Positions 1-64,000 of a DNA stretch of 64,000 bases are shown here, in pieces (position 1 is the first letter of the stretch; each line of letters begins with the position of its first letter). The translations under genes were made by a program, and so were the position numbers. Origin of the DNA: a virus. Location of the stretch: positions 1 to 64,000 of IMG/VR virus record IMGVR_UViG_3300032053_000042. One strand, 5' to 3'. The notes below the pieces were generated by a model that saw nothing but the letters and a program-made list of their open reading frames with translations, made no database searches and had not been told where the DNA came from.

Positions 1-2
1 AT

Positions 3-1271
3 GAAGATCAGATGATTGTCGGGCTATTAATCCATGACGACCCAGGGCAACCCGATGACAACCCACACGTTATTGGCTGCCTGTATGGTGAAGCAGACGT
101 TACGGCAACAGGGATTGCTGGTACCAATTGTGAGACAACCCCGTTTACCGATAGCATCCCAGATACGTGCGGCGGCGTAAGTATTTGGGGTGTTCAGGGA
201 GTATTACAAGCGGCGAGCGAGGAACCTGTACCTGATGACGACGAGGTAATTGATGACCCTCCGATAACGCTTGATGGCATTGCCTACGTGCAGGCCGTAA
301 CGATGCCAGGATATACGGGCGATAACCGAGGTGAGCCGTTGCCAGGGGATCGTAGTGCCTGGAAGACCGACACTGAGCCACACGGCCAGTTACATGCTCA
401 GGATATAACCCATGAAGAGGCAAAGTACCACCTACCCTACTGGGATGCGGCTAACGGCGAAGCGCCGATATTCAATAGTACTACAGGATTCTGGGAACCT
501 GCCGACGTGCTCACGCCCGCTGAACACACAGCCATTGGCGACGGGGCGCCTCATCACGCGGAGGTGACGTTGGCGGCCAGTGCAGCAGTGTTGATGGATT
601 TGGCGGGGCAAGCCATATCACTGGATGTTCAAGATGCTAAAAAGGCGTTGATGGGGCCTGTATCTGGAGCGGCGGCAGCGCCTACATTCAGGGTGTTGGC
701 AAATACCGACCTGCCAGACCCGTTGGGCTTTGCATTGGCAGCAACACCACTCACCATCGCGGCGGGAGCAGTAACGGTTACTCGCAGTCTACATACTCTC
801 ACCAGTCAAGCTGGATTGGCCGATGACCTGGATACCATCACTGCGGCGGGTGATAGGACGTTACTTTTATTGCAGGCTACAGCAACCCATACCATCACCA
901 TCAAACACGGCACGGGGAACATATCGCTCAACGGCGCGGCGGACTTTGTATTGTCGGGGGAGAAGACATTATTATTGTTTTGGAATGGTACGAAGTGGGT
1001 TGACGTAGGAGCGGGTGGCGGAGCGCTAGCGGACCACGACCACTCAGGACATGCAGGGGATGGCGGAACATTTGACGCGGCCAATCTTACGAGTGGGGCG
1101 TCAACTGATGGACAGGTACTGACTTCGGATGGCGCAGGCGGCGCGGCATGGGAGACTCCCCCAACAGTCACGACCTATTGGGAACCCACGATTGCAGTTG
1201 TGGCTGCGGGCGACCCGCACCTTATATTCACAGGTGGCGATGATATTGTTATGGTCGAGGTGCCGATATGA
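3..1271 (+). CDS. Tail-fibre-like virion protein, 5' end cut by the window
   Basis: The reading frame is open to the left edge, so the true start lies outside; an internal ATG at 12 gives 419 residues. The N-terminal part is acidic and shows no family I recognise. The last ~200 residues look like phage fibre sequence: short beta-rich segments ending in 'LLLFWNGTKWVDVG', then a His/Gly/Asp-rich stretch (ADHDHSGHAGDGGTF) and 'DGQVLTSDGAGGAAW', a common receptor-fibre linker type. The stop overlaps the next gene (ATGA). Role inferred from this and from the fibre and lysis genes downstream: part of the tail tip or fibre. Confidence 0.6.
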   Translation, partial: EDQMIVGLLIHDDPGQPDDNPHVIGCLYGEADVTATGIAGTNCETTPFTDSIPDTCGGVSIWGVQGVLQAASEEPVPDDDEVIDDPPITLDGIAYVQAVTMPGYTGDNRGEPLPGDRSAWKTDTEPHGQLHAQDITHEEAKYHLPYWDAANGEAPIFNSTTGFWEPADVLTPAEHTAIGDGAPHHAEVTLAASAAVLMDLAGQAISLDVQDAKKALMGPVSGAAAAPTFRVLANTDLPDPLGFALAATPLTIAAGAVTVTRSLHTLTSQAGLADDLDTITAAGDRTLLLLQATATHTITIKHGTGNISLNGAADFVLSGEKTLLLFWNGTKWVDVGAGGGALADHDHSGHAGDGGTFDAANLTSGASTDGQVLTSDGAGGAAWETPPTVTTYWEPTIAVVAAGDPHLIFTGGDDIVMVEVPI

Positions 1272-1588
1272 CGCTGCCTAATTACAACTTTGTCAGTCAT
1301 AGCATAACCAATCTAGGGCATAAGGCTGTACGAGTAGAAGTGCTATCGTACATCGCAACGCTTACTGATGAGGTGATTGTAGCAAATAAGGCCTCGGCCA
1401 TGTCGGTGACGCTTCCGGCTGCGACTGGCAGTGGAAAGCCTTTCACAGTTATCAATATCAACTTAGGGCTAGTTACGCTTACGCCAAACGGAGCGGATAC
1501 CATTGATGGAGAAACGACACAGCCGATTAACCAGTGGGACAGCATTCAGGTTGTCGATTATGCAGCGAATAAGTGGGTGATTATATGA
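1268..1588 (+). CDS. Small beta-rich fibre-type virion protein
   Basis: It encodes 106 residues and begins inside the previous stop codon, so translation is probably coupled. The sequence is a single beta-rich module (SAMSVTLPAATGSGKPFTVI, then 'DTIDGETTQPINQWDSIQVV' and a 'KWVII' end) of the kind repeated in phage tail-fibre heads. The C-terminal third resembles the fibre module in the upstream protein. No enzyme motif is seen. Its role as a fibre or fibre-tip subunit is inferred from sequence style and context. Confidence 0.5.
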   Translation: MTLPNYNFVSHSITNLGHKAVRVEVLSYIATLTDEVIVANKASAMSVTLPAATGSGKPFTVININLGLVTLTPNGADTIDGETTQPINQWDSIQVVDYAANKWVII

Positions 1589-2685
1589 GTTATTTTAGGA
1601 ATATCGCATTCGTCTATTCCAGCCGCGATTATCTGGTAGCGATTGCAGAAGATGAAGAGCTGGGGCATAAACGGTTCAGCAAAGTTGGCTACACGCCGAC
1701 ATTCGCAGTGACAGACAATGACCTCTGGAGCGCAGCGGGCGTGTATGTGTGGCCGACGGCAGCTTTGCAGTGGGCGATGGCGGCTGGCAACGCGGCGGAC
1801 TTGGGTGTTAAGATCAAGGGCAACGCCGAGGGAGCGAACCAGACTATCCTGTGCGAGGCGGGCGGCACCACCACAGAGTTGAACGATGCGGACGGCGCGT
1901 TCACCGATGCCACAGCGGTTGCGATTGGCGACCTTGTGTTGGTATCGCCAAAGGGGGATGGCAGCACCGCAGCCCTGACGCCGGAGTTCGGCTACGTTAC
2001 GGCGGTCGCGGCTACTAAGCTCACCTTCGCTGGCGGACTATCCAGTGGTGGGACTTGCGCGGTTGCGCGGGCATATACCGTAGTGGACAAAAGCGACGGC
2101 ACAGGCACAGGTGCGCAGGTGGTTTATATCGAGTATCTTACCAGCCTGTTCGCAGAGAAAAAGATATTTGTGCTGTTAAACGGTGGTGCGCAGGTTGACT
2201 TCAAGAATGCTGCGGGTGCCGCGCTAACCGATACGTACAGGTTAAACGGACTGCGGATTATAGCGGTTGGGACTGGCGGCAAGAGCGCGGCGGCGATTGC
2301 GCTTAGGTTGCAGTCGTCTGGGATAAACTACGGCTACATCACGGCGGGATTCACACGGGCGCGTGGCGGCTTCTACACCGTGCCAGCCGGTAAGAAGCTA
2401 TATGTGAACGAAATGACAGCGGCCTATGGCATGGGCGCAAAGTCTACATTGGTCGACCAGGGGCGGTTTTGGTTGCGGGCAACGCAAACACCAGGGCTGG
2501 AGTTTCCAACGCCGGGTATCTTTTATCCGTTCACCGAGATTATGTCTGACGGCGGTACGGTGATTGTCCCGTTCTTAGTGCCTCTGATGTTCAGGGCGGG
2601 CGTGGACGTGAAAATATCTGGCATGGCCTCGACTGCTGGTTCAGCGATTGCAACGTACAGAGGTTATACGGAAGTGTACCCGTGA
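1585..2685 (+). CDS. Virion structural protein (tail tip/fibre region)
   Basis: It encodes about 366 residues. A GTG at 1573 is possible, but the ATG at 1585 overlaps the upstream stop in the ATGA arrangement used throughout this phage, so 1585 is preferred. The protein is rich in Ala, Gly and Thr with alternating hydrophobics, as in beta-structured virion proteins; residues ~90-160 contain repeated 'AxxIGDLVLVSPKGD' / 'GYVTAVAATKLTFAGG' strands. No catalytic motif or membrane segment is visible. The family is not recognised; a virion role is inferred from its position between fibre-like genes. Confidence 0.5.
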   Translation: MSYFRNIAFVYSSRDYLVAIAEDEELGHKRFSKVGYTPTFAVTDNDLWSAAGVYVWPTAALQWAMAAGNAADLGVKIKGNAEGANQTILCEAGGTTTELNDADGAFTDATAVAIGDLVLVSPKGDGSTAALTPEFGYVTAVAATKLTFAGGLSSGGTCAVARAYTVVDKSDGTGTGAQVVYIEYLTSLFAEKKIFVLLNGGAQVDFKNAAGAALTDTYRLNGLRIIAVGTGGKSAAAIALRLQSSGINYGYITAGFTRARGGFYTVPAGKKLYVNEMTAAYGMGAKSTLVDQGRFWLRATQTPGLEFPTPGIFYPFTEIMSDGGTVIVPFLVPLMFRAGVDVKISGMASTAGSAIATYRGYTEVYP

Positions 2686-2936
2686 TAGGTTGCATGATGT
2701 GCGGGGATTGTTGCAGATACCTGAGCTACATCATCCCTGTTGATGAGCCTAATCAGGATTGGATACGGCTGCACGGCGCAACGATTGAGGCGCGGGGAGA
2801 CAAGTTACTGGTAAAAGTGCCTGCGATCTGCGCGGCGCTGATGGATAACAAGTGTACGATATACGAAACGCGGCCAGAGGTATGCAGACGGTATAGGTGC
2901 AACAAGAGCATAGAGAATGAGGCGATGCAGGAATGA
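2682..2936 (+). CDS. YkgJ-type Cys-cluster (Fe/Zn-chelating) small protein
   Basis: It encodes 84 residues from a GTG that overlaps the upstream stop (GTGA); an ATG four codons in is an alternative. The Cys pattern 'CMMCGDCCRYLS', a central 'C' and 'CTIYETRPEVCRRYRC' matches the YkgJ/UPF0153 family, small proteins proposed to bind a metal or Fe-S cluster through conserved Cys. Biochemical function of the family is not established. An Fe-S/zinc-binding protein is unusual inside a fibre gene cluster; it may modify or mature a neighbouring virion protein, but that is speculation. Confidence 0.65.
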   Translation: MIGCMMCGDCCRYLSYIIPVDEPNQDWIRLHGATIEARGDKLLVKVPAICAALMDNKCTIYETRPEVCRRYRCNKSIENEAMQE

Positions 2937-2966
2937 GCACGCAAATATTGCCTGATAGGAGGTTGA

Positions 2967-3362
2967 ATGGCTAAACACAGTGACTTAGTAACGACAAATA
3001 TCCATATCCCGTATGCCTTCAGCTATGCCAACGCTGGGGCTAGAACTGGGGCGGTGGGCATGGTAGCGGCGGATGTGGGCAAGTTCGCCAGGCAGACGGA
3101 TGATAATTCAATCTGGATTCTGACGGCCACTACTCCAACATGGGTAGCTGTTGGCGGCGGCGGTGGTAATGTCGCCACTGATGCGATATGGGATGCTCTT
3201 GGCGATTTGGCCGCTGGAACTGGGCCTAATACGGCGGCAATCTTGACCGCTGGTGCAAACGGAGAAGTGCTGACGGCGGATGATGGAGAAGCTACTGGGT
3301 TAATATGGGCGCCTGCGGGTGGCGGTTCAACTGACATTTTAATGGTTCAGATATTCACATAG
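2967..3362 (+). CDS. Fibre-like virion protein with Gly hinge
   Basis: It encodes 131 residues behind a strong AGGAGG site. The N-terminal half, 'VGKFARQTDDNSIWILT' followed by 'TWVAVGGGGG', is a module widely seen in phage head and tail fibres. The C-terminal half has the linker 'LTAGANGEVLTADDGEATGL', close in style to the end of the protein at 3-1271. No catalytic residues are seen. It is most simply a fibre or fibre-attachment subunit. Confidence 0.5.
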   Translation: MAKHSDLVTTNIHIPYAFSYANAGARTGAVGMVAADVGKFARQTDDNSIWILTATTPTWVAVGGGGGNVATDAIWDALGDLAAGTGPNTAAILTAGANGEVLTADDGEATGLIWAPAGGGSTDILMVQIFT

Positions 3363-3372
3363 GAGAAATGAA

Positions 3373-3726
3373 ATGGCAACATACGAGAAGGTATCGCTAT
3401 CAGGCGCTGACCACGGAGTAGGTATCATGGTGCATGTAAACGTCACATTGGGTACTGTCATACACACCACTCCCAACAACACGACAGATTGGGATGAAGT
3501 ATGGTTATGGGCAGTAAATACCCACACGGCCACTATATTATTAACAATTGAGTGGGGTGGGGTATCAGTTCCTGCCAACATTATAACGGTAGGTATTCCG
3601 GCACAACAGGGTCTAATCCTGGTGGTGCCTGGGCTGATACTACAAGACGCGAAGGTCGTAACAGCGTTCGCCGCTACCATTGACAAGATTTCCATCTCTG
3701 GATTTGTGAACAGGATAACCCCATAA
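3373..3726 (+). CDS. Small virion protein, beta-rich
   Basis: It encodes 117 residues of unknown family. The sequence alternates hydrophobic strands (TATILLTIEWGGVSVPANII, then 'GLILVVPGLILQ') without helical or membrane-like segments, resembling small tail-tip or fibre-tip subunits. The stop overlaps the start of the next gene by one base (TAATG), so the two are probably translated together. Function is inferred from position only. Confidence 0.45.
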   Translation: MATYEKVSLSGADHGVGIMVHVNVTLGTVIHTTPNNTTDWDEVWLWAVNTHTATILLTIEWGGVSVPANIITVGIPAQQGLILVVPGLILQDAKVVTAFAATIDKISISGFVNRITP

Positions 3727-4460
3727 TGCCAAACATCTATAACGCATACAGAGGCAGAGACCGAAAATCTGGGGTGATAGATGATAAGGCAGTGGCAACG
3801 TGGTTTCCAGATTCGCTTTCTGGATTGGCAGTTTGGTTGGCGGCATATAAATTGATTGGTAAGAATGATAATGATGCCATAGACTCATGGACCGATGAAA
3901 GCGGGAACGGAAAGCATGCGGTACAAGCCACTGGCAACAAACAACCAATCTATAAGACCAATATCATCAATGGATTACCAATACTACGATTTGATGGTGC
4001 AAATGATGATATGGAAATGACTGGATTATCTGCCGGAAGCGATGTTACCTACTTCTTCGTGATTAAACCAGATGGTACTAGCCCAGTAGGCATATTCGAC
4101 TCAGCGCCGAACACTCAATATACTTTTCGTAATATGAGTGGTGGTTATTTAGAGTGGCATAGTAACGATCCAAACGTGCCTTTACTTTTGGCTGATGTTA
4201 ATGCTGTCATCTTGACGTTTATCTGTACTAGATTATCTAAGCGCCAGATAATTTACTACAAAAATGGTTCCCCTTTATCTACCTATGGCGGCGCAACTTC
4301 AGATATAATGGCGTGGTCTAATCCCAGGATAGGTTCTGTCAATCTCACTGCCGTCTTGTACGATGGAGACATGGCAGAAGTAATTATATACAATTCTGCT
4401 CTTAGCGACGCAAACCTAGCGAAAGTACATGCCTATCTAAAGAATTTATACGGAATTTAG
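3726..4460 (+). CDS. LamG/concanavalin-like fibre protein
   Basis: It encodes 244 residues. The pattern 'DSWTDESGNGKHAVQAT' ... 'GLPILRFDGANDDMEMTG' ... 'YFFVIKPDG' ... 'YYKNGSPLSTYGG' ... 'GDMAEVIIYNSALSDANL' is the typical strand order of a LamG/concanavalin A-like jelly-roll, ending with the family's usual short helix ('AKVHAYLKNLYG'). Such domains in phage fibres bind surface carbohydrate. It lies directly upstream of the endolysin, and its codon use is more AT-rich than that of its neighbours, which could mean exchange of the receptor-binding part. Receptor binding is inferred. Confidence 0.7.
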   Translation: MPNIYNAYRGRDRKSGVIDDKAVATWFPDSLSGLAVWLAAYKLIGKNDNDAIDSWTDESGNGKHAVQATGNKQPIYKTNIINGLPILRFDGANDDMEMTGLSAGSDVTYFFVIKPDGTSPVGIFDSAPNTQYTFRNMSGGYLEWHSNDPNVPLLLADVNAVILTFICTRLSKRQIIYYKNGSPLSTYGGATSDIMAWSNPRIGSVNLTAVLYDGDMAEVIIYNSALSDANLAKVHAYLKNLYGI

Positions 4461-4472
4461 GAGAATAATTCA

Positions 4473-5885
4473 ATGCAACTTCACAAGCCGCTGGCCGCTA
4501 ATTGGCCGGTGAGCACGTTCTATGGCGAAATCCTGTACGACGCCGAGGGCAAGCCGTACCAGCATCTAGCGATAGACTATGCCTGCCCGTCGGGAACGCC
4601 TGTGCTGGCTAGTCATTCGGGAGTGGTGAACTACGAATCTACATTATTAGGCGGCATCGTTGCGCGGGTGACGGGTGACCATTGCTACACGCGGTATTGT
4701 CATCTTATGGGTTATTGGGTTGTGAATGAGGCACAGGTGCAGGCGGGTGAACAGATAGCGGTGAGCGGAAATACGGGAACGACAGATAGTCATCTGCATT
4801 GGGCGGCGCACTGGCTTGATGGTAAAGCGTTTAATCCTACACCGTATATGGGAGGAAGCATGTCTAAAATCGCATTGCACTTTCAGGGAATGACCTCGTG
4901 GGCTGCCTCGATTGTAGCGCAATACTGGCAGTTTCCCAGGTGGGTGAAAGTAATGAATCCGCCAGTGCCAGATGCCTTTCCAGGGACGTATGTGCTCGGT
5001 CGGGCGTTTGTTCACGCCGACAATAATAACTGGGAGCAGGCTTGTGTTGCAAAGGGCGCGGCTGGTGGCGTCGAATACTTTGAGTTTATGCTGCCCTATT
5101 ACGCTGCACGGCGCGGGATTGTTACGGCCTGGGAAGCGGTCAACGAGCCGATATTGCAGTCAATCCAGCAAGCCACGAACTACAGGGATTTCCTGGACTC
5201 CTGGGCGCTAAAGATGCACGGCGTGGGGCTACGGTGTTGCGGGGGCAGTATCAGCGTCGGTAATCCAGCAGTGATGAAGTATAACGCCAACAATGATGTG
5301 CTCAGGATTATCGCGCCAGCTTTATCTCGCTGCGATTACTGGTCATATCACGGTTACTGGCAGAGACCCTATGACCCAGCAGATGGCTGGTGGGCACATC
5401 GTTACCGCCTGATTGTGAACGATTGCGCTGCTATGGGGATAACGTTACCGCCGTTGATTATATCCGAGTGCGGCGCTGACATAGGCGGCGGCCACAACGA
5501 CGGCTGGCGGGTGCAGTATGGCGGAGATTGGAATGCGTTTTTCACGGACATTAAGCGCTACAGCGCCGAGCTGGACAAAGATAATTACGTGGTGACTGCA
5601 ACGTTCTTCACATCGGGACCCAATGACGATTGGGATATGTATGAACACGACCAGATGAACGCGGTTGCAATGGGTCAATTCGTGGTAGGCGATGTACCAG
5701 TTGAACCGCCCCATGAGGGATTGCCGATGGAAGAAACTGCTACAGATGCGAAGACGATTATTGTCAAGTGCAGGTGGTGGTTGGAGGAGTGCCAGCGCCA
5801 ATACGAGTCTGGCAACATTCAGAGAGCGAACGATATTCGTCTATCACTAATCCAGTTGATGTATAGGGCAGAAAACGCCCTTTAG
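4473..5885 (+). CDS. Endolysin: M23 endopeptidase fused to a clan A-type glycosidase
   Basis: It encodes 470 residues. Residues ~1-128 form an M23 (LytM-like) zinc peptidase: H31-x3-D35, 'YCHL' at 75-78 and 'SHLHW' with H107/H109 supply ligands and catalytic His. Residues ~130-410 look like a TIM-barrel glycosidase, with a candidate acid/base Glu in 'WEAVNEP' (E225) and nucleophile Glu in 'IISECG' (E332), separated as in GH5/GH39-like enzymes. A Glu/Ala-rich tail of ~60 residues follows. The product should cut peptide cross-links and a glycan of the host wall. A holin-like gene follows at once. No signal peptide is seen, so release probably needs the holin. Confidence 0.75.
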   Translation: MQLHKPLAANWPVSTFYGEILYDAEGKPYQHLAIDYACPSGTPVLASHSGVVNYESTLLGGIVARVTGDHCYTRYCHLMGYWVVNEAQVQAGEQIAVSGNTGTTDSHLHWAAHWLDGKAFNPTPYMGGSMSKIALHFQGMTSWAASIVAQYWQFPRWVKVMNPPVPDAFPGTYVLGRAFVHADNNNWEQACVAKGAAGGVEYFEFMLPYYAARRGIVTAWEAVNEPILQSIQQATNYRDFLDSWALKMHGVGLRCCGGSISVGNPAVMKYNANNDVLRIIAPALSRCDYWSYHGYWQRPYDPADGWWAHRYRLIVNDCAAMGITLPPLIISECGADIGGGHNDGWRVQYGGDWNAFFTDIKRYSAELDKDNYVVTATFFTSGPNDDWDMYEHDQMNAVAMGQFVVGDVPVEPPHEGLPMEETATDAKTIIVKCRWWLEECQRQYESGNIQRANDIRLSLIQLMYRAENAL

Positions 5886-5920
5886 CTAATCCGCCGCAAC
5901 GTTCAGAAAGCAGGTGCAGA

Positions 5921-6253
5921 ATGACAGAGGATGAGAGTCGCCAGATAAAGGAAAGTCTTGGAGAAATAACCAGGACATTGTCCACAGTTCAACAGGCGGT
6001 CGCGCGATTGGAAAACCAGGTTTCCAATGAGGCTGCGTTATGTCCGTTCCGGGAAGTAATTTCACGGGCTGCCAATAACGGCGCGCGACTGGCGCTTGCG
6101 GAGACGCACGTCGATCATATTGAAGAAAAGATGCACGCTTTAGAACTACAGTTTGCGAAGGCAGGGATCATCTCGGGTGCTGCGGGTGGTGGCGTGTTTA
6201 GCGCGGTCGGGGTGGTTGTGTTCGCTATCGGTAAGGGCGCAGGTTGGTGGTGA
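5921..6253 (+). CDS. Holin-like protein with coiled coil and C-terminal membrane segment
   Basis: It encodes 110 residues. Residues 1-85 are amphipathic and coiled-coil-like; residues ~86-108 (GIISGAAGGGVFSAVGVVVF plus IGKG) form one membrane segment, followed by two Trp. This layout matches XhlA-type haemolysin/holin accessory proteins and single-span phage holins. Its place directly after the endolysin supports a lysis role at the inner membrane. The exact family cannot be assigned by eye. Confidence 0.6.
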   Translation: MTEDESRQIKESLGEITRTLSTVQQAVARLENQVSNEAALCPFREVISRAANNGARLALAETHVDHIEEKMHALELQFAKAGIISGAAGGGVFSAVGVVVFAIGKGAGWW

Positions 6254-6267
6254 TATAGGGAGGCAAT

Positions 6268-6351
6268 ATGGAAACATTACTCGATCTACGGTCGAACGGA
6301 TGGAGGGTGAAGCGAAATGACACGAAAAGTAGCAGTGGTGGTAGTAGGTGA
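6268..6351 (+). CDS. Possible 27-residue leader peptide
   Basis: A short open frame starts at an ATG placed correctly behind an AGGGAGG site and ends inside the next gene in another frame. The peptide is basic and shows no known motif. The next gene (6317) has only a weak site of its own, so this frame could load ribosomes for it. Evidence is the ribosome binding site alone. Confidence 0.25.
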
Positions 6352-6571
6352 CGTAGACGGTGCCCAGATCAAGTGCACCAAGGCAGGATACGGTCTTATC
6401 GAGGTTACCTGTGACTTACCTGCCGTGGCTCGTGGAGATCGTATCGTTCCGTCGCTTGTTACTCCCTTACAGGGCACCACGAACAACGCAGCACATCCTG
6501 ATTACGTAGTAGGGATTGCTGTAACGGCCAAAGCTGGTGGAGCAAGCGGTCCTGTAATAATTACGGCTTAG
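6317..6571 (+). CDS. Small Gly/Ala/Val-rich protein, possible virion decoration type
   Basis: It encodes 84 residues with an all-beta look ('[16 protein letters not shown]', '[20 protein letters not shown]', '[20 protein letters not shown]'). The alternation of 'ARGDRIV' and 'VGIAVTAKA' recalls small capsid-decoration proteins (DUF2190-like), but the match is weak. It is the last plus-strand gene of the left block; its last 11 bases overlap tail-to-tail with the minus-strand helicase gene, leaving no room for a terminator. Confidence 0.4.
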
Positions 6572-8186
6572 TCCAGCGTAGAAGTTCTTCGCGTAGCGCA
6601 GTTCCTAAGACCGCTTCAGTCATAGCTATCTTACGCTTGAGAATCTTCTCCACCAGGTCGTCGATCGTCCCGGGACAATAAAGGTTCTGGATAAGCACCT
6701 TTCCTGTTTGACCGATTCCATGTACGCGGTCCTCTGCCTGGCTTTGACGAGTAGGATTCCAATGCTTGTCGATGAAGATGACCACCTCTACTCCTGCCTC
6801 TCTTAGGTTGAGGCCTGTGCCAGCTCCTGCAATAGTTCCCAGGAGCACGCGGGCCTCTCCTCGTATCAGACGTTGCCGAGAAGCCTCCGACTCCTCGGCG
6901 GTTAGGCCTCCCCAGATAGTAGTGAAAGGTATACCCAAGCAGTCTAATCTGTTCATTAGGGCCTCAATTGTAGCTCGAAATAACGTAAAGATTATTACTT
7001 TCCCTTTGTAAGTGCTCAGAAAATCCTCAATGTAGCTAAGCTTGATACTTGTATCTTCTAATCCGAACACTCGAGGAGTGCTTAGGATCTGGCGTAATCT
7101 AGTAATCTTGGCCATAGCGCTATCGATTGTAATAATTTCGCCCTCGGGTAGCTCGATTAACATCTCTTTGGCGGCGGTTCTATAAATCCCTGCCTGTTTA
7201 GCTTCCATCTGCAAAGGTATAGTCTGGTATGTCTTTTCAAGTAGCTGGGGATATACATCAGTCTTAAGGCGTCGAATCATCATGGGCGCCAGGTCGCGCC
7301 GTAGTAGAGCCTCGTTTCTTACCCCTAGAACTTCACGACCACCAAAGCCATTCTCGCGATAACGAACGAACAGCTCGTAGAAGCGCCAGTAGGACTTATA
7401 TCGATCGGGATACAGAAGGTGAAGTAGCGCCCACACCTCTGCTGGGTTGTTACCGTAAGGCGTCGCTGTGATGATAAGCTTATGAAAGCTCTTTAGTTTT
7501 TCGGCGGCCTCGTACGTTTGCGTCTGACGATTGCACAGGGTGTGGCCTTCGTCAAATACTGCCCAGTCCCAATTGATCTTGGCTAACTGAGGAACAAGTG
7601 ACAGCTGTCGATAGTTTACAATAAGCCAGCCTCCTTCGAAGTTGGCCATTTGCTTATCTCGAGTCGTTGAGTCTAGTACTGTAACAGGAAGGCGTTCTCT
7701 AGACCATCGATTGTACTCAAGTTCCCACCACAATTTCAACGTGTTCAAGCAAACTACCAGCACTGTTCCATGCCGCTCAGATACCTCTAGGCCTACTATA
7801 GCCTGTAGCGTCTTGCCAAGTCCTGTGTCATCACATAACAAGACGTGGCCTAAGCGATCGATAGCGTTAACTCCGGCTCTCTGAAAAGGTAAAAGCTTGT
7901 CGGTCGCCGGGTGTACTAGCCAGCTATCTTGCTGGGCTAGGATACGCATTCTGGCCATTTCAGGCATCACCGTGTTGTCGTACCAGACTTGGGCCCTTTC
8001 GTCGAACTGCACCTTCATTGACAGAAGCAGTTCGAAGATTCTGGGTTCGGCAGGTAGAGTTACATAGTTGCTCTTCTTAGCTACCCCTTGGACTAGCTGA
8101 AGTACCTTCCAGACTTTAGCTGCCACAGTGCCATCGACAACCAGCTTGGAGGCGCCCTTAGCAGGAGTAATTAGAGTGCCGGTCAT
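6561..8186 (-). CDS. SNF2-type DEAD/H-box helicase
   Basis: It encodes 541 residues. The start at 8186 is chosen because it overlaps the upstream stop (ATGA) and has an AGGAGG site; a longer frame to 8225 lacks one. Helicase motifs of superfamily 2 SNF2 proteins are present in order: '[15 protein letters not shown]' (Walker A, ~119-126), 'FDEGHTL' (DEGH box, 212-215), '[10 protein letters not shown]' (motif III), '[10 protein letters not shown]' (IV), '[14 protein letters not shown]' (V) and '[11 protein letters not shown]' (VI, with Gly where Arg is usual). Such phage enzymes are ATP-driven DNA translocases thought to act in replication or recombination. It ends the minus-strand train. Confidence 0.9.
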
Positions 8187-8563
8187 CCTGGATGCCTCCT
8201 TCGATAGGCCTCGGCATGCCTCCACGCATCTTGCACGTGCACGTTACGAATTCGTGGGTTCCTTGGTAGGAATTTGGCGACCGACGCCATCTGCTCAGCA
8301 ATTGGTATTTGAGCTCGTTCAGCAAGATACTTCACAACTCCTATTACCTGCACGCTCGGAAACCAAGAACCAATCTGCGATTGTGCCTTGTGTCGATAAA
8401 GCCTGAAAGCCTCGATAACAATTATATCTGGACGCGTAGTCCAGATAATGTGATCAATCTTCTCCCACAGGTGCACCACTGTGCCAGAGATCTCGTTGGG
8501 CTTAGTGGTGTCGATAAATGCAATCCCTGTGCTTTCACCGGGATCTATGGCCAATATTTTCAT
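8183..8563 (-). CDS. RuvC-like Holliday junction resolvase
   Basis: It encodes 126 residues with an RNase H-type fold signature: 'ILAIDPGESTGIAFID' (first catalytic Asp, residue 7), 'PDIIVIEAFRLY' (Glu ~52), and a C-terminal 'VQDAWRHAEAYRR' with Asp/His. This is the arrangement of the short phage RuvC-like crossover junction endonucleases. It should resolve branched DNA before packaging. Its stop overlaps the helicase start, and its start overlaps the upstream gene by four bases, so branch processing and resolution are co-translated. Confidence 0.85.
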   Translation of the reverse strand: MKILAIDPGESTGIAFIDTTKPNEISGTVVHLWEKIDHIIWTTRPDIIVIEAFRLYRHKAQSQIGSWFPSVQVIGVVKYLAERAQIPIAEQMASVAKFLPRNPRIRNVHVQDAWRHAEAYRRRHPG

Positions 8564-8835
8564 GGCAGCGTTACCTTCGTCACTTCGTCTATAGCCAGTT
8601 TGAAGACCGCATACTCACCCATCGGGAACCAATGAACGCCATGTTTAGCTGACTGCCATTCGAAGGTGATGTTTCCACAGCTATCCCACTCGGCTCCGTA
8701 TAATGGTGCGTACTTCTCACGCATTTCGAGGACGCAGGTAAGAAGGGTGTACTGTGGAGAGCTGTACTCTATGTGCTTATAGCCTTCAGCCCGTGCAAAG
8801 ATGTCCTCGAATACTAATCTATATTTTCGTTCCAT
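8560..8835 (-). CDS. Conserved-looking small protein of unknown function
   Basis: It encodes 91 residues from an ATG behind AAAGGAGCG. The protein is mixed alpha/beta, acidic in the N-terminal half and rich in aromatic residues (HGVHWFPMGEYAVFKLAIDE). No family is recognised. It sits between the polymerase fusion and the resolvase and is coupled to the latter, so a replication-related role is plausible but unproven. Confidence 0.55.
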   Translation of the reverse strand: MERKYRLVFEDIFARAEGYKHIEYSSPQYTLLTCVLEMREKYAPLYGAEWDSCGNITFEWQSAKHGVHWFPMGEYAVFKLAIDEVTKVTLP

Positions 8836-8843
8836 ACGCTCCT

Positions 8844-11162
8844 TTACTTTAGCTTAACTAGGTTACCCCAACGACCGCCAATCTCTGCGGACGCCCTGAA
8901 TGGAACTAACGGACCCCAGATCTCAAGGCCAGAGCGTGCCATAATAGCTACGCCCTCTCGAGCAACCTCTTCGATATGCTCTGTAGGGGCTTCTAGGAGA
9001 ATAGAGTCGTGCACCGTGAGAAGAATGTGTGCTCTACCAGCGAGCTCACGATGAATAGCTATCAACGATCTCAAGGTGGTATCCGAAGCGCCCGACTGAC
9101 ATAGAAAATTGATTGCTTGTCTTTCCACCTCTAAAATGATATCGTCTGTTCTTAATGGAAAGCGCCTGCGTCGACCAGTCTTGGATTCCACATAACCCTG
9201 TGCACGTACCAACCTCTTGATACTCTCGGTCCATCTCACTACTCCAGGAATACGTTCGAAGTACCGTGTAATAAACTCCTCGGCTACCCGCTGCGAGAGG
9301 CCTGGTAGGTTAACATCCTTGGCAAGAGCTCGAGCTGTTCTACCGTACGGCAGGCCGAAGTTTACGGTTTTCGCGAAAAACCTTTGTCTTGATGTGTAGT
9401 TAGGACCAAAGAGCTCTACAGACGTTTCATTGTGTAGATCTCGATCTCCCTGGTACACCTCTACAAGAAATGGATCTTCAGATAATGTAGCAAGCACACG
9501 TAGCTCAGCTTGGCTGAAGTCAAGATATGCTAACGACATTCCTTCGCTGGCTATATATAGGTTCCTAATCTGACTACCGTACGGGTCGCCTTCATCAGAT
9601 GGAAGGTTCTGTAAATTCGGGTCCCTTGACGATAGTCTACCTGTGACAGTGCTGAATAACATGAAGTTCGTATGTAATCTACCACTCGGATCCACACGCC
9701 GCTGTGCACCCTCGATGTAAGTTCCTAAGAGCTTCGACAAGTGACGGTGCTTGACTAAAGCTTTTAGTACGGGCTGGTCGAATCTCGTTGCCAGGATAGC
9801 TAGAGCATCCTTATCAGTAGAACGCCCTTCTATCGTGGGAAGACCAAGAATGTCAAACAGATAAGTAGCTACTTGTCTTGTCGACGCCGGATTGATACGA
9901 TAGCCAACGACCTTCTCTATCTGGCTCTCTAGCTGAACAAGCTCCATGTTCCACTGTTTAGCGGTAGCTTCGGCTCGTTCTAGGTCGATCCGAATACCTC
10001 GTACTGCAACGTCGGCTAGGGCGGTAGAACCAGGTACAAGAAGCTCCTTGACTAGTCGAAGCTGTGCTGGAGCTTTACTAAGACGCTTCACCATCAGGTC
10101 AGTTAGCCTTCGTGTGTACCAACCGTCAAAGGCAGCGTATTTGTATAGAACGCCCTTAGGTAACAAGGCGTATGAGTCTGTCTTCGGCTTGGTTAGGTAC
10201 TTCGTTATATCCGCTTCCCAGTCCGGGGCGTCAAATAGTCTAGCACAGAGTAGCTTTAGATCGTTCGTACCTCGCTCGTCGAGAGCATAGTGAGCGAGCT
10301 GAGTATCAAAAGAGAACACAATGTCGACACCCAACTGTGCCTTAAGAAAAGCACGATCGAACTTGGATCCATGCCCGACCCACTTAACCTTGCAGGCCTG
10401 AAGAGCTTGCGCGAATTCAGGAGTGTAGATCACCTCTTGCTGAATCACGAAGATACTCTCCACAGTACCCACCACTACGCACAAAATCTTGTCCTGGCCG
10501 TAGCGAAAGCCTGAAGTCTCGAGATCTAGAATTGCATAAGGGCTTCGTTCTGCTGCCGCAAAGGCCTTAGCAAAGTCCATAGTAGCCTCTGCCTGTGGAC
10601 GCTCTTCTGCCTTTGCCTCTGCCTCAGCCTCACCGGAGACTTCTCGAGCAGCCTTTTGTAAGTCGGCTGTGAAGTCTGGGTACAGATCAGCGCCACGAAG
10701 GATAGCAGCTGGATGATACGTAGGTAAGACCTTTGTACCGAGTTCAGCTGAGTCGACGATCTTGCCGCGTCTTACTGAGATCCCTGTGATAGCGCCACCA
10801 AGGAGGGCATGAGTAGGAATGTTGCCTAAGGTCACGACGATCTTAGGCGCCTTTGCCTTGATCTCTGCCACTAGACGATCCCGACAGCACAGTGACGCAG
10901 CTTCTTTCATAGCCACGTCTGGTACGTAGCATAGACATGCATTAGTGATCCAGGCAGTGCTGGCCAGCTGGTAGGCATCCAGACAACGTCGTAGAAGCTC
11001 GCCGCTACGTCCAATAAAGACCTTGTTAAGGCGAACTTCATCGTGTCCCGGAGCCTCGCCTACAAAGACTATCGAAGCAGTTCCACTAGGACCACGAGGT
11101 GGAACTAGTGCATACGTTTTGAGAGGACACGAATCACATTTAGCGAGAGGTACTTTCTCCAT
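8844..11162 (-). CDS. Uracil-DNA glycosylase / family A DNA polymerase fusion
   Basis: It encodes 772 residues. Residues 1-~175 form a family 4-type Fe-S uracil-DNA glycosylase: C9/C12 plus C78 and C92/C93 as cluster ligands, 'GEAPGHDE' (35-42) and 'LPTYHPAAIL' (H150). An Ala/Glu-rich linker follows. A 3'-5' exonuclease domain has Exo I 'ILDLETSG', Exo II 'GHGSKFD' and Exo III 'YAAFD'. The polymerase has motif A 'LDFSQAELR', motif B 'RQRFFAKTVNFGLPYG' and motif C 'LLTVHDSILLEAP'; the O-helix has Phe, as in E. coli Pol I. UDG-containing phage polymerases are known (e.g. SPO1). The product should remove uracil and copy DNA with proofreading. Confidence 0.92.
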   Translation of the reverse strand: MEKVPLAKCDSCPLKTYALVPPRGPSGTASIVFVGEAPGHDEVRLNKVFIGRSGELLRRCLDAYQLASTAWITNACLCYVPDVAMKEAASLCCRDRLVAEIKAKAPKIVVTLGNIPTHALLGGAITGISVRRGKIVDSAELGTKVLPTYHPAAILRGADLYPDFTADLQKAAREVSGEAEAEAKAEERPQAEATMDFAKAFAAAERSPYAILDLETSGFRYGQDKILCVVVGTVESIFVIQQEVIYTPEFAQALQACKVKWVGHGSKFDRAFLKAQLGVDIVFSFDTQLAHYALDERGTNDLKLLCARLFDAPDWEADITKYLTKPKTDSYALLPKGVLYKYAAFDGWYTRRLTDLMVKRLSKAPAQLRLVKELLVPGSTALADVAVRGIRIDLERAEATAKQWNMELVQLESQIEKVVGYRINPASTRQVATYLFDILGLPTIEGRSTDKDALAILATRFDQPVLKALVKHRHLSKLLGTYIEGAQRRVDPSGRLHTNFMLFSTVTGRLSSRDPNLQNLPSDEGDPYGSQIRNLYIASEGMSLAYLDFSQAELRVLATLSEDPFLVEVYQGDRDLHNETSVELFGPNYTSRQRFFAKTVNFGLPYGRTARALAKDVNLPGLSQRVAEEFITRYFERIPGVVRWTESIKRLVRAQGYVESKTGRRRRFPLRTDDIILEVERQAINFLCQSGASDTTLRSLIAIHRELAGRAHILLTVHDSILLEAPTEHIEEVAREGVAIMARSGLEIWGPLVPFRASAEIGGRWGNLVKLK

Positions 11163-11171
11163 TAGATCCTC

Positions 11172-11303
11172 CTATTGTAGCTTGAATATGTGTAGGAAGG
11201 CGTAGACAATTGCGGTAATGACACTCAAGAACACTATCATTATCGCCGTAACGATGATCATGTCAGCACAGAATCTCGCAGCCTCGAGAAGTCGTTTACG
11301 CAT
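11172..11303 (-). CDS. 43-residue single-span membrane protein
   Basis: A short frame starts one base after the stop of the upstream gene, with GAGGAG just ahead. It encodes a basic N-terminus (MRKRLLEAAR), a ~25-residue hydrophobic segment (MIIVTAIMIVFLSVITAIVY) and a short tail. The fit between the flanking genes, the ribosome binding site and the clean membrane segment make it likely to be real. Function is unknown; small membrane proteins like this are common among phage early genes. Confidence 0.6.
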   Translation of the reverse strand: MRKRLLEAARFCADMIIVTAIMIVFLSVITAIVYAFLHIFKLQ

Positions 11304-12182
11304 CTACTCCTCCTCGGTCGTCAACTGTACCACGTCTTGCTCGTCCTCTCGTAGCGTATGACCGATTCTACCAACGCAGAAGTCCTTGTACTGATCGATG
11401 TTCCACTGGATAACCGGATTCATTTGCACAGGCGTGAGGAAGTCAGCGTGGCGATGTCCCGCTACAGGAGGCGATACTGGCTCCGTCAGGCGTGGACTGT
11501 AAGTTCCTTGAATACCCCAACGTACTGGCAAGCCTGTATCCATCGAGCGTACGTAGGTTCGTGGCTGTACATACCAACCCTGCGAATACTCGTGACATTG
11601 ACAGCGAGTACTAAGCCCATAAGCTTCTCGCAGGTCCCGCCAGCAGCCCAGCATGTGGTATTGTCGATTGGGATCAATGAAGCCCATGTCTTCCAGCGAG
11701 TCTAGCAGACCAACGCGGCCGCCTTGGAATAAGTCCGAATCGAACATGGAGACACCAATGATATTAACTTCTGGTACTTGTAACAACCTTAAGTAACACA
11801 TCATCCAGTCTGCCACGTTAGATCCGTGTGGTACGGCTATAAGCTTAAAGTTAGGGGAGACAATCATCAAATGCTGGTATGCATCGAGACCTTTCACCGT
11901 AGCTTCATAGGAAGCCTGACCATCTCCTAGCACGTCTGGAAGGATAAACTCCTTAGCGTCCACCATCCCAGCTGCTATCGCGACCATAGAAACTGGTAAG
12001 CTTTTACCTTGTTCGACCACACCGTTATCCACACCAACGAGGACTCCTTGCCAGCTCTGTTGTTGGTAGAACTCTCGATACGCTTCGGACTCGAGAATGA
12101 GATGACTCAGGACAAGATGGTAGTTACCCTGTGCAGCGCATTGGTCTAGTAAGCTGATAGGTGAAGCAATTCCGCAAAGCAT
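11304..12182 (-). CDS. dpdA: DpdA-like DNA 7-deazaguanine transglycosylase (TGT fold)
   Basis: It encodes 292 residues with the pattern of the phage branch of tRNA-guanine-transglycosylase-like proteins: 'GVLVGVDNGVVEQGK', 'FILPDVLGDGQASYEAT', 'FKLIAVPHGSNVADW', 'YHMLGCW' and 'VRSMDTGLPVRWGIQG' followed by 'GHRHADFLTP'. DpdA enzymes exchange guanine in DNA for a 7-deazaguanine base. FolE, QueD and QueE, which make the precursor, lie 3-5 kb away in the same train, which strongly supports the call. The candidate catalytic Asp are those in 'VDNG' and 'SMDTG'. Which base is inserted cannot be read from the sequence; no QueC is seen, so 7-carboxy-7-deazaguanine or a host-completed preQ0 are both possible. 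Confidence 0.8.
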   Translation of the reverse strand: MLCGIASPISLLDQCAAQGNYHLVLSHLILESEAYREFYQQQSWQGVLVGVDNGVVEQGKSLPVSMVAIAAGMVDAKEFILPDVLGDGQASYEATVKGLDAYQHLMIVSPNFKLIAVPHGSNVADWMMCYLRLLQVPEVNIIGVSMFDSDLFQGGRVGLLDSLEDMGFIDPNRQYHMLGCWRDLREAYGLSTRCQCHEYSQGWYVQPRTYVRSMDTGLPVRWGIQGTYSPRLTEPVSPPVAGHRHADFLTPVQMNPVIQWNIDQYKDFCVGRIGHTLREDEQDVVQLTTEEE

Positions 12183-12183
12183 G

Positions 12184-12528
12184 TTATTCTCCTTCCTTCA
12201 GATCAGGCATATATATCGCACCACACATACCGTCTTCCGAGACTCTAGCTCCTGTGCAAGTCAGGTCAAGATCTAGTGCATACTCATACAAGAACTTAGC
12301 CATAGTCTCGCAGCTAGAGCCCTCATTGGCGTCCAAGAAGCTCATCAGCTGCTGTCTACACTGCTCTGCGAGTTCGAGGAACTCAATCTCTCTGTCGTTA
12401 ACCACGACGATGTTTACCAAGAACACGAACTCATGCATATGAAGCTTCGACAGATATAGGTACTTCTCAGGAGCGGAGGCCCACCTGTGGAAGCCTATCC
12501 ACTTTCCAACGACTTGTAGGATGATCAT
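12184..12528 (-). CDS. Small PTPS/QueD-like protein, divergent
   Basis: It encodes 114 residues; the start at 12528 is set by an ATGA overlap and a GGAGGG site, not the longer frame. The order 'GFHRWASAPEKYLYLSKLHMHEFVF' split as 'HRW', 'APEKYLYL' and 'LHMHEF', then 'DREIEFLEL', 'SCETMAKFLYEYAL' and 'VSEDGMCGA', matches a small phage/actinobacterial family that resembles 6-pyruvoyl-tetrahydropterin synthase (His-x-His metal site, Glu near the end). The catalytic Cys of true QueD is not evident. It is directly upstream of dpdA and may act on a deazaguanine or pterin intermediate; that role is inferred. Confidence 0.5.
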   Translation of the reverse strand: MIILQVVGKWIGFHRWASAPEKYLYLSKLHMHEFVFLVNIVVVNDREIEFLELAEQCRQQLMSFLDANEGSSCETMAKFLYEYALDLDLTCTGARVSEDGMCGAIYMPDLKEGE

Positions 12529-12866
12529 TTCGGTCCCTCCGTCTCCAGGCGGTGCTCCTCTTGACGACGATAGGCCCACATCATTGCGCAATAGTTCATG
12601 ATATCCAGCAGTTCGTCGTCGATCTTTTCCTCGAGGCCAAAGTACTGAAGCTCGGTAGCCTCTTTACGCTGGAGCATAGAAACTAGCCGAGCGCACTTAT
12701 GAAAGATCATAGTAATAAAGGACTTCTCACCAAAGCACATCTTCTCCCAGGGAAACATAGCTGCATCGCGTACTACAGAACGATTCGATACGATCTTGTG
12801 CGCCTCTTCCAAAGCCCTGTCGAAGTTAATCCAGAACATGTCCAGATCTTGTTGTCGCTTACTCAT
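12525..12866 (-). CDS. Nmad1/DUF1599-like protein
   Basis: It encodes 113 residues, mostly helical. The stretch 'FGEKSFITMIFHKCARLVSM' and 'DDELLDIMNYCAMMWAYRR' corresponds to the MazG-like family called nucleotide-modification-associated domain 1 (DUF1599), usually found next to base-modification genes. Its C-terminal codons (EGPK) contain the ribosome binding site of the next gene. The location beside dpdA fits a role in nucleotide handling for DNA modification; biochemical activity of the family is unknown to me. Confidence 0.55.
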   Translation of the reverse strand: MSKRQQDLDMFWINFDRALEEAHKIVSNRSVVRDAAMFPWEKMCFGEKSFITMIFHKCARLVSMLQRKEATELQYFGLEEKIDDELLDIMNYCAMMWAYRRQEEHRLETEGPK

Positions 12867-12886
12867 GTTTCTCCTTTCTACTGTAT

Positions 12887-13369
12887 CTACTCATACCAAC
12901 GCATTAACCACTGGTCCGGAGTACGATCGCCTTTATGATGATTACACATCCAACAGGCTGCTACTAAATTACTTGCTGTCGTGTCACCTCCTAACACTAG
13001 TGGCACTACGTGATCGATCACTCTGTAGAATCGTGCGCTGTCTTTAAGGAAAAGTCGACCACAGTAGAAGCACTTGCGCTTTCGAAGTAACTCGCCTAGC
13101 TCTTCTCGAGTTAACTTCATTACTCGGTTAGCTTGTTTAGTTCGGTACACGAGCCCACTCCATATGGTAGTCACTTTCCCTGTAGGAGTCGCACGATACT
13201 TTTTACCTTTGCTAGCAACCGCTTCAGCTGCTACGCACTTCTTACAAAGGGTCTGCTTCCTATCTTCCGCTATTTCAGAAGGTCCAAAGTCAAGCCTCAT
13301 CAACTTCTTCTGACAGCGAGGACATATCTTAGATAGATACTCATCCTTCCAAGATCGCTTACATGGCAT
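12887..13369 (-). CDS. HNH endonuclease
   Basis: It encodes 160 residues. The C-terminal half is a classic Cys4-HNH: 'CFYCGRLF' ... 'VIDHVVPLVLGGDTTASNLV' ... 'ACWMCNHHKGDRTPDQW'. The N-terminal part has an extra pair of Cys-x2-Cys (CPRCQKK, CKKC), likely a second zinc site. It overlaps the 3' end of the second polymerase by 11 bases. It could be a homing endonuclease that invaded the polymerase locus or a packaging/recombination nuclease; the absence of an intron argues for a free-standing gene. Confidence 0.85.
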   Translation of the reverse strand: MPCKRSWKDEYLSKICPRCQKKLMRLDFGPSEIAEDRKQTLCKKCVAAEAVASKGKKYRATPTGKVTTIWSGLVYRTKQANRVMKLTREELGELLRKRKCFYCGRLFLKDSARFYRVIDHVVPLVLGGDTTASNLVAACWMCNHHKGDRTPDQWLMRWYE

Positions 13370-15245
13370 CTAACCAACTCCTTCCTGTAGCTGCGTGCAC
13401 CTTCAAAGGCGCGTCCAACTTATAAGGGCTCACCATAGCTTCAGAGACTAGCTTTGTAGTCGCTTCAACCTCGTCCACAGGTACCTCGAGTAATAGCTCA
13501 TCATGAACTTGTAGAACCATACGACTATGCAGACCCGAACGCTGTAGCTCTCGATCTACAGTAATCATCGCTATTTTCATAATGTCTGCAGCCATTCCTT
13601 GGATCGGCATATTTATGGCCGCTCGCTCTGCCGAGCGACGTAGACCGGGAGGCGTATTAGAGCTCGGTAACAGCTCAGGAAAATAGCGCTTACGCCCGAG
13701 CAACGTTTGCACATATCCATGAGCCCGAGCGTACTGCACTGTGTTACGAAAGTAATCTCGTACTCGAACAAAGCGTGAGAAGTAAGCCTCAATGAATTGT
13801 CTTGCCTCCTGTACGCTTCGTTCTGTACGTTCTGCTAGTCCTTGCTCGGAGATACCGTACATAAGCCCGAAATATATTCGCTTCGCTAGGGTACGCTGTG
13901 CATAAGTCACCTCCTTGAGTGGGATGTTAAAGAGCTCCGATGCGGTACTAGTATGTACGTCAACTCCTGCAGCAAAGGCAGCTAGTAACTTAGGATCCTG
14001 CGTGATGTGCGCCAAAATACGTGGCTCTATTTGCGTATAATCACAACTCAGTAGTACGTGACCTTCTGGTGCTATAAACGCACCTCTGATTCTACGGCCT
14101 AAGTCTGTGCGCGTTGGTACCTGCTGCAAGTTCGGATGGCTCGATGAAAGCCTTCCGGTACGAGTACCAGTCTGATTTAGTGAAGTATGTACACGCCCTG
14201 TGCTAGGATTAACTAGTAAGGGTAGAGCGTCGATGTAGGTAGTCATCAACTTGGATAGCTGGCGCTGTTCCAGGATAGGTCCAATGATCGAATGCTTACC
14301 CTTTAGGAATGTCAGGACTCGGATACTCGTCGAGAAGTCGCCACGATATCCCGACAGACCTAGCTCACCAAAGAGCACCTTACCTAACTGCACAGGTGAG
14401 TTGATATTAAACTTATGGCCAGCTATTTGATGGATCTGTTCTTCGGTGTTCTTTAGCTCCTGTCTCAATTCTACTCCCATCGTTCGTAGATAGGGCTGAT
14501 CAATAATCATCCCATACGTCTCCATACGCTTGAGGACCTGTATTAGAGGCATCTCTATCTCATTGAACAGTCTACGTTCTGGCTCCTGCTCGACTAGAGG
14601 TTGGAGTGCCTGCATCAAGCGTAAGGTCATATCGACATCGGCGCAGGCGTAGCGAGCTACTCTAGTGGTACTAATCAGATCCATACCATAGCCAGGACCT
14701 AGAAGCTCGTCGATCGATGTCATTGTACACCCCAGGCGTCGAAGAGCCTGGTCCTTCAGGCCTAGGTGATGTGCTACTGACTCGACCAGCCATGCAGCGA
14801 TCATAGTATCGAACACAGGCCCTCCTAGAGGTAGGCCATGTCTTTCGAGAATTTTCATGTCGAACTTGATATTGTGTCCGACCTTACCGATGCCCTCACT
14901 AGCTAGTACAGGCCCAAGACGAGCCTGTACTAGCTCAAGGGAAAGTTGCTGACCAAGATGTATCAGCGTACTGTGCCCGACTGGTAGATAGAACGCAGTC
15001 CCTGGCTCGCGCGATAGGGAGATGCCAACTAGCTTATCGATCATGGCATTAGTACCTGTGGTTTCGGTGTCTACAGCTAGCCCCTGTGCTCCACGTAAGT
15101 ACTCGAGTAGCTGGTCCAAGGCTTGCTCAGTGTCTACTATTTGGTAGGCACCAAACCCTCGGATGTCGCTTACGTCGTTGGGCCACAAGGGCAGCTGGAT
15201 ATAGCCCTGGCGAGACATCTTAAGCTTATTAGGTCGCTTGGCCAT
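13359..15245 (-). CDS. Second family A DNA polymerase with 3'-5' exonuclease
   Basis: It encodes 628 residues; the start at 15245 follows a GGAGCG site and does not overlap the upstream stop. The exonuclease domain has 'LAVDTETTGTNAM' (Exo I), 'VGHNIKFDMKIL' (Exo II) and 'YACADVDMTLRL' (Exo III). The polymerase has motif A 'SCDYTQIEPRILAHITQDP' (Pro where Leu is usual), motif B 'RTLAKRIYFGLMYGISEQG' and motif C 'VLQVHDELLLEVP'. It lacks the glycosylase domain of the first polymerase and is clearly a separate lineage, not a recent duplicate. Two complete, proofreading family A polymerases in one phage suggest divided labour. Confidence 0.92.
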   Translation of the reverse strand: MAKRPNKLKMSRQGYIQLPLWPNDVSDIRGFGAYQIVDTEQALDQLLEYLRGAQGLAVDTETTGTNAMIDKLVGISLSREPGTAFYLPVGHSTLIHLGQQLSLELVQARLGPVLASEGIGKVGHNIKFDMKILERHGLPLGGPVFDTMIAAWLVESVAHHLGLKDQALRRLGCTMTSIDELLGPGYGMDLISTTRVARYACADVDMTLRLMQALQPLVEQEPERRLFNEIEMPLIQVLKRMETYGMIIDQPYLRTMGVELRQELKNTEEQIHQIAGHKFNINSPVQLGKVLFGELGLSGYRGDFSTSIRVLTFLKGKHSIIGPILEQRQLSKLMTTYIDALPLLVNPSTGRVHTSLNQTGTRTGRLSSSHPNLQQVPTRTDLGRRIRGAFIAPEGHVLLSCDYTQIEPRILAHITQDPKLLAAFAAGVDVHTSTASELFNIPLKEVTYAQRTLAKRIYFGLMYGISEQGLAERTERSVQEARQFIEAYFSRFVRVRDYFRNTVQYARAHGYVQTLLGRKRYFPELLPSSNTPPGLRRSAERAAINMPIQGMAADIMKIAMITVDRELQRSGLHSRMVLQVHDELLLEVPVDEVEATTKLVSEAMVSPYKLDAPLKVHAATGRSWLDAM

Positions 15246-15246
15246 G

Positions 15247-15570
15247 TTATCGCTCCACATCCGGAACGTAGACTAGATGGCCCTTCGACATATCTATTAG
15301 GACGCTACGCGCTGGCCAGCCGTATATGAGAATAGCATAGTCACCTTCAATACCATCGACTCCGCCAAACCCTTCATCTAGTACTTGGTATGAAACACCC
15401 TCCGGAGCAGATAGAATTATCCTTCCTTCGCTCTCTGTAGGAGGTGTAGTCGTAACGTGCACTATTCTTCGTTCAGGCCACTTGACTGGCTTACAGCTAT
15501 CTCCTGGGCGAGGGCTAACATGAATGACTCCTGGCAGTTCGTGTAAATACTTATTAAGAGCGTCGCTCAT
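15247..15570 (-). CDS. Unknown protein between polymerase and folE
   Basis: It encodes 107 residues behind a GGAGG site and ends two bases before the polymerase start. The sequence is beta-rich and Pro-rich ('GVIHVSPRPGDSCKPVKWPE', 'GDYAILIYGWPARSVLID'). I recognise no domain. Its place between folE and the polymerase puts it in the deazaguanine/replication group. Confidence 0.5.
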   Translation of the reverse strand: MSDALNKYLHELPGVIHVSPRPGDSCKPVKWPERRIVHVTTTPPTESEGRIILSAPEGVSYQVLDEGFGGVDGIEGDYAILIYGWPARSVLIDMSKGHLVYVPDVER

Positions 15571-15573
15571 TCG

Positions 15574-16185
15574 CTACCTCCGTAGGCTGGACTGATGAAC
15601 GAGACTCATGAACTCGTTACGAACTGCTACCTTTGAGAAGCACCCACGAAAGCCACTAGTGACTGTGAGATGCCCTGGACGCTCCACTCCACGAATGGCC
15701 ATGCACATGTGCTCAGCTTCGATCATTACTCCTACGCCATGCGGATGTAGCTGCTCCCACATAAACGTCGCGATCTTAGATGTTAGATCCTCTTGTATGG
15801 ATAGTCGATGGGCGTAGTGGTCTACAATACGAACTATCTTACTGATACCGCACACCGATAGCCACGGTAGATAGCCTACATGAGCATAGCCTACGTACGG
15901 TAGGCAGTGGTGTGCACATATCGACGCGAACTGGATATGAGTGACAGTTACCATTCCTGGGTCGTCACCGCGTCCTACCGGGAATACTGTAAAGTCGATG
16001 GGTTCCTGCTGCTTGGATAGGAACTCGATCATAGCGTCCGCAGCTCGCACTGCTGTGTTTTTGCCACTGGGACCGCTACACATAGCGGGAATCTCTTCAA
16101 TCTTGTATCCCAGAGCGTAGAGAAAGTCCTCGTAGGCCTTAATAGCTGCACCACGAGCGATACCGAGCGTTGGTTTGATTGTCAT
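15574..16185 (-). CDS. folE: GTP cyclohydrolase I (FolE)
   Basis: It encodes 203 residues; the start at 16185 overlaps the queD stop (ATGA) and has an AGGAG site. Zinc ligands are conserved with the family spacing: C90, H93 and C161 ('SICAHHCLPYVGYAHVGYLP', 'EAEHMCMAIRGV'). Other signatures are 'VCGISKIVRIVDHYA', 'QEDLT' and 'TVTSGFRGCF'. The enzyme turns GTP into dihydroneopterin triphosphate, the first step of both folate and 7-deazaguanine synthesis. The neighbours queD and queE show that here it feeds 7-deazaguanine. Confidence 0.95.
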   Translation of the reverse strand: MTIKPTLGIARGAAIKAYEDFLYALGYKIEEIPAMCSGPSGKNTAVRAADAMIEFLSKQQEPIDFTVFPVGRGDDPGMVTVTHIQFASICAHHCLPYVGYAHVGYLPWLSVCGISKIVRIVDHYAHRLSIQEDLTSKIATFMWEQLHPHGVGVMIEAEHMCMAIRGVERPGHLTVTSGFRGCFSKVAVRNEFMSLVHQSSLRR

Positions 16186-16655
16186 AAGTATAGCTCCTGT
16201 GGTACATCGACCTCCACCCAACAGTCAGGGGTCTCCGATATTCGTACCATTACAAGTCGAACTGGATGGTAGACTTGCATCCTTGCCCTTAGCATGGTGA
16301 TAATCTCCTTAGCCATATTCTCAGCCGTTGGTGACTGAGAATGAAACTCGATGCAGTCGTTTAACAACTTATGATCGTAGTGAGCCTTTACCACCTCGAA
16401 GAGCCCCTTTAGTACACTGAAGTCTATAACCATTCCGTTCTTCAGAGGCCCTGCGACGCATACTTCGATAATGTAGTTGTGTCCATGCACGTTCCCGCAA
16501 TGTGGATGACCTGGCAAAAAGTGTGCACAGCTGATAACGAAGCGCCTCCATACTCGTACCTCAGAAGCCTTTGTGTACCTTACTTCTTCCTGTTGCATCA
16601 TAAGTGTTCCCAGCGAGATTGGTGTCTTTGAAGTCGACTCTGATACTTGTTCCAT
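16182..16655 (-). CDS. queD: 6-carboxytetrahydropterin synthase (QueD)
   Basis: It encodes 157 residues. Zinc His are H45 ('CAHFLPGH'), H57 and H59 ('CGNVHGHNY'), with catalytic Cys C53, the D94-H95 pair ('YDHKLLND') and Glu E141 ('ISETPDCW'). The first ~35 residues are a longer than usual N-terminal extension; an internal Met near residue 19 could be the start instead. The enzyme makes 6-carboxy-5,6,7,8-tetrahydropterin from the FolE product. It is coupled to folE by a four-base overlap. Confidence 0.93.
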   Translation of the reverse strand: MEQVSESTSKTPISLGTLMMQQEEVRYTKASEVRVWRRFVISCAHFLPGHPHCGNVHGHNYIIEVCVAGPLKNGMVIDFSVLKGLFEVVKAHYDHKLLNDCIEFHSQSPTAENMAKEIITMLRARMQVYHPVRLVMVRISETPDCWVEVDVPQELYL

Positions 16656-16667
16656 GTTTCTCCTTTC

Positions 16668-17294
16668 CTACCTTATTCCAATGAACTTATGTAACTGGAC
16701 GCTCAAACGCCAGTTCTTCTTGATACACTCCTCGTAGCACAGCTTAGTAGCCGAGGAATCTTGGCTCTCGGGCTGCAAGCAGATCGTTGCGTGTCCACGA
16801 AGAATGTGCTGGAGGTGGTCAATAAGAAACTGATTTACCAGGTCGAGATCCTCCTGAAAGCCTACGACAAACTTCAGCTCATCCGCCGTAAGTAAATTCG
16901 GGATAAGTATCCTGTTCCCGCCAGGAACATTAAGCTTAGGCGAGATGCAAACCCAGTCTATCCCACGAGGAATGGGAAGAGTACCGTTCGTTTCCAGAGC
17001 GGTGTTCCTCCCGATTGCATTTAGCTCGCTACACAGCTCGTCGAGAGGTTGCATGGTTGGCTCTCCTCCCGTGATCATCACCCACTGGATACCTGGAAAC
17101 TCTTTAACCTTCTCCACGATGGTTTCCACGTCCATTGCTACTCCACCCTTAGACCAAGTATACTTGGTATCGCAGAAACTACAGGTCAAGTTACACCCTT
17201 GCATTCGTATGATAACCATAGGAATGCCTGTATTACACCCCTCTCCCTGGACGGCACTGTAAATCTCGTTAATCTGATAGTAGAAACTAGGCAT
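16668..17294 (-). CDS. queE: 7-carboxy-7-deazaguanine synthase (QueE), radical SAM
   Basis: It encodes 208 residues behind AAAGGAGG. 'YSAVQGEGCNTGIPMVIIR' is the family's N-terminal signature, and 'GCNLTCSFCDTKYTW' is the radical SAM cluster motif (C34, C38, C41). 'MITGGEPTMQP' and 'ALETNGTLP' follow. The enzyme contracts 6-carboxytetrahydropterin to 7-carboxy-7-deazaguanine. With folE and queD directly downstream it completes a GTP-to-CDG pathway. QueC, which would make preQ0, is not found in the window. Confidence 0.95.
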   Translation of the reverse strand: MPSFYYQINEIYSAVQGEGCNTGIPMVIIRMQGCNLTCSFCDTKYTWSKGGVAMDVETIVEKVKEFPGIQWVMITGGEPTMQPLDELCSELNAIGRNTALETNGTLPIPRGIDWVCISPKLNVPGGNRILIPNLLTADELKFVVGFQEDLDLVNQFLIDHLQHILRGHATICLQPESQDSSATKLCYEECIKKNWRLSVQLHKFIGIR

Positions 17295-17308
17295 GTTCCT
17301 CCTTTACT

Positions 17309-19792
17309 TCACTGGACGTCTAATGTAATCTCACTGAAAGGGCGTAACCTCTTCGGAACATCTAAGCCCTCAAGCTCGGCCTGCTCTACCTTCACTCCTA
17401 CGCATCGCTGAGTACGTGATCCCGTGCCGATGTATTGCTCTGGCATTATGTAGGAGCCTTGAAGTTCTCGAAGCTGCGATCGCACGGCTTGAATTTGCAA
17501 CAGTATACGCCCCTCTCTTCGGCGTTTAGCAGCCCACCATCCCCATGCGCCAGTTAGGTGGAACCATAAAATGTTCTGCTGTACGTCGTAGTACAGGAAG
17601 TATGCTGGCATTGGTGGAATCTGGCTGGCATAGGCGACCACGTCCTCGATAAAGTCGTCGACCAGGATTCGGGTACGTCCTGAAGTCGAGCTCACTAAGG
17701 TCCGCTCAAGGATATGTTTCCACGTCTCGCCTAAAACTTCCATCTGTGTTCCATTATACTCCATTGCGTGCGCGTTATACATCTTCAGGCCACACAGGAC
17801 CACAGCTAGGTTACGTCGTATTCTATCAGGCATCGACATTGGTAGCAGCATCTGAAGATCAGCAAGAGCTGTATCGAACATCAACTTCACCGAGCTCGAG
17901 GTCTCCCGAAGAGTTCGCTGGATATAGCGACCTGCAAAGTCTACAAGGCGTAGACGCGTCAAGGCTAGGAAGGCCTTATACGTTGCACTACCCTCCTGAC
18001 AAGGACCTAAGCTCATATTCACTACCACAGAGCGCTCTCGTATTGCAGGATCGCTAAAGGCGTCCTCTCCATCCACACTAAAAGGAGCGTCAAGATCGTA
18101 GCTTTGTGTCGTCTGATCAGGCCTACCACGAGAGTCTCGACCTACGTCATAAGCGCGTCGTGCTACATCTAGGAACTCTTCTTGGCCGTGAGCTGCTGTA
18201 TCTCTGAACTCCCCGAAGGAGATAGGTACAGCATTCGTACTAGCCATCATTGACAGCAGCACGAACATCCGTGTCTTCGACGGGTAAGCTCTTGGCTCCT
18301 TCCAGCCTACGAGAGGCTGTAGAACTCGTAACAAGGTACTTGACTTTCCACTACCTTGTGTTCCATAGACGTTAAGGATAGGAAACCTCTCTCCAGCTTC
18401 CTGCAGAAGCCCTTTAATCGGTGCAGCGAAGAACCATCCTACCATAGGTGCTATTACTTCCAGGTAGTTGATCTGTGGAAGGAGCTCGGTTATGGCCTTT
18501 ACAAGCTTTCTATACTCATCTGCTGGTGGAAAGGTATATACTACACTAGGAGTCTCTCTACCGCTGGAGAGAAAGACATATGGAGCTTCGTCACTAGGAT
18601 ACACAGTCTCCGCATCGAACACGCATTCGGGAGCGACCCATAGGTTCTCGTGCCGTCCTATGACTGATACTCCATGTGCGTGTGGTAAGCCAATATCATA
18701 TAGCTGATCCATAAGATGAGGTAGCCAAGCTTTTACCTCTCGATCGCTAGCTAGCCACTGCCACGAAGCTACGTGCAGATGCCTTCCTAACGCGTTTACA
18801 CTATTGAACGCCGACTTAGGAAGCGCTACGCCTGACCATGTAAAGTTATGTGAGGTGATGTCACCCAAGATCTGATCCTCGCTATCGTTGCCGTCGACCT
18901 TAATCAGCTTACGTGGCTTGAAGATAAAGGTTGCGACCTTCATAACTCCCTTGGAGGTCTTGTAGCATAGCTCTCCATCCTGCTCTATGAAGTCTGCCAC
19001 TGCAGCTACCTTTGGTTTCTGTAGTCGTGCAGACTCAATTGTACGGTCTAGGTACTGGTCTCCTCCACGCTCTGTATATCGATCTCCTACAGGTAATATC
19101 TGAAACAGGGTGTGGATACCGCTCTCAGAGACACTCACATGTAGGAACTCCTTTACTGCCCAGAAGTCCCTCTCGCTGCGAGACTTAAATCCTTGATTGC
19201 CGCCTTGCCAAAGCTTCTTAACTACGAGCTTGGATAGCGTCGTCAGAGCCAACACATCCGAGGCCTTGTAGATAGCTCTCTCGTTCGTAGACTTCATTGT
19301 CACAGGTACTGGGTGTTCAGGGACCTTATAGTTAGTAGTACCAGGCACCCGTAGTATCCACTTTGCGTTGTAAGTCCTTCCGCCTGCTCCAGCTCCGTGC
19401 GCCTGCCATAAGGCTCTCATTAGTTCGCCAGCTCTCTCGGAGTCAACAGGTTCAATCAAGTTCCAGTATAAGTGATATCCGTGCCCACTCGCTACCTGAT
19501 AAGTAAATGGAACAGGTGGACTTCCGCACAGCTTGTCTAGCTCGCCCTCAGGAAAGTCCTTTGAGTCCAGGTCTAGCCACACCACGGGAACCCTGGTAAC
19601 TTTTTCTACGTCCGTTAAGGCTCTTGGCGCCACACCGAAGTACGCATCGCCCTTTTCCTCGTTCATTGAAGCTGCAATAGCTAAGGCTTCCGGTACGCTT
19701 CGGGCCAGCCTACGCCTGTGAGGGGTAGGCGAGAAGACGAGAATCCCTTCCTCAGCTGTTAGGTCGCTGAAGATCGCTTCCAACAGTCCCAT
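17309..19792 (-). CDS. Primase-polymerase/helicase replication protein
   Basis: It encodes 827 residues. The N-terminal ~185 residues look like an archaeo-eukaryotic-type primase/PrimPol: 'VVWLDLDSKDF' (DxD, residues 74-76) and 'SGHGYHLYWNL' (102-109), with 'WILRVPGTTNYK'. The C-terminal half is an ATPase: Walker A 'VYGTQGSGKSST' (477-484) and 'VPISFGEFRDT'. This layout matches plasmid/phage primase-helicases that both prime and unwind. No clear ribosome binding site precedes the ATG, which overlaps no gene; the upstream exonuclease ends two bases away on the other side. It is the only primase/replicative helicase candidate here. Confidence 0.8.
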   Translation of the reverse strand: MGLLEAIFSDLTAEEGILVFSPTPHRRRLARSVPEALAIAASMNEEKGDAYFGVAPRALTDVEKVTRVPVVWLDLDSKDFPEGELDKLCGSPPVPFTYQVASGHGYHLYWNLIEPVDSERAGELMRALWQAHGAGAGGRTYNAKWILRVPGTTNYKVPEHPVPVTMKSTNERAIYKASDVLALTTLSKLVVKKLWQGGNQGFKSRSERDFWAVKEFLHVSVSESGIHTLFQILPVGDRYTERGGDQYLDRTIESARLQKPKVAAVADFIEQDGELCYKTSKGVMKVATFIFKPRKLIKVDGNDSEDQILGDITSHNFTWSGVALPKSAFNSVNALGRHLHVASWQWLASDREVKAWLPHLMDQLYDIGLPHAHGVSVIGRHENLWVAPECVFDAETVYPSDEAPYVFLSSGRETPSVVYTFPPADEYRKLVKAITELLPQINYLEVIAPMVGWFFAAPIKGLLQEAGERFPILNVYGTQGSGKSSTLLRVLQPLVGWKEPRAYPSKTRMFVLLSMMASTNAVPISFGEFRDTAAHGQEEFLDVARRAYDVGRDSRGRPDQTTQSYDLDAPFSVDGEDAFSDPAIRERSVVVNMSLGPCQEGSATYKAFLALTRLRLVDFAGRYIQRTLRETSSSVKLMFDTALADLQMLLPMSMPDRIRRNLAVVLCGLKMYNAHAMEYNGTQMEVLGETWKHILERTLVSSTSGRTRILVDDFIEDVVAYASQIPPMPAYFLYYDVQQNILWFHLTGAWGWWAAKRRREGRILLQIQAVRSQLRELQGSYIMPEQYIGTGSRTQRCVGVKVEQAELEGLDVPKRLRPFSEITLDVQ

Positions 19793-19794
19793 AG

Positions 19795-20721
19795 CTACGC
19801 CAACGTTCGAAGTCGCTGGTTGATACGCTCACAGAGTTCTAGGTTGGTCTGTGTTACTTGAGCTGTATAAACCCATGCCGCAAGTCGAGCTGCCTTGCTA
19901 TGAACGATATCCAGCTTCAGGACGTCTCCGTCTAGCTCTGAGCAATCAGTCTCTATCATAACTATAGGAGCGTTTCCATCCTCTTCGAATCGCTCTGGAG
20001 GTAGCTCAGCCTTAGGAGTCATCCAGGCGACGCAGCTCTCCCTCGTCCTAGGATTGGTCATCCATGAAGTATCCGGTAGTGGTAGGCTGAGCGCCTCCTC
20101 TACCGTCATCATACGATCGCCGTGCATAGGCGGTGACCATACGTTCTTTTTGCCGCTCCCAGCAGTCCAGCCCAGATAGGTTTCCTGGATCGCCTTCAGA
20201 TAGACCTGGCCTGTTAAGCGTGCATCCTGTGCTACGTATTTCAATACGCGCTTTTGTTCCTCGAGGCTTTTACGCCATAGAATAGGAGCCATGGCTCCGC
20301 TCAGGCCTCCTAGCTTTCCTCCTAGATCAGCGCCCTTAGCGGCGGCATCTAGGCCGATCATAAAGCCTTTAGTACACAACATTAGGAACGCTGGGTCGAT
20401 GCTGTGCAAAGCCAGACTTCTACAGTCGTCGAAGAGTCCACTCTCTTGAGCTAGGATAGGCCAGTCGAAACCTGTACCGTTCCAGGTAACGATGATGTCG
20501 CCTAGATGCCAGCGCTCCAGTAGTAGGTTAACGAGCGCAACGGCTCCGAACTTCTCAATCTGTAGTGCGTGCATCCCTCCTTCTTCTAGAGGCTCACCAT
20601 ATGTTACTGTAGCTGCTCCACGTTCGGAGCTCCACAGAGCGGCGCAGATGATATGAGTGCCCGACAGATCAGTTGTAGCCTCGCACGACGTTTCAATGTC
20701 AAAGCCTATGACGTTTGGCAT
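19795..20721 (-). CDS. DnaQ/RNase H-fold 3'-5' exonuclease
   Basis: It encodes 308 residues. The first ~190 residues carry the exonuclease motifs 'IGFDIETSCE' (Exo I), 'VTWNGTGFDWPIL' (Exo II) and 'YVAQDARLTGQVY' (Exo III), so it belongs to the DEDD superfamily. A ~110-residue C-terminal part with 'TPKAELPPERFEED' is of unknown function. Placed directly upstream of the primase-helicase gene, it likely trims 3' ends in replication or recombination; both polymerases already have proofreading domains, so a separate role is probable. Confidence 0.8.
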   Translation of the reverse strand: MPNVIGFDIETSCEATTDLSGTHIICAALWSSERGAATVTYGEPLEEGGMHALQIEKFGAVALVNLLLERWHLGDIIVTWNGTGFDWPILAQESGLFDDCRSLALHSIDPAFLMLCTKGFMIGLDAAAKGADLGGKLGGLSGAMAPILWRKSLEEQKRVLKYVAQDARLTGQVYLKAIQETYLGWTAGSGKKNVWSPPMHGDRMMTVEEALSLPLPDTSWMTNPRTRESCVAWMTPKAELPPERFEEDGNAPIVMIETDCSELDGDVLKLDIVHSKAARLAAWVYTAQVTQTNLELCERINQRLRTLA

Positions 20722-21122
20722 GAGTCTCCCTTGTCTACTAGCTTAGCGAAGAAGTCGTCAAGCGCCTGGCGTAGACCAGGCCGCATTACCACAGCATGAG
20801 AGGGAGAGTTCTCTATACTAGGACTAATAGCTCCTAGAATAATCTGTATGGTCCAAAGCGACGCCGTGAACATCAAGGTCTGTACGCTGTCACAGAAGAG
20901 GGCCACTCTACTCCATACTTCCGCAAGTGCCCCTTCGGTAGGATGTCGCCAGACAATCTGTAAGTAGAAGAAGTGGTTATCCGGTACCGCCTGAATGTTC
21001 ATGACGATGTCGCCTCTGACTTTATTGTCGACCTTAACTTCACTGACCCAGCTCGTCTTGTCTGCCTGTATGTTCCATAGAATTGCGAGATCGGGTCCGA
21101 GTGTAGGTTCTGATTGCTCCAT
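20706..21122 (-). CDS. Unknown protein overlapping the exonuclease gene
   Basis: It encodes 138 residues behind an AGGAGG site and overlaps the exonuclease start by 16 bases. It is mixed alpha/beta ('KVDNKVRGDIVMNIQAVPDN', 'LIFT'-like hydrophobic stretch around residues 85-100). A short hydrophobic region (TLMFTASLWTIQIILGAI) could be buried helix or membrane-associated. No family is recognised. Confidence 0.5.
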   Translation of the reverse strand: MEQSEPTLGPDLAILWNIQADKTSWVSEVKVDNKVRGDIVMNIQAVPDNHFFYLQIVWRHPTEGALAEVWSRVALFCDSVQTLMFTASLWTIQIILGAISPSIENSPSHAVVMRPGLRQALDDFFAKLVDKGDSCQTS

Positions 21123-21137
21123 AATACCTCCTCATAA

Positions 21138-21207
21138 GGGCTTAGGACTAGTCTTGATGGTTTGTGCTAACCTTAGCTGTTCCAGAGCAAGCTCTAGCCC
21201 TAAGCCC
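21138..21207 (-). other. Structured spacer RNA closed by a 9-bp stem
   Basis: The spacer between the genes ending at 21245 and starting at 21122 holds two perfectly complementary 9-mers, GGGCTTAGG and CCTAAGCCC, 70 bases end to end. Inside are short hairpins (AGAG/CTCT and GCTA/TAGC). No U-run follows, so a simple intrinsic terminator is unlikely. It resembles the other compact gene-end structures in this train (tRNA-like elements below) but has no T-loop. Confidence 0.4.
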
Positions 21208-21244
21208 GAGTATTAGGCTACTGGCTAGTACTAGATAGCAAGAC

Positions 21245-21760
21245 CTAGAAGATCGAGTCGGTCTTAGCCTCGGCGACTGGATCGTCGGCGCCCGCAACAC
21301 CTCCGTCTGAAAACGGAGCCGCAGGATCTGTCGTCATCTCGGCAGGTACCTTGTCGATAGACATGACTTTCGTTACACGATTGCGAAGCTCACCTTCGTA
21401 AGTCTGTGTTCCGATTCGAACTCCACAGGTCTGGTCGAGAAGGACCATCGGATTTAAGTGGACCGGACCTTTGAGATCCGACATCGGAAAGCCTAGTCCT
21501 ACCAAGACGCTCTGGAGGATTCCGCGAGCCTGGCCTTGTAGCGAGACCACGAAGAACTGCTTTCGGCCTACATACTTTGCTGGACCGAGCAGCTCGAACG
21601 TGAAGTACAGAGCTGGAGCCCCACTACTCGCGGAGTTCTTAACGTTGACCTCGTCTACCCGCGCGGGATAGATTCCCTCTGGGATTAGTCGAGTCTCCTC
21701 TACCCCGGTGAAGTCAATATCGACCGCGCCATCGGTGTCAATGATTGTATCTTGTGGCAT
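21245..21760 (-). CDS. DUF669-like protein, putative ssDNA-binding protein
   Basis: It encodes 171 residues; the start at 21760 follows AAAAGGAG, whereas the longer frame to 21796 has no site. 'RLIPEGIYPARVDEVNVKNS' then 'SGAPALYFTFELLGPAKYVG' and 'VLVGLGFPMSDL' follow the pattern of phage DUF669 proteins, encoded next to recombination genes and thought to bind single-stranded DNA. The C-terminus is acidic and ends in Phe (TDSIF), like the protein-docking tails of SSBs. It is followed downstream by the exonuclease and preceded by the Sak4-like ATPase. Confidence 0.65.
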   Translation of the reverse strand: MPQDTIIDTDGAVDIDFTGVEETRLIPEGIYPARVDEVNVKNSASSGAPALYFTFELLGPAKYVGRKQFFVVSLQGQARGILQSVLVGLGFPMSDLKGPVHLNPMVLLDQTCGVRIGTQTYEGELRNRVTKVMSIDKVPAEMTTDPAAPFSDGGVAGADDPVAEAKTDSIF

Positions 21761-21849
21761 TGTTGTCTCCTTTTCTAAACGATTATAGATTCGCAACGCT
21801 GTTCCATCCCTAATACAAGTCGCTCAGAACAAAATAACCACCTCCTTTC

Positions 21850-22632
21850 CTAGACCAGCAGGACAGCATCGTCCGTCCGAGTAGCAGGTAGCTCGGTGCA
21901 GGGGCCGACTAGTGCTGTGTAGATTTTGGCCATCGTTGGGTCCACTAGCGTAGAGCCGAGCTTGCCTTCCGGAGAACGGTCCTTAGCGGTAACGCCGTCG
22001 TATGATTGGACTTGTAGCCAGCGACTAACTGTTGGTGCACGTCCTGGTACAAGAGAAGCTACGGACTTCGAGTTCAGATAGTAGACACCATCAAAATAGC
22101 GACCTGTACGGAATGACAGTTTTCCGGCCATATCAGGGTCGATGGACAACACTCGTCCAGTCTCACCATCAATCAGAGGCTGGTCGTTAGCTGTAGCGAT
22201 AACGTGCACTGTGGCGTGGCCATCGATATAACGGAGTAGTTTCAAGATGCGATCGTGTCCCGTCCTAAAGTCGTTCCGACTAGGAGTGTCCTCATGGTTG
22301 CCCTTAGCCTGCTGTACACGTAGTATAAGAGCGTGCAGCTCCGATAGAGAGTCGATGATCACTGTCTTAATCTTACCTGGACTAGCAATAACGTTCTGAA
22401 GCGCCACTAGGTCTGCCTCAGACACCCCTGTGCAGACTCGAACGCGTCCCGTTTCAATAAAGGTTTTGATAGAGAGCATTCCACGCTCCGTCGCGAACCA
22501 GTAAATGGGACAAAGCTCTTTCACCAGTGCCGCTGTAGCCGCTAGGTAGGTCTTTCCTGAGCCAGAGCGGCCATACAGTAGGACCTTGAGTTTCCAGTCG
22601 GCGAACATTTTACTTGTGTCCAACACAGGCAT
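21850..22632 (-). CDS. Sak4-like RecA-fold ATPase
   Basis: It encodes 260 residues. Walker A is 'LLYGRSGSGKTYLA' (21-28), Walker B 'IKTVIIDSLSELH', and a sensor-like 'VHVIATANDQP' follows. This is the arrangement of phage Sak4-type single-strand annealing/RecA-like ATPases. It likely works with the DUF669-like protein and the Cas4-like nuclease in homologous recombination of phage DNA. The upstream spacer (22633-22701) contains only weak secondary structure. Confidence 0.75.
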   Translation of the reverse strand: MPVLDTSKMFADWKLKVLLYGRSGSGKTYLAATAALVKELCPIYWFATERGMLSIKTFIETGRVRVCTGVSEADLVALQNVIASPGKIKTVIIDSLSELHALILRVQQAKGNHEDTPSRNDFRTGHDRILKLLRYIDGHATVHVIATANDQPLIDGETGRVLSIDPDMAGKLSFRTGRYFDGVYYLNSKSVASLVPGRAPTVSRWLQVQSYDGVTAKDRSPEGKLGSTLVDPTMAKIYTALVGPCTELPATRTDDAVLLV

Positions 22633-22701
22633 CTACTTCCTCCTTAGTGTACAACTATACGACTACGTGATCACAGCTACATAGCTTCCACGTCTCCTCT
22701 A

Positions 22702-23754
22702 TCATACGTCCTCCACTAGACACTCTCGAGCTAGCTTGTCCTCATGCAGCGATAGGAACCTTGGGTGCCTGTATGCCCCGTCGCGTGTAATCTCCATTGC
22801 TGTAATCCTCATAACCTTACCCACGAGAGCTTCAGCGGTCTTAGAGCTAAAGCTAGCTCGTACATCTTCCGTCATTCCACTACAGGTGCCAAGACGAACT
22901 AGTCGACCTGTACGGTTGTACTTCCCAAAAACGACCGCTCCAATCCATTGATTGTACCAGAGCTTTGTTACAGCATCACCGCCCTCCCAATACAACCAAT
23001 TATTGGCGTCCTTACCAGTATACTCTCTTGTAGGTGGCTCGAAGCCCATTATAACGACGTCGTCGTCGAACTCGGCTTTAACTTTAAGCCAGCACCAAGC
23101 GGGACGCTTCCCAGGATAGTATAAGCCACGACGACTCTTGAGCACAATACCTTCACGCCCCGCAGCTAGCTCCGCGTCAAGAAAAGCTCGCTTATCGGTC
23201 TTGACTACCTTGACGACATGAACCAGCTCGGACTCAATGGTCCTAGTAATAGAATCTAGATAGGCCCGACGTCCTTCCCAGGGTACTCCTATCATCGACG
23301 CTCCCTCGATGGTACGTAGTATGTCGAAGACCATATAATGCAGCTGAGTCTTCTCCTGACGCCGAACTGCCTCGTCGGCCTCGCATCCTACAACACTTAC
23401 TACATCCTGTGCCTTTCCGCCTAGAACAACGATCTCTCCATCGAGAATGAGCTTACCTAGGAACAGATGCAGCTTCATATCCTCGAGTGAGCCTGCGTAG
23501 AGCTCCTGGACAATAGGCCTTAGTTGTGCAGTCTTCTCAACAGGCCAGCCTGTGGGTTCTCCATCGACTACCTGTATGTGTGTCGAAAAGAACCTACCGT
23601 CGATATACAAGTAACGGCATCCATCCCATTTGGTCTCCGCGATGTAGTCTGTACCATCCAGGGCCTCGTCTAGTTTAGTCATGTGGCCTGGATTGTCCTT
23701 ATTAGGCTTACAAGGCTTCATTACTTCTAGAACGCTCTTTAGCGGATATGTCAT
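22702..23754 (-). CDS. ATP-dependent DNA ligase
   Basis: It encodes 350 residues behind AAAGGAGG. The adenylation site is 'AETKWDGCRYLY' (K42). Motif III 'LILDGEIVVLGG', motif IV 'REGIVLKSRRG', and motif V 'WCWLKVKAEFDDD' are present, followed by an OB-fold ('AVVFGKYNRTGRLVRLGTCS'). The enzyme seals nicks using ATP and completes the phage replication set. Confidence 0.92.
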   Translation of the reverse strand: MTYPLKSVLEVMKPCKPNKDNPGHMTKLDEALDGTDYIAETKWDGCRYLYIDGRFFSTHIQVVDGEPTGWPVEKTAQLRPIVQELYAGSLEDMKLHLFLGKLILDGEIVVLGGKAQDVVSVVGCEADEAVRRQEKTQLHYMVFDILRTIEGASMIGVPWEGRRAYLDSITRTIESELVHVVKVVKTDKRAFLDAELAAGREGIVLKSRRGLYYPGKRPAWCWLKVKAEFDDDVVIMGFEPPTREYTGKDANNWLYWEGGDAVTKLWYNQWIGAVVFGKYNRTGRLVRLGTCSGMTEDVRASFSSKTAEALVGKVMRITAMEITRDGAYRHPRFLSLHEDKLARECLVEDV

Positions 23755-23776
23755 AGCCCTCCTTTCACTACCACTA

Positions 23777-24157
23777 CTAGTTAATCTCTCCTAGTGCACA
23801 TCCGTCTTTGCCTAAACCAACCTCTTGAGCTGCAGCTGGCCATAGATCCACGTAGCCACTGATCCCGTTGGCTAGTCTATCTACCACAGTAACAGTCACC
23901 TCACGACGAGCCTGAATGTCGCCATTGCACTCGTGCAGCACAGTGATGTGTAGGACGGTGCCTAGCGGAACGTCATTCGAGGCGGCTCCAAGATACTCGT
24001 AGTTCACTACTTCTGGTGCACCTACTGGCGTTACCCTGTGCCAGCTCGCTGCGTGGCGTCTCCAGGTGAATTCGTCATCGATACCATAAGTTGTAACGGT
24101 CACAGGCACAGATGCAATATGTAGCGCCAACAGTAGCGCAATAAGACTTGAAGGCAT
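23777..24157 (-). CDS. Secreted RlpA-like double-psi beta-barrel protein
   Basis: It encodes 126 residues. The first ~18 (MPSSLIALLLALHIASV) look like a signal peptide without a strong basic start. The rest has the barrel signature 'NDVPLGTVLHIT', 'REVTVTVVDRLANGISGYVD' and 'LWPAAAQEVGL', as in RlpA/expansin-like and 3D domains with the key Asp in 'VVDR'. Relatives bind or cut glycan in the cell wall. It overlaps the nuclease gene upstream by one base (TAATG). A secreted cell-wall protein among replication genes is unexpected. Confidence 0.65.
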   Translation of the reverse strand: MPSSLIALLLALHIASVPVTVTTYGIDDEFTWRRHAASWHRVTPVGAPEVVNYEYLGAASNDVPLGTVLHITVLHECNGDIQARREVTVTVVDRLANGISGYVDLWPAAAQEVGLGKDGCALGEIN

Positions 24158-25167
24158 TACGCATCTTCCTTGTAATACTCGCTCACGCTAAACTCTTCAA
24201 GCATATCGTTGTAAAGCTGCCCGCTGAATCGAGCTCGACATAGCTCCGTGAACTCGCATCCTGGACACGTTCGTAAGGCGTCTTGAGGGTATATAGCTGG
24301 CTTGTTAATGATCTCGCCCACGATTGCTTCTAAGCTATGCTCGAAGATCTGTAGCTGCTCGTCCGAGTAAGTAATCAAGTAGCGCCGAAAGAAAAGGTCT
24401 TTCGGTAGAAGACTAACGAACTCGGCATAGTCATCTGGATCGAGTCCCTTAGCTCGTACCAGTGCTAGATAGGCCTCAGGAGTCGAACGAAGGTTGCGTC
24501 GCTTCGCCAGCTGGCCCGAAGCCAACACCTCAGGCTTCGTGGGCGGTACCTTGTACAAGAAGTTATACATGATCCCTTTGATGAAACCTACGTTTGCTAG
24601 AGCTGGATCTTTTCTCGCAGCCCATACGTAAGCCTGACCCTGGTACGCCATCGCCACTAAAGGCTCAGCAGGTATTCGAGAGCTGGTCTTGTGCTCAAGT
24701 AGCCACAAATCCCCACGAAGGTCTTGGACAAGGCCGTCTGTCTGTCCGGCGAAATCGTACGTTGACCGAGTTACTTTTAGAGGCACCTCAGGCATAATCA
24801 CGGTGAAGTGGTCGTGGCCCGGCGCCCAGAGGGCATAATGATTGAGAACATCCATCCCTAGCTGCGCAAATTCCTTTAGGTCCTCTGGGACGTAGCCTAG
24901 CTCCTCTTTGATATGTCCAAGGGATCTTAGTACTTCTGAGGTGTAGGCACCTCGTAATGAAGCTGCTGCACGAGTACTCGAGCCTGCACCGTAGTAAGCA
25001 GCAAGTGCATAGTGTACCATTCTCCCGAGCCACATATGTTTGCTAGGCTTGGCCGGAGCTAGGCTCTGTCGTAGCGGAGAGGTAAAGTCCCACTTCGCAC
25101 GACAATTTAGATATGTGGCCACGTCGGATATGTGAATGACTGGCCGCTCGGCGTCAGTTTGTGACAT
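24157..25167 (-). CDS. Cas4/RecB-like PD-(D/E)XK nuclease with Fe-S cluster Cys
   Basis: It encodes 336 residues; the start at 25167 has a GGGAG site, and upstream in-frame ATGs lie inside the previous gene without one. The nuclease core is 'GQTDGLVQD' (Asp) and 'LLEHKTSS' (E-x-K), with 'AYQGQAYVWA' as the QxxxY motif. One Cys near the N-terminus (C22, 'YLNCRAKW') and 'CPGCEFTELC' near the end give the four-Cys cluster found in Cas4 and AddB nucleases. It probably resects DNA ends for recombination. No cas1/cas2 or CRISPR array is nearby. Confidence 0.85.
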   Translation of the reverse strand: MSQTDAERPVIHISDVATYLNCRAKWDFTSPLRQSLAPAKPSKHMWLGRMVHYALAAYYGAGSSTRAAASLRGAYTSEVLRSLGHIKEELGYVPEDLKEFAQLGMDVLNHYALWAPGHDHFTVIMPEVPLKVTRSTYDFAGQTDGLVQDLRGDLWLLEHKTSSRIPAEPLVAMAYQGQAYVWAARKDPALANVGFIKGIMYNFLYKVPPTKPEVLASGQLAKRRNLRSTPEAYLALVRAKGLDPDDYAEFVSLLPKDLFFRRYLITYSDEQLQIFEHSLEAIVGEIINKPAIYPQDALRTCPGCEFTELCRARFSGQLYNDMLEEFSVSEYYKEDA

Positions 25168-25597
25168 CTTGTACTCCCATAGGGAAGAGTGTCGATTGTA
25201 TAATAACAATCTTGTCGTCACTACCTGCTACATCCTCAAGCGATTTATGAAAGCTACGAGCCTGCAGTACGTCTTCTGGTACCACAGGGGCTGCATCAGC
25301 AAGGGCGATAAGCTCGTCTGCCAGCTGCCGTAGCTTCTCTACGTTCAGGTAGTACAGAACTCGCTTCGGTTCCACGTTGTGTTGGAAGACTAGACCTACG
25401 TCGATGAGCGTGCTCATGTGATGCCACAACCCTAACGATCTTGGTAGAAGGTCAGCCAGTTCTGTTGGCCGCCTAGGTCCATCAGTCAGAGCCAGCAAGA
25501 TTCGCACTCTAGGATCGCTACCTAGAGCTGCAAAGCCCTTGATATCGATAACATCGCTAACAGTCTCTGTATCTGTGTCGAATACTTCGTCTGTCAT
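25154..25597 (-). CDS. ArsR-like winged-helix regulator
   Basis: It encodes 147 residues. Residues ~25-95 fit an ArsR-type winged helix: 'LGSDPRVRILLALTDGPRRP', 'TELADLLPRSLGLWHHMSTL' as the recognition helix region and 'VEPKRVLYYLN' as the wing. No metal-binding Cys pair is seen, so a metal sensor is unlikely. An acidic N-terminus and a helical C-terminal extension flank it. It could switch transcription inside the long minus train or act on the host. The gene overlaps the Cas4-like gene by 14 bases. Confidence 0.7.
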   Translation of the reverse strand: MTDEVFDTDTETVSDVIDIKGFAALGSDPRVRILLALTDGPRRPTELADLLPRSLGLWHHMSTLIDVGLVFQHNVEPKRVLYYLNVEKLRQLADELIALADAAPVVPEDVLQARSFHKSLEDVAGSDDKIVIIQSTLFPMGVQDVTN

Positions 25598-25607
25598 TCT
25601 CTCCTCC

Positions 25608-25901
25608 TTATCGTTTCGCTCGTGTCGTTAGTAGCTGCATTGAGATCACCGCGTACCAGGCGTCGCTTGGGTCTAGTAGTTCGACTTCACCAGAGTCGCC
25701 TATGTACTCGATTGGAAGCCCTAGTTGTAGTCGTTCCTTAACAGATAATCCTGCGAGCCCTTCTGTGTCTTGCTGAACCTGTCGTATCTGTACCTGTATC
25801 TGAGGCACCTTGGGGCTCTGATGAAACCACCATTCTCGATTCCACCATACTACAGCTACGACCAGAATGAGAACGAGGAGGAGGCCTCCACAGACAGCCA
25901 T
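25608..25901 (-). CDS. N-terminally anchored membrane protein
   Basis: It encodes 97 residues from an ATG that shares a base with the upstream stop (TAATG) and has an AAGGAG site; a longer frame to 25997 lies inside the upstream gene. Residues 2-22 (MAVCGGLLLVLILVVAVVWW) form a membrane anchor, followed by a soluble tail with 'QIQVQIRQVQQD'. Function unknown. Confidence 0.6.
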   Translation of the reverse strand: MAVCGGLLLVLILVVAVVWWNREWWFHQSPKVPQIQVQIRQVQQDTEGLAGLSVKERLQLGLPIEYIGDSGEVELLDPSDAWYAVISMQLLTTRAKR

Positions 25902-26722
25902 TACTCCTTCACTCCGAAGGCTTGGCTCAACAGAGCCTCGATACCTATTTGGCCCTCGACAGTACTTCGTATTCGTGCTCCTCGTACTTCGTTCCACAGA
26001 ATGAAGCTTGCTAGCTTGACCGGATGTACATCGGCCTTCGCTGCCGCTCTCTTCAGAGCTACCTTAAAGTCTGCAGAAGTCTGCACTAACTTTCTCTGAG
26101 GCGCTTCGTAGCCATGAAGTCGCATACAGTACCCCTCGAACGCTTTCCACAGTGGTGTACCTACTAGAACTGATAGGTCCACTATAGCCATCGCCTCAAG
26201 AGCTCGATAGATAGCCTCGTAGGCGTCACATTCCCTTCCATTACAAACTCGCTGTAGCTCTTCCATATACATCTTGTGGGCGAAGTCGAACACCCAAGTA
26301 AGAATAGGATGATCTCGAGCGCTTTCGTGTGCCATTGGTACTCGTAGTTCCAAGCCTGGAAAAAGCTCAGGTGCAGCTTGGAGTGTAGGTAAGTTCTCCT
26401 GAAGAATGAAGTTACCCACAGAGTCAGCTAGATTAGCGTTGTACATTGTAGTAGCAAGGCGTGTTAGTAGTCTTGCAGCTCTTGGAGAAATAATGATAGA
26501 ACGTCGAGTGCCTCTGAGCCTAAGCTCGTCTTGGAGCCAAGCTAAGGCTTCATGTGCTCCTGCGTCTAATACTTGGTAGTGCTCAAGGATCAAATAATCG
26601 GCAATGACATCCATTGATACAGGCCAGCGCTTCTTAATAGTTCGCTGCGTCATCAAAAGTTCGGTACGTACGTCGTCTGCTAGTCTTAGAGTACCCACGA
26701 TCCTCCTCCTCCTCTCGTTCAA
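25901..26722 (-). CDS. Unknown helical protein
   Basis: It encodes 273 residues, rich in Leu, Ala and Arg, and predicted mostly helical. No catalytic motif is visible. Notable segments are 'ISPRAARLLTRLATTMYNAN' and 'AHKMYMEELQRVCNGRECD'. The tRNA-like element at 26727-26823 ends five bases ahead of the gene, and its own AGGAGGAGGA site lies just within the start region. Function is not recognised. Confidence 0.55.
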   Translation of the reverse strand: MNERRRRIVGTLRLADDVRTELLMTQRTIKKRWPVSMDVIADYLILEHYQVLDAGAHEALAWLQDELRLRGTRRSIIISPRAARLLTRLATTMYNANLADSVGNFILQENLPTLQAAPELFPGLELRVPMAHESARDHPILTWVFDFAHKMYMEELQRVCNGRECDAYEAIYRALEAMAIVDLSVLVGTPLWKAFEGYCMRLHGYEAPQRKLVQTSADFKVALKRAAAKADVHPVKLASFILWNEVRGARIRSTVEGQIGIEALLSQAFGVKE

Positions 26723-26726
26723 GATA

Positions 26727-26823
26727 GAGCGGTGTCGCGACTCGAACGCGATGTCAGACGCTGGGAGTCCGACCTAGGAACTAGCGGGGTCTAGTCCTAG
26801 TGCACGCCTTGCAAGCACCGCTC
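26727..26823 (-). ncRNA. tRNA-like element 1: 8-bp acceptor plus perfect T arm
   Basis: Read on the minus strand, GAGCGGTG (26823-26816) pairs perfectly with CACCGCTC (26734-26727). Directly adjacent to the 3' acceptor strand is a T arm, TCGCG-TTCGAGT-CGCGA (26751-26735), with the invariant TTCGA loop. Between them are a 4-bp TGCA/TGCA arm with a G-G loop, a 10-bp hairpin with a 6-base loop (ACCCCG) and a 7-bp hairpin with a 7-base loop (TCCCAGC). No arm fits a normal anticodon arm, and no CCA follows. Length is 97. It fills the spacer between genes ending at 26833 and starting at 26722. It may be a pseudo-tRNA, an odd class II tRNA, or an RNase P/Z-type processing signal. Confidence 0.5.
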
Positions 26824-26832
26824 GTACATCTG

Positions 26833-27057
26833 TTAGTGTTTCCGATTCCACATACACGACCAGGTCTTTGTGCGTCGGTCGTACTGTGGGCACGTCCGGA
26901 TGGACCAGCATTCAGTAACCGTTACAGGCGCGTCGTGTTCGGACTCTTGATAGCCTATGCCTAGATTGTAACGGTTGTAGTGGCAGCCTGGACACACCTT
27001 CTCCTTCATCATAGCGATGAAGGCCTTCGAGCCCTTTCGGATACGTGGTTTCTTCAT
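26833..27057 (-). CDS. Small Cys-rich (zinc ribbon-like) protein
   Basis: It encodes 74 residues with an ATGA overlap to the upstream gene. The Cys pattern 'VCPGCHYNRYN' ... 'ECWSIRTCPQYDRRT' ... 'WSC' suggests a zinc-bound fold, and the basic N-terminus (KKPRIRKGSK) suggests nucleic acid contact. It resembles the protein at 27466-27711 in layout (basic start, Cys-x2-Cys, late Cys with aromatic residues), so the two may be distant relatives. Confidence 0.5.
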   Translation of the reverse strand: MKKPRIRKGSKAFIAMMKEKVCPGCHYNRYNLGIGYQESEHDAPVTVTECWSIRTCPQYDRRTKTWSCMWNRKH

Positions 27058-27422
27058 CCTCGAATGCCCTTAGCAATGATAGCCGGAAGGACGTTGTCGA
27101 CGCGATTGTAGACCTCGCCATCAGAGCCCCTTGGCTTGACTAGGACGACCAACGTACATTGCTTCCCAAGTAGCTCGTCCGTGTCCAGCGTCTTAGGAAG
27201 GCCACCGAGAATAGCTTGGACCCAGCGACCTAATTTACTTTTCGACGAGAGTGTGGTACCTGTCCAAGCTCGTAGCTCCGTTCGTGTAGGGTTGTTAAGG
27301 ACAAAGTCGAACTGCAGTTCTGGTCCATACTTTCCTTCTGTGGCAGTAACCGCGGTAACGGTTGCGGGATACTCGCCCATTGGTATAGACTCAAATACTC
27401 GTTGTTGTAGCTTGACTCCCAT
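27054..27422 (-). CDS. OB-like DUF669-type protein
   Basis: It encodes 122 residues behind GAAGGAGG. 'SIPMGEYPATVTAVTATEGK', 'YGPELQFDFVL', 'SKLGRWVQAILGGLP' and 'LLGKQCTLVV' follow the same order as the DUF669-like protein at 21245-21760 (entry to strand, ligand strand, helix with Leu-Gly, Gly-Cys strand), so it is probably a second, shorter member of that group. A single-stranded DNA-binding or recombination-accessory role is inferred. Confidence 0.5.
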   Translation of the reverse strand: MGVKLQQRVFESIPMGEYPATVTAVTATEGKYGPELQFDFVLNNPTRTELRAWTGTTLSSKSKLGRWVQAILGGLPKTLDTDELLGKQCTLVVLVKPRGSDGEVYNRVDNVLPAIIAKGIRG

Positions 27423-27465
27423 GGCGTTGCCTCCTTCTTTTGAGTTTTGATGAGCTTGAGCTTCA

Positions 27466-27711
27466 TTACCAGTTCATCCTGCTGATTATCGCGCGAGACG
27501 CCCGTAGCTTTCTGTCTGCGGTCTCGACGCTCATAGTCTTGTACTGTGTACACGAGAATGAGCGTCTAACGCGCAATACGTCAACCATGTACTTACAGTA
27601 GCGTCCTGGCTTGTCCACGACACCTCGCAGACGATGTACGCACTTCGCACACAGTTGCTGCTTGACGCTCTCGTACCACTTCGGCGTCTTCGGTTTAGCC
27701 TTGGCTTTCAT
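27466..27711 (-). CDS. Small basic Cys-rich protein
   Basis: It encodes 81 residues behind GGGAGG. A Lys-rich N-terminus (MKAKAKPKTPKW) is followed by 'LCAKCVHRLRG', 'RYCKYMVDV' and 'SFSCTQYK', a possible Cys4 zinc site. The C-terminal part is Arg-rich. A nucleic acid-binding role is possible. No named family is recognised. Confidence 0.45.
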   Translation of the reverse strand: MKAKAKPKTPKWYESVKQQLCAKCVHRLRGVVDKPGRYCKYMVDVLRVRRSFSCTQYKTMSVETADRKLRASRAIISRMNW

Positions 27712-27744
27712 ATCCTCACCTCCCTTCTATACTATTCGAACACG

Positions 27745-27843
27745 TTATCTCGAGCCAGCGATAAGCGTAACCACGACAGCGATCACGCATAGCAAAATGA
27801 CTGTAAAGCCACCTATGTCGGCTATTGTCGCTAGTAGGCGCAT
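27745..27843 (-). CDS. 32-residue membrane protein
   Basis: A short frame starts with a TAATG overlap to the upstream gene and a GGAGG site. It encodes almost nothing but one hydrophobic span (GGFTVILLCVIAVVVTLIAG) ending in Ser-Arg. The coupling and the site support it as a real gene. Function is unknown. Confidence 0.55.
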   Translation of the reverse strand: MRLLATIADIGGFTVILLCVIAVVVTLIAGSR

Positions 27844-28055
27844 TATATCCTCCGCACAGGCTGTTCGTCGTCAATGTACCCACCAGGTGCGCGATATCGA
27901 CGCTGGAGCTCGTGAACGACTTCTGGCCACTCTCGCTCAATCTTTTCCAGGTTGTCCGTGTCGGCCCTTCGAATGAGAGCGAAGAGGAGCCCATAGAATG
28001 GAACATCCTTCGCCGCTAGTTCTTGCGAGACCGTGTAATCGTAGTGTGAAGCCAT
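27843..28055 (-). CDS. Unknown 70-residue protein
   Basis: The start at 28055 overlaps the upstream stop (TAATG). The protein is helical and charged ('LIRRADTDNLEKIEREWPEV'), with 'RRYRAPGGYIDDEQP' near its end. No family is recognised. It is co-translated with the HTH gene upstream. Confidence 0.5.
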   Translation of the reverse strand: MASHYDYTVSQELAAKDVPFYGLLFALIRRADTDNLEKIEREWPEVVHELQRRYRAPGGYIDDEQPVRRI

Positions 28056-28285
28056 TACGCGTACGTCTCTTCGTCCGTGATAGGCTCTTGAGGAGCGTCT
28101 CCTGTTGAGCCCTCGCTCTCGCACTTCGTGAGCCAGGCCTCGATTGACGATCGGCGGAAGCGCCAAGTCCGGCCCATCTTGATAGCTGGAAGCTTGCCGC
28201 TCTGTGCCCACACGTAGATGGTCGTGGGTTTCATTCCCAGCATTTCGGCGACCTCTTTAATGGTTAGTAGCTCCTTCTTTTCCAT
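28055..28285 (-). CDS. Excisionase/MerR-like HTH DNA-binding protein
   Basis: It encodes 76 residues from an ATG behind AAAGGAG. 'LLTIKEVAEMLGMKPTTIYV' and 'WAQSGKLPAIKMGRTWRFRR' make a textbook winged helix-turn-helix of the excisionase (HTH_17) family, followed by an acidic tail. Such proteins bind and bend DNA, as excisionases or repressors. No integrase is in the window, so regulation is the more likely role. Confidence 0.85.
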   Translation of the reverse strand: MEKKELLTIKEVAEMLGMKPTTIYVWAQSGKLPAIKMGRTWRFRRSSIEAWLTKCESEGSTGDAPQEPITDEETYA

Positions 28286-28326
28286 TATCTCTTTCTCCTT
28301 TCTCTTGCTACTCGGTCTCGACACAA

Positions 28327-28367
28327 CCGACGACTGTGGATTCGAACCACGGCGCCGTAGTCGTCGG
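28327..28367 (-). ncRNA. tRNA-like element 2: acceptor/T-arm minihelix
   Basis: On the minus strand CCGACGACT (28367-28359) pairs perfectly with AGTCGTCGG (28335-28327). Directly adjacent to the 3' strand is a T-like arm, GTGG-TTCGAAT-CCAC (28350-28336). Only eight bases (ACGGCGCC) stand where D, anticodon and variable arms would be. The 41-base element is therefore a tRNA minihelix of 9 + 4 bp with a canonical TTCGA loop. It starts eight bases after the stop of the gene ending at 28376. It is close to the minimal substrate known for RNase P and RNase Z; whether it is cut is untested. A simple stem-loop terminator is the alternative, but no U-run follows. Confidence 0.5.
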
Positions 28368-28375
28368 ATGCGCAG

Positions 28376-28696
28376 CTACTTCAGTGCTACTACCTGGTCG
28401 TTGACCACGATGGTCTGTGGCATGACTACACCCAGGGACCTTTCGACTGCGGCGATCACACGTTCTTGTTGCTCGATAGCTGTCTCGAGCGCCTTGACCA
28501 AGGCGGCTTCAGGGCAATTACTAAGCAGCTTAGTCTGGCTGTTCGCGACCACAAGGTCCCACACATCCAACGCCGCCTTAGCTCGCTCCATAGCCGGATG
28601 CGTCTGCAGTTGAGCCTGTGCACGTCCTAGTACGGCCTTCAGATTGGTCAGCATGATATCCGCGTCCTCACGTCTCTTTGCTAGATTCACACTCAT
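28376..28696 (-). CDS. Unknown helical protein
   Basis: It encodes 106 residues; the start at 28696 follows AAAGGAGG. It is Ala/Leu-rich and helical, with 'VVANSQTKLLSNCPEAALVK'. No motif is recognised. It overlaps the upstream gene by 29 bases. Tail-like or coiled assembly is possible. Confidence 0.5.
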   Translation of the reverse strand: MSVNLAKRREDADIMLTNLKAVLGRAQAQLQTHPAMERAKAALDVWDLVVANSQTKLLSNCPEAALVKALETAIEQQERVIAAVERSLGVVMPQTIVVNDQVVALK

Positions 28697-29021
28697 TATT
28701 GTTACCTCCTTTCGTAAGCTCGATTTCCACGACAAGAGCGTCGATTGATAAGCCTGCGTCTCGAACTCGTTCCTCGAGTAGTGTCAGCTGAGGCACGAAC
28801 TCGTACACTTCGAGAAGAGCCTTACTAGCCTGTTGTAGAGTTGTAAGCAGAGCTGCGTTACGCACGCGAACAGCGTCTGCCTGTGCGTCTTTCCACAGAG
28901 TCTGGAACTGCTTTATCGCAGAAGGTATTCCTCCGTGCCTCCACGTGGCAGCTAGTCGACGCTGCCAGTAGTTCCTCAGGTCGTCCCCGACTAGCACAGG
29001 TGCAGGTGTATTAGTTGCCAT
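28668..29021 (-). CDS. Unknown helical protein
   Basis: It encodes 117 residues, helical with several Trp/Arg near the start ('LRNYWQRRLAATWRHGGIPS'). The next two upstream products share this Trp-plus-Ala helical style. No known domain is seen. It overlaps both neighbours. Confidence 0.45.
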   Translation of the reverse strand: MATNTPAPVLVGDDLRNYWQRRLAATWRHGGIPSAIKQFQTLWKDAQADAVRVRNAALLTTLQQASKALLEVYEFVPQLTLLEERVRDAGLSIDALVVEIELTKGGNNNECESSKET

Positions 29022-29271
29022 CTGTGGACTCCTCGGTCTCTAGCTTCTCGGTCTCTGGCTCAGGCGTAGGCGTCGGCTCAGGCCTAGCCAGGTTCGTGGC
29101 TTCACGTACTTGCAAGCCTATGTTGTAGCCGTGTTGCCAAGCGTTATCCCAGGACTTGTAGAACTCGGCCATAGCCCGGACGATACTAGTGTTAAGCCAC
29201 GCGTGTCGAGTAGCTTGCCAGTTAGCTTGTCGCTCAACTCTATCAGCTTGCGGTAGTTCGTGCTTCGGCAT
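29011..29271 (-). CDS. Small helical protein with Pro/Glu tail
   Basis: It encodes 86 residues. 'RQANWQATRHAWLNTSIVRA' and 'KSWDNAWQHGYNIGLQVREA' give a Trp-rich helical core; the last ~25 residues are a Pro-Glu-Thr tail. No family is recognised. It overlaps the downstream gene by 11 bases. Confidence 0.45.
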   Translation of the reverse strand: MPKHELPQADRVERQANWQATRHAWLNTSIVRAMAEFYKSWDNAWQHGYNIGLQVREATNLARPEPTPTPEPETEKLETEESTDGN

Positions 29272-29273
29272 AC

Positions 29274-29786
29274 TTAGCCTCCTTTCTCTTCGAGTGCTTG
29301 TACATACTCGTCGTAGATCTGCTTACCCACGTGCTTCTCAATGCCTGCGTGCTCCTCAATGTCCGTAGGACGGTGTGAGAGACTTTTCATTAGACGCTCT
29401 ACTCGTGGAAATGGTACATTGGAATCTGGAGCTAGAACTCCCTGTGTCTCTTCCATATCGAAATGCAGCTCGTTTCGCATTGCCGCCCGAATGAGTCCAG
29501 CATGGTACCGCATTCCAGAAACGTCAAGAGCCTCAAGGATATTGAGTATCATCTTGACAGTGTCCTTGAACGAGTAGGTGTTCATAGGCCACCAGCTGGA
29601 CATCACCCGGAGATTGAAGTCGTTTAACCACAGGCAGATGTGATGGTGGGCCTTACGGATATCCGCCTTCGCTAGGTGGCTCACTTTCTTGTCTTCGATC
29701 ATCCTAGCCAAGTAGTCGCGAGTCTGACGGAAGGCGTACATTAGTTGAGCCTGCTGTGGCTGAAGCTGAGGTTCTACTCCTAACAT
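29274..29786 (-). CDS. Unknown helical protein
   Basis: It encodes 170 residues, largely helical with many His and Met ('DIRKAHHHICLWLNDFNLRV'). No catalytic motif or membrane segment is clear. The gene overlaps the upstream Cys-repeat gene by seven bases. Function unknown. Confidence 0.45.
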   Translation of the reverse strand: MLGVEPQLQPQQAQLMYAFRQTRDYLARMIEDKKVSHLAKADIRKAHHHICLWLNDFNLRVMSSWWPMNTYSFKDTVKMILNILEALDVSGMRYHAGLIRAAMRNELHFDMEETQGVLAPDSNVPFPRVERLMKSLSHRPTDIEEHAGIEKHVGKQIYDEYVQALEEKGG

Positions 29787-30532
29787 GGATTCAATACCTC
29801 CTCCGCTCGCTTAGCCTGCTCTTCCATTAGAGCTCTTGCTGCAGCTACTAGAATCTCAGATGTACTCGCGAGTCGATACTCGACGACGTCCTGGTCGCCT
29901 ACCGTACGGTTTATCTGGACGTATAGCGTAGGCGTCCAAAGGAATGTGCCATCGCATCCATCAGGAACGATGTGGTCCATCCAGTCGTCGTCCTCGTTGT
30001 CGTCAGGATCTCGCATATCGTTACATTCGGCTCCGTCTGCACAGTGTAGGCAGCCTTCGTCGCTAGGACAAGGCCATAGGAAACCTTCGTCGCCTGGGCG
30101 TTTGGGCTCGCTTGGTGCTAGCTCAAGTACAGGCCCAACGTAGGTCTGAGCCGCCCAGCCACCGGCGACACTGAACGCGTTACTGATAGCCTCTAAGGCG
30201 TCGTGGACTATCTTGTTAAGTTTGTCCCATATGTTAGGCTCTGGTACAAGCTCGTGTTGCTGGTCGTCCAGATTGCATTCACCAGCACCGTGGCACTTTG
30301 TACAGGCTGCGTCACAGGCCGCTTTGTCGTCCGTGAATTTCTGTAGCGCCACGATGTACTCATCTGGTAGGTTTGGTAGCGAAGCCTCAGGGTCTTCGTC
30401 TGGATGCTCCACAGGCTGTCTAGCTAGAGGGACATCATTGATGAGTTCTGTTAGAGCACACTCGCCTACGTCGTCACATTCGTCACAACTTCCGTCGCAG
30501 TCTTCTCGTTCTGGCTCTTGTTTTGCTGTCAT
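29780..30532 (-). CDS. Acidic protein with three Cys4 repeats
   Basis: It encodes 250 residues, very acidic. Three Cys motifs stand out: C12-x3-C-x2-C-x5-C25 (CDGSCDECDDVGEC), C73-x3-C-x2-C-x5-C86 (CDAACTKCHGAGEC) and C155-x5-C-x2-C-x5-C170 (CPSDEGCLHCADGAEC). The first two have the same spacing and lie 61 residues apart. They could bind zinc or Fe-S clusters. The rest shows no known domain. Similar Cys tails occur in the proteins at 32582-33010 and 38306-38734. Confidence 0.5.
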   Translation of the reverse strand: MTAKQEPEREDCDGSCDECDDVGECALTELINDVPLARQPVEHPDEDPEASLPNLPDEYIVALQKFTDDKAACDAACTKCHGAGECNLDDQQHELVPEPNIWDKLNKIVHDALEAISNAFSVAGGWAAQTYVGPVLELAPSEPKRPGDEGFLWPCPSDEGCLHCADGAECNDMRDPDDNEDDDWMDHIVPDGCDGTFLWTPTLYVQINRTVGDQDVVEYRLASTSEILVAAARALMEEQAKRAEEVLNPC

Positions 30533-30579
30533 TGTCTTGCCTCCTCTCTTCTACTAGTACTATTACTATTACGACCATT

Positions 30580-30697
30580 GCAGGCGTCGGGATTTGAACC
30601 CTTACTACATTATTTTAAGTCTTCTCCTCGCCGCTCGGCTTGAGGACTAGGAATATGCCTAGTGGACCTGCACGAAACCCGTCGTGCTCGCGCCTGC
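30580..30697 (-). ncRNA. tRNA-like element 3: 7-bp acceptor plus T loop
   Basis: On the minus strand GCAGGCG (30697-30691) pairs with CGCCTGC (30586-30580), and a T-arm-like GGG-TTCAAAT-CCC (30603-30587 region) ends two unpaired bases before the acceptor. The 5' part has a 6-bp arm GCACGA/TCGTGC with a GGG loop, like a D arm, then a 6-bp hairpin ACTAGG/CCTAGT with a 6-base loop, a GC hairpin and an AT-rich single strand. The 118-base element is too long and lacks a 7-base anticodon loop, so it is not a normal tRNA. It starts six bases after the stop of the gene ending at 30704. The T stem has only three pairs, so support is weaker than for elements 1 and 2. Confidence 0.38.
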
Positions 30698-30703
30698 TCG
30701 TTA

Positions 30704-30859
30704 CTAATGAAACCGACCTATGGCCACTGCTAATCGAATGAAGGCGTAGAGGATAGCCACTACGCCAAGCGCTATAACCACGAACCACAGACATCCAACA
30801 CAACTTACACAGCCTTCGTAAGGTCGTGGGTCGTCGCCACAGAGCTCAGGGTTAGTCAT
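30704..30859 (-). CDS. 51-residue membrane protein with Cys cluster
   Basis: The start at 30859 is set by an ATGA overlap and a GGGAGGG site. 'ELCGDDPRPYEGCVSCVGCL' holds four Cys directly before a membrane segment (FVVIALGVVAILYAFIRLAV). The Cys could be on either side of the membrane. Function unknown. Confidence 0.5.
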   Translation of the reverse strand: MTNPELCGDDPRPYEGCVSCVGCLWFVVIALGVVAILYAFIRLAVAIGRFH

Positions 30860-31152
30860 AATGGTCCCTCCCAGGTCCTCGCCTCGGCTATACCTTGCTC
30901 GAGAAGGTCTATACACTCTTTAACCCAAGTAGGGGTCTGTGCCAACGGCTGCCGACGCTCAATTTCGTTTTGCACAATCTCATGTACCTCGTCGTTTCCT
31001 CGCTCGAGTATGTCGGCTAGCTGCTTAAGGGGAGCCTCTCGAATAGCTCTCGTAAAGAGCTCTCGCTGTCCATCTGGAGTGAGGCTCTCCACGATCTTGC
31101 GTGTCCAGGACCACAGGTAGTCGTGCATGAACTCTGACGCACTCTTGCTCAT
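30856..31152 (-). CDS. Unknown helical protein
   Basis: It encodes 98 residues, helical and charged ('LADILERGNDEVHEIVQNEI'). Its last residues, WEGPL, are the same as those of the next upstream product, because the codons TGG GAG GGA CC carry the ribosome binding site of the following gene. No family is recognised. Confidence 0.5.
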   Translation of the reverse strand: MSKSASEFMHDYLWSWTRKIVESLTPDGQRELFTRAIREAPLKQLADILERGNDEVHEIVQNEIERRQPLAQTPTWVKECIDLLEQGIAEARTWEGPL

Positions 31153-31550
31153 AATGGTCCCTCCCAGTGTGCTCGTTTCCAGTCTTCGAGCTGTAGGGTA
31201 AGTTCACGATTACGTGTTTCGAGTTCACAGCGCTGCCGAATGAGCTCGTCGATTCGAGCGTACAGATTGACCACACCCGTGTGGATGTCCAGCTCAGCCT
31301 TTGTGGCCGGATGATAGCGCGTTTCGGTACCGAATACTTCGCACACCATATAGATTCGATCGTCTGGTTGTGGCACAGGTTGTGGTACAGGTTGTGGCCT
31401 ATTAAGTACTCGTCGGAGAACTTCGTTGCTTTTCTGTAGCTCGCCTATGGTATACTCACGACTTCGTAGCGTATCAGTCAGCTTGTCCAGCTGGTCACGT
31501 AGTACAAGGTTGTTTAGGGCGTCGTTGTAGAAGCTAAGTGCTGGGCTCAT
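31149..31550 (-). CDS. Coiled-coil protein
   Basis: It encodes 133 residues, start at 31550 set by AAGGAGGAG and an ATGA overlap. Heptad-like segments (LRSREYTIGELQKSNEVLRR; ELIRQRCELETRNRELTLQL) flank a Pro-Gln linker 'PQPVPQPVPQPDD'. It probably forms a coiled-coil assembly. Function unknown. Confidence 0.5.
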   Translation of the reverse strand: MSPALSFYNDALNNLVLRDQLDKLTDTLRSREYTIGELQKSNEVLRRVLNRPQPVPQPVPQPDDRIYMVCEVFGTETRYHPATKAELDIHTGVVNLYARIDELIRQRCELETRNRELTLQLEDWKRAHWEGPL

Positions 31551-32497
31551 GACTCCTCCTTGATATTGGTACAGCACTCGTTACACACTACTTTCCCATG
31601 TACCACCCTAGACCACCCTCTACTGTTAGGCGCTTCACTGGTCTTGCCGCACAAGACGCACGACAACCTTTGGGTGTTAGCGTATACTCTTGACGCCTGC
31701 CCAAGGCAAGCTACGCACATGTTTCTGTTACCTGCCTGTGTTGCAATCCAACCTAGCGTCTCTCCTTCGGGGATTGGTAGTTCGCAAACCCGACATATTC
31801 TACTTGTGTCGTCAATCCTGGAGGCAGGCTCATCGTGCTCCATCTCGTCGAGCATTCTGTATTCTTCTTCCGTTGGTGTCTTCGTACATCCAGGCGGCGG
31901 TACGATGTACTTTCTCATCCCTAGCTTGTGCGCCGCTGCCTCGATTTGAGCGTCGGTGGCTTGGCCAAACATTTCTGCGTTAAAGGCAGATGGTTTGAGC
32001 CATACATACAGCGTCTCGCCTGGCTCGCTAGTCGAGGCCAGCTTGGTAGCCTCGTCTAGACAGCATAATCGGTCACAGGCTTCACGAAGGGTTAACAACT
32101 TCGCTTTATAATTTACCAGTACCTGGACAATTGCCTGGTGAATCTCATTGGACGATTGGGCTGGCTCAGGTGTAGGCGCTGGTCGAAAGGCTTCTTCGAT
32201 ACGATGCTCGATCTCCTTCACAGCCCGCTCTCGGAAGGAGACGTCGTGCATGTCACCACGTGGAGTGTAGGCATGTGAAGCATACGTCACAAGTTCCCAG
32301 ATAGACATATCTGTGATAGGCTTATCGGATAGCGATAGCGTTTGCGGCTGATAGCCCCAGATAGTACGGTTACGCCAGTCTTCGAGTGCTTTGATTCGCT
32401 CCTCCTGAGCACCAAGACGCACGTCGCGCTCGTTTAGAGCCTCTGCGACCATCCGGTTAATAGTGTTGACGAGCTTTTCTGGGTCGAAGTCTGTCAT
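31547..32497 (-). CDS. Protein with two C-terminal zinc ribbons
   Basis: It encodes 316 residues. The N-terminal part is helical with a coiled-coil-like start. Near the C-terminus are 'RICRVCELPIPEGETLGW' with 'NMCVACLGQA', and 'LSCVLCGKTSEAPNS' with 'VVCNECCTN', two Cys4 zinc sites. Function is unknown; zinc ribbons of this type often bind nucleic acid or act in protein contacts. Confidence 0.55.
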   Translation of the reverse strand: MTDFDPEKLVNTINRMVAEALNERDVRLGAQEERIKALEDWRNRTIWGYQPQTLSLSDKPITDMSIWELVTYASHAYTPRGDMHDVSFRERAVKEIEHRIEEAFRPAPTPEPAQSSNEIHQAIVQVLVNYKAKLLTLREACDRLCCLDEATKLASTSEPGETLYVWLKPSAFNAEMFGQATDAQIEAAAHKLGMRKYIVPPPGCTKTPTEEEYRMLDEMEHDEPASRIDDTSRICRVCELPIPEGETLGWIATQAGNRNMCVACLGQASRVYANTQRLSCVLCGKTSEAPNSRGWSRVVHGKVVCNECCTNIKEES

Positions 32498-32534
32498 TGT
32501 ATCCTCCTGCTCTTTCTATGGGTATTGATTTATC

Positions 32535-32585
32535 GTAACATTCTCTGCATCGATAAATGTTTCCATCATAACAACTAAATGTTAC
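32535..32585 (-). other. Gene-end structure closed by an 8-bp stem
   Basis: GTAACATT and AATGTTAC are perfect complements 51 bases apart, with a second pair ATTTATC/GATAAAT nested in part. The element starts within the stop region of the gene ending at 32582 and precedes the gene starting at 32497. No U-run follows. It belongs to the same positional class as the tRNA-like elements. Confidence 0.35.
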
Positions 32586-33010
32586 AATGACATCTGGCAT
32601 ACTAAGCACCTTTCCCCACAATCTGCACACCTACCTGAAGGAGTAGACTCTGACTGTGGTGCAGGCGTAGGTTCGGTAGGCTTGGACTCGACTGAAACTC
32701 GCTGGAGCGCTTCCATAGCAGTTTGTTGGGCCTTCTCGGCCTCGACTTTAGCCCACCACTCGTCGTTCAACTCGAGTAGACGAGCCTGGGTCATTTCGCC
32801 TCTGCTCTCGCCCTCACCAATGAACTGTACCTGATAGCCACCGAAGCGCTTGTGCCATTCTACTTGACGCTCTGGACGATGAGCTTCTAGGTCGCCTTTG
32901 GCAAAGCCTCCATCGCTGCACAGGTGGTTGGCTAGGCCTTCACCTGTCTCAGCGATAAGAGTGTAGAGTCCTTCGCCAAGGTCGTCAGGCCCAAGGATGT
33001 ATAGTTTCAT
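32582..33010 (-). CDS. Unknown protein with C-terminal Cys4 tail
   Basis: It encodes 142 residues. The N-terminal ~85 residues are mixed alpha/beta with many Gly; a Pro/Ser/Thr linker leads to 'SGRCADCGERCLVCQMSL', a compact Cys4 site at the extreme end. No family is recognised. The start overlaps the upstream stop by four bases. Confidence 0.5.
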   Translation of the reverse strand: MKLYILGPDDLGEGLYTLIAETGEGLANHLCSDGGFAKGDLEAHRPERQVEWHKRFGGYQVQFIGEGESRGEMTQARLLELNDEWWAKVEAEKAQQTAMEALQRVSVESKPTEPTPAPQSESTPSGRCADCGERCLVCQMSL

Positions 33011-33363
33011 CGCTGTCCTCCAGTTTCCTGTGGCCTGTGGGCCCGTAGTAAGCGCAGGTATGAGATGGTCTCACGAACTCTAGGCAATTGAAGCTCTGTA
33101 CCTAGGTCTTCCCAGACGAGCTGGAACTTAGGGTCGTTGGAGACGATGCGCGCTAGGCCTTCCTGGTTATGGTACAGTAGACGCGTTGAGTATCTTGGCA
33201 TCTCCTTGATAGAAGTCGGCCAAGTCTGCTGGCGACCACACAGAGCTTGCCAGGCTAGATAACGCGCTTGGCTAGGGGACTTTGCAATGACCAGCTCTTT
33301 GACTGTCGAGAATGTCTCGCGAACTAGGTACAGGTTAAGGTTAAGGCCAGAGTTGAGTTTCAT
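33007..33363 (-). CDS. Unknown protein
   Basis: It encodes 118 residues. 'NLNLYLVRETFSTVKELVIA' and 'SQARYLAWQALCGRQ' suggest a beta-alpha fold. No known motif is seen. Both ends are coupled by ATGA overlaps to the flanking genes. Confidence 0.45.
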   Translation of the reverse strand: MKLNSGLNLNLYLVRETFSTVKELVIAKSPSQARYLAWQALCGRQQTWPTSIKEMPRYSTRLLYHNQEGLARIVSNDPKFQLVWEDLGTELQLPRVRETISYLRLLRAHRPQETGGQR

Positions 33364-33944
33364 TTTGAAACTCCCTGGGAGCCTTCCATAGTATCCTGTG
33401 CGACCTCTGCGCGTTCGATGTGCTCGCTGGTTGCTGCTTGCTCTCGTGCAATCAGTTCACGATCGGCCACACAGGCCATGCAGGTAGCGCGCAAGCCGTC
33501 GTCTTCATATGCGTCGACTTCGAAGGCACTAATAGGTTTGGCCTGGCCACAGGCGGCGCAGTGTTTGACTAGCTCGATGCCCTCTGCATCCGCTTTTGCC
33601 CATCGGCGTTTGAACTTGAACAGGAACTGGTACTTTCGTGAAGCTCTAGATGGTGCGTCTTCTCCTTCCTTCGAAATGAATCCGCCTAGCACAGGTGCAG
33701 ACTCGGTCTTGATAGGAAATACGTCTTGGAGAACTCGTACGTCGATAGCGTTCTGAGCTTTCTCCATAAAGTAGCAGACGATACAGGTGTCCTCTAGGCC
33801 GTCCTCGATTAGGTTACTGATAGCGAACTCAGTAACGGGCTTTGCGGTTTGACAGAGAACGCACTGCTTAACTACTACTTTATCCTGTGCTCCAGCCTCG
33901 CGCCGCTTTCGTTGCAGCTCAATGAGTTGAGTACTATTTAGCAT
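33360..33944 (-). CDS. Tandem Cys4 zinc-finger protein, first gene of the long minus train
   Basis: It encodes 194 residues. Two copies of a C-x2-C-x22-C-x2-C unit are present: C28/C31/C54/C57 and C129/C132/C155/C158, each with 'AKP(V/I)(T/S)xF' and 'DDGL' or 'EDGL' between the pairs. The repeats were made by internal duplication. This finger also occurs at the start of endonuclease VII-like proteins, but no HNH core is here. As the promoter-proximal gene of the ~27 kb train it is probably among the earliest and most strongly expressed. Confidence 0.6.
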   Translation of the reverse strand: MLNSTQLIELQRKRREAGAQDKVVVKQCVLCQTAKPVTEFAISNLIEDGLEDTCIVCYFMEKAQNAIDVRVLQDVFPIKTESAPVLGGFISKEGEDAPSRASRKYQFLFKFKRRWAKADAEGIELVKHCAACGQAKPISAFEVDAYEDDGLRATCMACVADRELIAREQAATSEHIERAEVAQDTMEGSQGVSK

Positions 33945-33956
33945 TGTTGAGCCTCC

Positions 33957-33992
33957 TTTCGTTCGTTCGTTCGTTCGTTCGTTCGTTCGTTC
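33957..33992. repeat. GTTC tetranucleotide microsatellite
   Basis: Eight to nine copies of GTTC (GAAC on the coding strand) run without interruption from 33957 to 33992. They lie in the leader of the minus train, between its promoter and the AAAGGAGG site of the first gene, five bases from it. Copy-number slippage here would change leader length and spacing. Confidence 0.95.
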
Positions 33993-34107
33993 TCGGCCCG
34001 TACACGACTATCGATTTCACGCCGAGCCTGCTTGTGCGCCCCTCGAATAGCGAATTAGCTTGATTAGGGCCCGTGCGCGTGCACCCGAACTAACTTAAAC
34101 TGTCCTT

Positions 34108-34136
34108 ATTATACATTATTTCAAACCAAAAGTCTA
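34108..34136 (-). promoter_or_regulatory. Early-type promoter for the long minus train
   Basis: On the minus strand, -35 TAGACT (34136-34131) and -10 TATAAT (34113-34108) are separated by 17 bases. The spacer ends in GAAATAATG, shared with the other early promoters of the window. Transcription would start near 34100 and run through a ~155-base structured leader into the gene at 33944. Confidence 0.75.
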
Positions 34137-35136
34137 CGTACCAACGAGGCAATTTCGAGTTTTCGCGCAGCGCAAAATGTATTTGATTTTTAGGGTAGTA
34201 GGATGTCAACTTAAATAGTAGGGCGACACAGTTGGTGTATGCTGGGCACATCTATATGCCATACTCTAGTCGGCTGAAGCGTTCAAGGATATGGATATGT
34301 GTGTTATATCACTCTACTTGCCACATTTTGACTTTAGATGCCATACGGCGTTATCTAGTGTACGTGGCCCAGGATTGCACAGGTGGTTAGCATTGGCACT
34401 CTGGAATGGCATCAAAGGGTTCGGTCGAAAGCCACCAAGTATAAAATACCGCAAGGACTTGGCAACGGGCGTTATCGAGTGAGCTTTCCGTAATGCCATG
34501 TGGATCCTACATGTCCCAAAGTCTAGACATAATAGGTCTAAATTAGAATAGTGAGTATAAAGGGGTCCCCCTATATACACGCTTTTAGAACCTACAAAAT
34601 CTATTTAGTTGAGGGTTCGAATCTAGGAATATACATACATATATACACATATCTATATATATATATATCTATATCCTTATATGCTTACTAGTGGCGCTCT
34701 GGTGATTGTAGCGATTGGCCGTGTATGTATGTGTGAAAACGTATAAAAAACAGCAAGGGCAATCCACGGCTCCGAACCTAAGTTATAGCTCCATTCGATT
34801 TGAGTCCTCGGTGAATTGTAGATGGGATCAATGAAGTTCGCAATTTTTGGAAAGTGGACTTGTCCATGATCTTTCCCTTTTGCGATTCTTATACACCCTG
34901 TTGGCACCCTGTTGGTCTCGGCGCCTTTCGTGTTCGGGTGGACAAACTCGCTATACCCCTTCCATAGGCGACTCGCCCTGGGCTTGCCTACGGTACCAAT
35001 CATGAAAGACATGCACTGTGATGTGCCCAGAAAGAGTACATACTCCGTGTTACCCCGTGGGCGCCCTGTATCAGGCGTTCGCGCACGAGGACTGACCTAG
35101 GGCTCTGACGTGAACTGGCGCTTCGTACATCGACAA
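34137..35136. other. One-kilobase stretch without a supported gene
   Basis: Short open frames are present on both strands (e.g. 34291-34482 and 34677-35012) but have no ribosome binding sites, no recognisable protein pattern and poor codon bias. The stretch holds the upstream region of the promoter at 34108-34136, an AT low-complexity tract and scattered TGCCAC/GTACC-like half sites. It may be regulatory or origin DNA, or decayed genes. Confidence 0.5.
34628..34684. repeat. AT-rich low-complexity tract
   Basis: A run of about 55 bases is almost only A and T with TATATATA steps and occasional C. It would melt easily and lies in the middle of the large non-coding stretch, so a DNA-unwinding role is possible. 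No protein-binding motif was recognised in it. Confidence 0.7.
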
Positions 35137-35171
35137 AGGAAAAGGCGCCAGCCAATTTCTTGGCTGACGCC
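35137..35171 (-). terminator. Intrinsic terminator after the 35669 gene
   Basis: On the minus strand a 12-bp stem (GGCGTCAGCCAA pairing with TTGGCTGGCGCC, one G-T pair) with a TTTC-complement loop is followed by TTTTCCTTTG. It lies 20 bases after the stop of the regulator gene. Confidence 0.85.
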
Positions 35172-35192
35172 CTACCTCTCTGAGGCGTCGGA

Positions 35193-35669
35193 CTAGAGCT
35201 TGTTGAGCAAATTGCTGAAGTCCGCTGGTACTGCGGGCTCGGTGGTCACGACGGTCTCACCGGGCTCGTTGTCGTCCTCAGCGTCTTCAATCTCTGTATC
35301 GCCTGCTGGGTTAGCCGCGGCCTCGGCTAAAGCCTTCTCGGTCAGGCTGGCGATAATCGCGTTCAAGACCTGGATGGTAGTAGCCTGGGCAGGTCCTACG
35401 GCGATCAGATCCTGTACGAGTTTCTTGGTTGCACGTGCGTGACGAAGCTGGGTGCCAGAGCTGACACCGGCTGCACGAGCCTCACCGCGCTCGGGCGGGA
35501 CGAACTTGGCCAGAGAGGCCTCTTCGAGTAGCAGATGGCCCATCTCATCGCGGACCCACGCAATACTGCCTGCGTGGACGTACTGACGAGTTCGCGCTGT
35601 GCTGCGACCGATCTTGGTGGCTGCCTGTCGTAGCGTAACATAACCTTGCTTACCTGTAGCTGCTGACAT
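35193..35669 (-). CDS. HTH DNA-binding protein, regulator family with a homologue at 41047
   Basis: It encodes 158 residues. Residues ~10-55 ('VTLRQAATKIGRSTARTRQY', then 'HAGSIAWVRDEMGHLLLEE') form an excisionase-like winged HTH. A second helical part, 'QVLNAIIASLTEKALAEAAA', and a long acidic tail follow. The protein at 41047-41475 has the same order (VTIKQASVLLDRSIYRTRQL ... ELQNIIASIL), so the two are homologues with different base composition. It has its own promoter and terminator, as expected for a regulator, and the TGGTWCCA arrays nearby are candidate targets. Confidence 0.7.
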   Translation of the reverse strand: MSAATGKQGYVTLRQAATKIGRSTARTRQYVHAGSIAWVRDEMGHLLLEEASLAKFVPPERGEARAAGVSSGTQLRHARATKKLVQDLIAVGPAQATTIQVLNAIIASLTEKALAEAAANPAGDTEIEDAEDDNEPGETVVTTEPAVPADFSNLLNKL

Positions 35670-35805
35670 AGTTGTGTAGCCTCCTTCGTGTGTACTGTAA
35701 CTTATGGTAGCCTGGCCTTGCTGACCAGCGAGCCTCGAACCAGAAAGCGTGTGCGTTTATTTCATTGATGCCCTCCTTTTGCTTACTGTTCAATCTTACC
35801 TATAT
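35670..35805 (-). promoter_or_regulatory. Leader with a two-codon ORF and hairpin
   Basis: Between promoter and gene, the minus strand holds AAAGGAGG, then ATG AAA TAA (start at 35765), a ribosome site followed by a minimal ORF. Downstream, CTGG and CCAG segments can pair around a TTCGAGG-containing loop, before the gene's own GAAGGAGG. The arrangement suggests translational attenuation, but it may also be chance. Confidence 0.35.
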
Positions 35806-35834
35806 AGCATACAACATTTCAGATTGAAAGTCCA
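35806..35834 (-). promoter_or_regulatory. Early-type promoter for the 35669 regulator
   Basis: -35 TGGACT (35834-35829) and -10 TATGCT (35811-35806) with 17 bases between; the spacer contains GAAATGTTG, a variant of the shared GAAATAATG. The next ~60 bases upstream are similar to those upstream of the 34108 promoter (TTTTCG, then TTTTGCG and AGCGCA), so a longer unit is conserved. Confidence 0.65.
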
Positions 35835-35927
35835 CGTAACAACGTCGATTTTTCGGATTTTGCGTAGCGCAGTATTTCAGGTTATTAAGGTGCTACCACA
35901 AACTCACCTAGCGCCTTCCATATGGTC

Positions 35928-36131
35928 CTAGCGATTAGCGGTGTAGCAGTTGAGCCCGAGCTTGACCTCTGGCCGCCCAGGAACTGGGACGTTACCACTA
36001 GTGGTGGCAATCATCAGCGACTTGCCAGAGCCGCTAGGGGTCTTGGCAACTTTGTCGAGCTCTATCTCGATGATGAGCTTCGAGCCTTGCAGGGACATCT
36101 TGATGTTGCTCTGTGGTGTAAGTGTTTCCAT
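35928..36131 (-). CDS. Small conserved phage protein (SGK...ATTxGN type)
   Basis: It encodes 67 residues from an ATG behind AAAGGAGG. 'KMSLQGSKLIIEIELDKVAK', 'GSGKSLMIATTSGNVPV' and 'VKLGLNCY' match a short family I have seen in phages, plasmids and bacteria as a protein of unknown function. No ATPase is implied by 'SGKS', as the Walker context is absent. It ends the transcription unit from 37550. Confidence 0.6.
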   Translation of the reverse strand: METLTPQSNIKMSLQGSKLIIEIELDKVAKTPSGSGKSLMIATTSGNVPVPGRPEVKLGLNCYTANR

Positions 36132-36255
36132 GTTACCTCCTTTCGTTAGGAATCGAAACTCGCGTAGCGCCTTCCATATGGGCAAGCCTCTGACTTCCAG
36201 GCACGCCCAGCCCCTAGCCCTAAGGTCCTGTCCGTTCAATCTAGGTGGCGCGTGT

Positions 36256-36282
36256 ATGGGCCCCTCGCTAGGAGAGGCCCAT
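36256..36282 (-). terminator. GC-rich hairpin after the 36519 gene
   Basis: ATGGGCC and GGCCCAT pair around a 13-base loop that itself has CTC/GAG pairing. It lies 13 bases after the stop of the gene ending at 36295. No U-run follows, so it may be a processing or stability structure. The remaining spacer to 36132 can also fold (GGGC/GCCC with GCCT/AGGC inside) and holds a TAGCGCCTTCCATATGG segment that recurs at 35909-35925. Confidence 0.5.
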
Positions 36283-36294
36283 CGTATCCGACGC

Positions 36295-36519
36295 CTAGGC
36301 GACGTAGAAGCTGGTCATCCAGCGTTCGTGGATCAGGTGCAAGACGTCCGGACCATCCCATCTGGTGATAGCACCGTGACCGTATTGTTGCGCGTCAATC
36401 GCCTTATTCAGAAGGCGGTTGCGCTGAACTCCTAGAGTAGCAGGCGGAGCCCAGCTTTCCACGAGCTTGAATCCATCGATGACTCGGAAGATCTGGTAGC
36501 CTTTGAATGGTTTGCACAT
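36295..36519 (-). CDS. Unknown small protein
   Basis: It encodes 74 residues. 'FKGYQIFRVIDGFKLVESWA' begins a beta-rich half, and 'DVLHLIHERWMTSFYVA' ends it. No family recognised. It follows the small zinc protein gene by one base. Confidence 0.45.
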   Translation of the reverse strand: MCKPFKGYQIFRVIDGFKLVESWAPPATLGVQRNRLLNKAIDAQQYGHGAITRWDGPDVLHLIHERWMTSFYVA

Positions 36520-36520
36520 G

Positions 36521-36697
36521 TTAGCGGGTTTCCTCCTTCAGTATCTCACCACAAGCTTGGCAGACCTTATATGAGTGGTGCCCACTGTGGAGCCACTTGT
36601 AGCTCGTGTGTGGACAGGTTTGACGCTCCATCGACGCGCCCTGGGCCTTCTTCGTGGCCATGACGAACTTACGACGATAGCTGGTTCGCGTGCTCAC
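36521..36697 (-). CDS. 58-residue zinc-finger-like protein, GTG start
   Basis: A GTG at 36697 stands six bases behind AAGGAGG, inside the end of the upstream gene. The frame runs 58 residues with basic N-terminus (STRTSYRRKF) and 'CPHTSYKWLHSGHHSYKVCQ' followed by 'AC', giving a Cys/His metal site. The next gene starts within two bases of its stop. Ribosome site, tight packing and metal-site pattern support it as real. It may bind nucleic acid. Confidence 0.55.
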   Translation of the reverse strand: MSTRTSYRRKFVMATKKAQGASMERQTCPHTSYKWLHSGHHSYKVCQACGEILKEETR

Positions 36698-36932
36698 TCT
36701 GTGCCTCCTTAACTGTTGTGATGTCGACGCTTACGCACTGGCCTGTGGTTGGGTGGGCCATTGTAGCACAGGAGACCCTACCGTCAGCCTTGGTGCACCA
36801 GTTGATCTTGTAGCCCTTAGCCTTCAGGGCCTCGACTAGCTGGTCAACCACGGTGTAGGCCTCGGCTAAGGTTGTGACCTCCTTGAGCTCGTTGCCTTTC
36901 GTACCTGTGGCATGAAGACGTACTTGGATCAT
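36669..36932 (-). CDS. Unknown small protein
   Basis: It encodes 87 residues behind AAAGGAGG. It has beta-alpha-beta features ('IQVRLHATGTKGNELKEVTT', 'VDQLVEALKAKGYKINWCTK', 'CVSVDITT'), like a small ferredoxin-like or dsRBD-like fold. No family recognised. Confidence 0.45.
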   Translation of the reverse strand: MIQVRLHATGTKGNELKEVTTLAEAYTVVDQLVEALKAKGYKINWCTKADGRVSCATMAHPTTGQCVSVDITTVKEAQSEHANQLSS

Positions 36933-36933
36933 G

Positions 36934-37203
36934 TTACCTCCTTTCTTCGTGGGTTTCTGAGCGCGCTTCGATAGCGATGGCCAGTAGCTCGTTGGTCGAG
37001 AAGTCGTGAGGAGCTACTTCTAGTATGGCCATATGTACGACTATTTCTTCGAGTACTCCTTTAGGGGAGTTACGAAAGCCGAGATGTAGATGCTGGTACT
37101 CCTTGTAGTAGGCAGCATAGAACGCGTCGAACTCGACTGCGTACGTGGCAAGGATGCTACGTGTGGCGGTCCACGGCTTTCTAGGAACCTGTGGTAAGTT
37201 CAC
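36934..37203 (-). CDS. Unknown small helical protein
   Basis: It encodes 89 residues, coupled upstream by an ATGA overlap. 'FDAFYAAYYKEYQHLHLGFR' is aromatic-rich. No motif recognised. Confidence 0.45.
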   Translation of the reverse strand: MNLPQVPRKPWTATRSILATYAVEFDAFYAAYYKEYQHLHLGFRNSPKGVLEEIVVHMAILEVAPHDFSTNELLAIAIEARSETHEERR

Positions 37204-37550
37204 TTAACTCCTCGGTAGCCCAGGCTCTGTACGACAAGAGCAGCCTGTGTAATAGCAAGCTGCTCGACGTTCAGTATCTTCTCTTTCGACTTAGCTGTAG
37301 TCGTACGCCACCCACCACAGTAGAACATGTTACGGATGCACCCGGTTTTGAGGTCTAGTAAGCGTACGCGGTCCCAACCGTAGCTGTGCCTGTATGTACC
37401 ATCCTCTTGTCGCGTACTCCACTTCCGGATAGCCACAAACTTGTAGCCTCGTTTCGTAGCGCGCTGGATGTACTTCTCCAGTTCTGCTTGTAGGTCCTTT
37501 TGGTACTGCTCACCTTCGGACCACCCTTCATGACGCTGTAGCTTACTCAT
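37200..37550 (-). CDS. Member A of the 'GW...KRGY...KW' paralogue family
   Basis: It encodes 116 residues; start at 37550 after AAAAGGAG. 'RHEGWSEGEQYQKDLQAELE', 'KYIQRATKRGYKFVAIRKWS', 'RVRLLDLKTGCIRNMFYCGG' define the family. Homologues with the same order are at 38795-39160, 41774-42085 and 42186-42530. The family is unknown to me. The conserved Gly-Trp start, basic helix and 'FYCGGW' suggest a compact alpha/beta protein. It heads the unit from the 37664 promoter. Confidence 0.6.
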   Translation of the reverse strand: MSKLQRHEGWSEGEQYQKDLQAELEKYIQRATKRGYKFVAIRKWSTRQEDGTYRHSYGWDRVRLLDLKTGCIRNMFYCGGWRTTTAKSKEKILNVEQLAITQAALVVQSLGYRGVK

Positions 37551-37620
37551 GCTGCTCCTTTTCTGGTCTCTGGTTTGTGAGAACACGACACATAGTAGGA
37601 AAGAGATGGGTCACATTCAT
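37543..37620 (-). CDS. Possible 25-residue leader peptide
   Basis: A frame with AAAGGAG correctly spaced starts at 37620, about 40 bases after the promoter, and its TAA lies just inside the next gene's start (37550). The peptide has no known motif. Translation of it would bring ribosomes to the 37550 start. Confidence 0.4.
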   Translation of the reverse strand: MNVTHLFPTMCRVLTNQRPEKEQHE

Positions 37621-37663
37621 GTACGCTCCTTTCTAATACTCACTATCCAATCGTTACAAAGTT

Positions 37664-37692
37664 AGTATACATTATTTTGGGAAAAAAGTCCA
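37664..37692 (-). promoter_or_regulatory. Early-type promoter for the 37550 unit
   Basis: -35 TGGACT (37692-37687) and -10 TATACT (37669-37664), 17 bases apart; the spacer ends in AAAATAATG. The TGGTWCCA dyad array begins about 50 bases upstream. Confidence 0.75.
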
Positions 37693-37737
37693 CCAACCTC
37701 GGCATGTTCCGGTCAGCGTGGTTTTCTTGCAGAGGAA

Positions 37738-38225
37738 CAAACTATAGCGCTGGTTCCAGCCGGGCCTTTTCTTGGTACCACAAACTCTGGTAACTGTTCC
37801 ACCGGGGCGGATTGTGGGTACGTGAGATCTAAGCGCTATAGACTCTTGAGCTGGTTCCAGCGGGACCAGAAAGTGGGCACGACAAACTCAAGCGCTGGTT
37901 CCACCCGGACCTGAATCTTGTCACCTGGAAAGTTGGTACCTACGCAAGGGATCCGAGGGGCGAGGTGAGCGTTATGGAAGCCCTAGGCTATCTGGGAGTA
38001 TAGGTCGAGACGCCACAATAAAGTGCACTAGCTACTCTAGGGCATCGTTTTGTACCAAGCGATCTAACTATGTTGCTAGTTCCAGCGGCGGGAGATCCGG
38101 TCACCACTTGCCAAGGCGCTGGTACCTGCCGGTACGGGACTTTGGTCCTACTTTTAGGAATGTTGAAAAAGTGGTACCAACGAGGAGGCGGTTTTGGTAC
38201 CAATAACGCCAATTGGATGGTACCA
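37738..38225. repeat. Array of TGGTWCCA dyads upstream of the 37664 promoter
   Basis: TGGTTCCA or TGGTACCA palindromes occur at 37751, 37773, 37852, 37896, 38172, 38195 and 38218, with weaker copies near 37787-37802, 37934, 38051, 38076, 38120 and 38142. Many are embedded in a longer unit like AAACTnnnGCGCTGGTTCC. Spacing is often 22-23 bases (37751/37773; 38120/38142; 38172/38195/38218 exactly 23), about two helical turns. The stretch 37700-38255 has no gene. Multiple same-face dyads suggest cooperative binding by a repressor or an origin/partition protein. Confidence 0.75.
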
Positions 38226-38255
38226 ACTTGGAAGCGAGGAAGGGTCCGGTAGCAG

Positions 38256-38287
38256 AAGGCCGCCTAGGTCAATTCCTAGGCGACCTT
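38256..38287 (-). terminator. Long hairpin after the 38734 gene
   Basis: A 13-bp near-perfect stem (AAGGTCGCCTAGG with its complement) and 6-base loop lies 19 bases after the stop. No U-run follows. It ends the unit from the 39272 promoter. Confidence 0.6.
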
Positions 38288-38305
38288 AGAAGTGGTTAGT
38301 CGTTA

Positions 38306-38734
38306 CTACTTAACCTCTTCTGGAGGTATACATTCGATGCAAGTACCCTTGGTGCAACCTTCGCAAGGTTCGTCTGGATTAGGGCCAATCGCTCCTAGGA
38401 TCTTCTTTGACCAGGCCCTCGCTTCGTCGTGCCGTTTCTCCAGGTACTTATGAAGCTTGACTAATCCTTCAACGACTATAACTTCGGGTTGCTTCCGAAC
38501 CAGGTTCCCGTAGTAGTTCTGGACAATCTGTTGGCAGTAGCGAAGTATTCGTACGTTCTCGGGTGTGGGAATACTAAGCGCCTTGTCCATGGCTTCCTCT
38601 TGTTCTCGTACGTAGGTATAGAACTGCTTCATTGCTTCTGTTCCTGATAGCTGCTCCACAAATAGCTCGATCAATTGTTGGAGCTCATGCTGCATGGCCG
38701 ATATTCTTGTCGTTTCGCTCATTCCGGTTTCCAC
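38306..38734 (-). CDS. Helical protein with C-terminal Cys4 motif
   Basis: It encodes 142 residues from a GTG nine bases behind AAAGGAG; the first internal ATG is too far from the site. It is helical throughout ('QHELQQLIELFVEQLSGTEA') and ends with 'DEPCEGCTKGTCIECIPPEE', a four-Cys tail like that at 32582-33010. Function unknown. Confidence 0.5.
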   Translation of the reverse strand: METGMSETTRISAMQHELQQLIELFVEQLSGTEAMKQFYTYVREQEEAMDKALSIPTPENVRILRYCQQIVQNYYGNLVRKQPEVIVVEGLVKLHKYLEKRHDEARAWSKKILGAIGPNPDEPCEGCTKGTCIECIPPEEVK

Positions 38735-38756
38735 GTTCGTTTGCTCCTTTTGTTTG

Positions 38757-38783
38757 GCCTGGGCGACTTTTGGTCACCCAGGC
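38757..38783 (-). terminator. Gene-end hairpin after the 39160 gene
   Basis: GCCTGGGTGAC pairs with GTCGCCCAGGC (one G-T pair) around CAAAA. It lies 11 bases after the stop and precedes the ribosome site of the next gene. It may limit read-through or define an RNA end. Confidence 0.6.
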
Positions 38784-38794
38784 TTTGGTTAAGG

Positions 38795-39160
38795 CTAGTT
38801 AGCCGCTGGGAACATCTTATGGATCTCTTCTTCTAAGGTTCCTGGAAATAGTGCTTCGGCACCTCCTTCGTGCCTACGAACTAGGCCTGCCATTCTAGAT
38901 GCGTCTGTTGCTGGTAGGTCCTTTCCGGCTTTGCTCCATCCTCCGCAGTAGAAAAGGTTGCGCTGGATTCCGGTCTTGCAATCCAAAAGGCGCACTCGAT
39001 TGGTGTGGTGCGGACGATAGTGGTCATAAGAAATGGTATTCCAAGTCTTAACCACTACAAAGTACCAACCTCGTTTACTTGCACGCAGAATATACTTGTC
39101 CAGTTCTGGCTGCAAGTTTTCCTTGAATACTCCTACAAACCATCCTTCTTCGCGCTCCAT
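38795..39160 (-). CDS. Member B of the 'GW...KRGY...KW' paralogue family
   Basis: It encodes 121 residues, start after AAAGGAG. 'EEGWFVGVFKENLQPELDKY', 'ILRASKRGWYFVVVKTWNTI' and 'NRVRLLDCKTGIQRNLFYCG' align along their whole length with the 37200-37550 product. Its C-terminal 45 residues are unique. It is the first gene of the unit from the 39272 promoter. Function unknown. Confidence 0.6.
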   Translation of the reverse strand: MEREEGWFVGVFKENLQPELDKYILRASKRGWYFVVVKTWNTISYDHYRPHHTNRVRLLDCKTGIQRNLFYCGGWSKAGKDLPATDASRMAGLVRRHEGGAEALFPGTLEEEIHKMFPAAN

Positions 39161-39271
39161 GTTCGTTTGCTCCTTTGTTCTAGTGCACACAATGTTTGGG
39201 ACATGATCTTGGAACCAATTTAATAGTGTTATTAACTTATTGGCTTATCCTTTCTTAACTATTATATAGGT

Positions 39272-39300
39272 ATTATACATTATTTCCGATAAAAAGTCAA
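39272..39300 (-). promoter_or_regulatory. Early-type promoter for the 39160 unit
   Basis: -35 TTGACT (39300-39295) and -10 TATAAT (39277-39272) are 17 bases apart; the spacer ends GAAATAATG. It fires away from the plus-strand promoter at 39534, sharing ~230 bases of upstream DNA. Confidence 0.8.
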
Positions 39301-39348
39301 CGAACCTGTGCTAGTTCTGGACAGAGTAAAATATGATCAGATCAACAA

Positions 39349-39453
39349 ACTCTGGTAGCTGTTCCAGAGGGTCATGGATTTAGAACCAAGTAACAGCGTA
39401 ACAATTTATAATGGATATAGAAGTTGATACCACTTGCCATATCGTTGGTACCA
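39349..39453. repeat. Dyad sites between the divergent promoters
   Basis: TGGTAGCTGTTCCA at 39353-39366 (same long unit as 37788-37801, with the shared 'CAAACTC' before it), a half site at 39427 and TGGTACCA at 39446 lie between the divergent promoters. They could let one protein control both directions. Confidence 0.65.
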
Positions 39454-39533
39454 ACACATGGAGAAGTTGTTGGCGAGTAGTAACAGGATTTGATTCTTAT
39501 ATTTTGCTGAGCGCGTGCCGACACGTTGTTACG

Positions 39534-39562
39534 TTGACTTTTAGTTTGAAATAATGTATACT
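39534..39562 (+). promoter_or_regulatory. Early-type promoter, plus strand
   Basis: TTGACT (39534-39539), 17 bases, TATACT (39557-39562); the spacer ends GAAATAATG and is nearly identical to that of the 34108 promoter on the other strand (GnTTGAAATAATGTATA). It drives the gene at 39704 through a ~130-base leader. Confidence 0.85.
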
Positions 39563-39703
39563 ATATTTAGATTAACATGAAGTTAATCAACTTAATAGTG
39601 TTAAGAAAGAGAGTGACAATAAGTTTAGTAACAAAACATTTTCTCAAGTCATACAGTTCTTGTAGAGTCGAAAGAGTCACAACAGAACAGAGGAGAGCAC
39701 AAA

Positions 39704-40024
39704 ATGCAGTTCGACAAAAAGATCTTAACAGAGTTACAAGAGAAGTCAATAAAGTTCTATCAGCTGACAAAAGAGCAGATAGTACAGTGGTCAACTAAAG
39801 AAGCAGGTAGCTGGATTGCACATCCTGAAACAGTAGTTGCTGCTTATGCTGCTGAGAGAAATAATGTTGACTTCATCGTTATTGCACAGTTCGATGATAA
39901 TGCTTTCATGGTCTTCACTGAAGGTGTCAACATTCAAGAAGAACTCTGTTATGAAGAGTACGATGAGTTAGTTGCACTGAATCAGTGGTACGTAGTAGTT
40001 AATGAGTACTTTCTCAGTAACTAA
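39704..40024 (+). CDS. Unknown acidic protein at the start of the AT-rich island
   Basis: It encodes 106 residues behind AGAGGAGAG. It is acidic and aromatic-rich ('GSWIAHPETVVAAYAAERNN', 'ELCYEEYDELVALNQWYVVV'). No family recognised. It has its own promoter and terminator; such single strong early genes in phages are often host-takeover or anti-defence factors, which is inference only. Confidence 0.55.
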   Translation: MQFDKKILTELQEKSIKFYQLTKEQIVQWSTKEAGSWIAHPETVVAAYAAERNNVDFIVIAQFDDNAFMVFTEGVNIQEELCYEEYDELVALNQWYVVVNEYFLSN

Positions 40025-40047
40025 GTAACTGTAGAGCAGAGTTAAGA

Positions 40048-40085
40048 AGAGTACAGAGTTGAGCAATCGATTCTGTACTCTCTTT
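40048..40085 (+). terminator. Intrinsic terminator after the 39704 gene
   Basis: AGAGTACAG (40048-40056) pairs with CTGTACTCT (40073-40081) and is followed by CTTTATGT, a partly U-rich stretch. The hairpin lies 24 bases after the stop. Confidence 0.65.
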
Positions 40086-40126
40086 ATGTCTGTTACTAAT
40101 TGCCATCGAGCGATAGATTCGTGAGC

Positions 40127-40576
40127 TGGTTCCAGCGAGAAATTATCTTGACAATTGAAAAGATGTTAATCGATATTGAAAGATTGAAACTCTAGTAGCT
40201 GTAGAGGTTGTTGGTGACAATTGCCAAGCAACCTGTGGGACTGATAACTCTGATCCTGGTTCCAGCGACGGAAGTTCTTTAGGACTCGGAATCGTGCTGA
40301 TTCAAAAAGTGGTTCCAGCGCAGGGTGTCTGAGTTGACTTGATTTCGATGGTAATCGAACTAGATATCTAGATAGATTGAGACCAGCGATGATCGACTGG
40401 TCCCAATGAGTATAATAGTACTAGCTGATCTTGGCTGGTTGGCAACCTGTGGGACAATAAACTATGGAGCTGGTTCCAGTGATGATAAAGAAGTTGTTGA
40501 GATGATTATGAGGGTGGTTCCAGTGATGAGTGAAATAGTGTTAATAGAGATGTTAGTGATTGTGAGGGTGGTTCCA
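40127..40576. repeat. Second array of TGGTTCCA dyads
   Basis: TGGTTCCA occurs at 40127, 40257, 40310, 40471, 40515 and 40569, usually in GCTGGTTCCAG or GGGTGGTTCCAG. Two larger units start with 'CAACCTGTGGGAC' (40229 and 40443) and end in a dyad, spaced ~30 bases. Short open frames here (e.g. 40406-40630) overlap the repeats and look non-coding. The sites differ from the first array in lacking exact 23-base phasing. Confidence 0.7.
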
Positions 40577-40700
40577 GAGGGTATTGTGATGTTGCGCGTC
40601 GTCGAAAAAACAACAAAAAACAATAACTAGCTAAACCCGACCAAACAAAAACCTAAAATAAAATAAAAGAATATAAAAAATGTGAAAAATCTTTGATCGG

Positions 40701-40874
40701 ATTACTTCGAGGATACTTTGAGTAACTGGATTACTTCGAGGATACTTCGAGTAACTGGATTACTTCGAGGATACTTCGAGTAACTGGATTACTTCGAGGA
40801 TACTTCGAGTAACTGGATTACTTCGAGGATACTTCGAGTAACTGGATTACTTCGAGGATACTTCAAGTAATTGG
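40701..40874. repeat. 29-bp tandem repeat, six copies
   Basis: Six consecutive 29-base units start at 40701, 40730, 40759, 40788, 40817 and 40846; the middle four are identical, the first and last differ by 1-3 bases. Each unit has two direct copies of ACTTCGAG, 11 bases apart, flanked by TTACT and AGTAA in inverted orientation and closed by CTGG. No spacers separate the units. The array ends 20 bases ahead of a strong promoter. It looks like iterons or a multi-site operator. Confidence 0.95.
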
Positions 40875-40894
40875 GTTACTTGTAAAACTCCCTA

Positions 40895-40923
40895 TTGACA
40901 ATTTTTTTGATTGGGTATATAAT
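40895..40923 (+). promoter_or_regulatory. Consensus sigma70-type promoter downstream of the tandem repeat
   Basis: TTGACA (40895-40900), 17 bases, TATAAT (40918-40923), both perfect. The spacer differs from the early type (T-rich, no GAAATAATG). It drives the gene set from 41047. Confidence 0.9.
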
Positions 40924-41046
40924 GATCGTGTCGGCCAGGATAGCAAAAAAAGATTGGGGTGAAAAAAATATAATAGACCGTAAAGCAATTAAAAAAGCGT
41001 ATATGGCGCACAAAAACCGTGTCTAAACAGTAAAAGAAGGGATAAA

Positions 41047-41475
41047 ATGTCAGCAAACATCAAGAAGGCGTTGGAAAATGCTAAATCAACGCAATCTAGC
41101 ACAGCAAAAACGCCTGCGGTTGACGTAACAAGGTTTGTTACCATCAAACAAGCATCGGTATTACTTGACAGAAGTATATATCGGACAAGGCAATTATATT
41201 GGGACGGACATTTCCCATCATCAGTAAAGCCAGAAAAAGAAGTCTATTTATTAAAAATAGAAGTCTTGGCCTGGAAAAAGATAATGGACGGTCGAGCGGT
41301 CAAAAACGACACGCTCGATGATAGCAGGATGGGCAAGCGAGTAGTATTTGCTTGCGAAACGGTAAATTTGTTGGTAACACAAGATACATCGCTAGGCAAG
41401 GAACTCCAAAACATAATAGCGAGTATTTTGGTAGGATATATAAAAGAAGGTCAAAGTATGATAAAAGAAAAGTAA
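41047..41475 (+). CDS. HTH DNA-binding protein, homologue of the 35193 regulator
   Basis: It encodes 142 residues behind AGAAGGGA. 'VTIKQASVLLDRSIYRTRQL' plus 'YWDGHFPSSVKPEKEVYLLK' is an excisionase-like HTH preceded by a ~30-residue Ser/Thr-rich arm. 'LGKELQNIIASILVGYIKEG' near the end aligns with the second helical part of the protein at 35193-35669. Codons are AT-rich, unlike the homologue. Position directly after the tandem repeat suggests autoregulation through those repeats. Confidence 0.7.
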   Translation: MSANIKKALENAKSTQSSTAKTPAVDVTRFVTIKQASVLLDRSIYRTRQLYWDGHFPSSVKPEKEVYLLKIEVLAWKKIMDGRAVKNDTLDDSRMGKRVVFACETVNLLVTQDTSLGKELQNIIASILVGYIKEGQSMIKEK

Positions 41476-41490
41476 TAACAATAAATAAAT

Positions 41491-41522
41491 AGAGCTAGGT
41501 CGGCAGGATTACGCCTAGCTCT
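41491..41522 (+). terminator. Gene-end hairpin 1 of the AT-rich island
   Basis: AGAGCTAGG pairs with CCTAGCTCT (loop includes GGCAGGATTA), followed by CATAATAT. It lies 15 bases after the stop. The same AGAGC...GCTCTCATA frame recurs at the two hairpins downstream. Confidence 0.6.
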
Positions 41523-41564
41523 CATAATATAGAGTCAAAGATAATAGAATATGGGAGAAGGATA

Positions 41565-41777
41565 ATGTACACGTTAAAAGAGGCCTCAGAAGTAACTGGT
41601 ATCAGTATCTATCGGATTAGAGCAATGGTATTGTCAGGAACGATAACAGGCGCAGTAAAAGTAGGTAATACCATAATGCTTACGGAAAAGACGGTCAGAT
41701 ACATATACAACGTACAAAAAGCGGTTCGGATATACAATCAAGTAATATCCGATGGTAAGCAAGGGAGAAACCAATGA
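41565..41777 (+). CDS. Excisionase-like HTH protein
   Basis: It encodes 70 residues behind GGGAGAAGG. 'YTLKEASEVTGISIYRIRAM', 'VLSGTITGAVKVGNTIMLTE' is a minimal winged HTH of the excisionase family, related in type to the proteins at 28055 and 41047. The stop overlaps the next gene (ATGA). Confidence 0.7.
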   Translation: MYTLKEASEVTGISIYRIRAMVLSGTITGAVKVGNTIMLTEKTVRYIYNVQKAVRIYNQVISDGKQGRNQ

Positions 41778-42085
41778 ATATCGCAACATATACCCAAACC
41801 TATAGAAATAATAGGAATGGATGGGTAGGAACGGAATTAGACCGTATAGAGCTTTGGAGTAACTTGATGCAATATGTAGAAAAAGCAGCCAAACGTGGAG
41901 TATGCTATACGGTAGGTATGCAATGGCACGTACACACGGGAGAAGGTACATATAGACCTATAACCTATAATTATGTAGAATTGTTGGCAATGTGGGGTGA
42001 AGGTGTAGTAAACCGTATTATACTACGCTGTTACATATATATTATAGGTGATATAGTAGTAAAATGGAGTAGAATATATAGATAA
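41774..42085 (+). CDS. Member C of the 'GW...KRGY...KW' paralogue family
   Basis: It encodes 103 residues, coupled to the HTH gene. 'RNGWVGTELDRIELWSNLMQ', 'YVEKAAKRGVCYTVGMQWHV' and 'TYNYVELLAMWGEGVVNRII' match members A and B in order, but the 'FYCGGW' end is changed to 'LRCYIYIIG'. The C-terminal part has drifted, perhaps by frameshift near the end. Confidence 0.55.
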   Translation: MNIATYTQTYRNNRNGWVGTELDRIELWSNLMQYVEKAAKRGVCYTVGMQWHVHTGEGTYRPITYNYVELLAMWGEGVVNRIILRCYIYIIGDIVVKWSRIYR

Positions 42086-42105
42086 TATAGAATAGATAGA
42101 TAAAC

Positions 42106-42137
42106 AGAGCGTAGTATAATCAGCGATACTACGCTCT
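42106..42137 (+). terminator. Gene-end hairpin 2 (identical to hairpin 3)
   Basis: A perfect 12-bp stem (AGAGCGTAGTAT and its complement) with an 8-base loop AATCAGCG is followed by CATAG. It lies 20 bases after the stop of the 41774 gene and is identical to 42556-42587. Confidence 0.8.
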
Positions 42138-42185
42138 CATAGAATAGGTTGATGTAGTAATCAGTAGTAATAAACAAGGAGAAAA

Positions 42186-42530
42186 GTGAAAGTTGTAAAA
42201 GAGAACTCAAAGCGTCATAACGGATGGGATGCGGATGTAGAATATGGGAAAGAACTTGTATGTAAACTCATATTATACATAGATAGAGCAAAAAACAGGG
42301 GTTATACCTACTCTATTATAAGCAAATGGCATACACACGTGAAACGTCAAGTACGTGGAATAGAGTATAGAGGAATTTGGCATTATACTACTAGTGTTGA
42401 CAAAGAGGTAATTATCTATAACAGAGTAGAATTAGTTGACAGGTGTACAAAAAAACACGTTAAACTGTTTTTCTATACAGGCGGTAGCAATAATACAGGT
42501 AATATGACAGGCAGATGGAAAAGACAATAA
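42186..42530 (+). CDS. Member D of the 'GW...KRGY...KW' paralogue family
   Basis: It encodes 114 residues from a GTG behind AAGGAG. 'RHNGWDADVEYGKELVCKLI', 'LYIDRAKNRGYTYSIISKWH' and 'NRVELVDRCTKKHVKLFFYT' followed by 'GGS' align with members A-C; an extra ~20 residues are inserted after 'KWHTH'. Function unknown. Confidence 0.6.
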   Translation: MKVVKENSKRHNGWDADVEYGKELVCKLILYIDRAKNRGYTYSIISKWHTHVKRQVRGIEYRGIWHYTTSVDKEVIIYNRVELVDRCTKKHVKLFFYTGGSNNTGNMTGRWKRQ

Positions 42531-42555
42531 AATAATAATAAATAGGTAAACAAAT

Positions 42556-42587
42556 AGAGCGTAGTATAATCAGCGATACTACGCTCT
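42556..42587 (+). terminator. Gene-end hairpin 3
   Basis: The same 12-bp stem and loop as 42106-42137, base for base, 26 bases after the stop of the 42186 gene. The flanks are also similar (AAATAG/AAACAG before, CATA after). Confidence 0.8.
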
Positions 42588-43031
42588 CATATTATCTAAC
42601 AATAATAGAATAAGATACAAAACCGCAGTTAAAATGACGGCCGTCGTCTATAAAAAGATAATTAAATATAATTAAATATAATTAAAATATAAATAAGAAA
42701 AAAGAAAGCAGAAAAAGTGTTGGGTTGGGGAAAAACAAACATCAAAGATAGTGGGAGTATGCACATTATCTTTTCAATGCTACCAATCACATCAGACTAC
42801 CGAACTTTTACACAACTTTACCATACTATCCATCTACATGCAACCCTCACCCTGGAATACGGCCCACCATATCTACGTTACCTAATTTTCCAGCAATGTT
42901 TAGGTCGTGTACGACGCTAGTACCATTCTAGGAGTGGGCCCATACGAGTTTGAAATTGTCTGAAATTGCTGAGAAAACAGGATAGAAGAAACGTGCGTCC
43001 CCCCGGAATTTGGCTTTTCTTTTGTGTTGGT
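42588..43031 (+). other. AT-rich spacer before the late region
   Basis: No gene is supported here; an open frame at 42717-42920 lacks a good site and protein pattern. It contains ATTAAATATA tracts (42659-42690), the perfect palindrome GACGGCCGTC near 42640 and a gradual return to balanced base composition. It separates the island from the packaging genes. Confidence 0.5.
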
Positions 43032-43060
43032 TTGATGTACGGTATCAGTGTAAATATACT
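43032..43060 (+). promoter_or_regulatory. Promoter for the packaging/capsid genes
   Basis: TTGATG (43032-43037), 17 bases, TATACT (43055-43060). The spacer differs from the early promoters, with no GAAATAATG. It is the only promoter recognised upstream of the plus-strand structural genes. Confidence 0.6.
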
Positions 43061-43089
43061 AAAACGTGCCGAGATTTAGGAGGTCGTCT

Positions 43090-43125
43090 GTGCCTACTCG
43101 TATCCATCGAACCAAGCTTGCCTAA
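43090..43125 (+). CDS. 11-residue leader peptide coupled to the next gene
   Basis: A GTG stands six bases behind a perfect AGGAGG and opens an 11-codon frame (PTRIHRTKLA after the start) whose TAA overlaps the ATG of the next gene. That gene has no site of its own, so ribosomes probably reach it by termination-reinitiation. The peptide is basic. Confidence 0.5.
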   Translation: MPTRIHRTKLA

Positions 43126-44075
43126 TGCTAGACATCGCCACACTTAGGCAGCGTCAGAGCTTACCTTTGGAAGCAAAGGTCATGATGTCTCTACACAAGA
43201 TCAGGGAATGGTACGACCGCTGGCGTGGTCAAGTGTACGTTGCGTACAGCGGCGGTAAGGACAGCACAGTACTACTTCACCTAGTACGACAGTTTTACCC
43301 AGAAGTTCCTGCAGTGTTCAACAATACGGGCCTAGAGTACCCAGAAATCTTGGAACAGGTACGTGGCACAGAAAGCGTTGTATGGCTAAGGCCGAAGTAC
43401 TCATTTAAGGAGTGTTGCACCCGATGGGGTTTTCCAGCAGTAAGCAAAGAGGTATCTGACAAGGTACAACGTATCAGGAACACGAAGGACGAGCAGCTAA
43501 GGCAGCTATGGATGTACGGCAGGAATGACCAGGGAAGAACGACGATATTACGATTAAGCGATAAATGGCATTTTCTATTGCAGGCCCCGTTTAAGATAAG
43601 TCCTAATTGCTGTATACATCTAAAGAAGAATCCAGCTAAGCATTATGAGGGAGAAACCGGCTTGTGGCCGATGTTAGGTACACTAGCAGAGGAAAGCCTA
43701 GGACGCACAACGGAATACCTCCGCTTTGGTTGTAATAATTATACTAATAGCCGACCTAAAAGCACTCCGTTAGGCTTCTGGACAGAGCAGGATATACTAC
43801 AATATATTACACGGGAAGGGCTAAAGATTGCAGCAGTTTATGGCGACATAGTAGAGACCGATGGCCGTCTTCGTTGCATAGGCGAAGACAGAACTGGATG
43901 TATAGCGTGTCCCTTTGGTTGCCACGCTGGAGTACAAAACAGTTTTCAACGAATGGCCATAACTAAGCCGAAGTTACTTAACTGGATACTCGATGACCTA
44001 AGTATGCGACAAGTTCTTGACTTTACTGGAATTCCCTACACGGCACAGGATGTAGGATCTGAAGCTACATACTAG
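43125..44075 (+). CDS. PAPS-reductase family protein (N-type ATP pyrophosphatase)
   Basis: It encodes 316 residues. 'QVYVAYSGGKDSTVLLHLV' is the PP-loop, and 'ISPNCCIHLKKNPAKHYEGE', 'PMLGTLAEESLGR' and 'TGCIACPFGCH' are further signatures of the phosphoadenosine-phosphosulfate reductase/DndC-like family. These proteins activate a substrate with ATP and transfer sulfur or reduce sulfate; phage members have no settled role. It is not QueC, whose motif pattern (GGQDS, C-terminal zinc Cys set) is different. It stands alone before the terminase genes. Confidence 0.8.
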   Translation: MLDIATLRQRQSLPLEAKVMMSLHKIREWYDRWRGQVYVAYSGGKDSTVLLHLVRQFYPEVPAVFNNTGLEYPEILEQVRGTESVVWLRPKYSFKECCTRWGFPAVSKEVSDKVQRIRNTKDEQLRQLWMYGRNDQGRTTILRLSDKWHFLLQAPFKISPNCCIHLKKNPAKHYEGETGLWPMLGTLAEESLGRTTEYLRFGCNNYTNSRPKSTPLGFWTEQDILQYITREGLKIAAVYGDIVETDGRLRCIGEDRTGCIACPFGCHAGVQNSFQRMAITKPKLLNWILDDLSMRQVLDFTGIPYTAQDVGSEATY

Positions 44076-44090
44076 AGGTAACGTGTTATT

Positions 44091-44585
44091 ATGTCATTCA
44101 TCAACACCCGCACACAGTGGATCGTATTAGACGAGACGCAGTTCCAGCAGCTGCTGGGAGGGAGCGTTATAATGCCTGCATTTAATACGCGACAGCAACA
44201 AGTAGTTCTAGATAGTATCCAATTCACGCAGCTACAGGCGGTTCTAGCGTCCACGGCGGCCGCAGTTATAGCTGCGGCTGCACCCAAGCTACTAAGCGTC
44301 GAGACCGGAATCATAGCCAGTCCTATACAGTCGCAGGCAGGGGCAACGCAGTTAAATGATTATTCTACAGTACATGAAATATCGGTGTGTGCAACTGTTG
44401 GTGATGCCGTTAGACTCCCTCCTGCAGTTGCCGGTAAAATGGTCATTATCTGCAACAAAGGCGTAGAACAAGCGCAGGTTTGGCCTGCGATCGGAGACCA
44501 GCTTGACCCTAACAGTCCAAACGTGGCATCTAATTTTGTGCAATTTATTGCCGTAGACGATACACAGTGGTATTCGAGCAAATAA
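44091..44585 (+). CDS. Virion-like protein, beta-rich C-terminus
   Basis: It encodes 164 residues. The N-terminal half has two similar 'QxQxVLDxxQFxQL' stretches, an internal repeat around residues 8-20 and 35-50. The C-terminal half ('VRLPPAVAGKMVIICNKGVE', 'FVQFIAVDDTQWYSS') resembles the small fibre-type module at 1268-1588. A fibre or decoration subunit is likely. The spacer to 44674 holds only a weak GATACG/CGTATC hairpin. Confidence 0.45.
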   Translation: MSFINTRTQWIVLDETQFQQLLGGSVIMPAFNTRQQQVVLDSIQFTQLQAVLASTAAAVIAAAAPKLLSVETGIIASPIQSQAGATQLNDYSTVHEISVCATVGDAVRLPPAVAGKMVIICNKGVEQAQVWPAIGDQLDPNSPNVASNFVQFIAVDDTQWYSSK

Positions 44586-44673
44586 TTTGCCGTTAGTAAT
44601 ACGCTATGGAATTATATATACGATACGGTTACATTAGTCGTATCAGAATAATAGTGTTTAGATAGGTGATAAG

Positions 44674-45195
44674 ATGGAATGGTCCCTAATGCAACGCAAG
44701 TACCAACTCTGGCTAGCGGTTCCTAGCAAGAACCGCCCACGCAACCTTCGAAACCGCGAAGAGGTCGCCAAGGCTCTCGGCGTCGACGTCGACACCTTGC
44801 TGGTTTGGGAGGCTAGCGCTGGCTTCTGGGACGACACGTTCTCAATCGCTCGTGCCCTTATCGGCCACCGTCTAGCCGACATTCTCGAAGCTAACGCACG
44901 CGAAGCAGTACGTGGCAGTGTTACTGCCATGAAGCTCGCTTATCAGGTGTTGGGCGTAGCAAGTGAGAAGATTGAGCACAAACTGTCTATGGAAGACGAT
45001 CAGCTAGTGATTGTCATGCGTAACGCACCAGATAGTGCCCTCACCAAGCCACCTGCCCAGGCTTCTGGCACTGCACCTGTGCAGCCGAACACCGACGCTG
45101 CGGTAGCCGCAGCGATCGCGTCCGGCCTGATCACAGGTCTAGTCGGCTCTACTATACCCAAGTCCACATCAGAGTCGGACGTGGAGACAGAATAG
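44674..45195 (+). CDS. Terminase small subunit
   Basis: It encodes 173 residues. 'NREEVAKALGVDVDTLLVWE' is a helix-turn-helix, followed by 'FWDDTFSIARALIGHRLADI' and 'REAVRGSVTAMKLAYQVLGV', as in the phBC6A51-like small terminase family. It should recognise the packaging site and load the large subunit. Position just ahead of terL (with one gene between) supports the call. The C-terminal ~60 residues are Ala/Thr/Pro-rich and disordered. Confidence 0.75.
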   Translation: MEWSLMQRKYQLWLAVPSKNRPRNLRNREEVAKALGVDVDTLLVWEASAGFWDDTFSIARALIGHRLADILEANAREAVRGSVTAMKLAYQVLGVASEKIEHKLSMEDDQLVIVMRNAPDSALTKPPAQASGTAPVQPNTDAAVAAAIASGLITGLVGSTIPKSTSESDVETE

Positions 45196-46146
45196 ATGAC
45201 AAGCTGGGGCGATCCAGGTAGCTTGCCTTATACGGCCTACACGAAGGCCCCTATGATCGCCTCTGGGCCCAAGCTGGCCCATAACGCGCCCCGCTTCCTA
45301 ATCACGCCAACCTATGAAGGCTCAGGCCAGGCTGCACACCCCGATGTCCTATATGACTCTCAAGAGCAGTGGTACTGGATGGCTATGACGCCCCTACCGC
45401 AGGAACAACCGACATTCGAGAACCCTTCGATACTGGTAAGCACTGACGGCAACAATTGGTTGCCACCTGTGGGTCTTGAAAACCCGATCGACGAGCCCAC
45501 AGCAGCGACCTGGACCGGTGCACCTGTGGGGCACAACTCTGATCCAGACCTGGTCCTGATTCCCAGCCCACGAGAGTTCGTCTGCTTCTGGAGATGGACC
45601 GACCAAGTCGAGCGCGAGATAATCTACTACTCCTGCTCCTCTGACGGTATCAAGTGGTCCCATAAGGTACCTCTCTTCCGCTCTCAACGCCTCAAGCGAT
45701 CGATGCTATCACCTTCTGTCGTATATAGATTTGGCCGCTGGGAGATGTGGTATGTAAGTGCGGTCACTAGTTGCCACCAATTATATCATCGATACTCCCA
45801 CAACCTTGCTAGAGGATGGTCTGATGCACAGGCGTGTACGCTACCAAGGCCAGACTGGCTTGAGCCTTGGCACGCAGACGTAATCTACGACTCGAAGGAC
45901 GAGGTATACGTAGCACTACTTCAGAATCGGCGAGGCTTGTTCCTCGCTAAGAGCCGTAATGGCACCCTGTGGAACCTACCAAGCTCAGTCCCTGTGCTAG
46001 AGCCTTCTGAGCGTGGGTGGGATGCCTCCCTGATTTATCGGTCTACACTGCTCAGGCGTCGGGATGATTATGATTGTTGGTACTCGGCTCGCGGCCTTGA
46101 CGGCTCTTTTCATATTGGCAGGACCTCAATTCCGCTGATAGCGTAG
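45196..46146 (+). CDS. Five-bladed beta-propeller, GH43/GH32-like
   Basis: It encodes 316 residues, starting right after the terS stop. 'HPDVLYDSQEQWYWMAMTPL', 'NPSILVSTDGNNW', 'HNSDPDLVLIPSPREFVCFW', 'SPSVVYRFGRWEMWYVSA' and 'HADVIYDSKDEVYVALL' are the repeated blade strands of glycosidase-like propellers. Candidate acids are Asp in 'HPDV' and 'SDPD'. Relatives bind or cut polysaccharide; in phages they may be virion proteins. Its place between terS and terL is unusual. Confidence 0.65.
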   Translation: MTSWGDPGSLPYTAYTKAPMIASGPKLAHNAPRFLITPTYEGSGQAAHPDVLYDSQEQWYWMAMTPLPQEQPTFENPSILVSTDGNNWLPPVGLENPIDEPTAATWTGAPVGHNSDPDLVLIPSPREFVCFWRWTDQVEREIIYYSCSSDGIKWSHKVPLFRSQRLKRSMLSPSVVYRFGRWEMWYVSAVTSCHQLYHRYSHNLARGWSDAQACTLPRPDWLEPWHADVIYDSKDEVYVALLQNRRGLFLAKSRNGTLWNLPSSVPVLEPSERGWDASLIYRSTLLRRRDDYDCWYSARGLDGSFHIGRTSIPLIA

Positions 46147-46152
46147 ACGCGT

Positions 46153-47715
46153 ATGCCTAAAGTATTCATAGCGAATCCTACACAAGAGCCTTTTCTCCTA
46201 AGCGATGCACGCTTTTTGGGCTTCTTCGGTGGAATTGGCAGTGGTAAGACCGCAGCAGGGGCGATAAAAGCAATACAAAAGTTACGAGACGGCGACGGAA
46301 TTATCGTAGGTCCGGACTACCCTCACTTTTGTAAATCGACCTGGGTGGAGGTTGCGAAATGGCTTCCATGGTCCCGGGTAACGAACAGAAATCTTCAGCA
46401 TCCGCACACCAGTGAGAAGGTACTGAAGATTCAGACGGCACAGGGTGAGCGTAGGATCTATTACGGAGGGATGGACGACGCCGCGGCCTGGGCTGGTCCT
46501 AGCGTCAATTTTGTTTGGGCCGATGAGTTTCGACGCAAGCCCACTCGCCAACATTTCGATGTGCTCGCTGGACGTATTCGCGTCGGGCATAACCCACAGT
46601 TATGGTTAACAACTACACCGAAAGCCACGTTACGTGGGCAACAGCACTGGCTGCACGAGGTTTTTGTCCAGAAGAAGTTCGATCCGGAAGTTCTAAAGGC
46701 TTTTGCAGGTGCCAATCAGAAGTTAGTTGAATACTTTACGGCTCCTACTAGCGAGAATGCTGAACACCTAGACTCATTGTACTTGGCGAGCCTGAAAGGT
46801 CTATACTCAGGGAAGTACGCAGACCAGGAGCTCGGGGGCGAATTTATTGACTTCGAAGGTCTAGTCTTTGCCAACTTCGACGAGGATAATGGGAACGTCA
46901 GCGTAGCTGCAGACTACACACCTGGAGTGGCTATCGAATGGGCGGTCGATAATGGTTTTACGGAGGGCCATCCTCTAGTAATCCTGTTAGCCCAAACGAT
47001 TCCACCGTTCGTTAACATATTCGCAGAGTACGTAGCAGTACGTGAACAACAGGAAGTGTGTATCGCTAAGGCTCTCCAGATGGGTTATCCACTCCCATCT
47101 GTAGCAAGAGTGGACTCGTCAGCACCAGATTTGATTCAACGCCTGTGGGATCGAGGTATTGAGACCGCACAGGGCTCGCACGACGTAGATGCAGGTATCT
47201 CTCATTTGCGATCGTTTATTCGGGATGGTAAGGACCAGGTCCATATTCGCTTTCATCCGCGTTGCACGTTCTCGATTGCAGAGATCCAAGCGTATTCGTA
47301 CCCGGATGCCGTGGAATCAGGAATTTCGATATCGTCGGACAAGGCTGCGAGGCCGATGAAGGAATCGGACAATGCAGCAGATGCACTTCGTTACTTGGTT
47401 TGGCCTAAGCAACTGGCGACGTTAGAGGCTTCGGCCGCCAGAGGCGATGTAATTCGTATACAAACTGGGAGGCCTAGTACACAGGGCCAGCAGCAACAAG
47501 TCCCGGCGCGTGGGTCTGTACCCTCGTTAACGCCGGTGACGTTGCAGGAGCAGGGCAGACCTGCGGCCACAGGGACGCAACCTGATCCTACTCCTACAGA
47601 ACCACTGCGAGCACCTGTGGAACGACGTACCGGCTGGTCAATTTTCGGCGGACCACGGAAGCCGAAGCCTCAGCGGATCAAACGCGACGCAAGTCGTCTT
47701 CCGCCCGGATGGTAA
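46153..47715 (+). CDS. Terminase large subunit
   Basis: It encodes 520 residues. The ATPase domain has Walker A 'FFGGIGSGKTAAGAI' (26-33), Walker B 'VNFVWADEFRRKP' and coupling motif 'LTTTPKA'. The RNase H-fold nuclease domain has 'AVDNGFTEGHPLVI', 'ARVDSSAPDLIQRL' and 'DNAADALRYLVW'. The last ~80 residues are a Gln/Pro-rich, probably disordered tail. It is the motor and cutter for DNA packaging. Confidence 0.93.
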   Translation: MPKVFIANPTQEPFLLSDARFLGFFGGIGSGKTAAGAIKAIQKLRDGDGIIVGPDYPHFCKSTWVEVAKWLPWSRVTNRNLQHPHTSEKVLKIQTAQGERRIYYGGMDDAAAWAGPSVNFVWADEFRRKPTRQHFDVLAGRIRVGHNPQLWLTTTPKATLRGQQHWLHEVFVQKKFDPEVLKAFAGANQKLVEYFTAPTSENAEHLDSLYLASLKGLYSGKYADQELGGEFIDFEGLVFANFDEDNGNVSVAADYTPGVAIEWAVDNGFTEGHPLVILLAQTIPPFVNIFAEYVAVREQQEVCIAKALQMGYPLPSVARVDSSAPDLIQRLWDRGIETAQGSHDVDAGISHLRSFIRDGKDQVHIRFHPRCTFSIAEIQAYSYPDAVESGISISSDKAARPMKESDNAADALRYLVWPKQLATLEASAARGDVIRIQTGRPSTQGQQQQVPARGSVPSLTPVTLQEQGRPAATGTQPDPTPTEPLRAPVERRTGWSIFGGPRKPKPQRIKRDASRLPPGW

Positions 47716-47736
47716 AGGGAGATAGAAGGAGGGAAC

Positions 47737-48036
47737 ATGAGTCTCGAAATTCTTGTCGACATATTGGCTATAATCGTGATTGCTATGAAGGTTGTGGACG
47801 CTCTCTTCAAGCCGTTGTTCCTCAAGTTGAAGATCGACTTCTGGTGGCTACTCTACGTGGGTATAGCGGTAGGCGCCTTGATCGGATGGGGTTCTGGGCT
47901 AAACGCTTTTCCTGCGATAAAGGCGTACCCTTGGGTAGGCCAATTATTGACAATCTGTCTTTGTGGTGTGGGCCCATCGGTTCTTTACGATCGCCTGGAT
48001 AGAGGCGACATCGCTCGGCTACCACGTAACCCATAA
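47737..48036 (+). CDS. Membrane protein with three spans
   Basis: It encodes 99 residues behind GGAGG. Hydrophobic spans lie at ~3-20, ~33-52 and ~65-80 (LEILVDILAIIVIAMKVVDA; WWLLYVGIAVGALIGW; WVGQLLTICLCGVGPSVL), with a basic end. Size and layout would suit a holin or an early membrane protein, but it lies between terL and portal, not by the endolysin. Function unknown. Confidence 0.55.
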   Translation: MSLEILVDILAIIVIAMKVVDALFKPLFLKLKIDFWWLLYVGIAVGALIGWGSGLNAFPAIKAYPWVGQLLTICLCGVGPSVLYDRLDRGDIARLPRNP

Positions 48037-48050
48037 ACGGAGACGAGTAA

Positions 48051-49397
48051 ATGCCTGTAGTCGATCCCAAAGACCTAACTAGTCTGAGCGTCCAAGAGCG
48101 AGCATTGGAGGAATTCCGTACCAATGCCCCCATAACGTGGCGTATTGCCTCCATGGCAGACGATATGCCTGCTTACGGCTCTCCTGAACGCGATATCGCC
48201 TTGGATAAGTTCTGGAAAACTGAGCCGATCCTAGCTGGGGCCATTTACTCTATGGCAGCCAAGATCGCAGCACTGGACTTCAGGCTGAAGGGTCCACGCC
48301 GTCTTGTGAAGAAGTACAAGCAGCTCCTCATGGCTGCCGATTTTGGTATCGGCAATGGATGGGTCAATTTTGTGTTCAAAGTGGCCCAAGACATGCTCAC
48401 GCAGGATAATGGAGCTTTCATCGAGCTACTTCGTAACGACGGGGCAAGTCCATACACTGCTGTCCAGGGTGTAGCTCATATAGACTCCCAGAGATGCACC
48501 CGCACTGGGAACCCTATGGTACCTGTGCAGTACCAGCCCTACACTAAGCCCGTTCGTCAGCTACAGTGGTACGAAGTTATCGCGATGTCGGATATGCCAT
48601 CTCCTCGTGAAGAGATGTACAACAGAGGTCTATGTGCCGTTAGCCGCGTGTTACGAGCTGCCCAAACGATGCGCGACATCTCGGTGTACAATCGACAAAA
48701 GCTAGCTGGTAAGCGTACACCAGCGATAGCGTGGGTTAACGGAATCTCACGAGACTACGTTAAGGCTTGCATTGACAAGGCCATAGAGGATCAGCTTAGC
48801 CAAGGCGATACACTCTATTCGGGACCTATTATCATCGCTTCGATGGACGCCTCTGTACCTGTGCATGCTGAGCTTATGGAGCTTGCCGGGTTACCGGATA
48901 ACTACAGCGAGGACACCGCGCTAAAATGGTATATTGCGACTTTGGCTTTGGACTTTGGCACGGACTATACGGAATTCAGCCCTTTACCCGGCGGTAACTT
49001 AGGGTCAGCTACTCAAGCCACTGAGATGGCTGCAAGGGCTCGTGGCAAGGGTCCTGGAGCGATGCTACAGCAGTTTGAGTTTGCTTTCAATTACTGGGTC
49101 TTGCCAGAGAGCTGCGAGTTTCAATTTGCTAGTACGGATGCTACAGCAGAGCAGCAACGTATTACTCAGAGGAGGGAGCGTGCACAAGAGCGAGCTATAC
49201 GTATCCAGTCAACAGAGATTACACCTTTACAAGCTCTTGAGCTTGCTGTGGCTGATGGAGACGCTCCCGACAGCTTCTTAGCACCAGGAGAGGATACAGT
49301 CGACAGTCGCATTGATGCGGTATTAAAAGAGCTAGGTGGCGTGCATAGTAAGCTTGCTAACGTACAAGACCGACTATCGTCCCAGGTGGAGGAGTAA
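48051..49397 (+). CDS. Portal protein
   Basis: It encodes 448 residues. 'DKFWKTEPILAGAIYSMAAK', 'AQDMLTQDNGAFIELLRNDG', 'QWYEVIAMSDMPSPREEMYN' and 'TALKWYIATLALDFGTDY' followed by the 'LPGG...GSATQATEMAARARGKG' region fit a SPP1/HK97-type portal. It forms the ring at the capsid vertex through which DNA passes. Its end overlaps the next gene by one base (TAATG). Confidence 0.85.
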   Translation: MPVVDPKDLTSLSVQERALEEFRTNAPITWRIASMADDMPAYGSPERDIALDKFWKTEPILAGAIYSMAAKIAALDFRLKGPRRLVKKYKQLLMAADFGIGNGWVNFVFKVAQDMLTQDNGAFIELLRNDGASPYTAVQGVAHIDSQRCTRTGNPMVPVQYQPYTKPVRQLQWYEVIAMSDMPSPREEMYNRGLCAVSRVLRAAQTMRDISVYNRQKLAGKRTPAIAWVNGISRDYVKACIDKAIEDQLSQGDTLYSGPIIIASMDASVPVHAELMELAGLPDNYSEDTALKWYIATLALDFGTDYTEFSPLPGGNLGSATQATEMAARARGKGPGAMLQQFEFAFNYWVLPESCEFQFASTDATAEQQRITQRRERAQERAIRIQSTEITPLQALELAVADGDAPDSFLAPGEDTVDSRIDAVLKELGGVHSKLANVQDRLSSQVEE

Positions 49398-49975
49398 TGG
49401 CCAATCCTAGTTACACTTACGCTGGTGCTGCTGGCGCTGGCTTGCAAGTTGTTTTTAAGGCGATCGTCCCCCGATCGTGGTCGCTAAAGCACGTGATACC
49501 GGAGATGCTAGCAGAGCTTGATCATATTGCTTTCCAGACGTTCCAGAAGTTTCGCGATGTGACAGCCACGTGGACCGAGGTTGTACTATTCACGTTCGCA
49601 CGAAGAGTGTATCCTGGAGCACAGACCGCATCGATCAAGATTACGACGGACAACCTGATCTTTGGCCTTGTGAACGGTGGAGTAGAGGCCCACTCTATTG
49701 AGCCTAGGGAGTCAATGAGTAAGCGTAATCCTGCTTATCCTAGCGCTCTATCCGCTCGAGCACAAGGGTCGTATCGAGCTAAGACATCTCCTGGACGTCT
49801 GTCTTCTGGTCCAGGAGGCCCTTCAGGGCCTATAATCTATAGGCCAGGGGTGTGGCATCCGGGCTACCCAGGAAGAAACTTCGTTGAACAGATCGCAGAA
49901 TGGTCAGAAGGACAAATGGACCTGAAGCTACCCCAGGCTATTGAGCGTGGAGTAGATAAAGGGATGATACAGTAG
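49397..49975 (+). CDS. Head-to-tail or minor virion protein
   Basis: It encodes 192 residues, coupled to the portal gene. The order 'IAFQTFQKFRDVTATWTEVV', 'SIKITTDNLIFGLVNGGVEA' and the C-terminal 'NFVEQIAEWSEGQMDLKLPQ' + 'AIERG' is similar to HK97 gp10-like tail-completion proteins. The match is loose. A connector or minor head role is inferred from its place between portal and protease. Confidence 0.45.
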   Translation: MANPSYTYAGAAGAGLQVVFKAIVPRSWSLKHVIPEMLAELDHIAFQTFQKFRDVTATWTEVVLFTFARRVYPGAQTASIKITTDNLIFGLVNGGVEAHSIEPRESMSKRNPAYPSALSARAQGSYRAKTSPGRLSSGPGGPSGPIIYRPGVWHPGYPGRNFVEQIAEWSEGQMDLKLPQAIERGVDKGMIQ

Positions 49976-49987
49976 TTTAGTTATGGT

Positions 49988-51577
49988 ATGGAGGCCAACA
50001 TGCCCTATACAGTAAGACACGACGGCACGGGCGATAAGTCTTGGTGTGTTTATAAGAAGGACGGAGGCGAGAGTAAAGGCTGTAGCGCTACTCGAGCTCA
50101 GGCCTATGCACACGTAAGAGCTATGTACGCCGGAGAGCACTCAAAGGCCGACGAAGAGAGCCTTCAGGAGCGTCTCAACAAGATTCGCGCCGCCTTTGAG
50201 GAGGCAACTAAGCCTCCACCGAGTATATCCAATCCGGATGCGCCAACCTACACGTCCCTGTGGATCGTAGACACGTTCGAGACTTACTTGGTAGTCAAGT
50301 GCTGGGCGTCGGACACCTACTGGAAGGCAGGTTATACTATTAAGGACGACGTGGTCGAGATTCAGTCAGAGGACGAGTGGATCGAACTCGAGATGAAGTA
50401 CGTTCCTGTAACTAGCTCGGAAGAGAAGGCTATTGAGCCCGTAGTTGAACCTGTGGTACTCGAACCGCCGATGGACCAGTTCTATACGAAGGCGCAGGCT
50501 GATGGAAGGAAGCGGTGGGTAGCAGTATCCTCGACGGCTTTCCTAGACGGCCACAAGGAAATTGTGTCGCGCGAGGGAGTCGATAAGGGTATTGAGAGAG
50601 CAAAGAGCACAGGAGCAGGCCCACTGGTCTTCTGGCACGACGGTAGAATTCCCCTTGCGGACTGTGACTTTCAGATGCGCGTTGACGCCTGCTTAGTAGA
50701 GTCGGGCCTGTGGGACGACACTCCTCAGGGCATTGCAGCGGCGAAGTCGAACGAGGAGCATCCTGAGAACTGGGCTATGAGTATCAAGTTTCTAGGCTAC
50801 AAGGCTGAGCCTGCAATTATCAATGGTACGAGTGTACGCGCCGTATGGAAGGATATCGGGTTTGTCGAGAGATCCATCCTACCGGCGAATAAGCCAGCTA
50901 CGAGGTTCTCGTTTATTCAGACAAAAGCAGAAGGAGATGGAGGTGCAGCTATGAAGGACGAACAAGCAAAGGCCTTGACTGATCTTCTAGGAGAAGACTT
51001 GGCCAAGCAAGTGATCGCGAAGGTGGACGCTACTAATACCGCAGCTGCGGCTACTGGGGCCGTAACTAAGGAGATTGGAGCTCCAGCACTAAGCGACGTA
51101 CTGAAGAGTGTTACGGATTCTTTGGTTACCCCGACCACGCCTATAGCGTCAGTCCCTGTGGATTCAAACGCTCCAGTGCAGGAGCAGATCGCGAAGGCAG
51201 TGGCGGCAGTCGTAGGTGTCACTACACCTGTGGTAGAGAAGGCTGCGGCAGGCAACTACGTGTGCCCCGAGTGCGGCAAGAAAGCGAAGCTAGCAGAAGA
51301 TGGTCCTGCTCCTAAGTGTGCAGCCTGCGACAAGACCATGAAGCTTGCCCCTGTGGCGAAGGAAGCAGACGTCGACGTGGTCATGATACTTAAGGAGCTT
51401 CAGACCACTGTGCGAGGTCTTGCGGATGAGGTACAGGCACTTAAGAACGGCGAAGTGCCCCGCGTTGTTAAGGCCGGGCCCCCGGATTCTACGACACCGG
51501 CAGCTATTGTACCTACTCAGCCAGAAACACCAGCTGTGATCAAGAGTATGGCGGCACAAATCTTTAAGGTGGCGTAA
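49988..51577 (+). CDS. Prohead protease fused to a scaffold region with zinc ribbon
   Basis: It encodes 529 residues. The N-terminal 'HDGTGDKSWCVYKKDGGESK' module is common in phage head proteins. Residues ~165-320 are an S78/U35-like prohead protease: 'SSTAFLDGHKEIVSREGVDK', 'GPLVFWHDGRIPLADC' (catalytic His), 'NWAMSIKFLGYKAEP' (Ser). The rest is an Ala/Val/Pro-rich scaffold-like region holding a zinc ribbon (CPECGKKAKL ... CAACDKTMK). It should shape and mature the capsid. A zinc ribbon in the scaffold part is unusual. Confidence 0.75.
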   Translation: MEANMPYTVRHDGTGDKSWCVYKKDGGESKGCSATRAQAYAHVRAMYAGEHSKADEESLQERLNKIRAAFEEATKPPPSISNPDAPTYTSLWIVDTFETYLVVKCWASDTYWKAGYTIKDDVVEIQSEDEWIELEMKYVPVTSSEEKAIEPVVEPVVLEPPMDQFYTKAQADGRKRWVAVSSTAFLDGHKEIVSREGVDKGIERAKSTGAGPLVFWHDGRIPLADCDFQMRVDACLVESGLWDDTPQGIAAAKSNEEHPENWAMSIKFLGYKAEPAIINGTSVRAVWKDIGFVERSILPANKPATRFSFIQTKAEGDGGAAMKDEQAKALTDLLGEDLAKQVIAKVDATNTAAAATGAVTKEIGAPALSDVLKSVTDSLVTPTTPIASVPVDSNAPVQEQIAKAVAAVVGVTTPVVEKAAAGNYVCPECGKKAKLAEDGPAPKCAACDKTMKLAPVAKEADVDVVMILKELQTTVRGLADEVQALKNGEVPRVVKAGPPDSTTPAAIVPTQPETPAVIKSMAAQIFKVA

Positions 51578-51635
51578 CACGCTCGATGTTCGATGTGCGA
51601 CGAGTTGTAGATATACTGTTCAATTAAGGAGAGAA

Positions 51636-53069
51636 ATGAAGCAATCAGTTAATGATCTGGTCCTTCAGCTGCAAGGGCTGTTGCAGCAGAAAGACGCCAC
51701 AGGTGTACCGAATGCACAGATGTTGCACGGGCCAGGCGGTCTTTTTAGTACGTTCGGGATCGACAACGTGGTCGTTAATGCACACATGACGCCACGAGGC
51801 ATCGAGGGTATGCTTCCTGTGCTGCCTTCCGTGTATCTTAATCCCCTCTTTACCTTTCTCACGGGCTTCGAAAGCGACGGCGGTAGCGAACCTAGCGGCC
51901 CTTGTGATACCTGCCCTGGCGGGGTGATCGAAACCTGTCACCAAACAGCTACTTTCGGCCGCGTCTGCCGTAGCAGCCAGGAGATCGAAGTTAACGAGAT
52001 CGTCAACATGATCAACCGTGGTGAGACGACCCCGTTGCGGCTCTTAGGTGAGGTACTAGGTCCTGGTGGTCTAGCCCCTAAAGACAACCTAGACGTTACC
52101 GGTTGGATTAACATGGTTCTCCAGGCACAGATGGTGCTGATCTCGATCTTGTTCCAGCGTGCTCTGCTCCCGATGGTCTGGACTGGTAATCCGGCGAACA
52201 ACACCCTCGGTGGCTACGCTGAGTTCCCAGGACTGGACATGCTGATCGGTACTGGTAAGATCGACGCTATCACAGGTGTAGCCTGCGGCGCCTTGGATAG
52301 CGACGTGAAGGACTTCGGCTATAATCCGATGTACGGCGCCGACCCGGATATCGTGCGGTACTTGAGCACGATGGAATGGTACCTGCGTAACAACGCACGG
52401 GGTATGGGTCTGGAGCCAGTTGACTGGGTGATCGCGATGAGGCCTGAGGCGTGGTTCGAATTGACCGAGATCTGGCCGATTCGATACAACACGGGTCTTG
52501 TCTCTCTAGCTATGCCGAACCAATCGTTTATCATGGTTAACGGACGCGACAATACGGCCGAGCGGGATCGTATGCGCGAGCAAATGCGTATACCGATCAA
52601 CGGTAACTGGTATCCAGTGATCGTCGACGACGGTATTGACGAGCAGACCCAAGCCGACAACGCTCTTATCCCACAGGGCGAGTTCGCTTCGAGCATCTAC
52701 TTTATCCCGTTACGTGCCCGCGGAATGACCACGGTCTATTGGGAGACCAAGGACTATCGTGGTATTCCAGGACAGCTCTCTGTTCTACAGCAAACGAACC
52801 CCTACTGGATCAGTGATGGTGGAAGGTACCTCTGGACTTTAGAAAAGCTCACATGGTGCTTTTTCTTGATGGGCAAGATTGAGCCCCGAATTATCTTACG
52901 TACACCTCAACTTGCAGGTCGCATCCAGAACGTACGCTACTCACCGTTACAACACCTAAGGTCACCTTTCCAGGACTCTGGATACTTCAAGAAGGGCGGC
53001 AACGAGAGCTACGACGCGCCGACCTATTACTCGGAGTGGAATGCCAGGAGCCCCAGCGAGCATAACTAG
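51636..53069 (+). CDS. Major capsid protein
   Basis: It encodes 477 residues and follows the protease, as in HK97-type phages. 'RVCRSSQEIEVNEIVNMINR', 'WVIAMRPEAWFELTEIWPIR', 'YPVIVDDGIDEQTQADNALI' and 'SSIYFIPLRARGMTTVYWET' fit an HK97-fold capsid protein with spine, P- and A-domain strands. A Cys/Gly stretch 'PCDTCPGGVIETC' near residue 90 may form disulfides or a metal site. No identical match can be checked here. Confidence 0.75.
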   Translation: MKQSVNDLVLQLQGLLQQKDATGVPNAQMLHGPGGLFSTFGIDNVVVNAHMTPRGIEGMLPVLPSVYLNPLFTFLTGFESDGGSEPSGPCDTCPGGVIETCHQTATFGRVCRSSQEIEVNEIVNMINRGETTPLRLLGEVLGPGGLAPKDNLDVTGWINMVLQAQMVLISILFQRALLPMVWTGNPANNTLGGYAEFPGLDMLIGTGKIDAITGVACGALDSDVKDFGYNPMYGADPDIVRYLSTMEWYLRNNARGMGLEPVDWVIAMRPEAWFELTEIWPIRYNTGLVSLAMPNQSFIMVNGRDNTAERDRMREQMRIPINGNWYPVIVDDGIDEQTQADNALIPQGEFASSIYFIPLRARGMTTVYWETKDYRGIPGQLSVLQQTNPYWISDGGRYLWTLEKLTWCFFLMGKIEPRIILRTPQLAGRIQNVRYSPLQHLRSPFQDSGYFKKGGNESYDAPTYYSEWNARSPSEHN

Positions 53070-53099
53070 TCTAGTGTAACAAAGGAGGGCTCAAACCTT

Positions 53100-53801
53100 A
53101 TGACTGAAATAACATGGCCTACAGTAGTAATACTAATAGTGACCTACGATAGGCCACAAGAAATCCGAGCAACGATCCTGGGACTGATACACCATCTGTC
53201 TTACAGAGGTCAGCTCCTGTACGCAGTCTGTGACGACGGATCACCTGAAGGATATTTACAAGGTATCCACGAAGCCTTTCCGGACTTACAGATTGCGTTC
53301 TCGACGACGAAGAGACAGGGTTGGGGCGCCAATGTCAACGTAGGTATACGGACTCTAGTTCATAAGAATTATTGCTTCCTTACTGAAGACGATCAAGTAG
53401 CACTCACGAAGATTGACCTTACTAGTGGTGTGGCTCTACTAGAAGCGCTTCCAGATCTTGGCGCGATCAGATATGATGGAGTTGCAGGTCATGCACTAAA
53501 CCTCGAGTTACGAGAGGCCGAGACCGCTATAGGTAGAATGAACTACCTGAGGATTCTCAAGTCCTCGCCGCACCTGAACGTGTACTCAAATCGACCTCAC
53601 CTGGCAGCTCCGCGCTTCCATGAGGTATACGGTACCTATTTAGTCGGAAAGACGTTAGGCCAAACAGAAGAAAGCTTTGCCCATAAAGTGAGGGACCAAG
53701 AGGGACCTGACATAGGCTGCTTAACCGATGGTATTGCACTAGCCTTCGACCATATCGGGAAGAGCCGGCAAAACACCACGGAGGACGTACACCATGACTG
53801 A
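53100..53801 (+). CDS. GT-A glycosyltransferase (family 2-like)
   Basis: It encodes 233 residues. 'VVILIVTYDRPQEIRATILG', 'YAVCDDGSPEGYL' and 'CFLTEDDQV' (DxD-like) give the nucleotide-sugar binding GT-A core; the C-terminal part is atypical. First gene of the surface-modification block right after the capsid gene. Stop overlaps the methyltransferase start by eight bases. Confidence 0.7.
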   Translation: MTEITWPTVVILIVTYDRPQEIRATILGLIHHLSYRGQLLYAVCDDGSPEGYLQGIHEAFPDLQIAFSTTKRQGWGANVNVGIRTLVHKNYCFLTEDDQVALTKIDLTSGVALLEALPDLGAIRYDGVAGHALNLELREAETAIGRMNYLRILKSSPHLNVYSNRPHLAAPRFHEVYGTYLVGKTLGQTEESFAHKVRDQEGPDIGCLTDGIALAFDHIGKSRQNTTEDVHHD

Positions 53802-54396
53802 CGTCGTACCTTGGGACGAGGGAAATGTTGCGAAGGCTATTGACACGTACTGGCTTACAAGCCCAATGGAAATAGAGTGGCGACGCCTTCTTATCGAGGA
53901 TATGAAGCAAACGGTATTTACAGAACCAAGACCTTATCCAATCCTAGAGGTAGGTTGTGGTAGTGGTCTAATCTACGAGGCGATGGAGCTAGCAGGCTTA
54001 ACGACTCCAGAGCTGTACGTGGGTGGAGATGTCAGTAAGTCAATGTTGGAGCTTGCTCGGTCTAGGTACGATGCTACCTTTCAAGAGCTCGACGGGCTTA
54101 AGCTACCATTCGAGGACCGCTCACAGGAGAACGTGATTTGTGTTAGCGTACTACAGCACCTACCAGACTACCAACAGGCGTTACTTGAGCTATTAAGGGT
54201 TACGCGTAAGCGTCTGTACATAGCCCTGTGGATGCGTGACAGCGCTGGGGATGATATCCAGTTCGGTGGAAAGTTCTTTAACAACACATATTCGCTACGG
54301 CTTTTTAGTAAGCTAACGCAGAGTAAGCAGCCTACCATACGACACCTATACCTCTCGAACTATTCTGTGCTCTTTGTACAGAAGGAGCGAAAGTGA
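53794..54396 (+). CDS. Class I SAM methyltransferase
   Basis: It encodes 200 residues. 'ILEVGCGSGLIYEAMELAGL' is the SAM-binding motif I; 'YVGGDVSKSMLELARSRY' motif post I; 'SVLQHLPDYQQALLELLRVT' motif region IV-V. It likely methylates a sugar or another small acceptor made by the surrounding genes. The target cannot be read from the sequence. Confidence 0.8.
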   Translation: MTDVVPWDEGNVAKAIDTYWLTSPMEIEWRRLLIEDMKQTVFTEPRPYPILEVGCGSGLIYEAMELAGLTTPELYVGGDVSKSMLELARSRYDATFQELDGLKLPFEDRSQENVICVSVLQHLPDYQQALLELLRVTRKRLYIALWMRDSAGDDIQFGGKFFNNTYSLRLFSKLTQSKQPTIRHLYLSNYSVLFVQKERK

Positions 54397-54935
54397 ACTA
54401 CGCGGTGGGTGGGAGAGTGCGATTACGACCAGTAGAGATTAAAGACGATGAGTACATCGTGCGGTGGCGGAATACCGACCGCTTAGCTTTTTTCGATCAG
54501 ACTGTAGTCACACCTGACACCCACCGTCTTTTCGTGGAGAATCGCAAGTCTCACGATCTCGTATGGATGGTCGAAGCAGGTTCGTGGACTGTGGGAATGG
54601 TTAGTCTGACAGTCGACGTAGTCAATGCTACCGCCGAGTTTGGTAGACTGTACATCGCTCAGGGCTTTCGTAGGCAGCGACTGGGTACAGAGGCTTCTTA
54701 CACCGCTCTCGCCTATGGCTTCGAGCTACTACGTCTACAATCGATCTGGCTGCTAGCCCGTTCGGACAACAAGGAGGTTCGGCGGATGTACGATAACATG
54801 GGATGGTGTGCTGAGCTAGCAAAGCTCGACGTGATTCGTATGACGTACAAGAATACGTACTGGGCTCTAGAGGGTCGTAATCGTTTTATGAGGGACTTTG
54901 GAGTAAACCTTGATCCGCATCTTGACACTATTTAA
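54393..54935 (+). CDS. GNAT N-acetyltransferase
   Basis: It encodes 180 residues from a GTG overlapping the upstream stop (GTGA), behind GAAGGAG. 'RVRLRPVEIKDDEYIVRWRN', 'RLYIAQGFRRQRLGTEASYT' (Q/RxxGxG/A loop, partly degenerate) and 'ARSDNKEVRRMYDNMGW' are RimJ/RimL-type signatures. In a sugar gene block it likely acetylates an amino sugar, as WecD-type enzymes do. Confidence 0.75.
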   Translation: MNYAVGGRVRLRPVEIKDDEYIVRWRNTDRLAFFDQTVVTPDTHRLFVENRKSHDLVWMVEAGSWTVGMVSLTVDVVNATAEFGRLYIAQGFRRQRLGTEASYTALAYGFELLRLQSIWLLARSDNKEVRRMYDNMGWCAELAKLDVIRMTYKNTYWALEGRNRFMRDFGVNLDPHLDTI

Positions 54936-55554
54936 TAAAGCTCAGCTCGTACTAGAGGCCATAGCTAGCGTGGAGGCACAGACTCGACGCGATTATATCC
55001 ACTTTGCAAGACCAGATACTTATCGTGCGCGCGATGGCAGATATCCACCGGCAGTCTATTATAATGAGATGGCAAGAATAGCTCCGATGGAAGATTACAT
55101 TAGTTGGTTATCGGATGATGATCTTTTGTTCCCTAATTACGTAGCTGATCTAGCAGGACATCTAGACGCGCATCCTGAGATCGATTGTGTATATGGTGGT
55201 AGCAAGCACGTTCTACACGAGCCACCACAGGAGGATAGACTGATACGAAACCTTCCGCAGCAGTGGCCGTTTCCATTGTTCAACGCCGAGCTTTCACCCT
55301 TTTGTCAGATCGACGGTGGACAGTTTATGATTCGACGGTCGGGCCTGGAGAAGATTCCGTATCCGTGGTATCCTGAGGACGCTGCAAGTGCGAGTGGATG
55401 TGATGCAATCTTTATGCGTAAGATCTCGCAGTACTTTCCGATGTATCCGATACCGGTCTTCGTTATGACTAATCGGGCGACTTCTGCTAGTTGCCACACT
55501 GTGGCAGTTCGTGGACATCTAGAGAAGGGCGTTGGATGGAAACCTTATGGGTGA
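54910..55554 (+). CDS. Glycosyltransferase-like protein (GT2 type), TTG start
   Basis: It encodes 214 residues; the start is a TTG with GGAG seven bases ahead, overlapping the acetyltransferase gene by 26 bases. 'ILTLFNKAQLVLEAIASVEA' and 'YISWLSDDDLLFPNYVADLA' (DDD) fit a GT-A core with a short N-terminal strand. The region between is shorter than usual, so the nucleotide-binding part is reduced. Confidence 0.6.
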   Translation: MIRILTLFNKAQLVLEAIASVEAQTRRDYIHFARPDTYRARDGRYPPAVYYNEMARIAPMEDYISWLSDDDLLFPNYVADLAGHLDAHPEIDCVYGGSKHVLHEPPQEDRLIRNLPQQWPFPLFNAELSPFCQIDGGQFMIRRSGLEKIPYPWYPEDAASASGCDAIFMRKISQYFPMYPIPVFVMTNRATSASCHTVAVRGHLEKGVGWKPYG

Positions 55555-56209
55555 TGTAACGGCTGTAATAGTCAATCTGAATACGGTTGAGCTTACAAAG
55601 ATAGCAGTAGAGAGCTTAGTTCGAGCCTATCCAGATATAGCTCTTATCTTGATAGACAACGGCTCAGTAGATGGCACGACGCAGTACCTACAAGAGCATT
55701 GCTCAGATAGAGAGAAGTCTAGAGCACTTTTCTTGCATCACAACATTGGACATGGACCTGCCTTGCATCTAGCTACGAACATGATTGGTACACCGTATTT
55801 CTTTACGATGGATTCTGACTGTGAGGTTCGTGCACCTGGCTTTCTAGAGTCTATGATACAGTACTTCGATGACGGGTCAGTGTACGCTGTAGGGGACCTA
55901 CTATACGTTCGATCAGAGGATGCAGAGGATCCTTCGAGAGAGTTTAGAAGCTGGCCTACGTACGTTCCATACATATCACCCCACGCTGGTTTATATCGAA
56001 TGAGCTTTTACAGGACAACCTATCCGTTCATGCACCATGGAGCTCCACTACTGTGGAACATGATAGGAGCACGATCACGCGGCTGGATGTGTATAAGCTT
56101 TCCGATACAGGAGTACGTAGCTCACCTAAGAGCCGGTACACGTAAATTATACGACGCTAGCCAACGAGAGTGGAATATTGTAGCTGGACGACTTCCGGTA
56201 GGATGGTAA
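55547..56209 (+). CDS. GT2 glycosyltransferase
   Basis: It encodes 220 residues. 'TAVIVNLNTVELTKIAVESL', 'LILIDNGSVDGTTQYLQEHC', 'HHNIGHGPALHLATNMIGTP' and 'FTMDSDCEVRAPGFLESMI' (DxD) are typical. It is a clear paralogue of the C-terminal half of the protein at 57871-59097. The ATG at 55547 is chosen; a TTG at 55532 is possible. Confidence 0.8.
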   Translation: MGDVTAVIVNLNTVELTKIAVESLVRAYPDIALILIDNGSVDGTTQYLQEHCSDREKSRALFLHHNIGHGPALHLATNMIGTPYFFTMDSDCEVRAPGFLESMIQYFDDGSVYAVGDLLYVRSEDAEDPSREFRSWPTYVPYISPHAGLYRMSFYRTTYPFMHHGAPLLWNMIGARSRGWMCISFPIQEYVAHLRAGTRKLYDASQREWNIVAGRLPVGW

Positions 56210-56211
56210 TA

Positions 56212-56820
56212 ATGTTCAATCACGATGCAGTCTTTCACTCAACTTATCGAGGAGTACCGATAGTTAAGCTTCCGCTAGACCTGTGGGTCTACCAGGAACT
56301 AATGTCGAGACTAGGAAATGTTCGCTGCGTCGTGGAGATTGGAACCTTTCAAGGCGGTAGTGCACTAGCTCTATACGATATGATGTGTGCGATCAATCAG
56401 TGCGAGGATAATCTAGTTGTTACGATTGACGTTAAGGCAGATGTCCATAGTGATCTTGTCCTACACAACCCACACATTATTCGCTTAGTAGGTAATGCTG
56501 CCTACCCCAGCACAGTAGTGAAGACATTCGAAGAGTGCGCAGCTTACGCCGACGAGGTTATGGTTATAGATGATGGTAGTCATTTACGCGACGAGGTACT
56601 AGCCGCCTTATGCCAGTATCGTGTATTAGTAGCTGTGGGTGGATACTATATCGTCGAGGATACGATCTGTCATCATGGTATGGAGGTAGGACCTATTCCT
56701 GGTCCCTACGAGGCAGTTCAAGAGTTTCTACGTACCAACGACGACTTTGTAGTCGACGCCACCTGTGAGAAGTTTGGACTGACCTATAATCCGTCAGGGT
56801 TCCTGAGGAGGGTTCGATGA
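56212..56820 (+). CDS. CmcI-like methyltransferase
   Basis: It encodes 202 residues. 'CVVEIGTFQGGSALALYDMM', 'VVTIDVKADVHSDLVLHNPH' and 'EVMVIDDGSHLRDEVLAALC' match the CmcI/rhamnosyl O-methyltransferase family, which methylates sugars. 'YYIVEDTICHHGMEVGPIPG' follows the same family. It likely caps a glycan on the virion. Confidence 0.75.
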   Translation: MFNHDAVFHSTYRGVPIVKLPLDLWVYQELMSRLGNVRCVVEIGTFQGGSALALYDMMCAINQCEDNLVVTIDVKADVHSDLVLHNPHIIRLVGNAAYPSTVVKTFEECAAYADEVMVIDDGSHLRDEVLAALCQYRVLVAVGGYYIVEDTICHHGMEVGPIPGPYEAVQEFLRTNDDFVVDATCEKFGLTYNPSGFLRRVR

Positions 56821-57878
56821 TTCCACTGCTCCGACCGTCTTGTACCGATGCTGAGATTGAGGCAGTTACGAAGGTAATGCGCTCTGGTTGGTGGGGTATG
56901 GGAAAGGTCTGCGAAGAGGTTGAGGCTTTCCTAAGTAACTACTACGACTACGCGCACTGTGTAACGACCAATAGTGCCACAGCGGCGTTACATTTAGCCT
57001 TACTGTCACACAACATAGGTCCAGGAGACGAGGTTATCGTTCCGGCCTTAACCTTTATCAGTACTGCTCTAGCTGTAAGCTACGTTGGAGCCACACCGGT
57101 GTTCGCAGATATTGATCCTAGGACCTTATGTATTGATATGGCTGATGTCGAGCGTAGAATAACTCGACATACCAAGGCCATTATTGCGGTGGACTATGCA
57201 GGATATCCAGCGCTGGTCGAGAGACCAGAATATCCATTTCCGACTATTCAGGACGCGGCACACTCCTGTGGAGGAGTAGGTTACGGTGATGATATTTGCT
57301 TGAGCTTTCATCCAGTTAAGAACATAGCTACCGGTGATGGTGGAGCGATTATAACTAACGGCGAAGTGCGAGCTAATCGACTTCGAGCTTTACGTTGGTG
57401 CGGCATCGATAAAAGTACTTGGGAACGTACTACTACTCGGTACGGTTGGGATTATGATATCAACGAGATGGGATTTAAGTGTCACTGGAATGACATACAG
57501 GCGGCCATTGGGCTGGTTCAGCTACACAGAATGCCAGAGCTTCTAGCTCGTCGGCGAGCAATTGCTAAGATGTACGATGAGGGTTTGTTGGGTCTTTGTC
57601 AGTTACCGTTAGACCATCCGAAGCATACGTATCATTTGTATCCGATCAGGGTAGACGCAAGAAAGAGGAATCGAACTATTCAGCACCTTCTGTCGAAGGG
57701 GATCAGCGCTGGAGTGCATTATAAGGCTCTTACGGAATATCCGATGTACCACCAAGCCACCCCACCCGTTACGGATTATACGTGGCATCGACTAATAAGC
57801 TTACCGATCTTCTTCGATATGACGGACGAGCAGGTTAATCTAGTTATCACGACTCTAAGGGAGGTCCTTGATGGCTGA
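56817..57878 (+). CDS. DegT/DnrJ/EryC1/StrS aminotransferase
   Basis: It encodes 353 residues. 'ALHLALLSHNIGPGDEVIVP', 'TFISTALAVSYVGATPVFAD', 'ILFQ'-equivalent 'TIQDAAHSCGG' and the PLP lysine in 'CLSFHPVKNIATGDGGAI' define the family. It transfers an amino group to a keto sugar, giving an amino sugar that the neighbouring GNAT protein could acetylate. The end overlaps the next gene by eight bases. Confidence 0.92.
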   Translation: MIPLLRPSCTDAEIEAVTKVMRSGWWGMGKVCEEVEAFLSNYYDYAHCVTTNSATAALHLALLSHNIGPGDEVIVPALTFISTALAVSYVGATPVFADIDPRTLCIDMADVERRITRHTKAIIAVDYAGYPALVERPEYPFPTIQDAAHSCGGVGYGDDICLSFHPVKNIATGDGGAIITNGEVRANRLRALRWCGIDKSTWERTTTRYGWDYDINEMGFKCHWNDIQAAIGLVQLHRMPELLARRRAIAKMYDEGLLGLCQLPLDHPKHTYHLYPIRVDARKRNRTIQHLLSKGISAGVHYKALTEYPMYHQATPPVTDYTWHRLISLPIFFDMTDEQVNLVITTLREVLDG

Positions 57879-59097
57879 CATAGATACCCTGAGGGAACGT
57901 ATTCCTTGGCTATTTGGGCTTGGAGGCGAGCTTCTACTCATCGCCGATAAGCCTGGACGTAACTCCCTAACCGCTTCCTTAGCGAAAGAGGGCTATCGAG
58001 TTACACTTCTGGAGCCGAGACGTAACTTTGCTCGGGGAGCGGAGCGTAGTAAGGCGTTTACTAGGATTCTACAGGGGCTTCCTTACGATATTGCCGCTAT
58101 AGCATCTATGCAAGGCCTGCAGTGGGATATAGTATTATGGTACCATCGAATGGATGTAGTCTCGTATGAGGAGTTTGTGCGTAGCCTATCGCAGCTCCAG
58201 CTCGTTACTAGAAAGGTAGTCGTGGTAGGAGATCCACACCATACACGTTTCGCTAAAGATCTAGGATTGCACGACTTTCATCTCGTAGGTGATCTAGGTA
58301 TATGGTATGGAGGACAGTGGCCTTTACCAAGGCCGGCTGGGGTGGTGTCTGAGGTGGTACCTGAGGTAGCACCTGTGGTACAAACTCCCGAGCTTGTTCC
58401 ATCCCTTGCAGAACTAGGTCAGGTTACGGCGATTGTGGTTGGCTTTAACACGAAGGCTTTGACCAGGAACGCAGTAGCCACGCTGAGGCAGGCCTATCCT
58501 AAGTTGTCTGTAATTCTGTTGGATAACGCGTCGTCTGACGGATCTACACCAGATGTGGCACGACTAGCTACAAGTTATAACGTACAACCTGTACTAAACG
58601 GCACGAATATCGGCCACGGGCCCGCATTAGACCAGGGTATTCGGATGTGCAATACGCCCTACATTCTACTTTTGGACTCTGATTGTGTCGTGCATAAAGC
58701 AGGCTTTATCGAGGCTATGCTAGCTCGATTCGCGGAGGATTCTAAGTTGTATGCGGTGGGCTGGTTGCGCACTGTAGATCGCTATTCCGGGGTACCTTTG
58801 GAGTGGCACGTAGTACAACCGTCTTCAGCTCAATTCTGCCAATACGTGCACCCCAGCTGTGCCCTAATTGACCGAGCGAAGTACTTAGGTCTCCCATCGG
58901 CCTTTCATCACGGAGCTCCTATGCTACAGAATATGCGAGGAGCGGTGGATGCGGGCTATACCTTGGAAGACTTTCCTGTTGGCGAGTTCGTTGAACATCT
59001 AGTCGCAGGTACGCGAAGGATCTATCAGGGAAAATGGAACCCCCTAACGAACGAGGCTCGTGGTACGTGGCGAGCTACTGATAAGCTACCGATCTAG
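57871..59097 (+). CDS. Two-domain protein: Rossmann-like N-terminus plus GT2
   Basis: It encodes 408 residues; start at 57871 behind GGAGG. Residues 1-~165 ('LLLIADKPGRNSLTASLAKE', 'YDIAAIASMQGLQWDIVLWY') look like a Rossmann-type, SAM-methyltransferase-like fold without a clear motif I. A Val/Pro linker leads to a GT2 domain ('TAIVVGFNTKALTRNAVATL', 'ILLDNASSDGSTPDVARL', 'GTNIGHGPALDQGI', 'LLLDSDCVVHKAGF') paralogous to 55547-56209. Confidence 0.75.
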   Translation: MADIDTLRERIPWLFGLGGELLLIADKPGRNSLTASLAKEGYRVTLLEPRRNFARGAERSKAFTRILQGLPYDIAAIASMQGLQWDIVLWYHRMDVVSYEEFVRSLSQLQLVTRKVVVVGDPHHTRFAKDLGLHDFHLVGDLGIWYGGQWPLPRPAGVVSEVVPEVAPVVQTPELVPSLAELGQVTAIVVGFNTKALTRNAVATLRQAYPKLSVILLDNASSDGSTPDVARLATSYNVQPVLNGTNIGHGPALDQGIRMCNTPYILLLDSDCVVHKAGFIEAMLARFAEDSKLYAVGWLRTVDRYSGVPLEWHVVQPSSAQFCQYVHPSCALIDRAKYLGLPSAFHHGAPMLQNMRGAVDAGYTLEDFPVGEFVEHLVAGTRRIYQGKWNPLTNEARGTWRATDKLPI

Positions 59098-59139
59098 ATC
59101 TTCTGGAGGGCTGCTCAAAACTGGAGAAGAGGAGGATTT

Positions 59140-61779
59140 ATGAGTTTGAAGGTCTTTATGCATCCTGAGCCAGATACGAAGCCTGAGGCCATAGGTAACG
59201 GAATACAAATGGTCGTCCAGGCGATGTATAAGCATTTACCTACTATGGACATTGAGCTGGTGTCGTCACTAGACCATGCCGACCTTTTCGCGTCACACGT
59301 AGACTCGCCCTTTAGAGTGCCAGACGTACTACACACACATGGACTCTATCCCACAGGTGAGATGGAGATGGGCGGGTGGGCTTTTGAAGTTAATGCCAGG
59401 GTTATCACGAACGCTAGACAGGCTCTGGCCGTAACGGCGCCTTCAACGTTCGTGGCGGATATTTTTGCTCGTAATCTAGGCTTTAGACCAAAGGTAATAG
59501 GTCACGGAATCGAGCCAGGCGAATGGCCTGAGCCTTCTCGACGTAACGAGCTGACAGTTCTATTCAATAAGAACCGCGCAGGGGACGTATGCTCAGCTGA
59601 ACCTGTTGAGCGTCTAGCACAGCTACGCCCGAACGTAAAGTTCATGTCGACGTTCGGTACTAAGCGTCGTAACCTTGAAATCACAGGTGCAATGCCACAT
59701 CCTGCAATGAAAGAGTTGTTATACAAGTGCGGGATATATTATGCGCCAACCAAGGAGACCTACGGTATCGGCATTCTAGAGGCCATGGCTGCGGGAATGC
59801 CTGTACTAACGTGGGACTGGGGCAACAATCCTGAGTTAGTACGACATATGGTCGATGGATACATCGTCGAGCCCTACGACTATACTGGTACCGCTAAAGG
59901 CCTTGACTGGTGTATTGAGCACTTCAGCGAGCTTACGGGGCATGCTCGAGTACAAGCCTTAACACACTCTTGGGAGGGACCGATAGCTTCATACGCTGCC
60001 CTTTATCGACAAGCGTATGCTCGCAAGCTTGCTAAGGGCCCGTTAGTATCAGTTGTGATTCCTTGTTACAATTATGGTAAGTACGTAGCCGAAGCCATAC
60101 AGTCCGTGAAAGATCAGACCCTTACAGATTGGGAGTGCATCGTAGTAGACGATGGCTCAACTGACGACTCTTTTGAAGTAGCCAAGAAGGCCACGCAGGA
60201 CGATCCTAGGTTCACAGTAATAACGCAGTTGAATGCAAAGGTAGCAAATACACGCAATCGTGGGGCCACTCGTGCTCAAGGTAAGTACCTGTGCTTCCTG
60301 GACGCCGACGACTATATGCTACCAAGGTGCTTAGAGATCCTAACAGCCGCCTTACTTAAGGACCGAACCGCTGGTATTGCCTATGGTAGGCTCAAGGAGC
60401 TCACAGATAAGGGACTAGAGGCTGGCGTCTCAAGCTGGCCTAACGACTTTAACATGACGCAGCAGCTCGCTCAACGGAATCAAGTACCGTCGTGCTGCTT
60501 GATTGAGACTAGAGCGTTCTTTCGAGCTGGTGGCTTTCGTTCTCACACTATACCAGCAGAGGATGCCGAGCTGTGGACTAGAATTCCTCTTCTAGGCTTT
60601 AACGTGATCAAGGCTACTGACGAGGCTACGTATGTTTATCGAAAGCATGGTACAAACGCTACACTAGTTCATCCAGGGATGCCTCCATGGACGGCTTGGC
60701 TTCCTGCAGCTCATAAGGGAGTTCAGCCTATTGCTAGTGTGGCTCCAGCTGCGAAGCAATCGCACCCCGTGTTCAACTACGACAGACCTTTAGTAAGCTT
60801 CGTCACACCTGTGGGACCTGGACACGAGGCTCTTGTAGGTGATGCAATTGAGTCGGTTTGCGCACAGATAGACCCTAGGTGGGAGCATATCATTATCGAC
60901 GACACAGAGGGAGGTAGTCTACAGGAGTATGGCGTTATTCCATATGCTATGAGATATCCTCACCTTAAGTGGCTACGTAGTTCAAAGCTTCACAATGTTA
61001 GTGCGGCACGTAACGCTGGTGCTAGGATGGCTAGAGGTAGGTTCCTGTGCTTCCTAGACGCTGACGACATGTTATTCAAGGAGTTCGTACGCGATACTCT
61101 ACCAATGACTATGGAGCGAGCTAAGCCTCTAGTTTACACCGACTGGATTGAGCTTCCTGAGGGTACAGTACACCAGGCGGAGAACTGGGATCCAAAGGCG
61201 CTTCAGCAACGATCTATAATGGCTGTAACCTTTCTGCACGAGAAGAGCGCCTTTACGCTCGTAGGTGGGTTCGACGAGTCCTTGGACATGTGGGAGGACT
61301 GGGATTACACAGTACGGCTTTCCTTCCTAGGCTATCAAGGTATACACGTACCCAAGCCTTTGTTCAGCTATAGCTACAATACTGGGAAGAGGCGAGAGGA
61401 AAGTCTGGAGAAGGCCAAGCAAGTAGTTAAGAGCGACGCTCGAACACCTGTGGAGACTCAGGTACCAGCACAAGTTATAGCACCACCGCCTGTGGAGGAT
61501 CCTCGATTCGCTATACATAAGGCGATACGACCACCTGCGGTTCCTCGGGCACAGGTGCAAGAGAACATGACGATTATCCAGCCTAGGTTGACTCGGCCTG
61601 GGCAAGCTAATAACGTAGGAGTACGGTATATTGGAACAGTAGCAGACACTAGGCTCTATCGAGCTCCGAGTGGGAGGAGATATCGATTCGGTTCCGGTGT
61701 ACACCAGGTACAGATGGTAATGGCCGAGGATGTTGCGCATTTTAAGGCTATGTCTGGCCTATTCGAACTTGTATCATAG
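59140..61779 (+). CDS. Three-domain glycosyltransferase with virion-type C-terminal domain
   Basis: It encodes 879 residues. Residues ~1-300 are a GT-B (GT4-like) enzyme ('GIYYAPTKETYGIGILEAMA', 'GMPVLTWDWGNNPELV'). Residues ~305-530 are a GT2 domain ('VSVVIPCYNYGKYVAEAIQS', 'VDDGSTDDSF', 'FLDADDYML'). Residues ~560-760 are a second GT2 ('VSFVTPVGPGHEALVGDAIE', 'FLDADDMLF'). The last ~55 residues ('GVRYIGTVADTRLYRAPSGR', 'RYRFGSGVHQVQMV') match the small protein encoded next, so the enzyme may be tethered to the virion or its assembly site. Confidence 0.85.
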   Translation: MSLKVFMHPEPDTKPEAIGNGIQMVVQAMYKHLPTMDIELVSSLDHADLFASHVDSPFRVPDVLHTHGLYPTGEMEMGGWAFEVNARVITNARQALAVTAPSTFVADIFARNLGFRPKVIGHGIEPGEWPEPSRRNELTVLFNKNRAGDVCSAEPVERLAQLRPNVKFMSTFGTKRRNLEITGAMPHPAMKELLYKCGIYYAPTKETYGIGILEAMAAGMPVLTWDWGNNPELVRHMVDGYIVEPYDYTGTAKGLDWCIEHFSELTGHARVQALTHSWEGPIASYAALYRQAYARKLAKGPLVSVVIPCYNYGKYVAEAIQSVKDQTLTDWECIVVDDGSTDDSFEVAKKATQDDPRFTVITQLNAKVANTRNRGATRAQGKYLCFLDADDYMLPRCLEILTAALLKDRTAGIAYGRLKELTDKGLEAGVSSWPNDFNMTQQLAQRNQVPSCCLIETRAFFRAGGFRSHTIPAEDAELWTRIPLLGFNVIKATDEATYVYRKHGTNATLVHPGMPPWTAWLPAAHKGVQPIASVAPAAKQSHPVFNYDRPLVSFVTPVGPGHEALVGDAIESVCAQIDPRWEHIIIDDTEGGSLQEYGVIPYAMRYPHLKWLRSSKLHNVSAARNAGARMARGRFLCFLDADDMLFKEFVRDTLPMTMERAKPLVYTDWIELPEGTVHQAENWDPKALQQRSIMAVTFLHEKSAFTLVGGFDESLDMWEDWDYTVRLSFLGYQGIHVPKPLFSYSYNTGKRREESLEKAKQVVKSDARTPVETQVPAQVIAPPPVEDPRFAIHKAIRPPAVPRAQVQENMTIIQPRLTRPGQANNVGVRYIGTVADTRLYRAPSGRRYRFGSGVHQVQMVMAEDVAHFKAMSGLFELVS

Positions 61780-61788
61780 GAGGGCGCT

Positions 61789-62061
61789 ATGCCGTGTCGC
61801 AATTGCCGTCAGAAGGCACAAGCTAAGTTCTATGCAGGAGTGAAAATCAAACGGCTCGTCAACGAGCCTAACACGGATCCCGCTTCCGAGGATGAGTTCG
61901 TTGTGGAGTTTCTTGGATCTGGAACCAACGAAGTGAAGTACCGTGGACCAACTGGTAAAGCATATCGCTTTGCTGCTGGTTCGAGCGCTGTGCAGAAGAT
62001 ATGTGAGACCGATGCGCTCTTCTTTAATCAGCTGTCCATGTTTAGGGTGCATGCGGCATAA
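61789..62061 (+). CDS. Small virion-type protein with 'YRGPTGKxYRF' domain
   Basis: It encodes 90 residues. A Cys-rich start (MPCRNCRQKA) leads to 'FLGSGTNEVKYRGPTGKAYR' and 'DALFFNQLSMFRVH', a small domain seen in phage head regions. The same domain ends the glycosyltransferase upstream. It could be a head-completion protein or an acceptor that recruits the glycosyltransferase. Confidence 0.55.
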   Translation: MPCRNCRQKAQAKFYAGVKIKRLVNEPNTDPASEDEFVVEFLGSGTNEVKYRGPTGKAYRFAAGSSAVQKICETDALFFNQLSMFRVHAA

Positions 62062-62073
62062 CAGGAGTTCGAA

Positions 62074-63258
62074 ATGGGAATCGCAAGCACTGAAACTCTG
62101 TTGAGTCTGGACCAGTACGCGGAAATAATGGGCATCCCGCCCTCACATTTTAACCAAGCTGTCTGCGTCGATTATCCTGATGTCGACAGCTGCCATAGCA
62201 TATGGTACCAGTATAGTTGGATGAGCCCGGGCAAAGCTTCAAGGGAGGAGCTAGCTCGAGCAATTGCACAGGCTGAGACCATGATTGCTCAGCTAATGGG
62301 TGTGTGGCCTGCACCTAAGTGGCTTACAGAGGACACGCAGCCCTATCCACGGCAGCGAATGCACCAGAATAGCTTCGTAGAGTACTATCCTGCAATGTCC
62401 ACAGGGCGACGTAAGACTGTTGGAACACGATGGACTCATTTCATCGCAGGCGGACGTCGAGCAGTGGCTTCTATCGCAGCAGGTGTGACTGTAACTTATC
62501 CAGCTGCACCACATCTAGGTAGCGGTACGGCCTCGATATCAGTCGCTTATGTAGGTACTGCAACGGCTAACGAGATTGCAGTCTTTTCCTCTACGAACAC
62601 GTCGCCTAATAAGCAGATCAGGCATCTTGAGGTCACTATAGCTAGTGGAGTACTTACGATTCGTGGACGATCAGCACAGTTTCTCTTGCCAACTCTGTGG
62701 GAGGATGAAGCTCTTATCGACGGTGACGACCTTACACAGTACCTAACGACCGTGAACATCTATAGGGTGTACAACAGTGCAATCGATAACGCTGAAGCTC
62801 CTGTCGAGTTTGGCTGGCAAGCAGCCGACGCCATCGACTTACTCAAGGGCTATGGTACCTTGCAGGTCTGGGATGCTCGAGTAGGTATCGTATCACCTAT
62901 ACCTGCAGTGTGGAACGCTACTACGCTCGAGTGGGATGCAAAAGTGTTCTGTCCTGGAGATGAGCCGCATACAATGCAGCTGTTTTACAAAGCTGGTTGG
63001 ACTCTTGATCCTCAAGGCCGAATGTCGGAGCCTGTGGCGCGAGCAGTTGCAGCGTTAGCCACAGCACTCTTATCGGCTCCGGTGTGCGGATGTAGTCAGG
63101 CCGAGAAAATGTCCATATGGTGGCAAAGTTATCCCAGTAAGGACGAGCCGACGAGTTATCGGCAGATAGAGTGTCCGTGGGGTGCCCGACGTGGTGCTTA
63201 CGAGGCTTATAGAGTACTAAGCACGTTTTGGGGAAGTGCGGGAAGTATTGGTCTTTAG
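62074..63258 (+). CDS. Head-tail connector-like virion protein
   Basis: It encodes 394 residues. The N-terminal part ('LLSLDQYAEIMGIPPSHFNQ', 'ELARAIAQAETMIAQLMGVW') looks like a connector/adaptor helix set; the middle is beta-rich, and the C-terminal part ('EPVARAVAALATALLSAPVC', 'GAYEAYRVLSTFWG') is helical. No enzyme motif. Position after the capsid block suggests the neck. The spacer to the next gene has two copies of TTAGTTAAG. Confidence 0.55.
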   Translation: MGIASTETLLSLDQYAEIMGIPPSHFNQAVCVDYPDVDSCHSIWYQYSWMSPGKASREELARAIAQAETMIAQLMGVWPAPKWLTEDTQPYPRQRMHQNSFVEYYPAMSTGRRKTVGTRWTHFIAGGRRAVASIAAGVTVTYPAAPHLGSGTASISVAYVGTATANEIAVFSSTNTSPNKQIRHLEVTIASGVLTIRGRSAQFLLPTLWEDEALIDGDDLTQYLTTVNIYRVYNSAIDNAEAPVEFGWQAADAIDLLKGYGTLQVWDARVGIVSPIPAVWNATTLEWDAKVFCPGDEPHTMQLFYKAGWTLDPQGRMSEPVARAVAALATALLSAPVCGCSQAEKMSIWWQSYPSKDEPTSYRQIECPWGARRGAYEAYRVLSTFWGSAGSIGL

Positions 63259-63293
63259 TTAAGTTGGTTCTTAGTTAAGAAGGAGCAATTGAA

Positions 63294-64000
63294 ATGGATC
63301 AACAGACGGGCTTCGGGCGCGTTTTTATACAGGAAAACGGCGCAAATCCAGGTAACCCCTATTCCTATCAAGGATGCGGGAAGCTTGGAGGCTTTACTGA
63401 ACCTCAGGGAGGGATCACAGCAATTAAATGTCCTTCCGCAAGTCAGTACGATGAGTTTGAAGTTGTAGGCAGTGTAAGAGGCGAAGCGGGTCTACCTACC
63501 ACCTCGCTGATTATTCGCCTTCAACCTCGACTCCGCATGTTACGTATGAAGTGTGCATTTGACATTCAGGCCCACTACGGCGAATGCACCAGTCCATCAG
63601 ATTTCCACAAGTGGACTCAGATCGTCGCTTTTGAGCAAGCACGATTTACTCAGAAGAGTAGTGGCGAGCTGACAGCTATGGAAGAGACGGAACGCGCCAC
63701 TGTCCTAGTCACAGGGGACATCACGGCCCAGAGGATCTGGTACGTCGAAACCATGACTCTGGCCGAGGTTGCACCGACAGAAGTAACCGACGAGGTCGTT
63801 GGTGTAGCCATGGATCCCCGTGTGATGTGCGGCACCTGTGGTGTTCCATCCGATGGGACACAACGGATGTTCGCAGTTGTGAAATCTCCGACAGCGACGT
63901 CCCCGGGTCTACCAGCAGAACTACTGGTATCTGAGGACGGCGGAGGTACTTGGACTCAGTACGTTATCAATACGCTTGGTCCTAGCGATGACCCATCGGG
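63294..64000 (+). CDS. Virion protein with Asp-box repeat, 3' end cut by the window
   Basis: The frame starts at 63294 behind AAGGAG and stays open to the right edge (at least 235 residues). The N-terminal ~150 residues have no recognised fold. Near the edge, 'LLVSEDGGGTWTQYVI' is a BNR/Asp-box (SxDxGxTW) of the type found in sialidase-like beta-propellers, and 'MCGTCGVPSDGTQR' precedes it. It is probably a large virion or tail protein with a propeller domain. Confidence 0.6.
   Translation, partial: MDQQTGFGRVFIQENGANPGNPYSYQGCGKLGGFTEPQGGITAIKCPSASQYDEFEVVGSVRGEAGLPTTSLIIRLQPRLRMLRMKCAFDIQAHYGECTSPSDFHKWTQIVAFEQARFTQKSSGELTAMEETERATVLVTGDITAQRIWYVETMTLAEVAPTEVTDEVVGVAMDPRVMCGTCGVPSDGTQRMFAVVKSPTATSPGLPAELLVSEDGGGTWTQYVINTLGPSDDPS

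Follow-up and report, generated by a model that had tools for sequence, protein, structure and literature searches.

The window analysed here, a 64,000-nucleotide stretch of a viral record, carries on its minus strand an operon in which genes for 7-deazaguanine synthesis and a predicted DNA transglycosylase are interleaved with other genes. The operon and its surroundings are as follows.

16668–17294, minus strand: QueE, 7-carboxy-7-deazaguanine synthase (TIGR04322, E=1.4e-51; phrog_2076, 7.7e-40; CX3CX2C motif intact)
16182–16655, minus strand: QueD, 6-carboxytetrahydropterin synthase (PF01242 (PTPS), E=2.8e-31; TIGR03367, 1.3e-24)
15574–16185, frame extending to 16221, minus strand: FolE, GTP cyclohydrolase I (PF01227 (GTP_cyclohydroI), E=5.7e-47)
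15247–15570, minus strand: open frame for a protein of 107 aa, with no family match and no credible phage homologue
13359–15260, minus strand: PolA, a family A DNA polymerase with 3'-5' exonuclease (PF00476, 2.6e-140; PF01612, 4.3e-25)
12887–13369, minus strand: HNH endonuclease (PF14279, 6.8e-13; phrog_1035, 1.1e-17)
12525–12866, minus strand: DUF1599-like protein (nucleotide modification associated domain), a weak match below the curated cut-off (PF07659, 9e-4), for which a homologue search gave nothing useful
12184–12528, minus strand: QueD-like T-fold protein, 114 aa (phrog_17812, 1.8e-8)
11304–12182, minus strand: predicted short DpdA-type DNA guanine transglycosylase (tblastn, invariant residues, AlphaFold2 model)
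8844–11162, minus strand: fusion of a family-4 uracil-DNA glycosylase (UDG), an exonuclease and a family A polymerase (PF03167, 9.5e-21; PF01612, 1e-14; PF00476, 2.2e-86)

An earlier note on this DNA had credited FolE, QueD and QueE with full sets of catalytic residues, and both the family matches and the conserved residues bear this out. QueD, which matches E. coli QueD (4ntm), retains C53, H57, D94-H95 and E141; FolE, numbered in its 215-aa frame, retains C102, H104, H105, H171 and C173, including the zinc ligands C102, H105 and C173. The FolE frame opens with a TTG at 16221 and contains an internal ATG at 16185 that overlaps the QueD stop; judged from the sequence, the ATG is the likelier start. 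The two polymerases that the note placed among the pathway genes are likewise real by their family matches, and a relative of the UDG–PolA fusion also adjoins DpdA in Youna2, BSTP12 and L020. Models of DpoZ, the aminoadenine polymerase, matched both polymerases far below cut-off, and a Z-genome is therefore not suggested.

The frame at 11304–12182 has no match in Pfam or NCBIfam. Using tblastn, we found it to be homologous to proteins encoded beside QueD, QueE and FolE in phage isolates, one of which is annotated as DpdA, and it falls in the family of the phiST, CP220 and immuto proteins. These relatives were drawn from a phage collection and a QueE scan; a direct scan of viral contigs with the DpdA of the window returned none. 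D52, D83, H176, G179 and D215 are invariant in the alignment, the three aspartates across 13 relatives, and its position in the motif suggests that D215 is the nucleophile. The top PDB matches of the AlphaFold2 model (mean pLDDT 74) were tRNA-guanine transglycosylases (TGT), with Z 17.3 and an rmsd of 3.6 over 247 residues for the Z. mobilis enzyme, and the DpdA structure 7ui4 also matched. The link to TGT came only from this fold comparison; a profile of the DpdA alignment found no TGT among PDB sequences. Structural comparison had been named in advance as one way to overturn the DpdA-like assignment, and the predicted model instead falls inside the TGT/DpdA fold, in agreement with the conserved residues. 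As in phiST, Youna2, BSTP12, immuto and MA9V-3, dpdA shares one operon with the 7-deazaguanine synthesis genes.

The preQ0-type phage pathway consists of FolE, QueD, QueE, QueC and DpdA (Hutinet 2019); the set described here differs from it in that no QueC was found, in a record that is possibly partial. Our search with the QueC profile (PF06508) covered the whole record of 76,123 bases, which continues for 12 kb beyond the window, and the best signal spanned 39 residues at E=0.014, whereas the same profile matched 12 of 14 bacterial and archaeal control genomes at E<=0.001. The earlier observation that QueC is not seen thus extends to the full 76 kb. The accompanying suggestion that QueC lies outside the window fails for the remaining 12 kb of the record and survives for sequence past its end; the record is classed as linear, and the genome may therefore be incomplete.

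Directly upstream of dpdA lies a gene that went unmentioned in the earlier note and that encodes the QueD-like T-fold protein. Its ATG start, accompanied by a Shine-Dalgarno-like GGAGGG, overlaps the preceding gene (12525–12866) in an ATGA, and its stop lies 1 nt ahead of dpdA. The predicted model (pLDDT 90.4) matches E. coli QueD with Z 12.0 over 106 residues, and hhalign against QueD gave 93% (P 3.4e-7). In common with the QueD/6-pyruvoyl tetrahydropterin synthase family, the protein has a T-fold, three zinc histidines (H14, H30 and H32, invariant across 41 sequences) and the pterin-anchoring Glu. By contrast, neither the catalytic Cys of QueD nor its Asp-His pair is present, either in the alignment to E. 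coli QueD or in the protein's own family, and we therefore call it QueD-like rather than QueD; the window encodes a full QueD separately. The family has invariant residues of its own, namely R46, E49, S72-C73-E74 and E98-D99. The Zn-His3 site together with the pterin-anchoring Glu would suit a 2-amino-4-oxo-pyrimidine ligand, such as 7-carboxy-7-deazaguanine (CDG).

We gathered the QueD-like family by a sequence scan using its own sequence alone, which yielded 71 phage loci. Pathway genes (FolE, QueD or QueE) or DpdA were present in 75 of the 76 loci that carry the QueD-like gene, and QueC in none of the 76. The 11 loci with QueC all lack the QueD-like gene, giving an exclusion over 87 loci with Fisher p = 6e-9, a value to be read with the loci not independent, because most of them come from a few phage lineages. 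Among 45 whole records, none had QueC over the cut-off, and four complete isolate genomes with the QueD-like gene (phiST, MA9V-3, X1 and PA5oct) likewise lack QueC; Youna2, BSTP12, immuto and CP220 show the reverse, with QueC present and the QueD-like gene absent. The QueD-like gene accompanies three transglycosylase types and is found on distinct branches in a tree of the short DpdA proteins, the deep nodes of which are weak. A glycosyltransferase is encoded nearby in 57 of the 76 loci, to which PA5oct, a P. aeruginosa jumbo phage, and similar clusters in Magnetospirillum genomes are to be added.

Cellulophaga phage phiST, a 7-deazaguanine phage without QueC, is among the nearest counterparts of the window: its complete genome encodes FolE, QueD and QueE together with a short DpdA and gp040, its version of the QueD-like protein. 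The clusters differ in further genes, which in phiST are PolIII-type polymerase genes, a MazG-like gene and one for a P-loop kinase and in the window the DUF1599-like gene, the HNH gene and two PolA genes, and the two DpdA proteins share only 22% identity. Weizmannia phage Youna2 and Bacillus phage BSTP12 share QueD, QueE, FolE and a short DpdA with the window, the last followed directly by the PolA relative of the UDG–PolA fusion, but differ from it in encoding QueC and lacking the QueD-like gene.

Taken together, the gene set, the folds and the absence of QueC agree with what the earlier note had considered likely, a pathway for 7-deazaguanine modification of DNA that includes a transglycosylase but no QueC, and we regard this as well supported. 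The note had offered three reasons for the missing gene (insertion of the carboxy form, reliance on host QueC or a QueC outside the window) and omitted the best supported one, the QueD-like gene adjoining dpdA. In the model that we propose, FolE, QueD and QueE of the phage would convert GTP to CDG, and the QueD-like protein would substitute for QueC in processing CDG, most likely by stripping off the carboxylate so that 7-deazaguanine results. DpdA would then replace guanine in the DNA of the phage with this base by way of a covalent intermediate at an aspartate, proposed to be Asp215, and the modified base may shield the phage genome from host nucleases. We consider this model as a whole moderately probable. 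The assignment of decarboxylation draws on chemistry and on a prediction in the literature: a CDG decarboxylase, DpdL, was reportedly predicted by Cui et al. in 2023, and this kind of enzyme is therefore probably known already. The likeness to DpdL lies in the proposed reaction, CDG to 7-deazaguanine; Pfam, NCBIfam and PHROG have no entry naming DpdL, and the name did not occur together with 7-deazaguanine in the papers searched. Across phages the QueD-like protein occurs only in the absence of QueC, and the base finally made is therefore probably a non-cyano form, either plain 7-deazaguanine or another.

An unlikely alternative is that DpdA inserts CDG itself and that the QueD-like protein, instead of decarboxylating CDG, serves in its delivery or protection or raises its synthesis. 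The absence of QueC fits this, the product dCDG (2'-deoxy-7-carboxy-7-deazaguanosine) is said to have been reported in phages by Cui et al. in 2023, and the carboxylate would offer a handle for the glycosyltransferases that adjoin the gene in related phages; insertion of CDG alone, however, leaves unexplained a zinc T-fold protein kept, with its own invariant R46/E49/SCE/ED, where QueC is missing. If host QueC converted CDG to preQ0 for insertion by DpdA, there would be no reason for QueC and the QueD-like gene to exclude each other over the 87 loci. Bacteria and archaea commonly encode QueC, as the control genomes show, but Youna2 and BSTP12, phages related to this one that share its DpdA type, bring their own, and we find this route improbable.

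A QueC encoded in an unassembled part of the genome would accord with the linear classification of the record and with immuto and CP220, in which QueC lies away from dpdA. We think this very improbable, as QueC-positive loci have the gene beside QueD, QueE and FolE, the cluster here is complete and flanked on both sides without it, and the complete phiST, MA9V-3, X1 and PA5oct genomes lack it too. Least credible is that a PAPS-reductase-like PP-loop protein (43125–44075) performs the QueC step. It has an SGGKDS motif, a Cys cluster in a Cys-rich tail and a weak local QueC signal, but its gene is 26 kb distant, on the opposite strand and close to the terminase. It matches PF01507 and not PF06508, and 24 other records, of which 21 carry the QueD-like gene, have no member of its family; we therefore rejected it as a QueC substitute.

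The mutual exclusion turns the missing QueC from an assembly worry into a testable rule, by which no locus in these data has QueC together with the QueD-like gene. From it one can predict which phages have a non-cyano 7-deazaguanine, including the cultured isolates phiST, X1 and PA5oct and relatives of PA5oct such as Callisto and Paride. Plain 7-deazaguanine offers no obvious group to glycosylate, and the product in glycosyltransferase-linked phages may therefore differ. A more tentative and rather improbable reading is that the family represents an unrecognized enzyme that replaces QueC and processes CDG alongside three kinds of DpdA, both in certain cellular genomes and in several phage groups unrelated to one another, with a new, probably glycosylated DNA 7-deazaguanine as the outcome in the glycosyltransferase-linked subset. 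If the QueD-like protein decarboxylates CDG, it would provide a zinc T-fold route to 7-deazaguanine and extend the QueD fold to a new activity.

The modification genes of the window phage lie in a long leftward gene block with the following content.

16668-17294, leftward: QueE
16182-16655, leftward: QueD
15574-16185, leftward: FolE
between FolE and PolA, leftward: unknown protein of 107 aa
13359-15260, leftward: PolA
after PolA in the listed order, leftward: HNH endonuclease
just before the 114-aa gene, leftward: DUF1599-like protein
12184-12528, leftward: QueD-like protein of 114 aa
11304-12182, leftward: DpdA-like protein
8844-11162, leftward: UDG–exonuclease–PolA fusion

FolE, QueD and QueE had been credited with full catalytic residues in the earlier note, and these residues are indeed conserved; the family matches of all three are strong. 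Motif C reads VHDS in the UDG4–exonuclease–PolA fusion and VHDE in the other PolA. PolA relatives of the fusion adjoin the same DpdA type in Weizmannia phage Youna2, Bacillus phage BSTP12 and locus L020, where the UDG–PolA gene (3484-6585) has an apparent in-frame intein-like insert that is absent from the window copy.

The apparent lack of QueC extends to the entire 76,123-base IMG/VR record (classed linear; the window covers bases 1-64000), in which a family search did not find PF06508. The best trace came from 39 residues within a PAPS-reductase-like protein (E = 0.014); the record's final 12 kb, likewise negative for QueC, hold genes resembling tail genes. A PAPS-reductase-like PP-loop protein with a Cys cluster is encoded near the terminase (43125-44075).

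The 11304-12182 protein had no match in Pfam or NCBIfam, but tblastn found relatives in Youna2 (6e-12), Flavobacterium phage immuto (annotated DpdA; 3e-9), BSTP12 (2e-9), Cellulophaga phage phiST (1e-7) and Campylobacter phage CP220 (2e-4). The DpdA homologue clusters with FolE, QueE and QueD in phiST, Youna2, immuto, BSTP12 and Chryseobacterium phage MA9V-3, and D52, D83, H176, G179 and D215 are common to 13 sequences. The top PDB matches of an AlphaFold2 model of the window protein (mean pLDDT 74) are TGT (Foldseek E 1e-6; Z 17.3, rmsd 3.6 over 247 residues), with a further match to the DpdA structure 7ui4. A placement outside the TGT/DpdA fold, which the earlier note named as a refuting outcome, is therefore not what the structural comparison gave. 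The protein is of the short DpdA type, reportedly named DpdA3 by Cui et al. 2023.

The QueD-like gene, which the earlier gene list lacked, lies immediately upstream of dpdA. Its start by ORF calling is TTG 12591, but ATG 12528 is preceded by GGAGGG and forms an ATGA overlap with the DUF1599-like stop codon; at its other end the gene stops 1 nt short of the dpdA ATG. Homologues (phiST gp040, the C-terminal part of MA9V-3 XQU63047, and genes in loci L009 and L023) each lie near DpdA and pathway genes. The confident AlphaFold2 model (pLDDT 90.4) best matches E. coli QueD and related PTPS enzymes among solved structures (Foldseek E 1e-4; Z 12.0, rmsd 2.3 over 106 residues), and profile comparison with phage QueD gave 93% (P 3.4e-7). 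H14, H30, H32, R46, E49, S72, C73, E74, E98 and D99, among others, are invariant in 41 relatives. In alignment with E. coli QueD, whose zinc ligands, KET-motif Glu, catalytic Cys and Asp–His pair have well-known roles, the three histidines coincide with the zinc ligands and E98 with the KET Glu, but the catalytic Cys and the Asp–His pair are missing. Judged by these residues, the 114-aa protein is QueD-like but fails the definition of QueD; a proper QueD is encoded separately by the same phage.

Scanning viral_contigs with the QueD-like family alone yielded 71 loci. When all collected loci were scanned with one profile per pathway gene, 76, including the window, carried the QueD-like gene, and FolE, QueD, QueE or DpdA lay within the same stretch in 75 of them. 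QueC occurred in 0/76 of these loci and the QueD-like gene in 0/11 QueC loci (Fisher p = 6e-9, a value to treat cautiously since many loci are related); likewise, none of 45 whole records carrying the QueD-like gene had QueC above the family cut-off. The QueD-like gene is present in the complete isolate genomes of phiST, MA9V-3, Xanthomonas phage X1 and Pseudomonas phage PA5oct, where no QueC match passes the cut-off. The reverse holds for Youna2, BSTP12, immuto and CP220, in which QueC is present and the QueD-like gene is missing. The transglycosylase partner of the QueD-like gene is most often (52 loci) a DSGGFQ-bearing type of ~530 aa; the short DpdA accompanies it in 13 loci and a second type in 5. 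The short-DpdA tree, whose deep nodes have low support, places QueD-like carriers on three or more branches, with QueC carriers in between. In the cultured phages PA5oct (5122-10450 of its locus) and X1 (3128-9232), a DpdA-like gene, a glycosyltransferase, the QueD-like gene and QueE closely follow one another.

FolE, QueD and QueE produce CDG by an established pathway (PMC13329287), and the phage enzymes would do the same. The QueD-like zinc T-fold protein would then act on CDG in QueC's stead, decarboxylating it to 7-deazaguanine, which DpdA would put into DNA. CDG is most simply the predicted substrate because the zinc T-fold keeps the Glu that binds a 2-amino-4-oxo-pyrimidine, the gene replaces QueC in its distribution and it adjoins the transglycosylase gene. 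Decarboxylation is the most likely reaction, since neither an ATP site nor a nitrogen donor is in sight; Cui et al. 2023 reportedly predicted a CDG decarboxylase, DpdL, and are said to have reported dDG and dCDG in phages. The weak point is the group 1 family glycosyltransferase near the QueD-like gene in 57 of the 76 loci. As plain 7-deazaguanine has no evident group to be glycosylated, either the glycosyltransferase has another target or C7 still bears a functional group after the QueD-like protein has acted. The main rival is direct insertion of CDG itself.

The QueD-like gene also occurs on bacterial contigs. In L103, L104, L106, L109 (Magnetospirillum), L112 (Verrucomicrobia), L115 (Aurantimonas) and L116 (Deltaproteobacteria), possibly islands or prophages, its near neighbours are a glycosyltransferase, a large DpdA-like gene and, in many cases, QueD. 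In Streptomyces sp. NEAU-Y11 (L110 and L111, around 9881-11600), it adjoins QueD and FolE; DpdA was not found in these stretches, which could be a 7-deazapurine natural-product cluster. In the window, the strongest partial match of a primase-like protein (17309-19792) is the Halorubrum virus CGphi46 primase (4e-19), and the terminase likewise best matches archaeal viruses.

QueC-less 7-deazaguanine phages are already known: phiST has the same QueC-less gene set, and Mycobacterium phage Bipper was noted as QueC-less (Hutinet et al. 2019, PMC6884629). To these the window phage adds a new and distant member. None of the texts consulted states that QueC and the QueD-like gene cleanly replace each other, or describes the spread of the QueD-like gene over three transglycosylase types or the version linked to a glycosyltransferase that jumbo phages and Magnetospirillum genomes carry. 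Should the QueD-like family turn out to be DpdL (Cui et al.), the enzyme has already been named and its distribution alone is added here.
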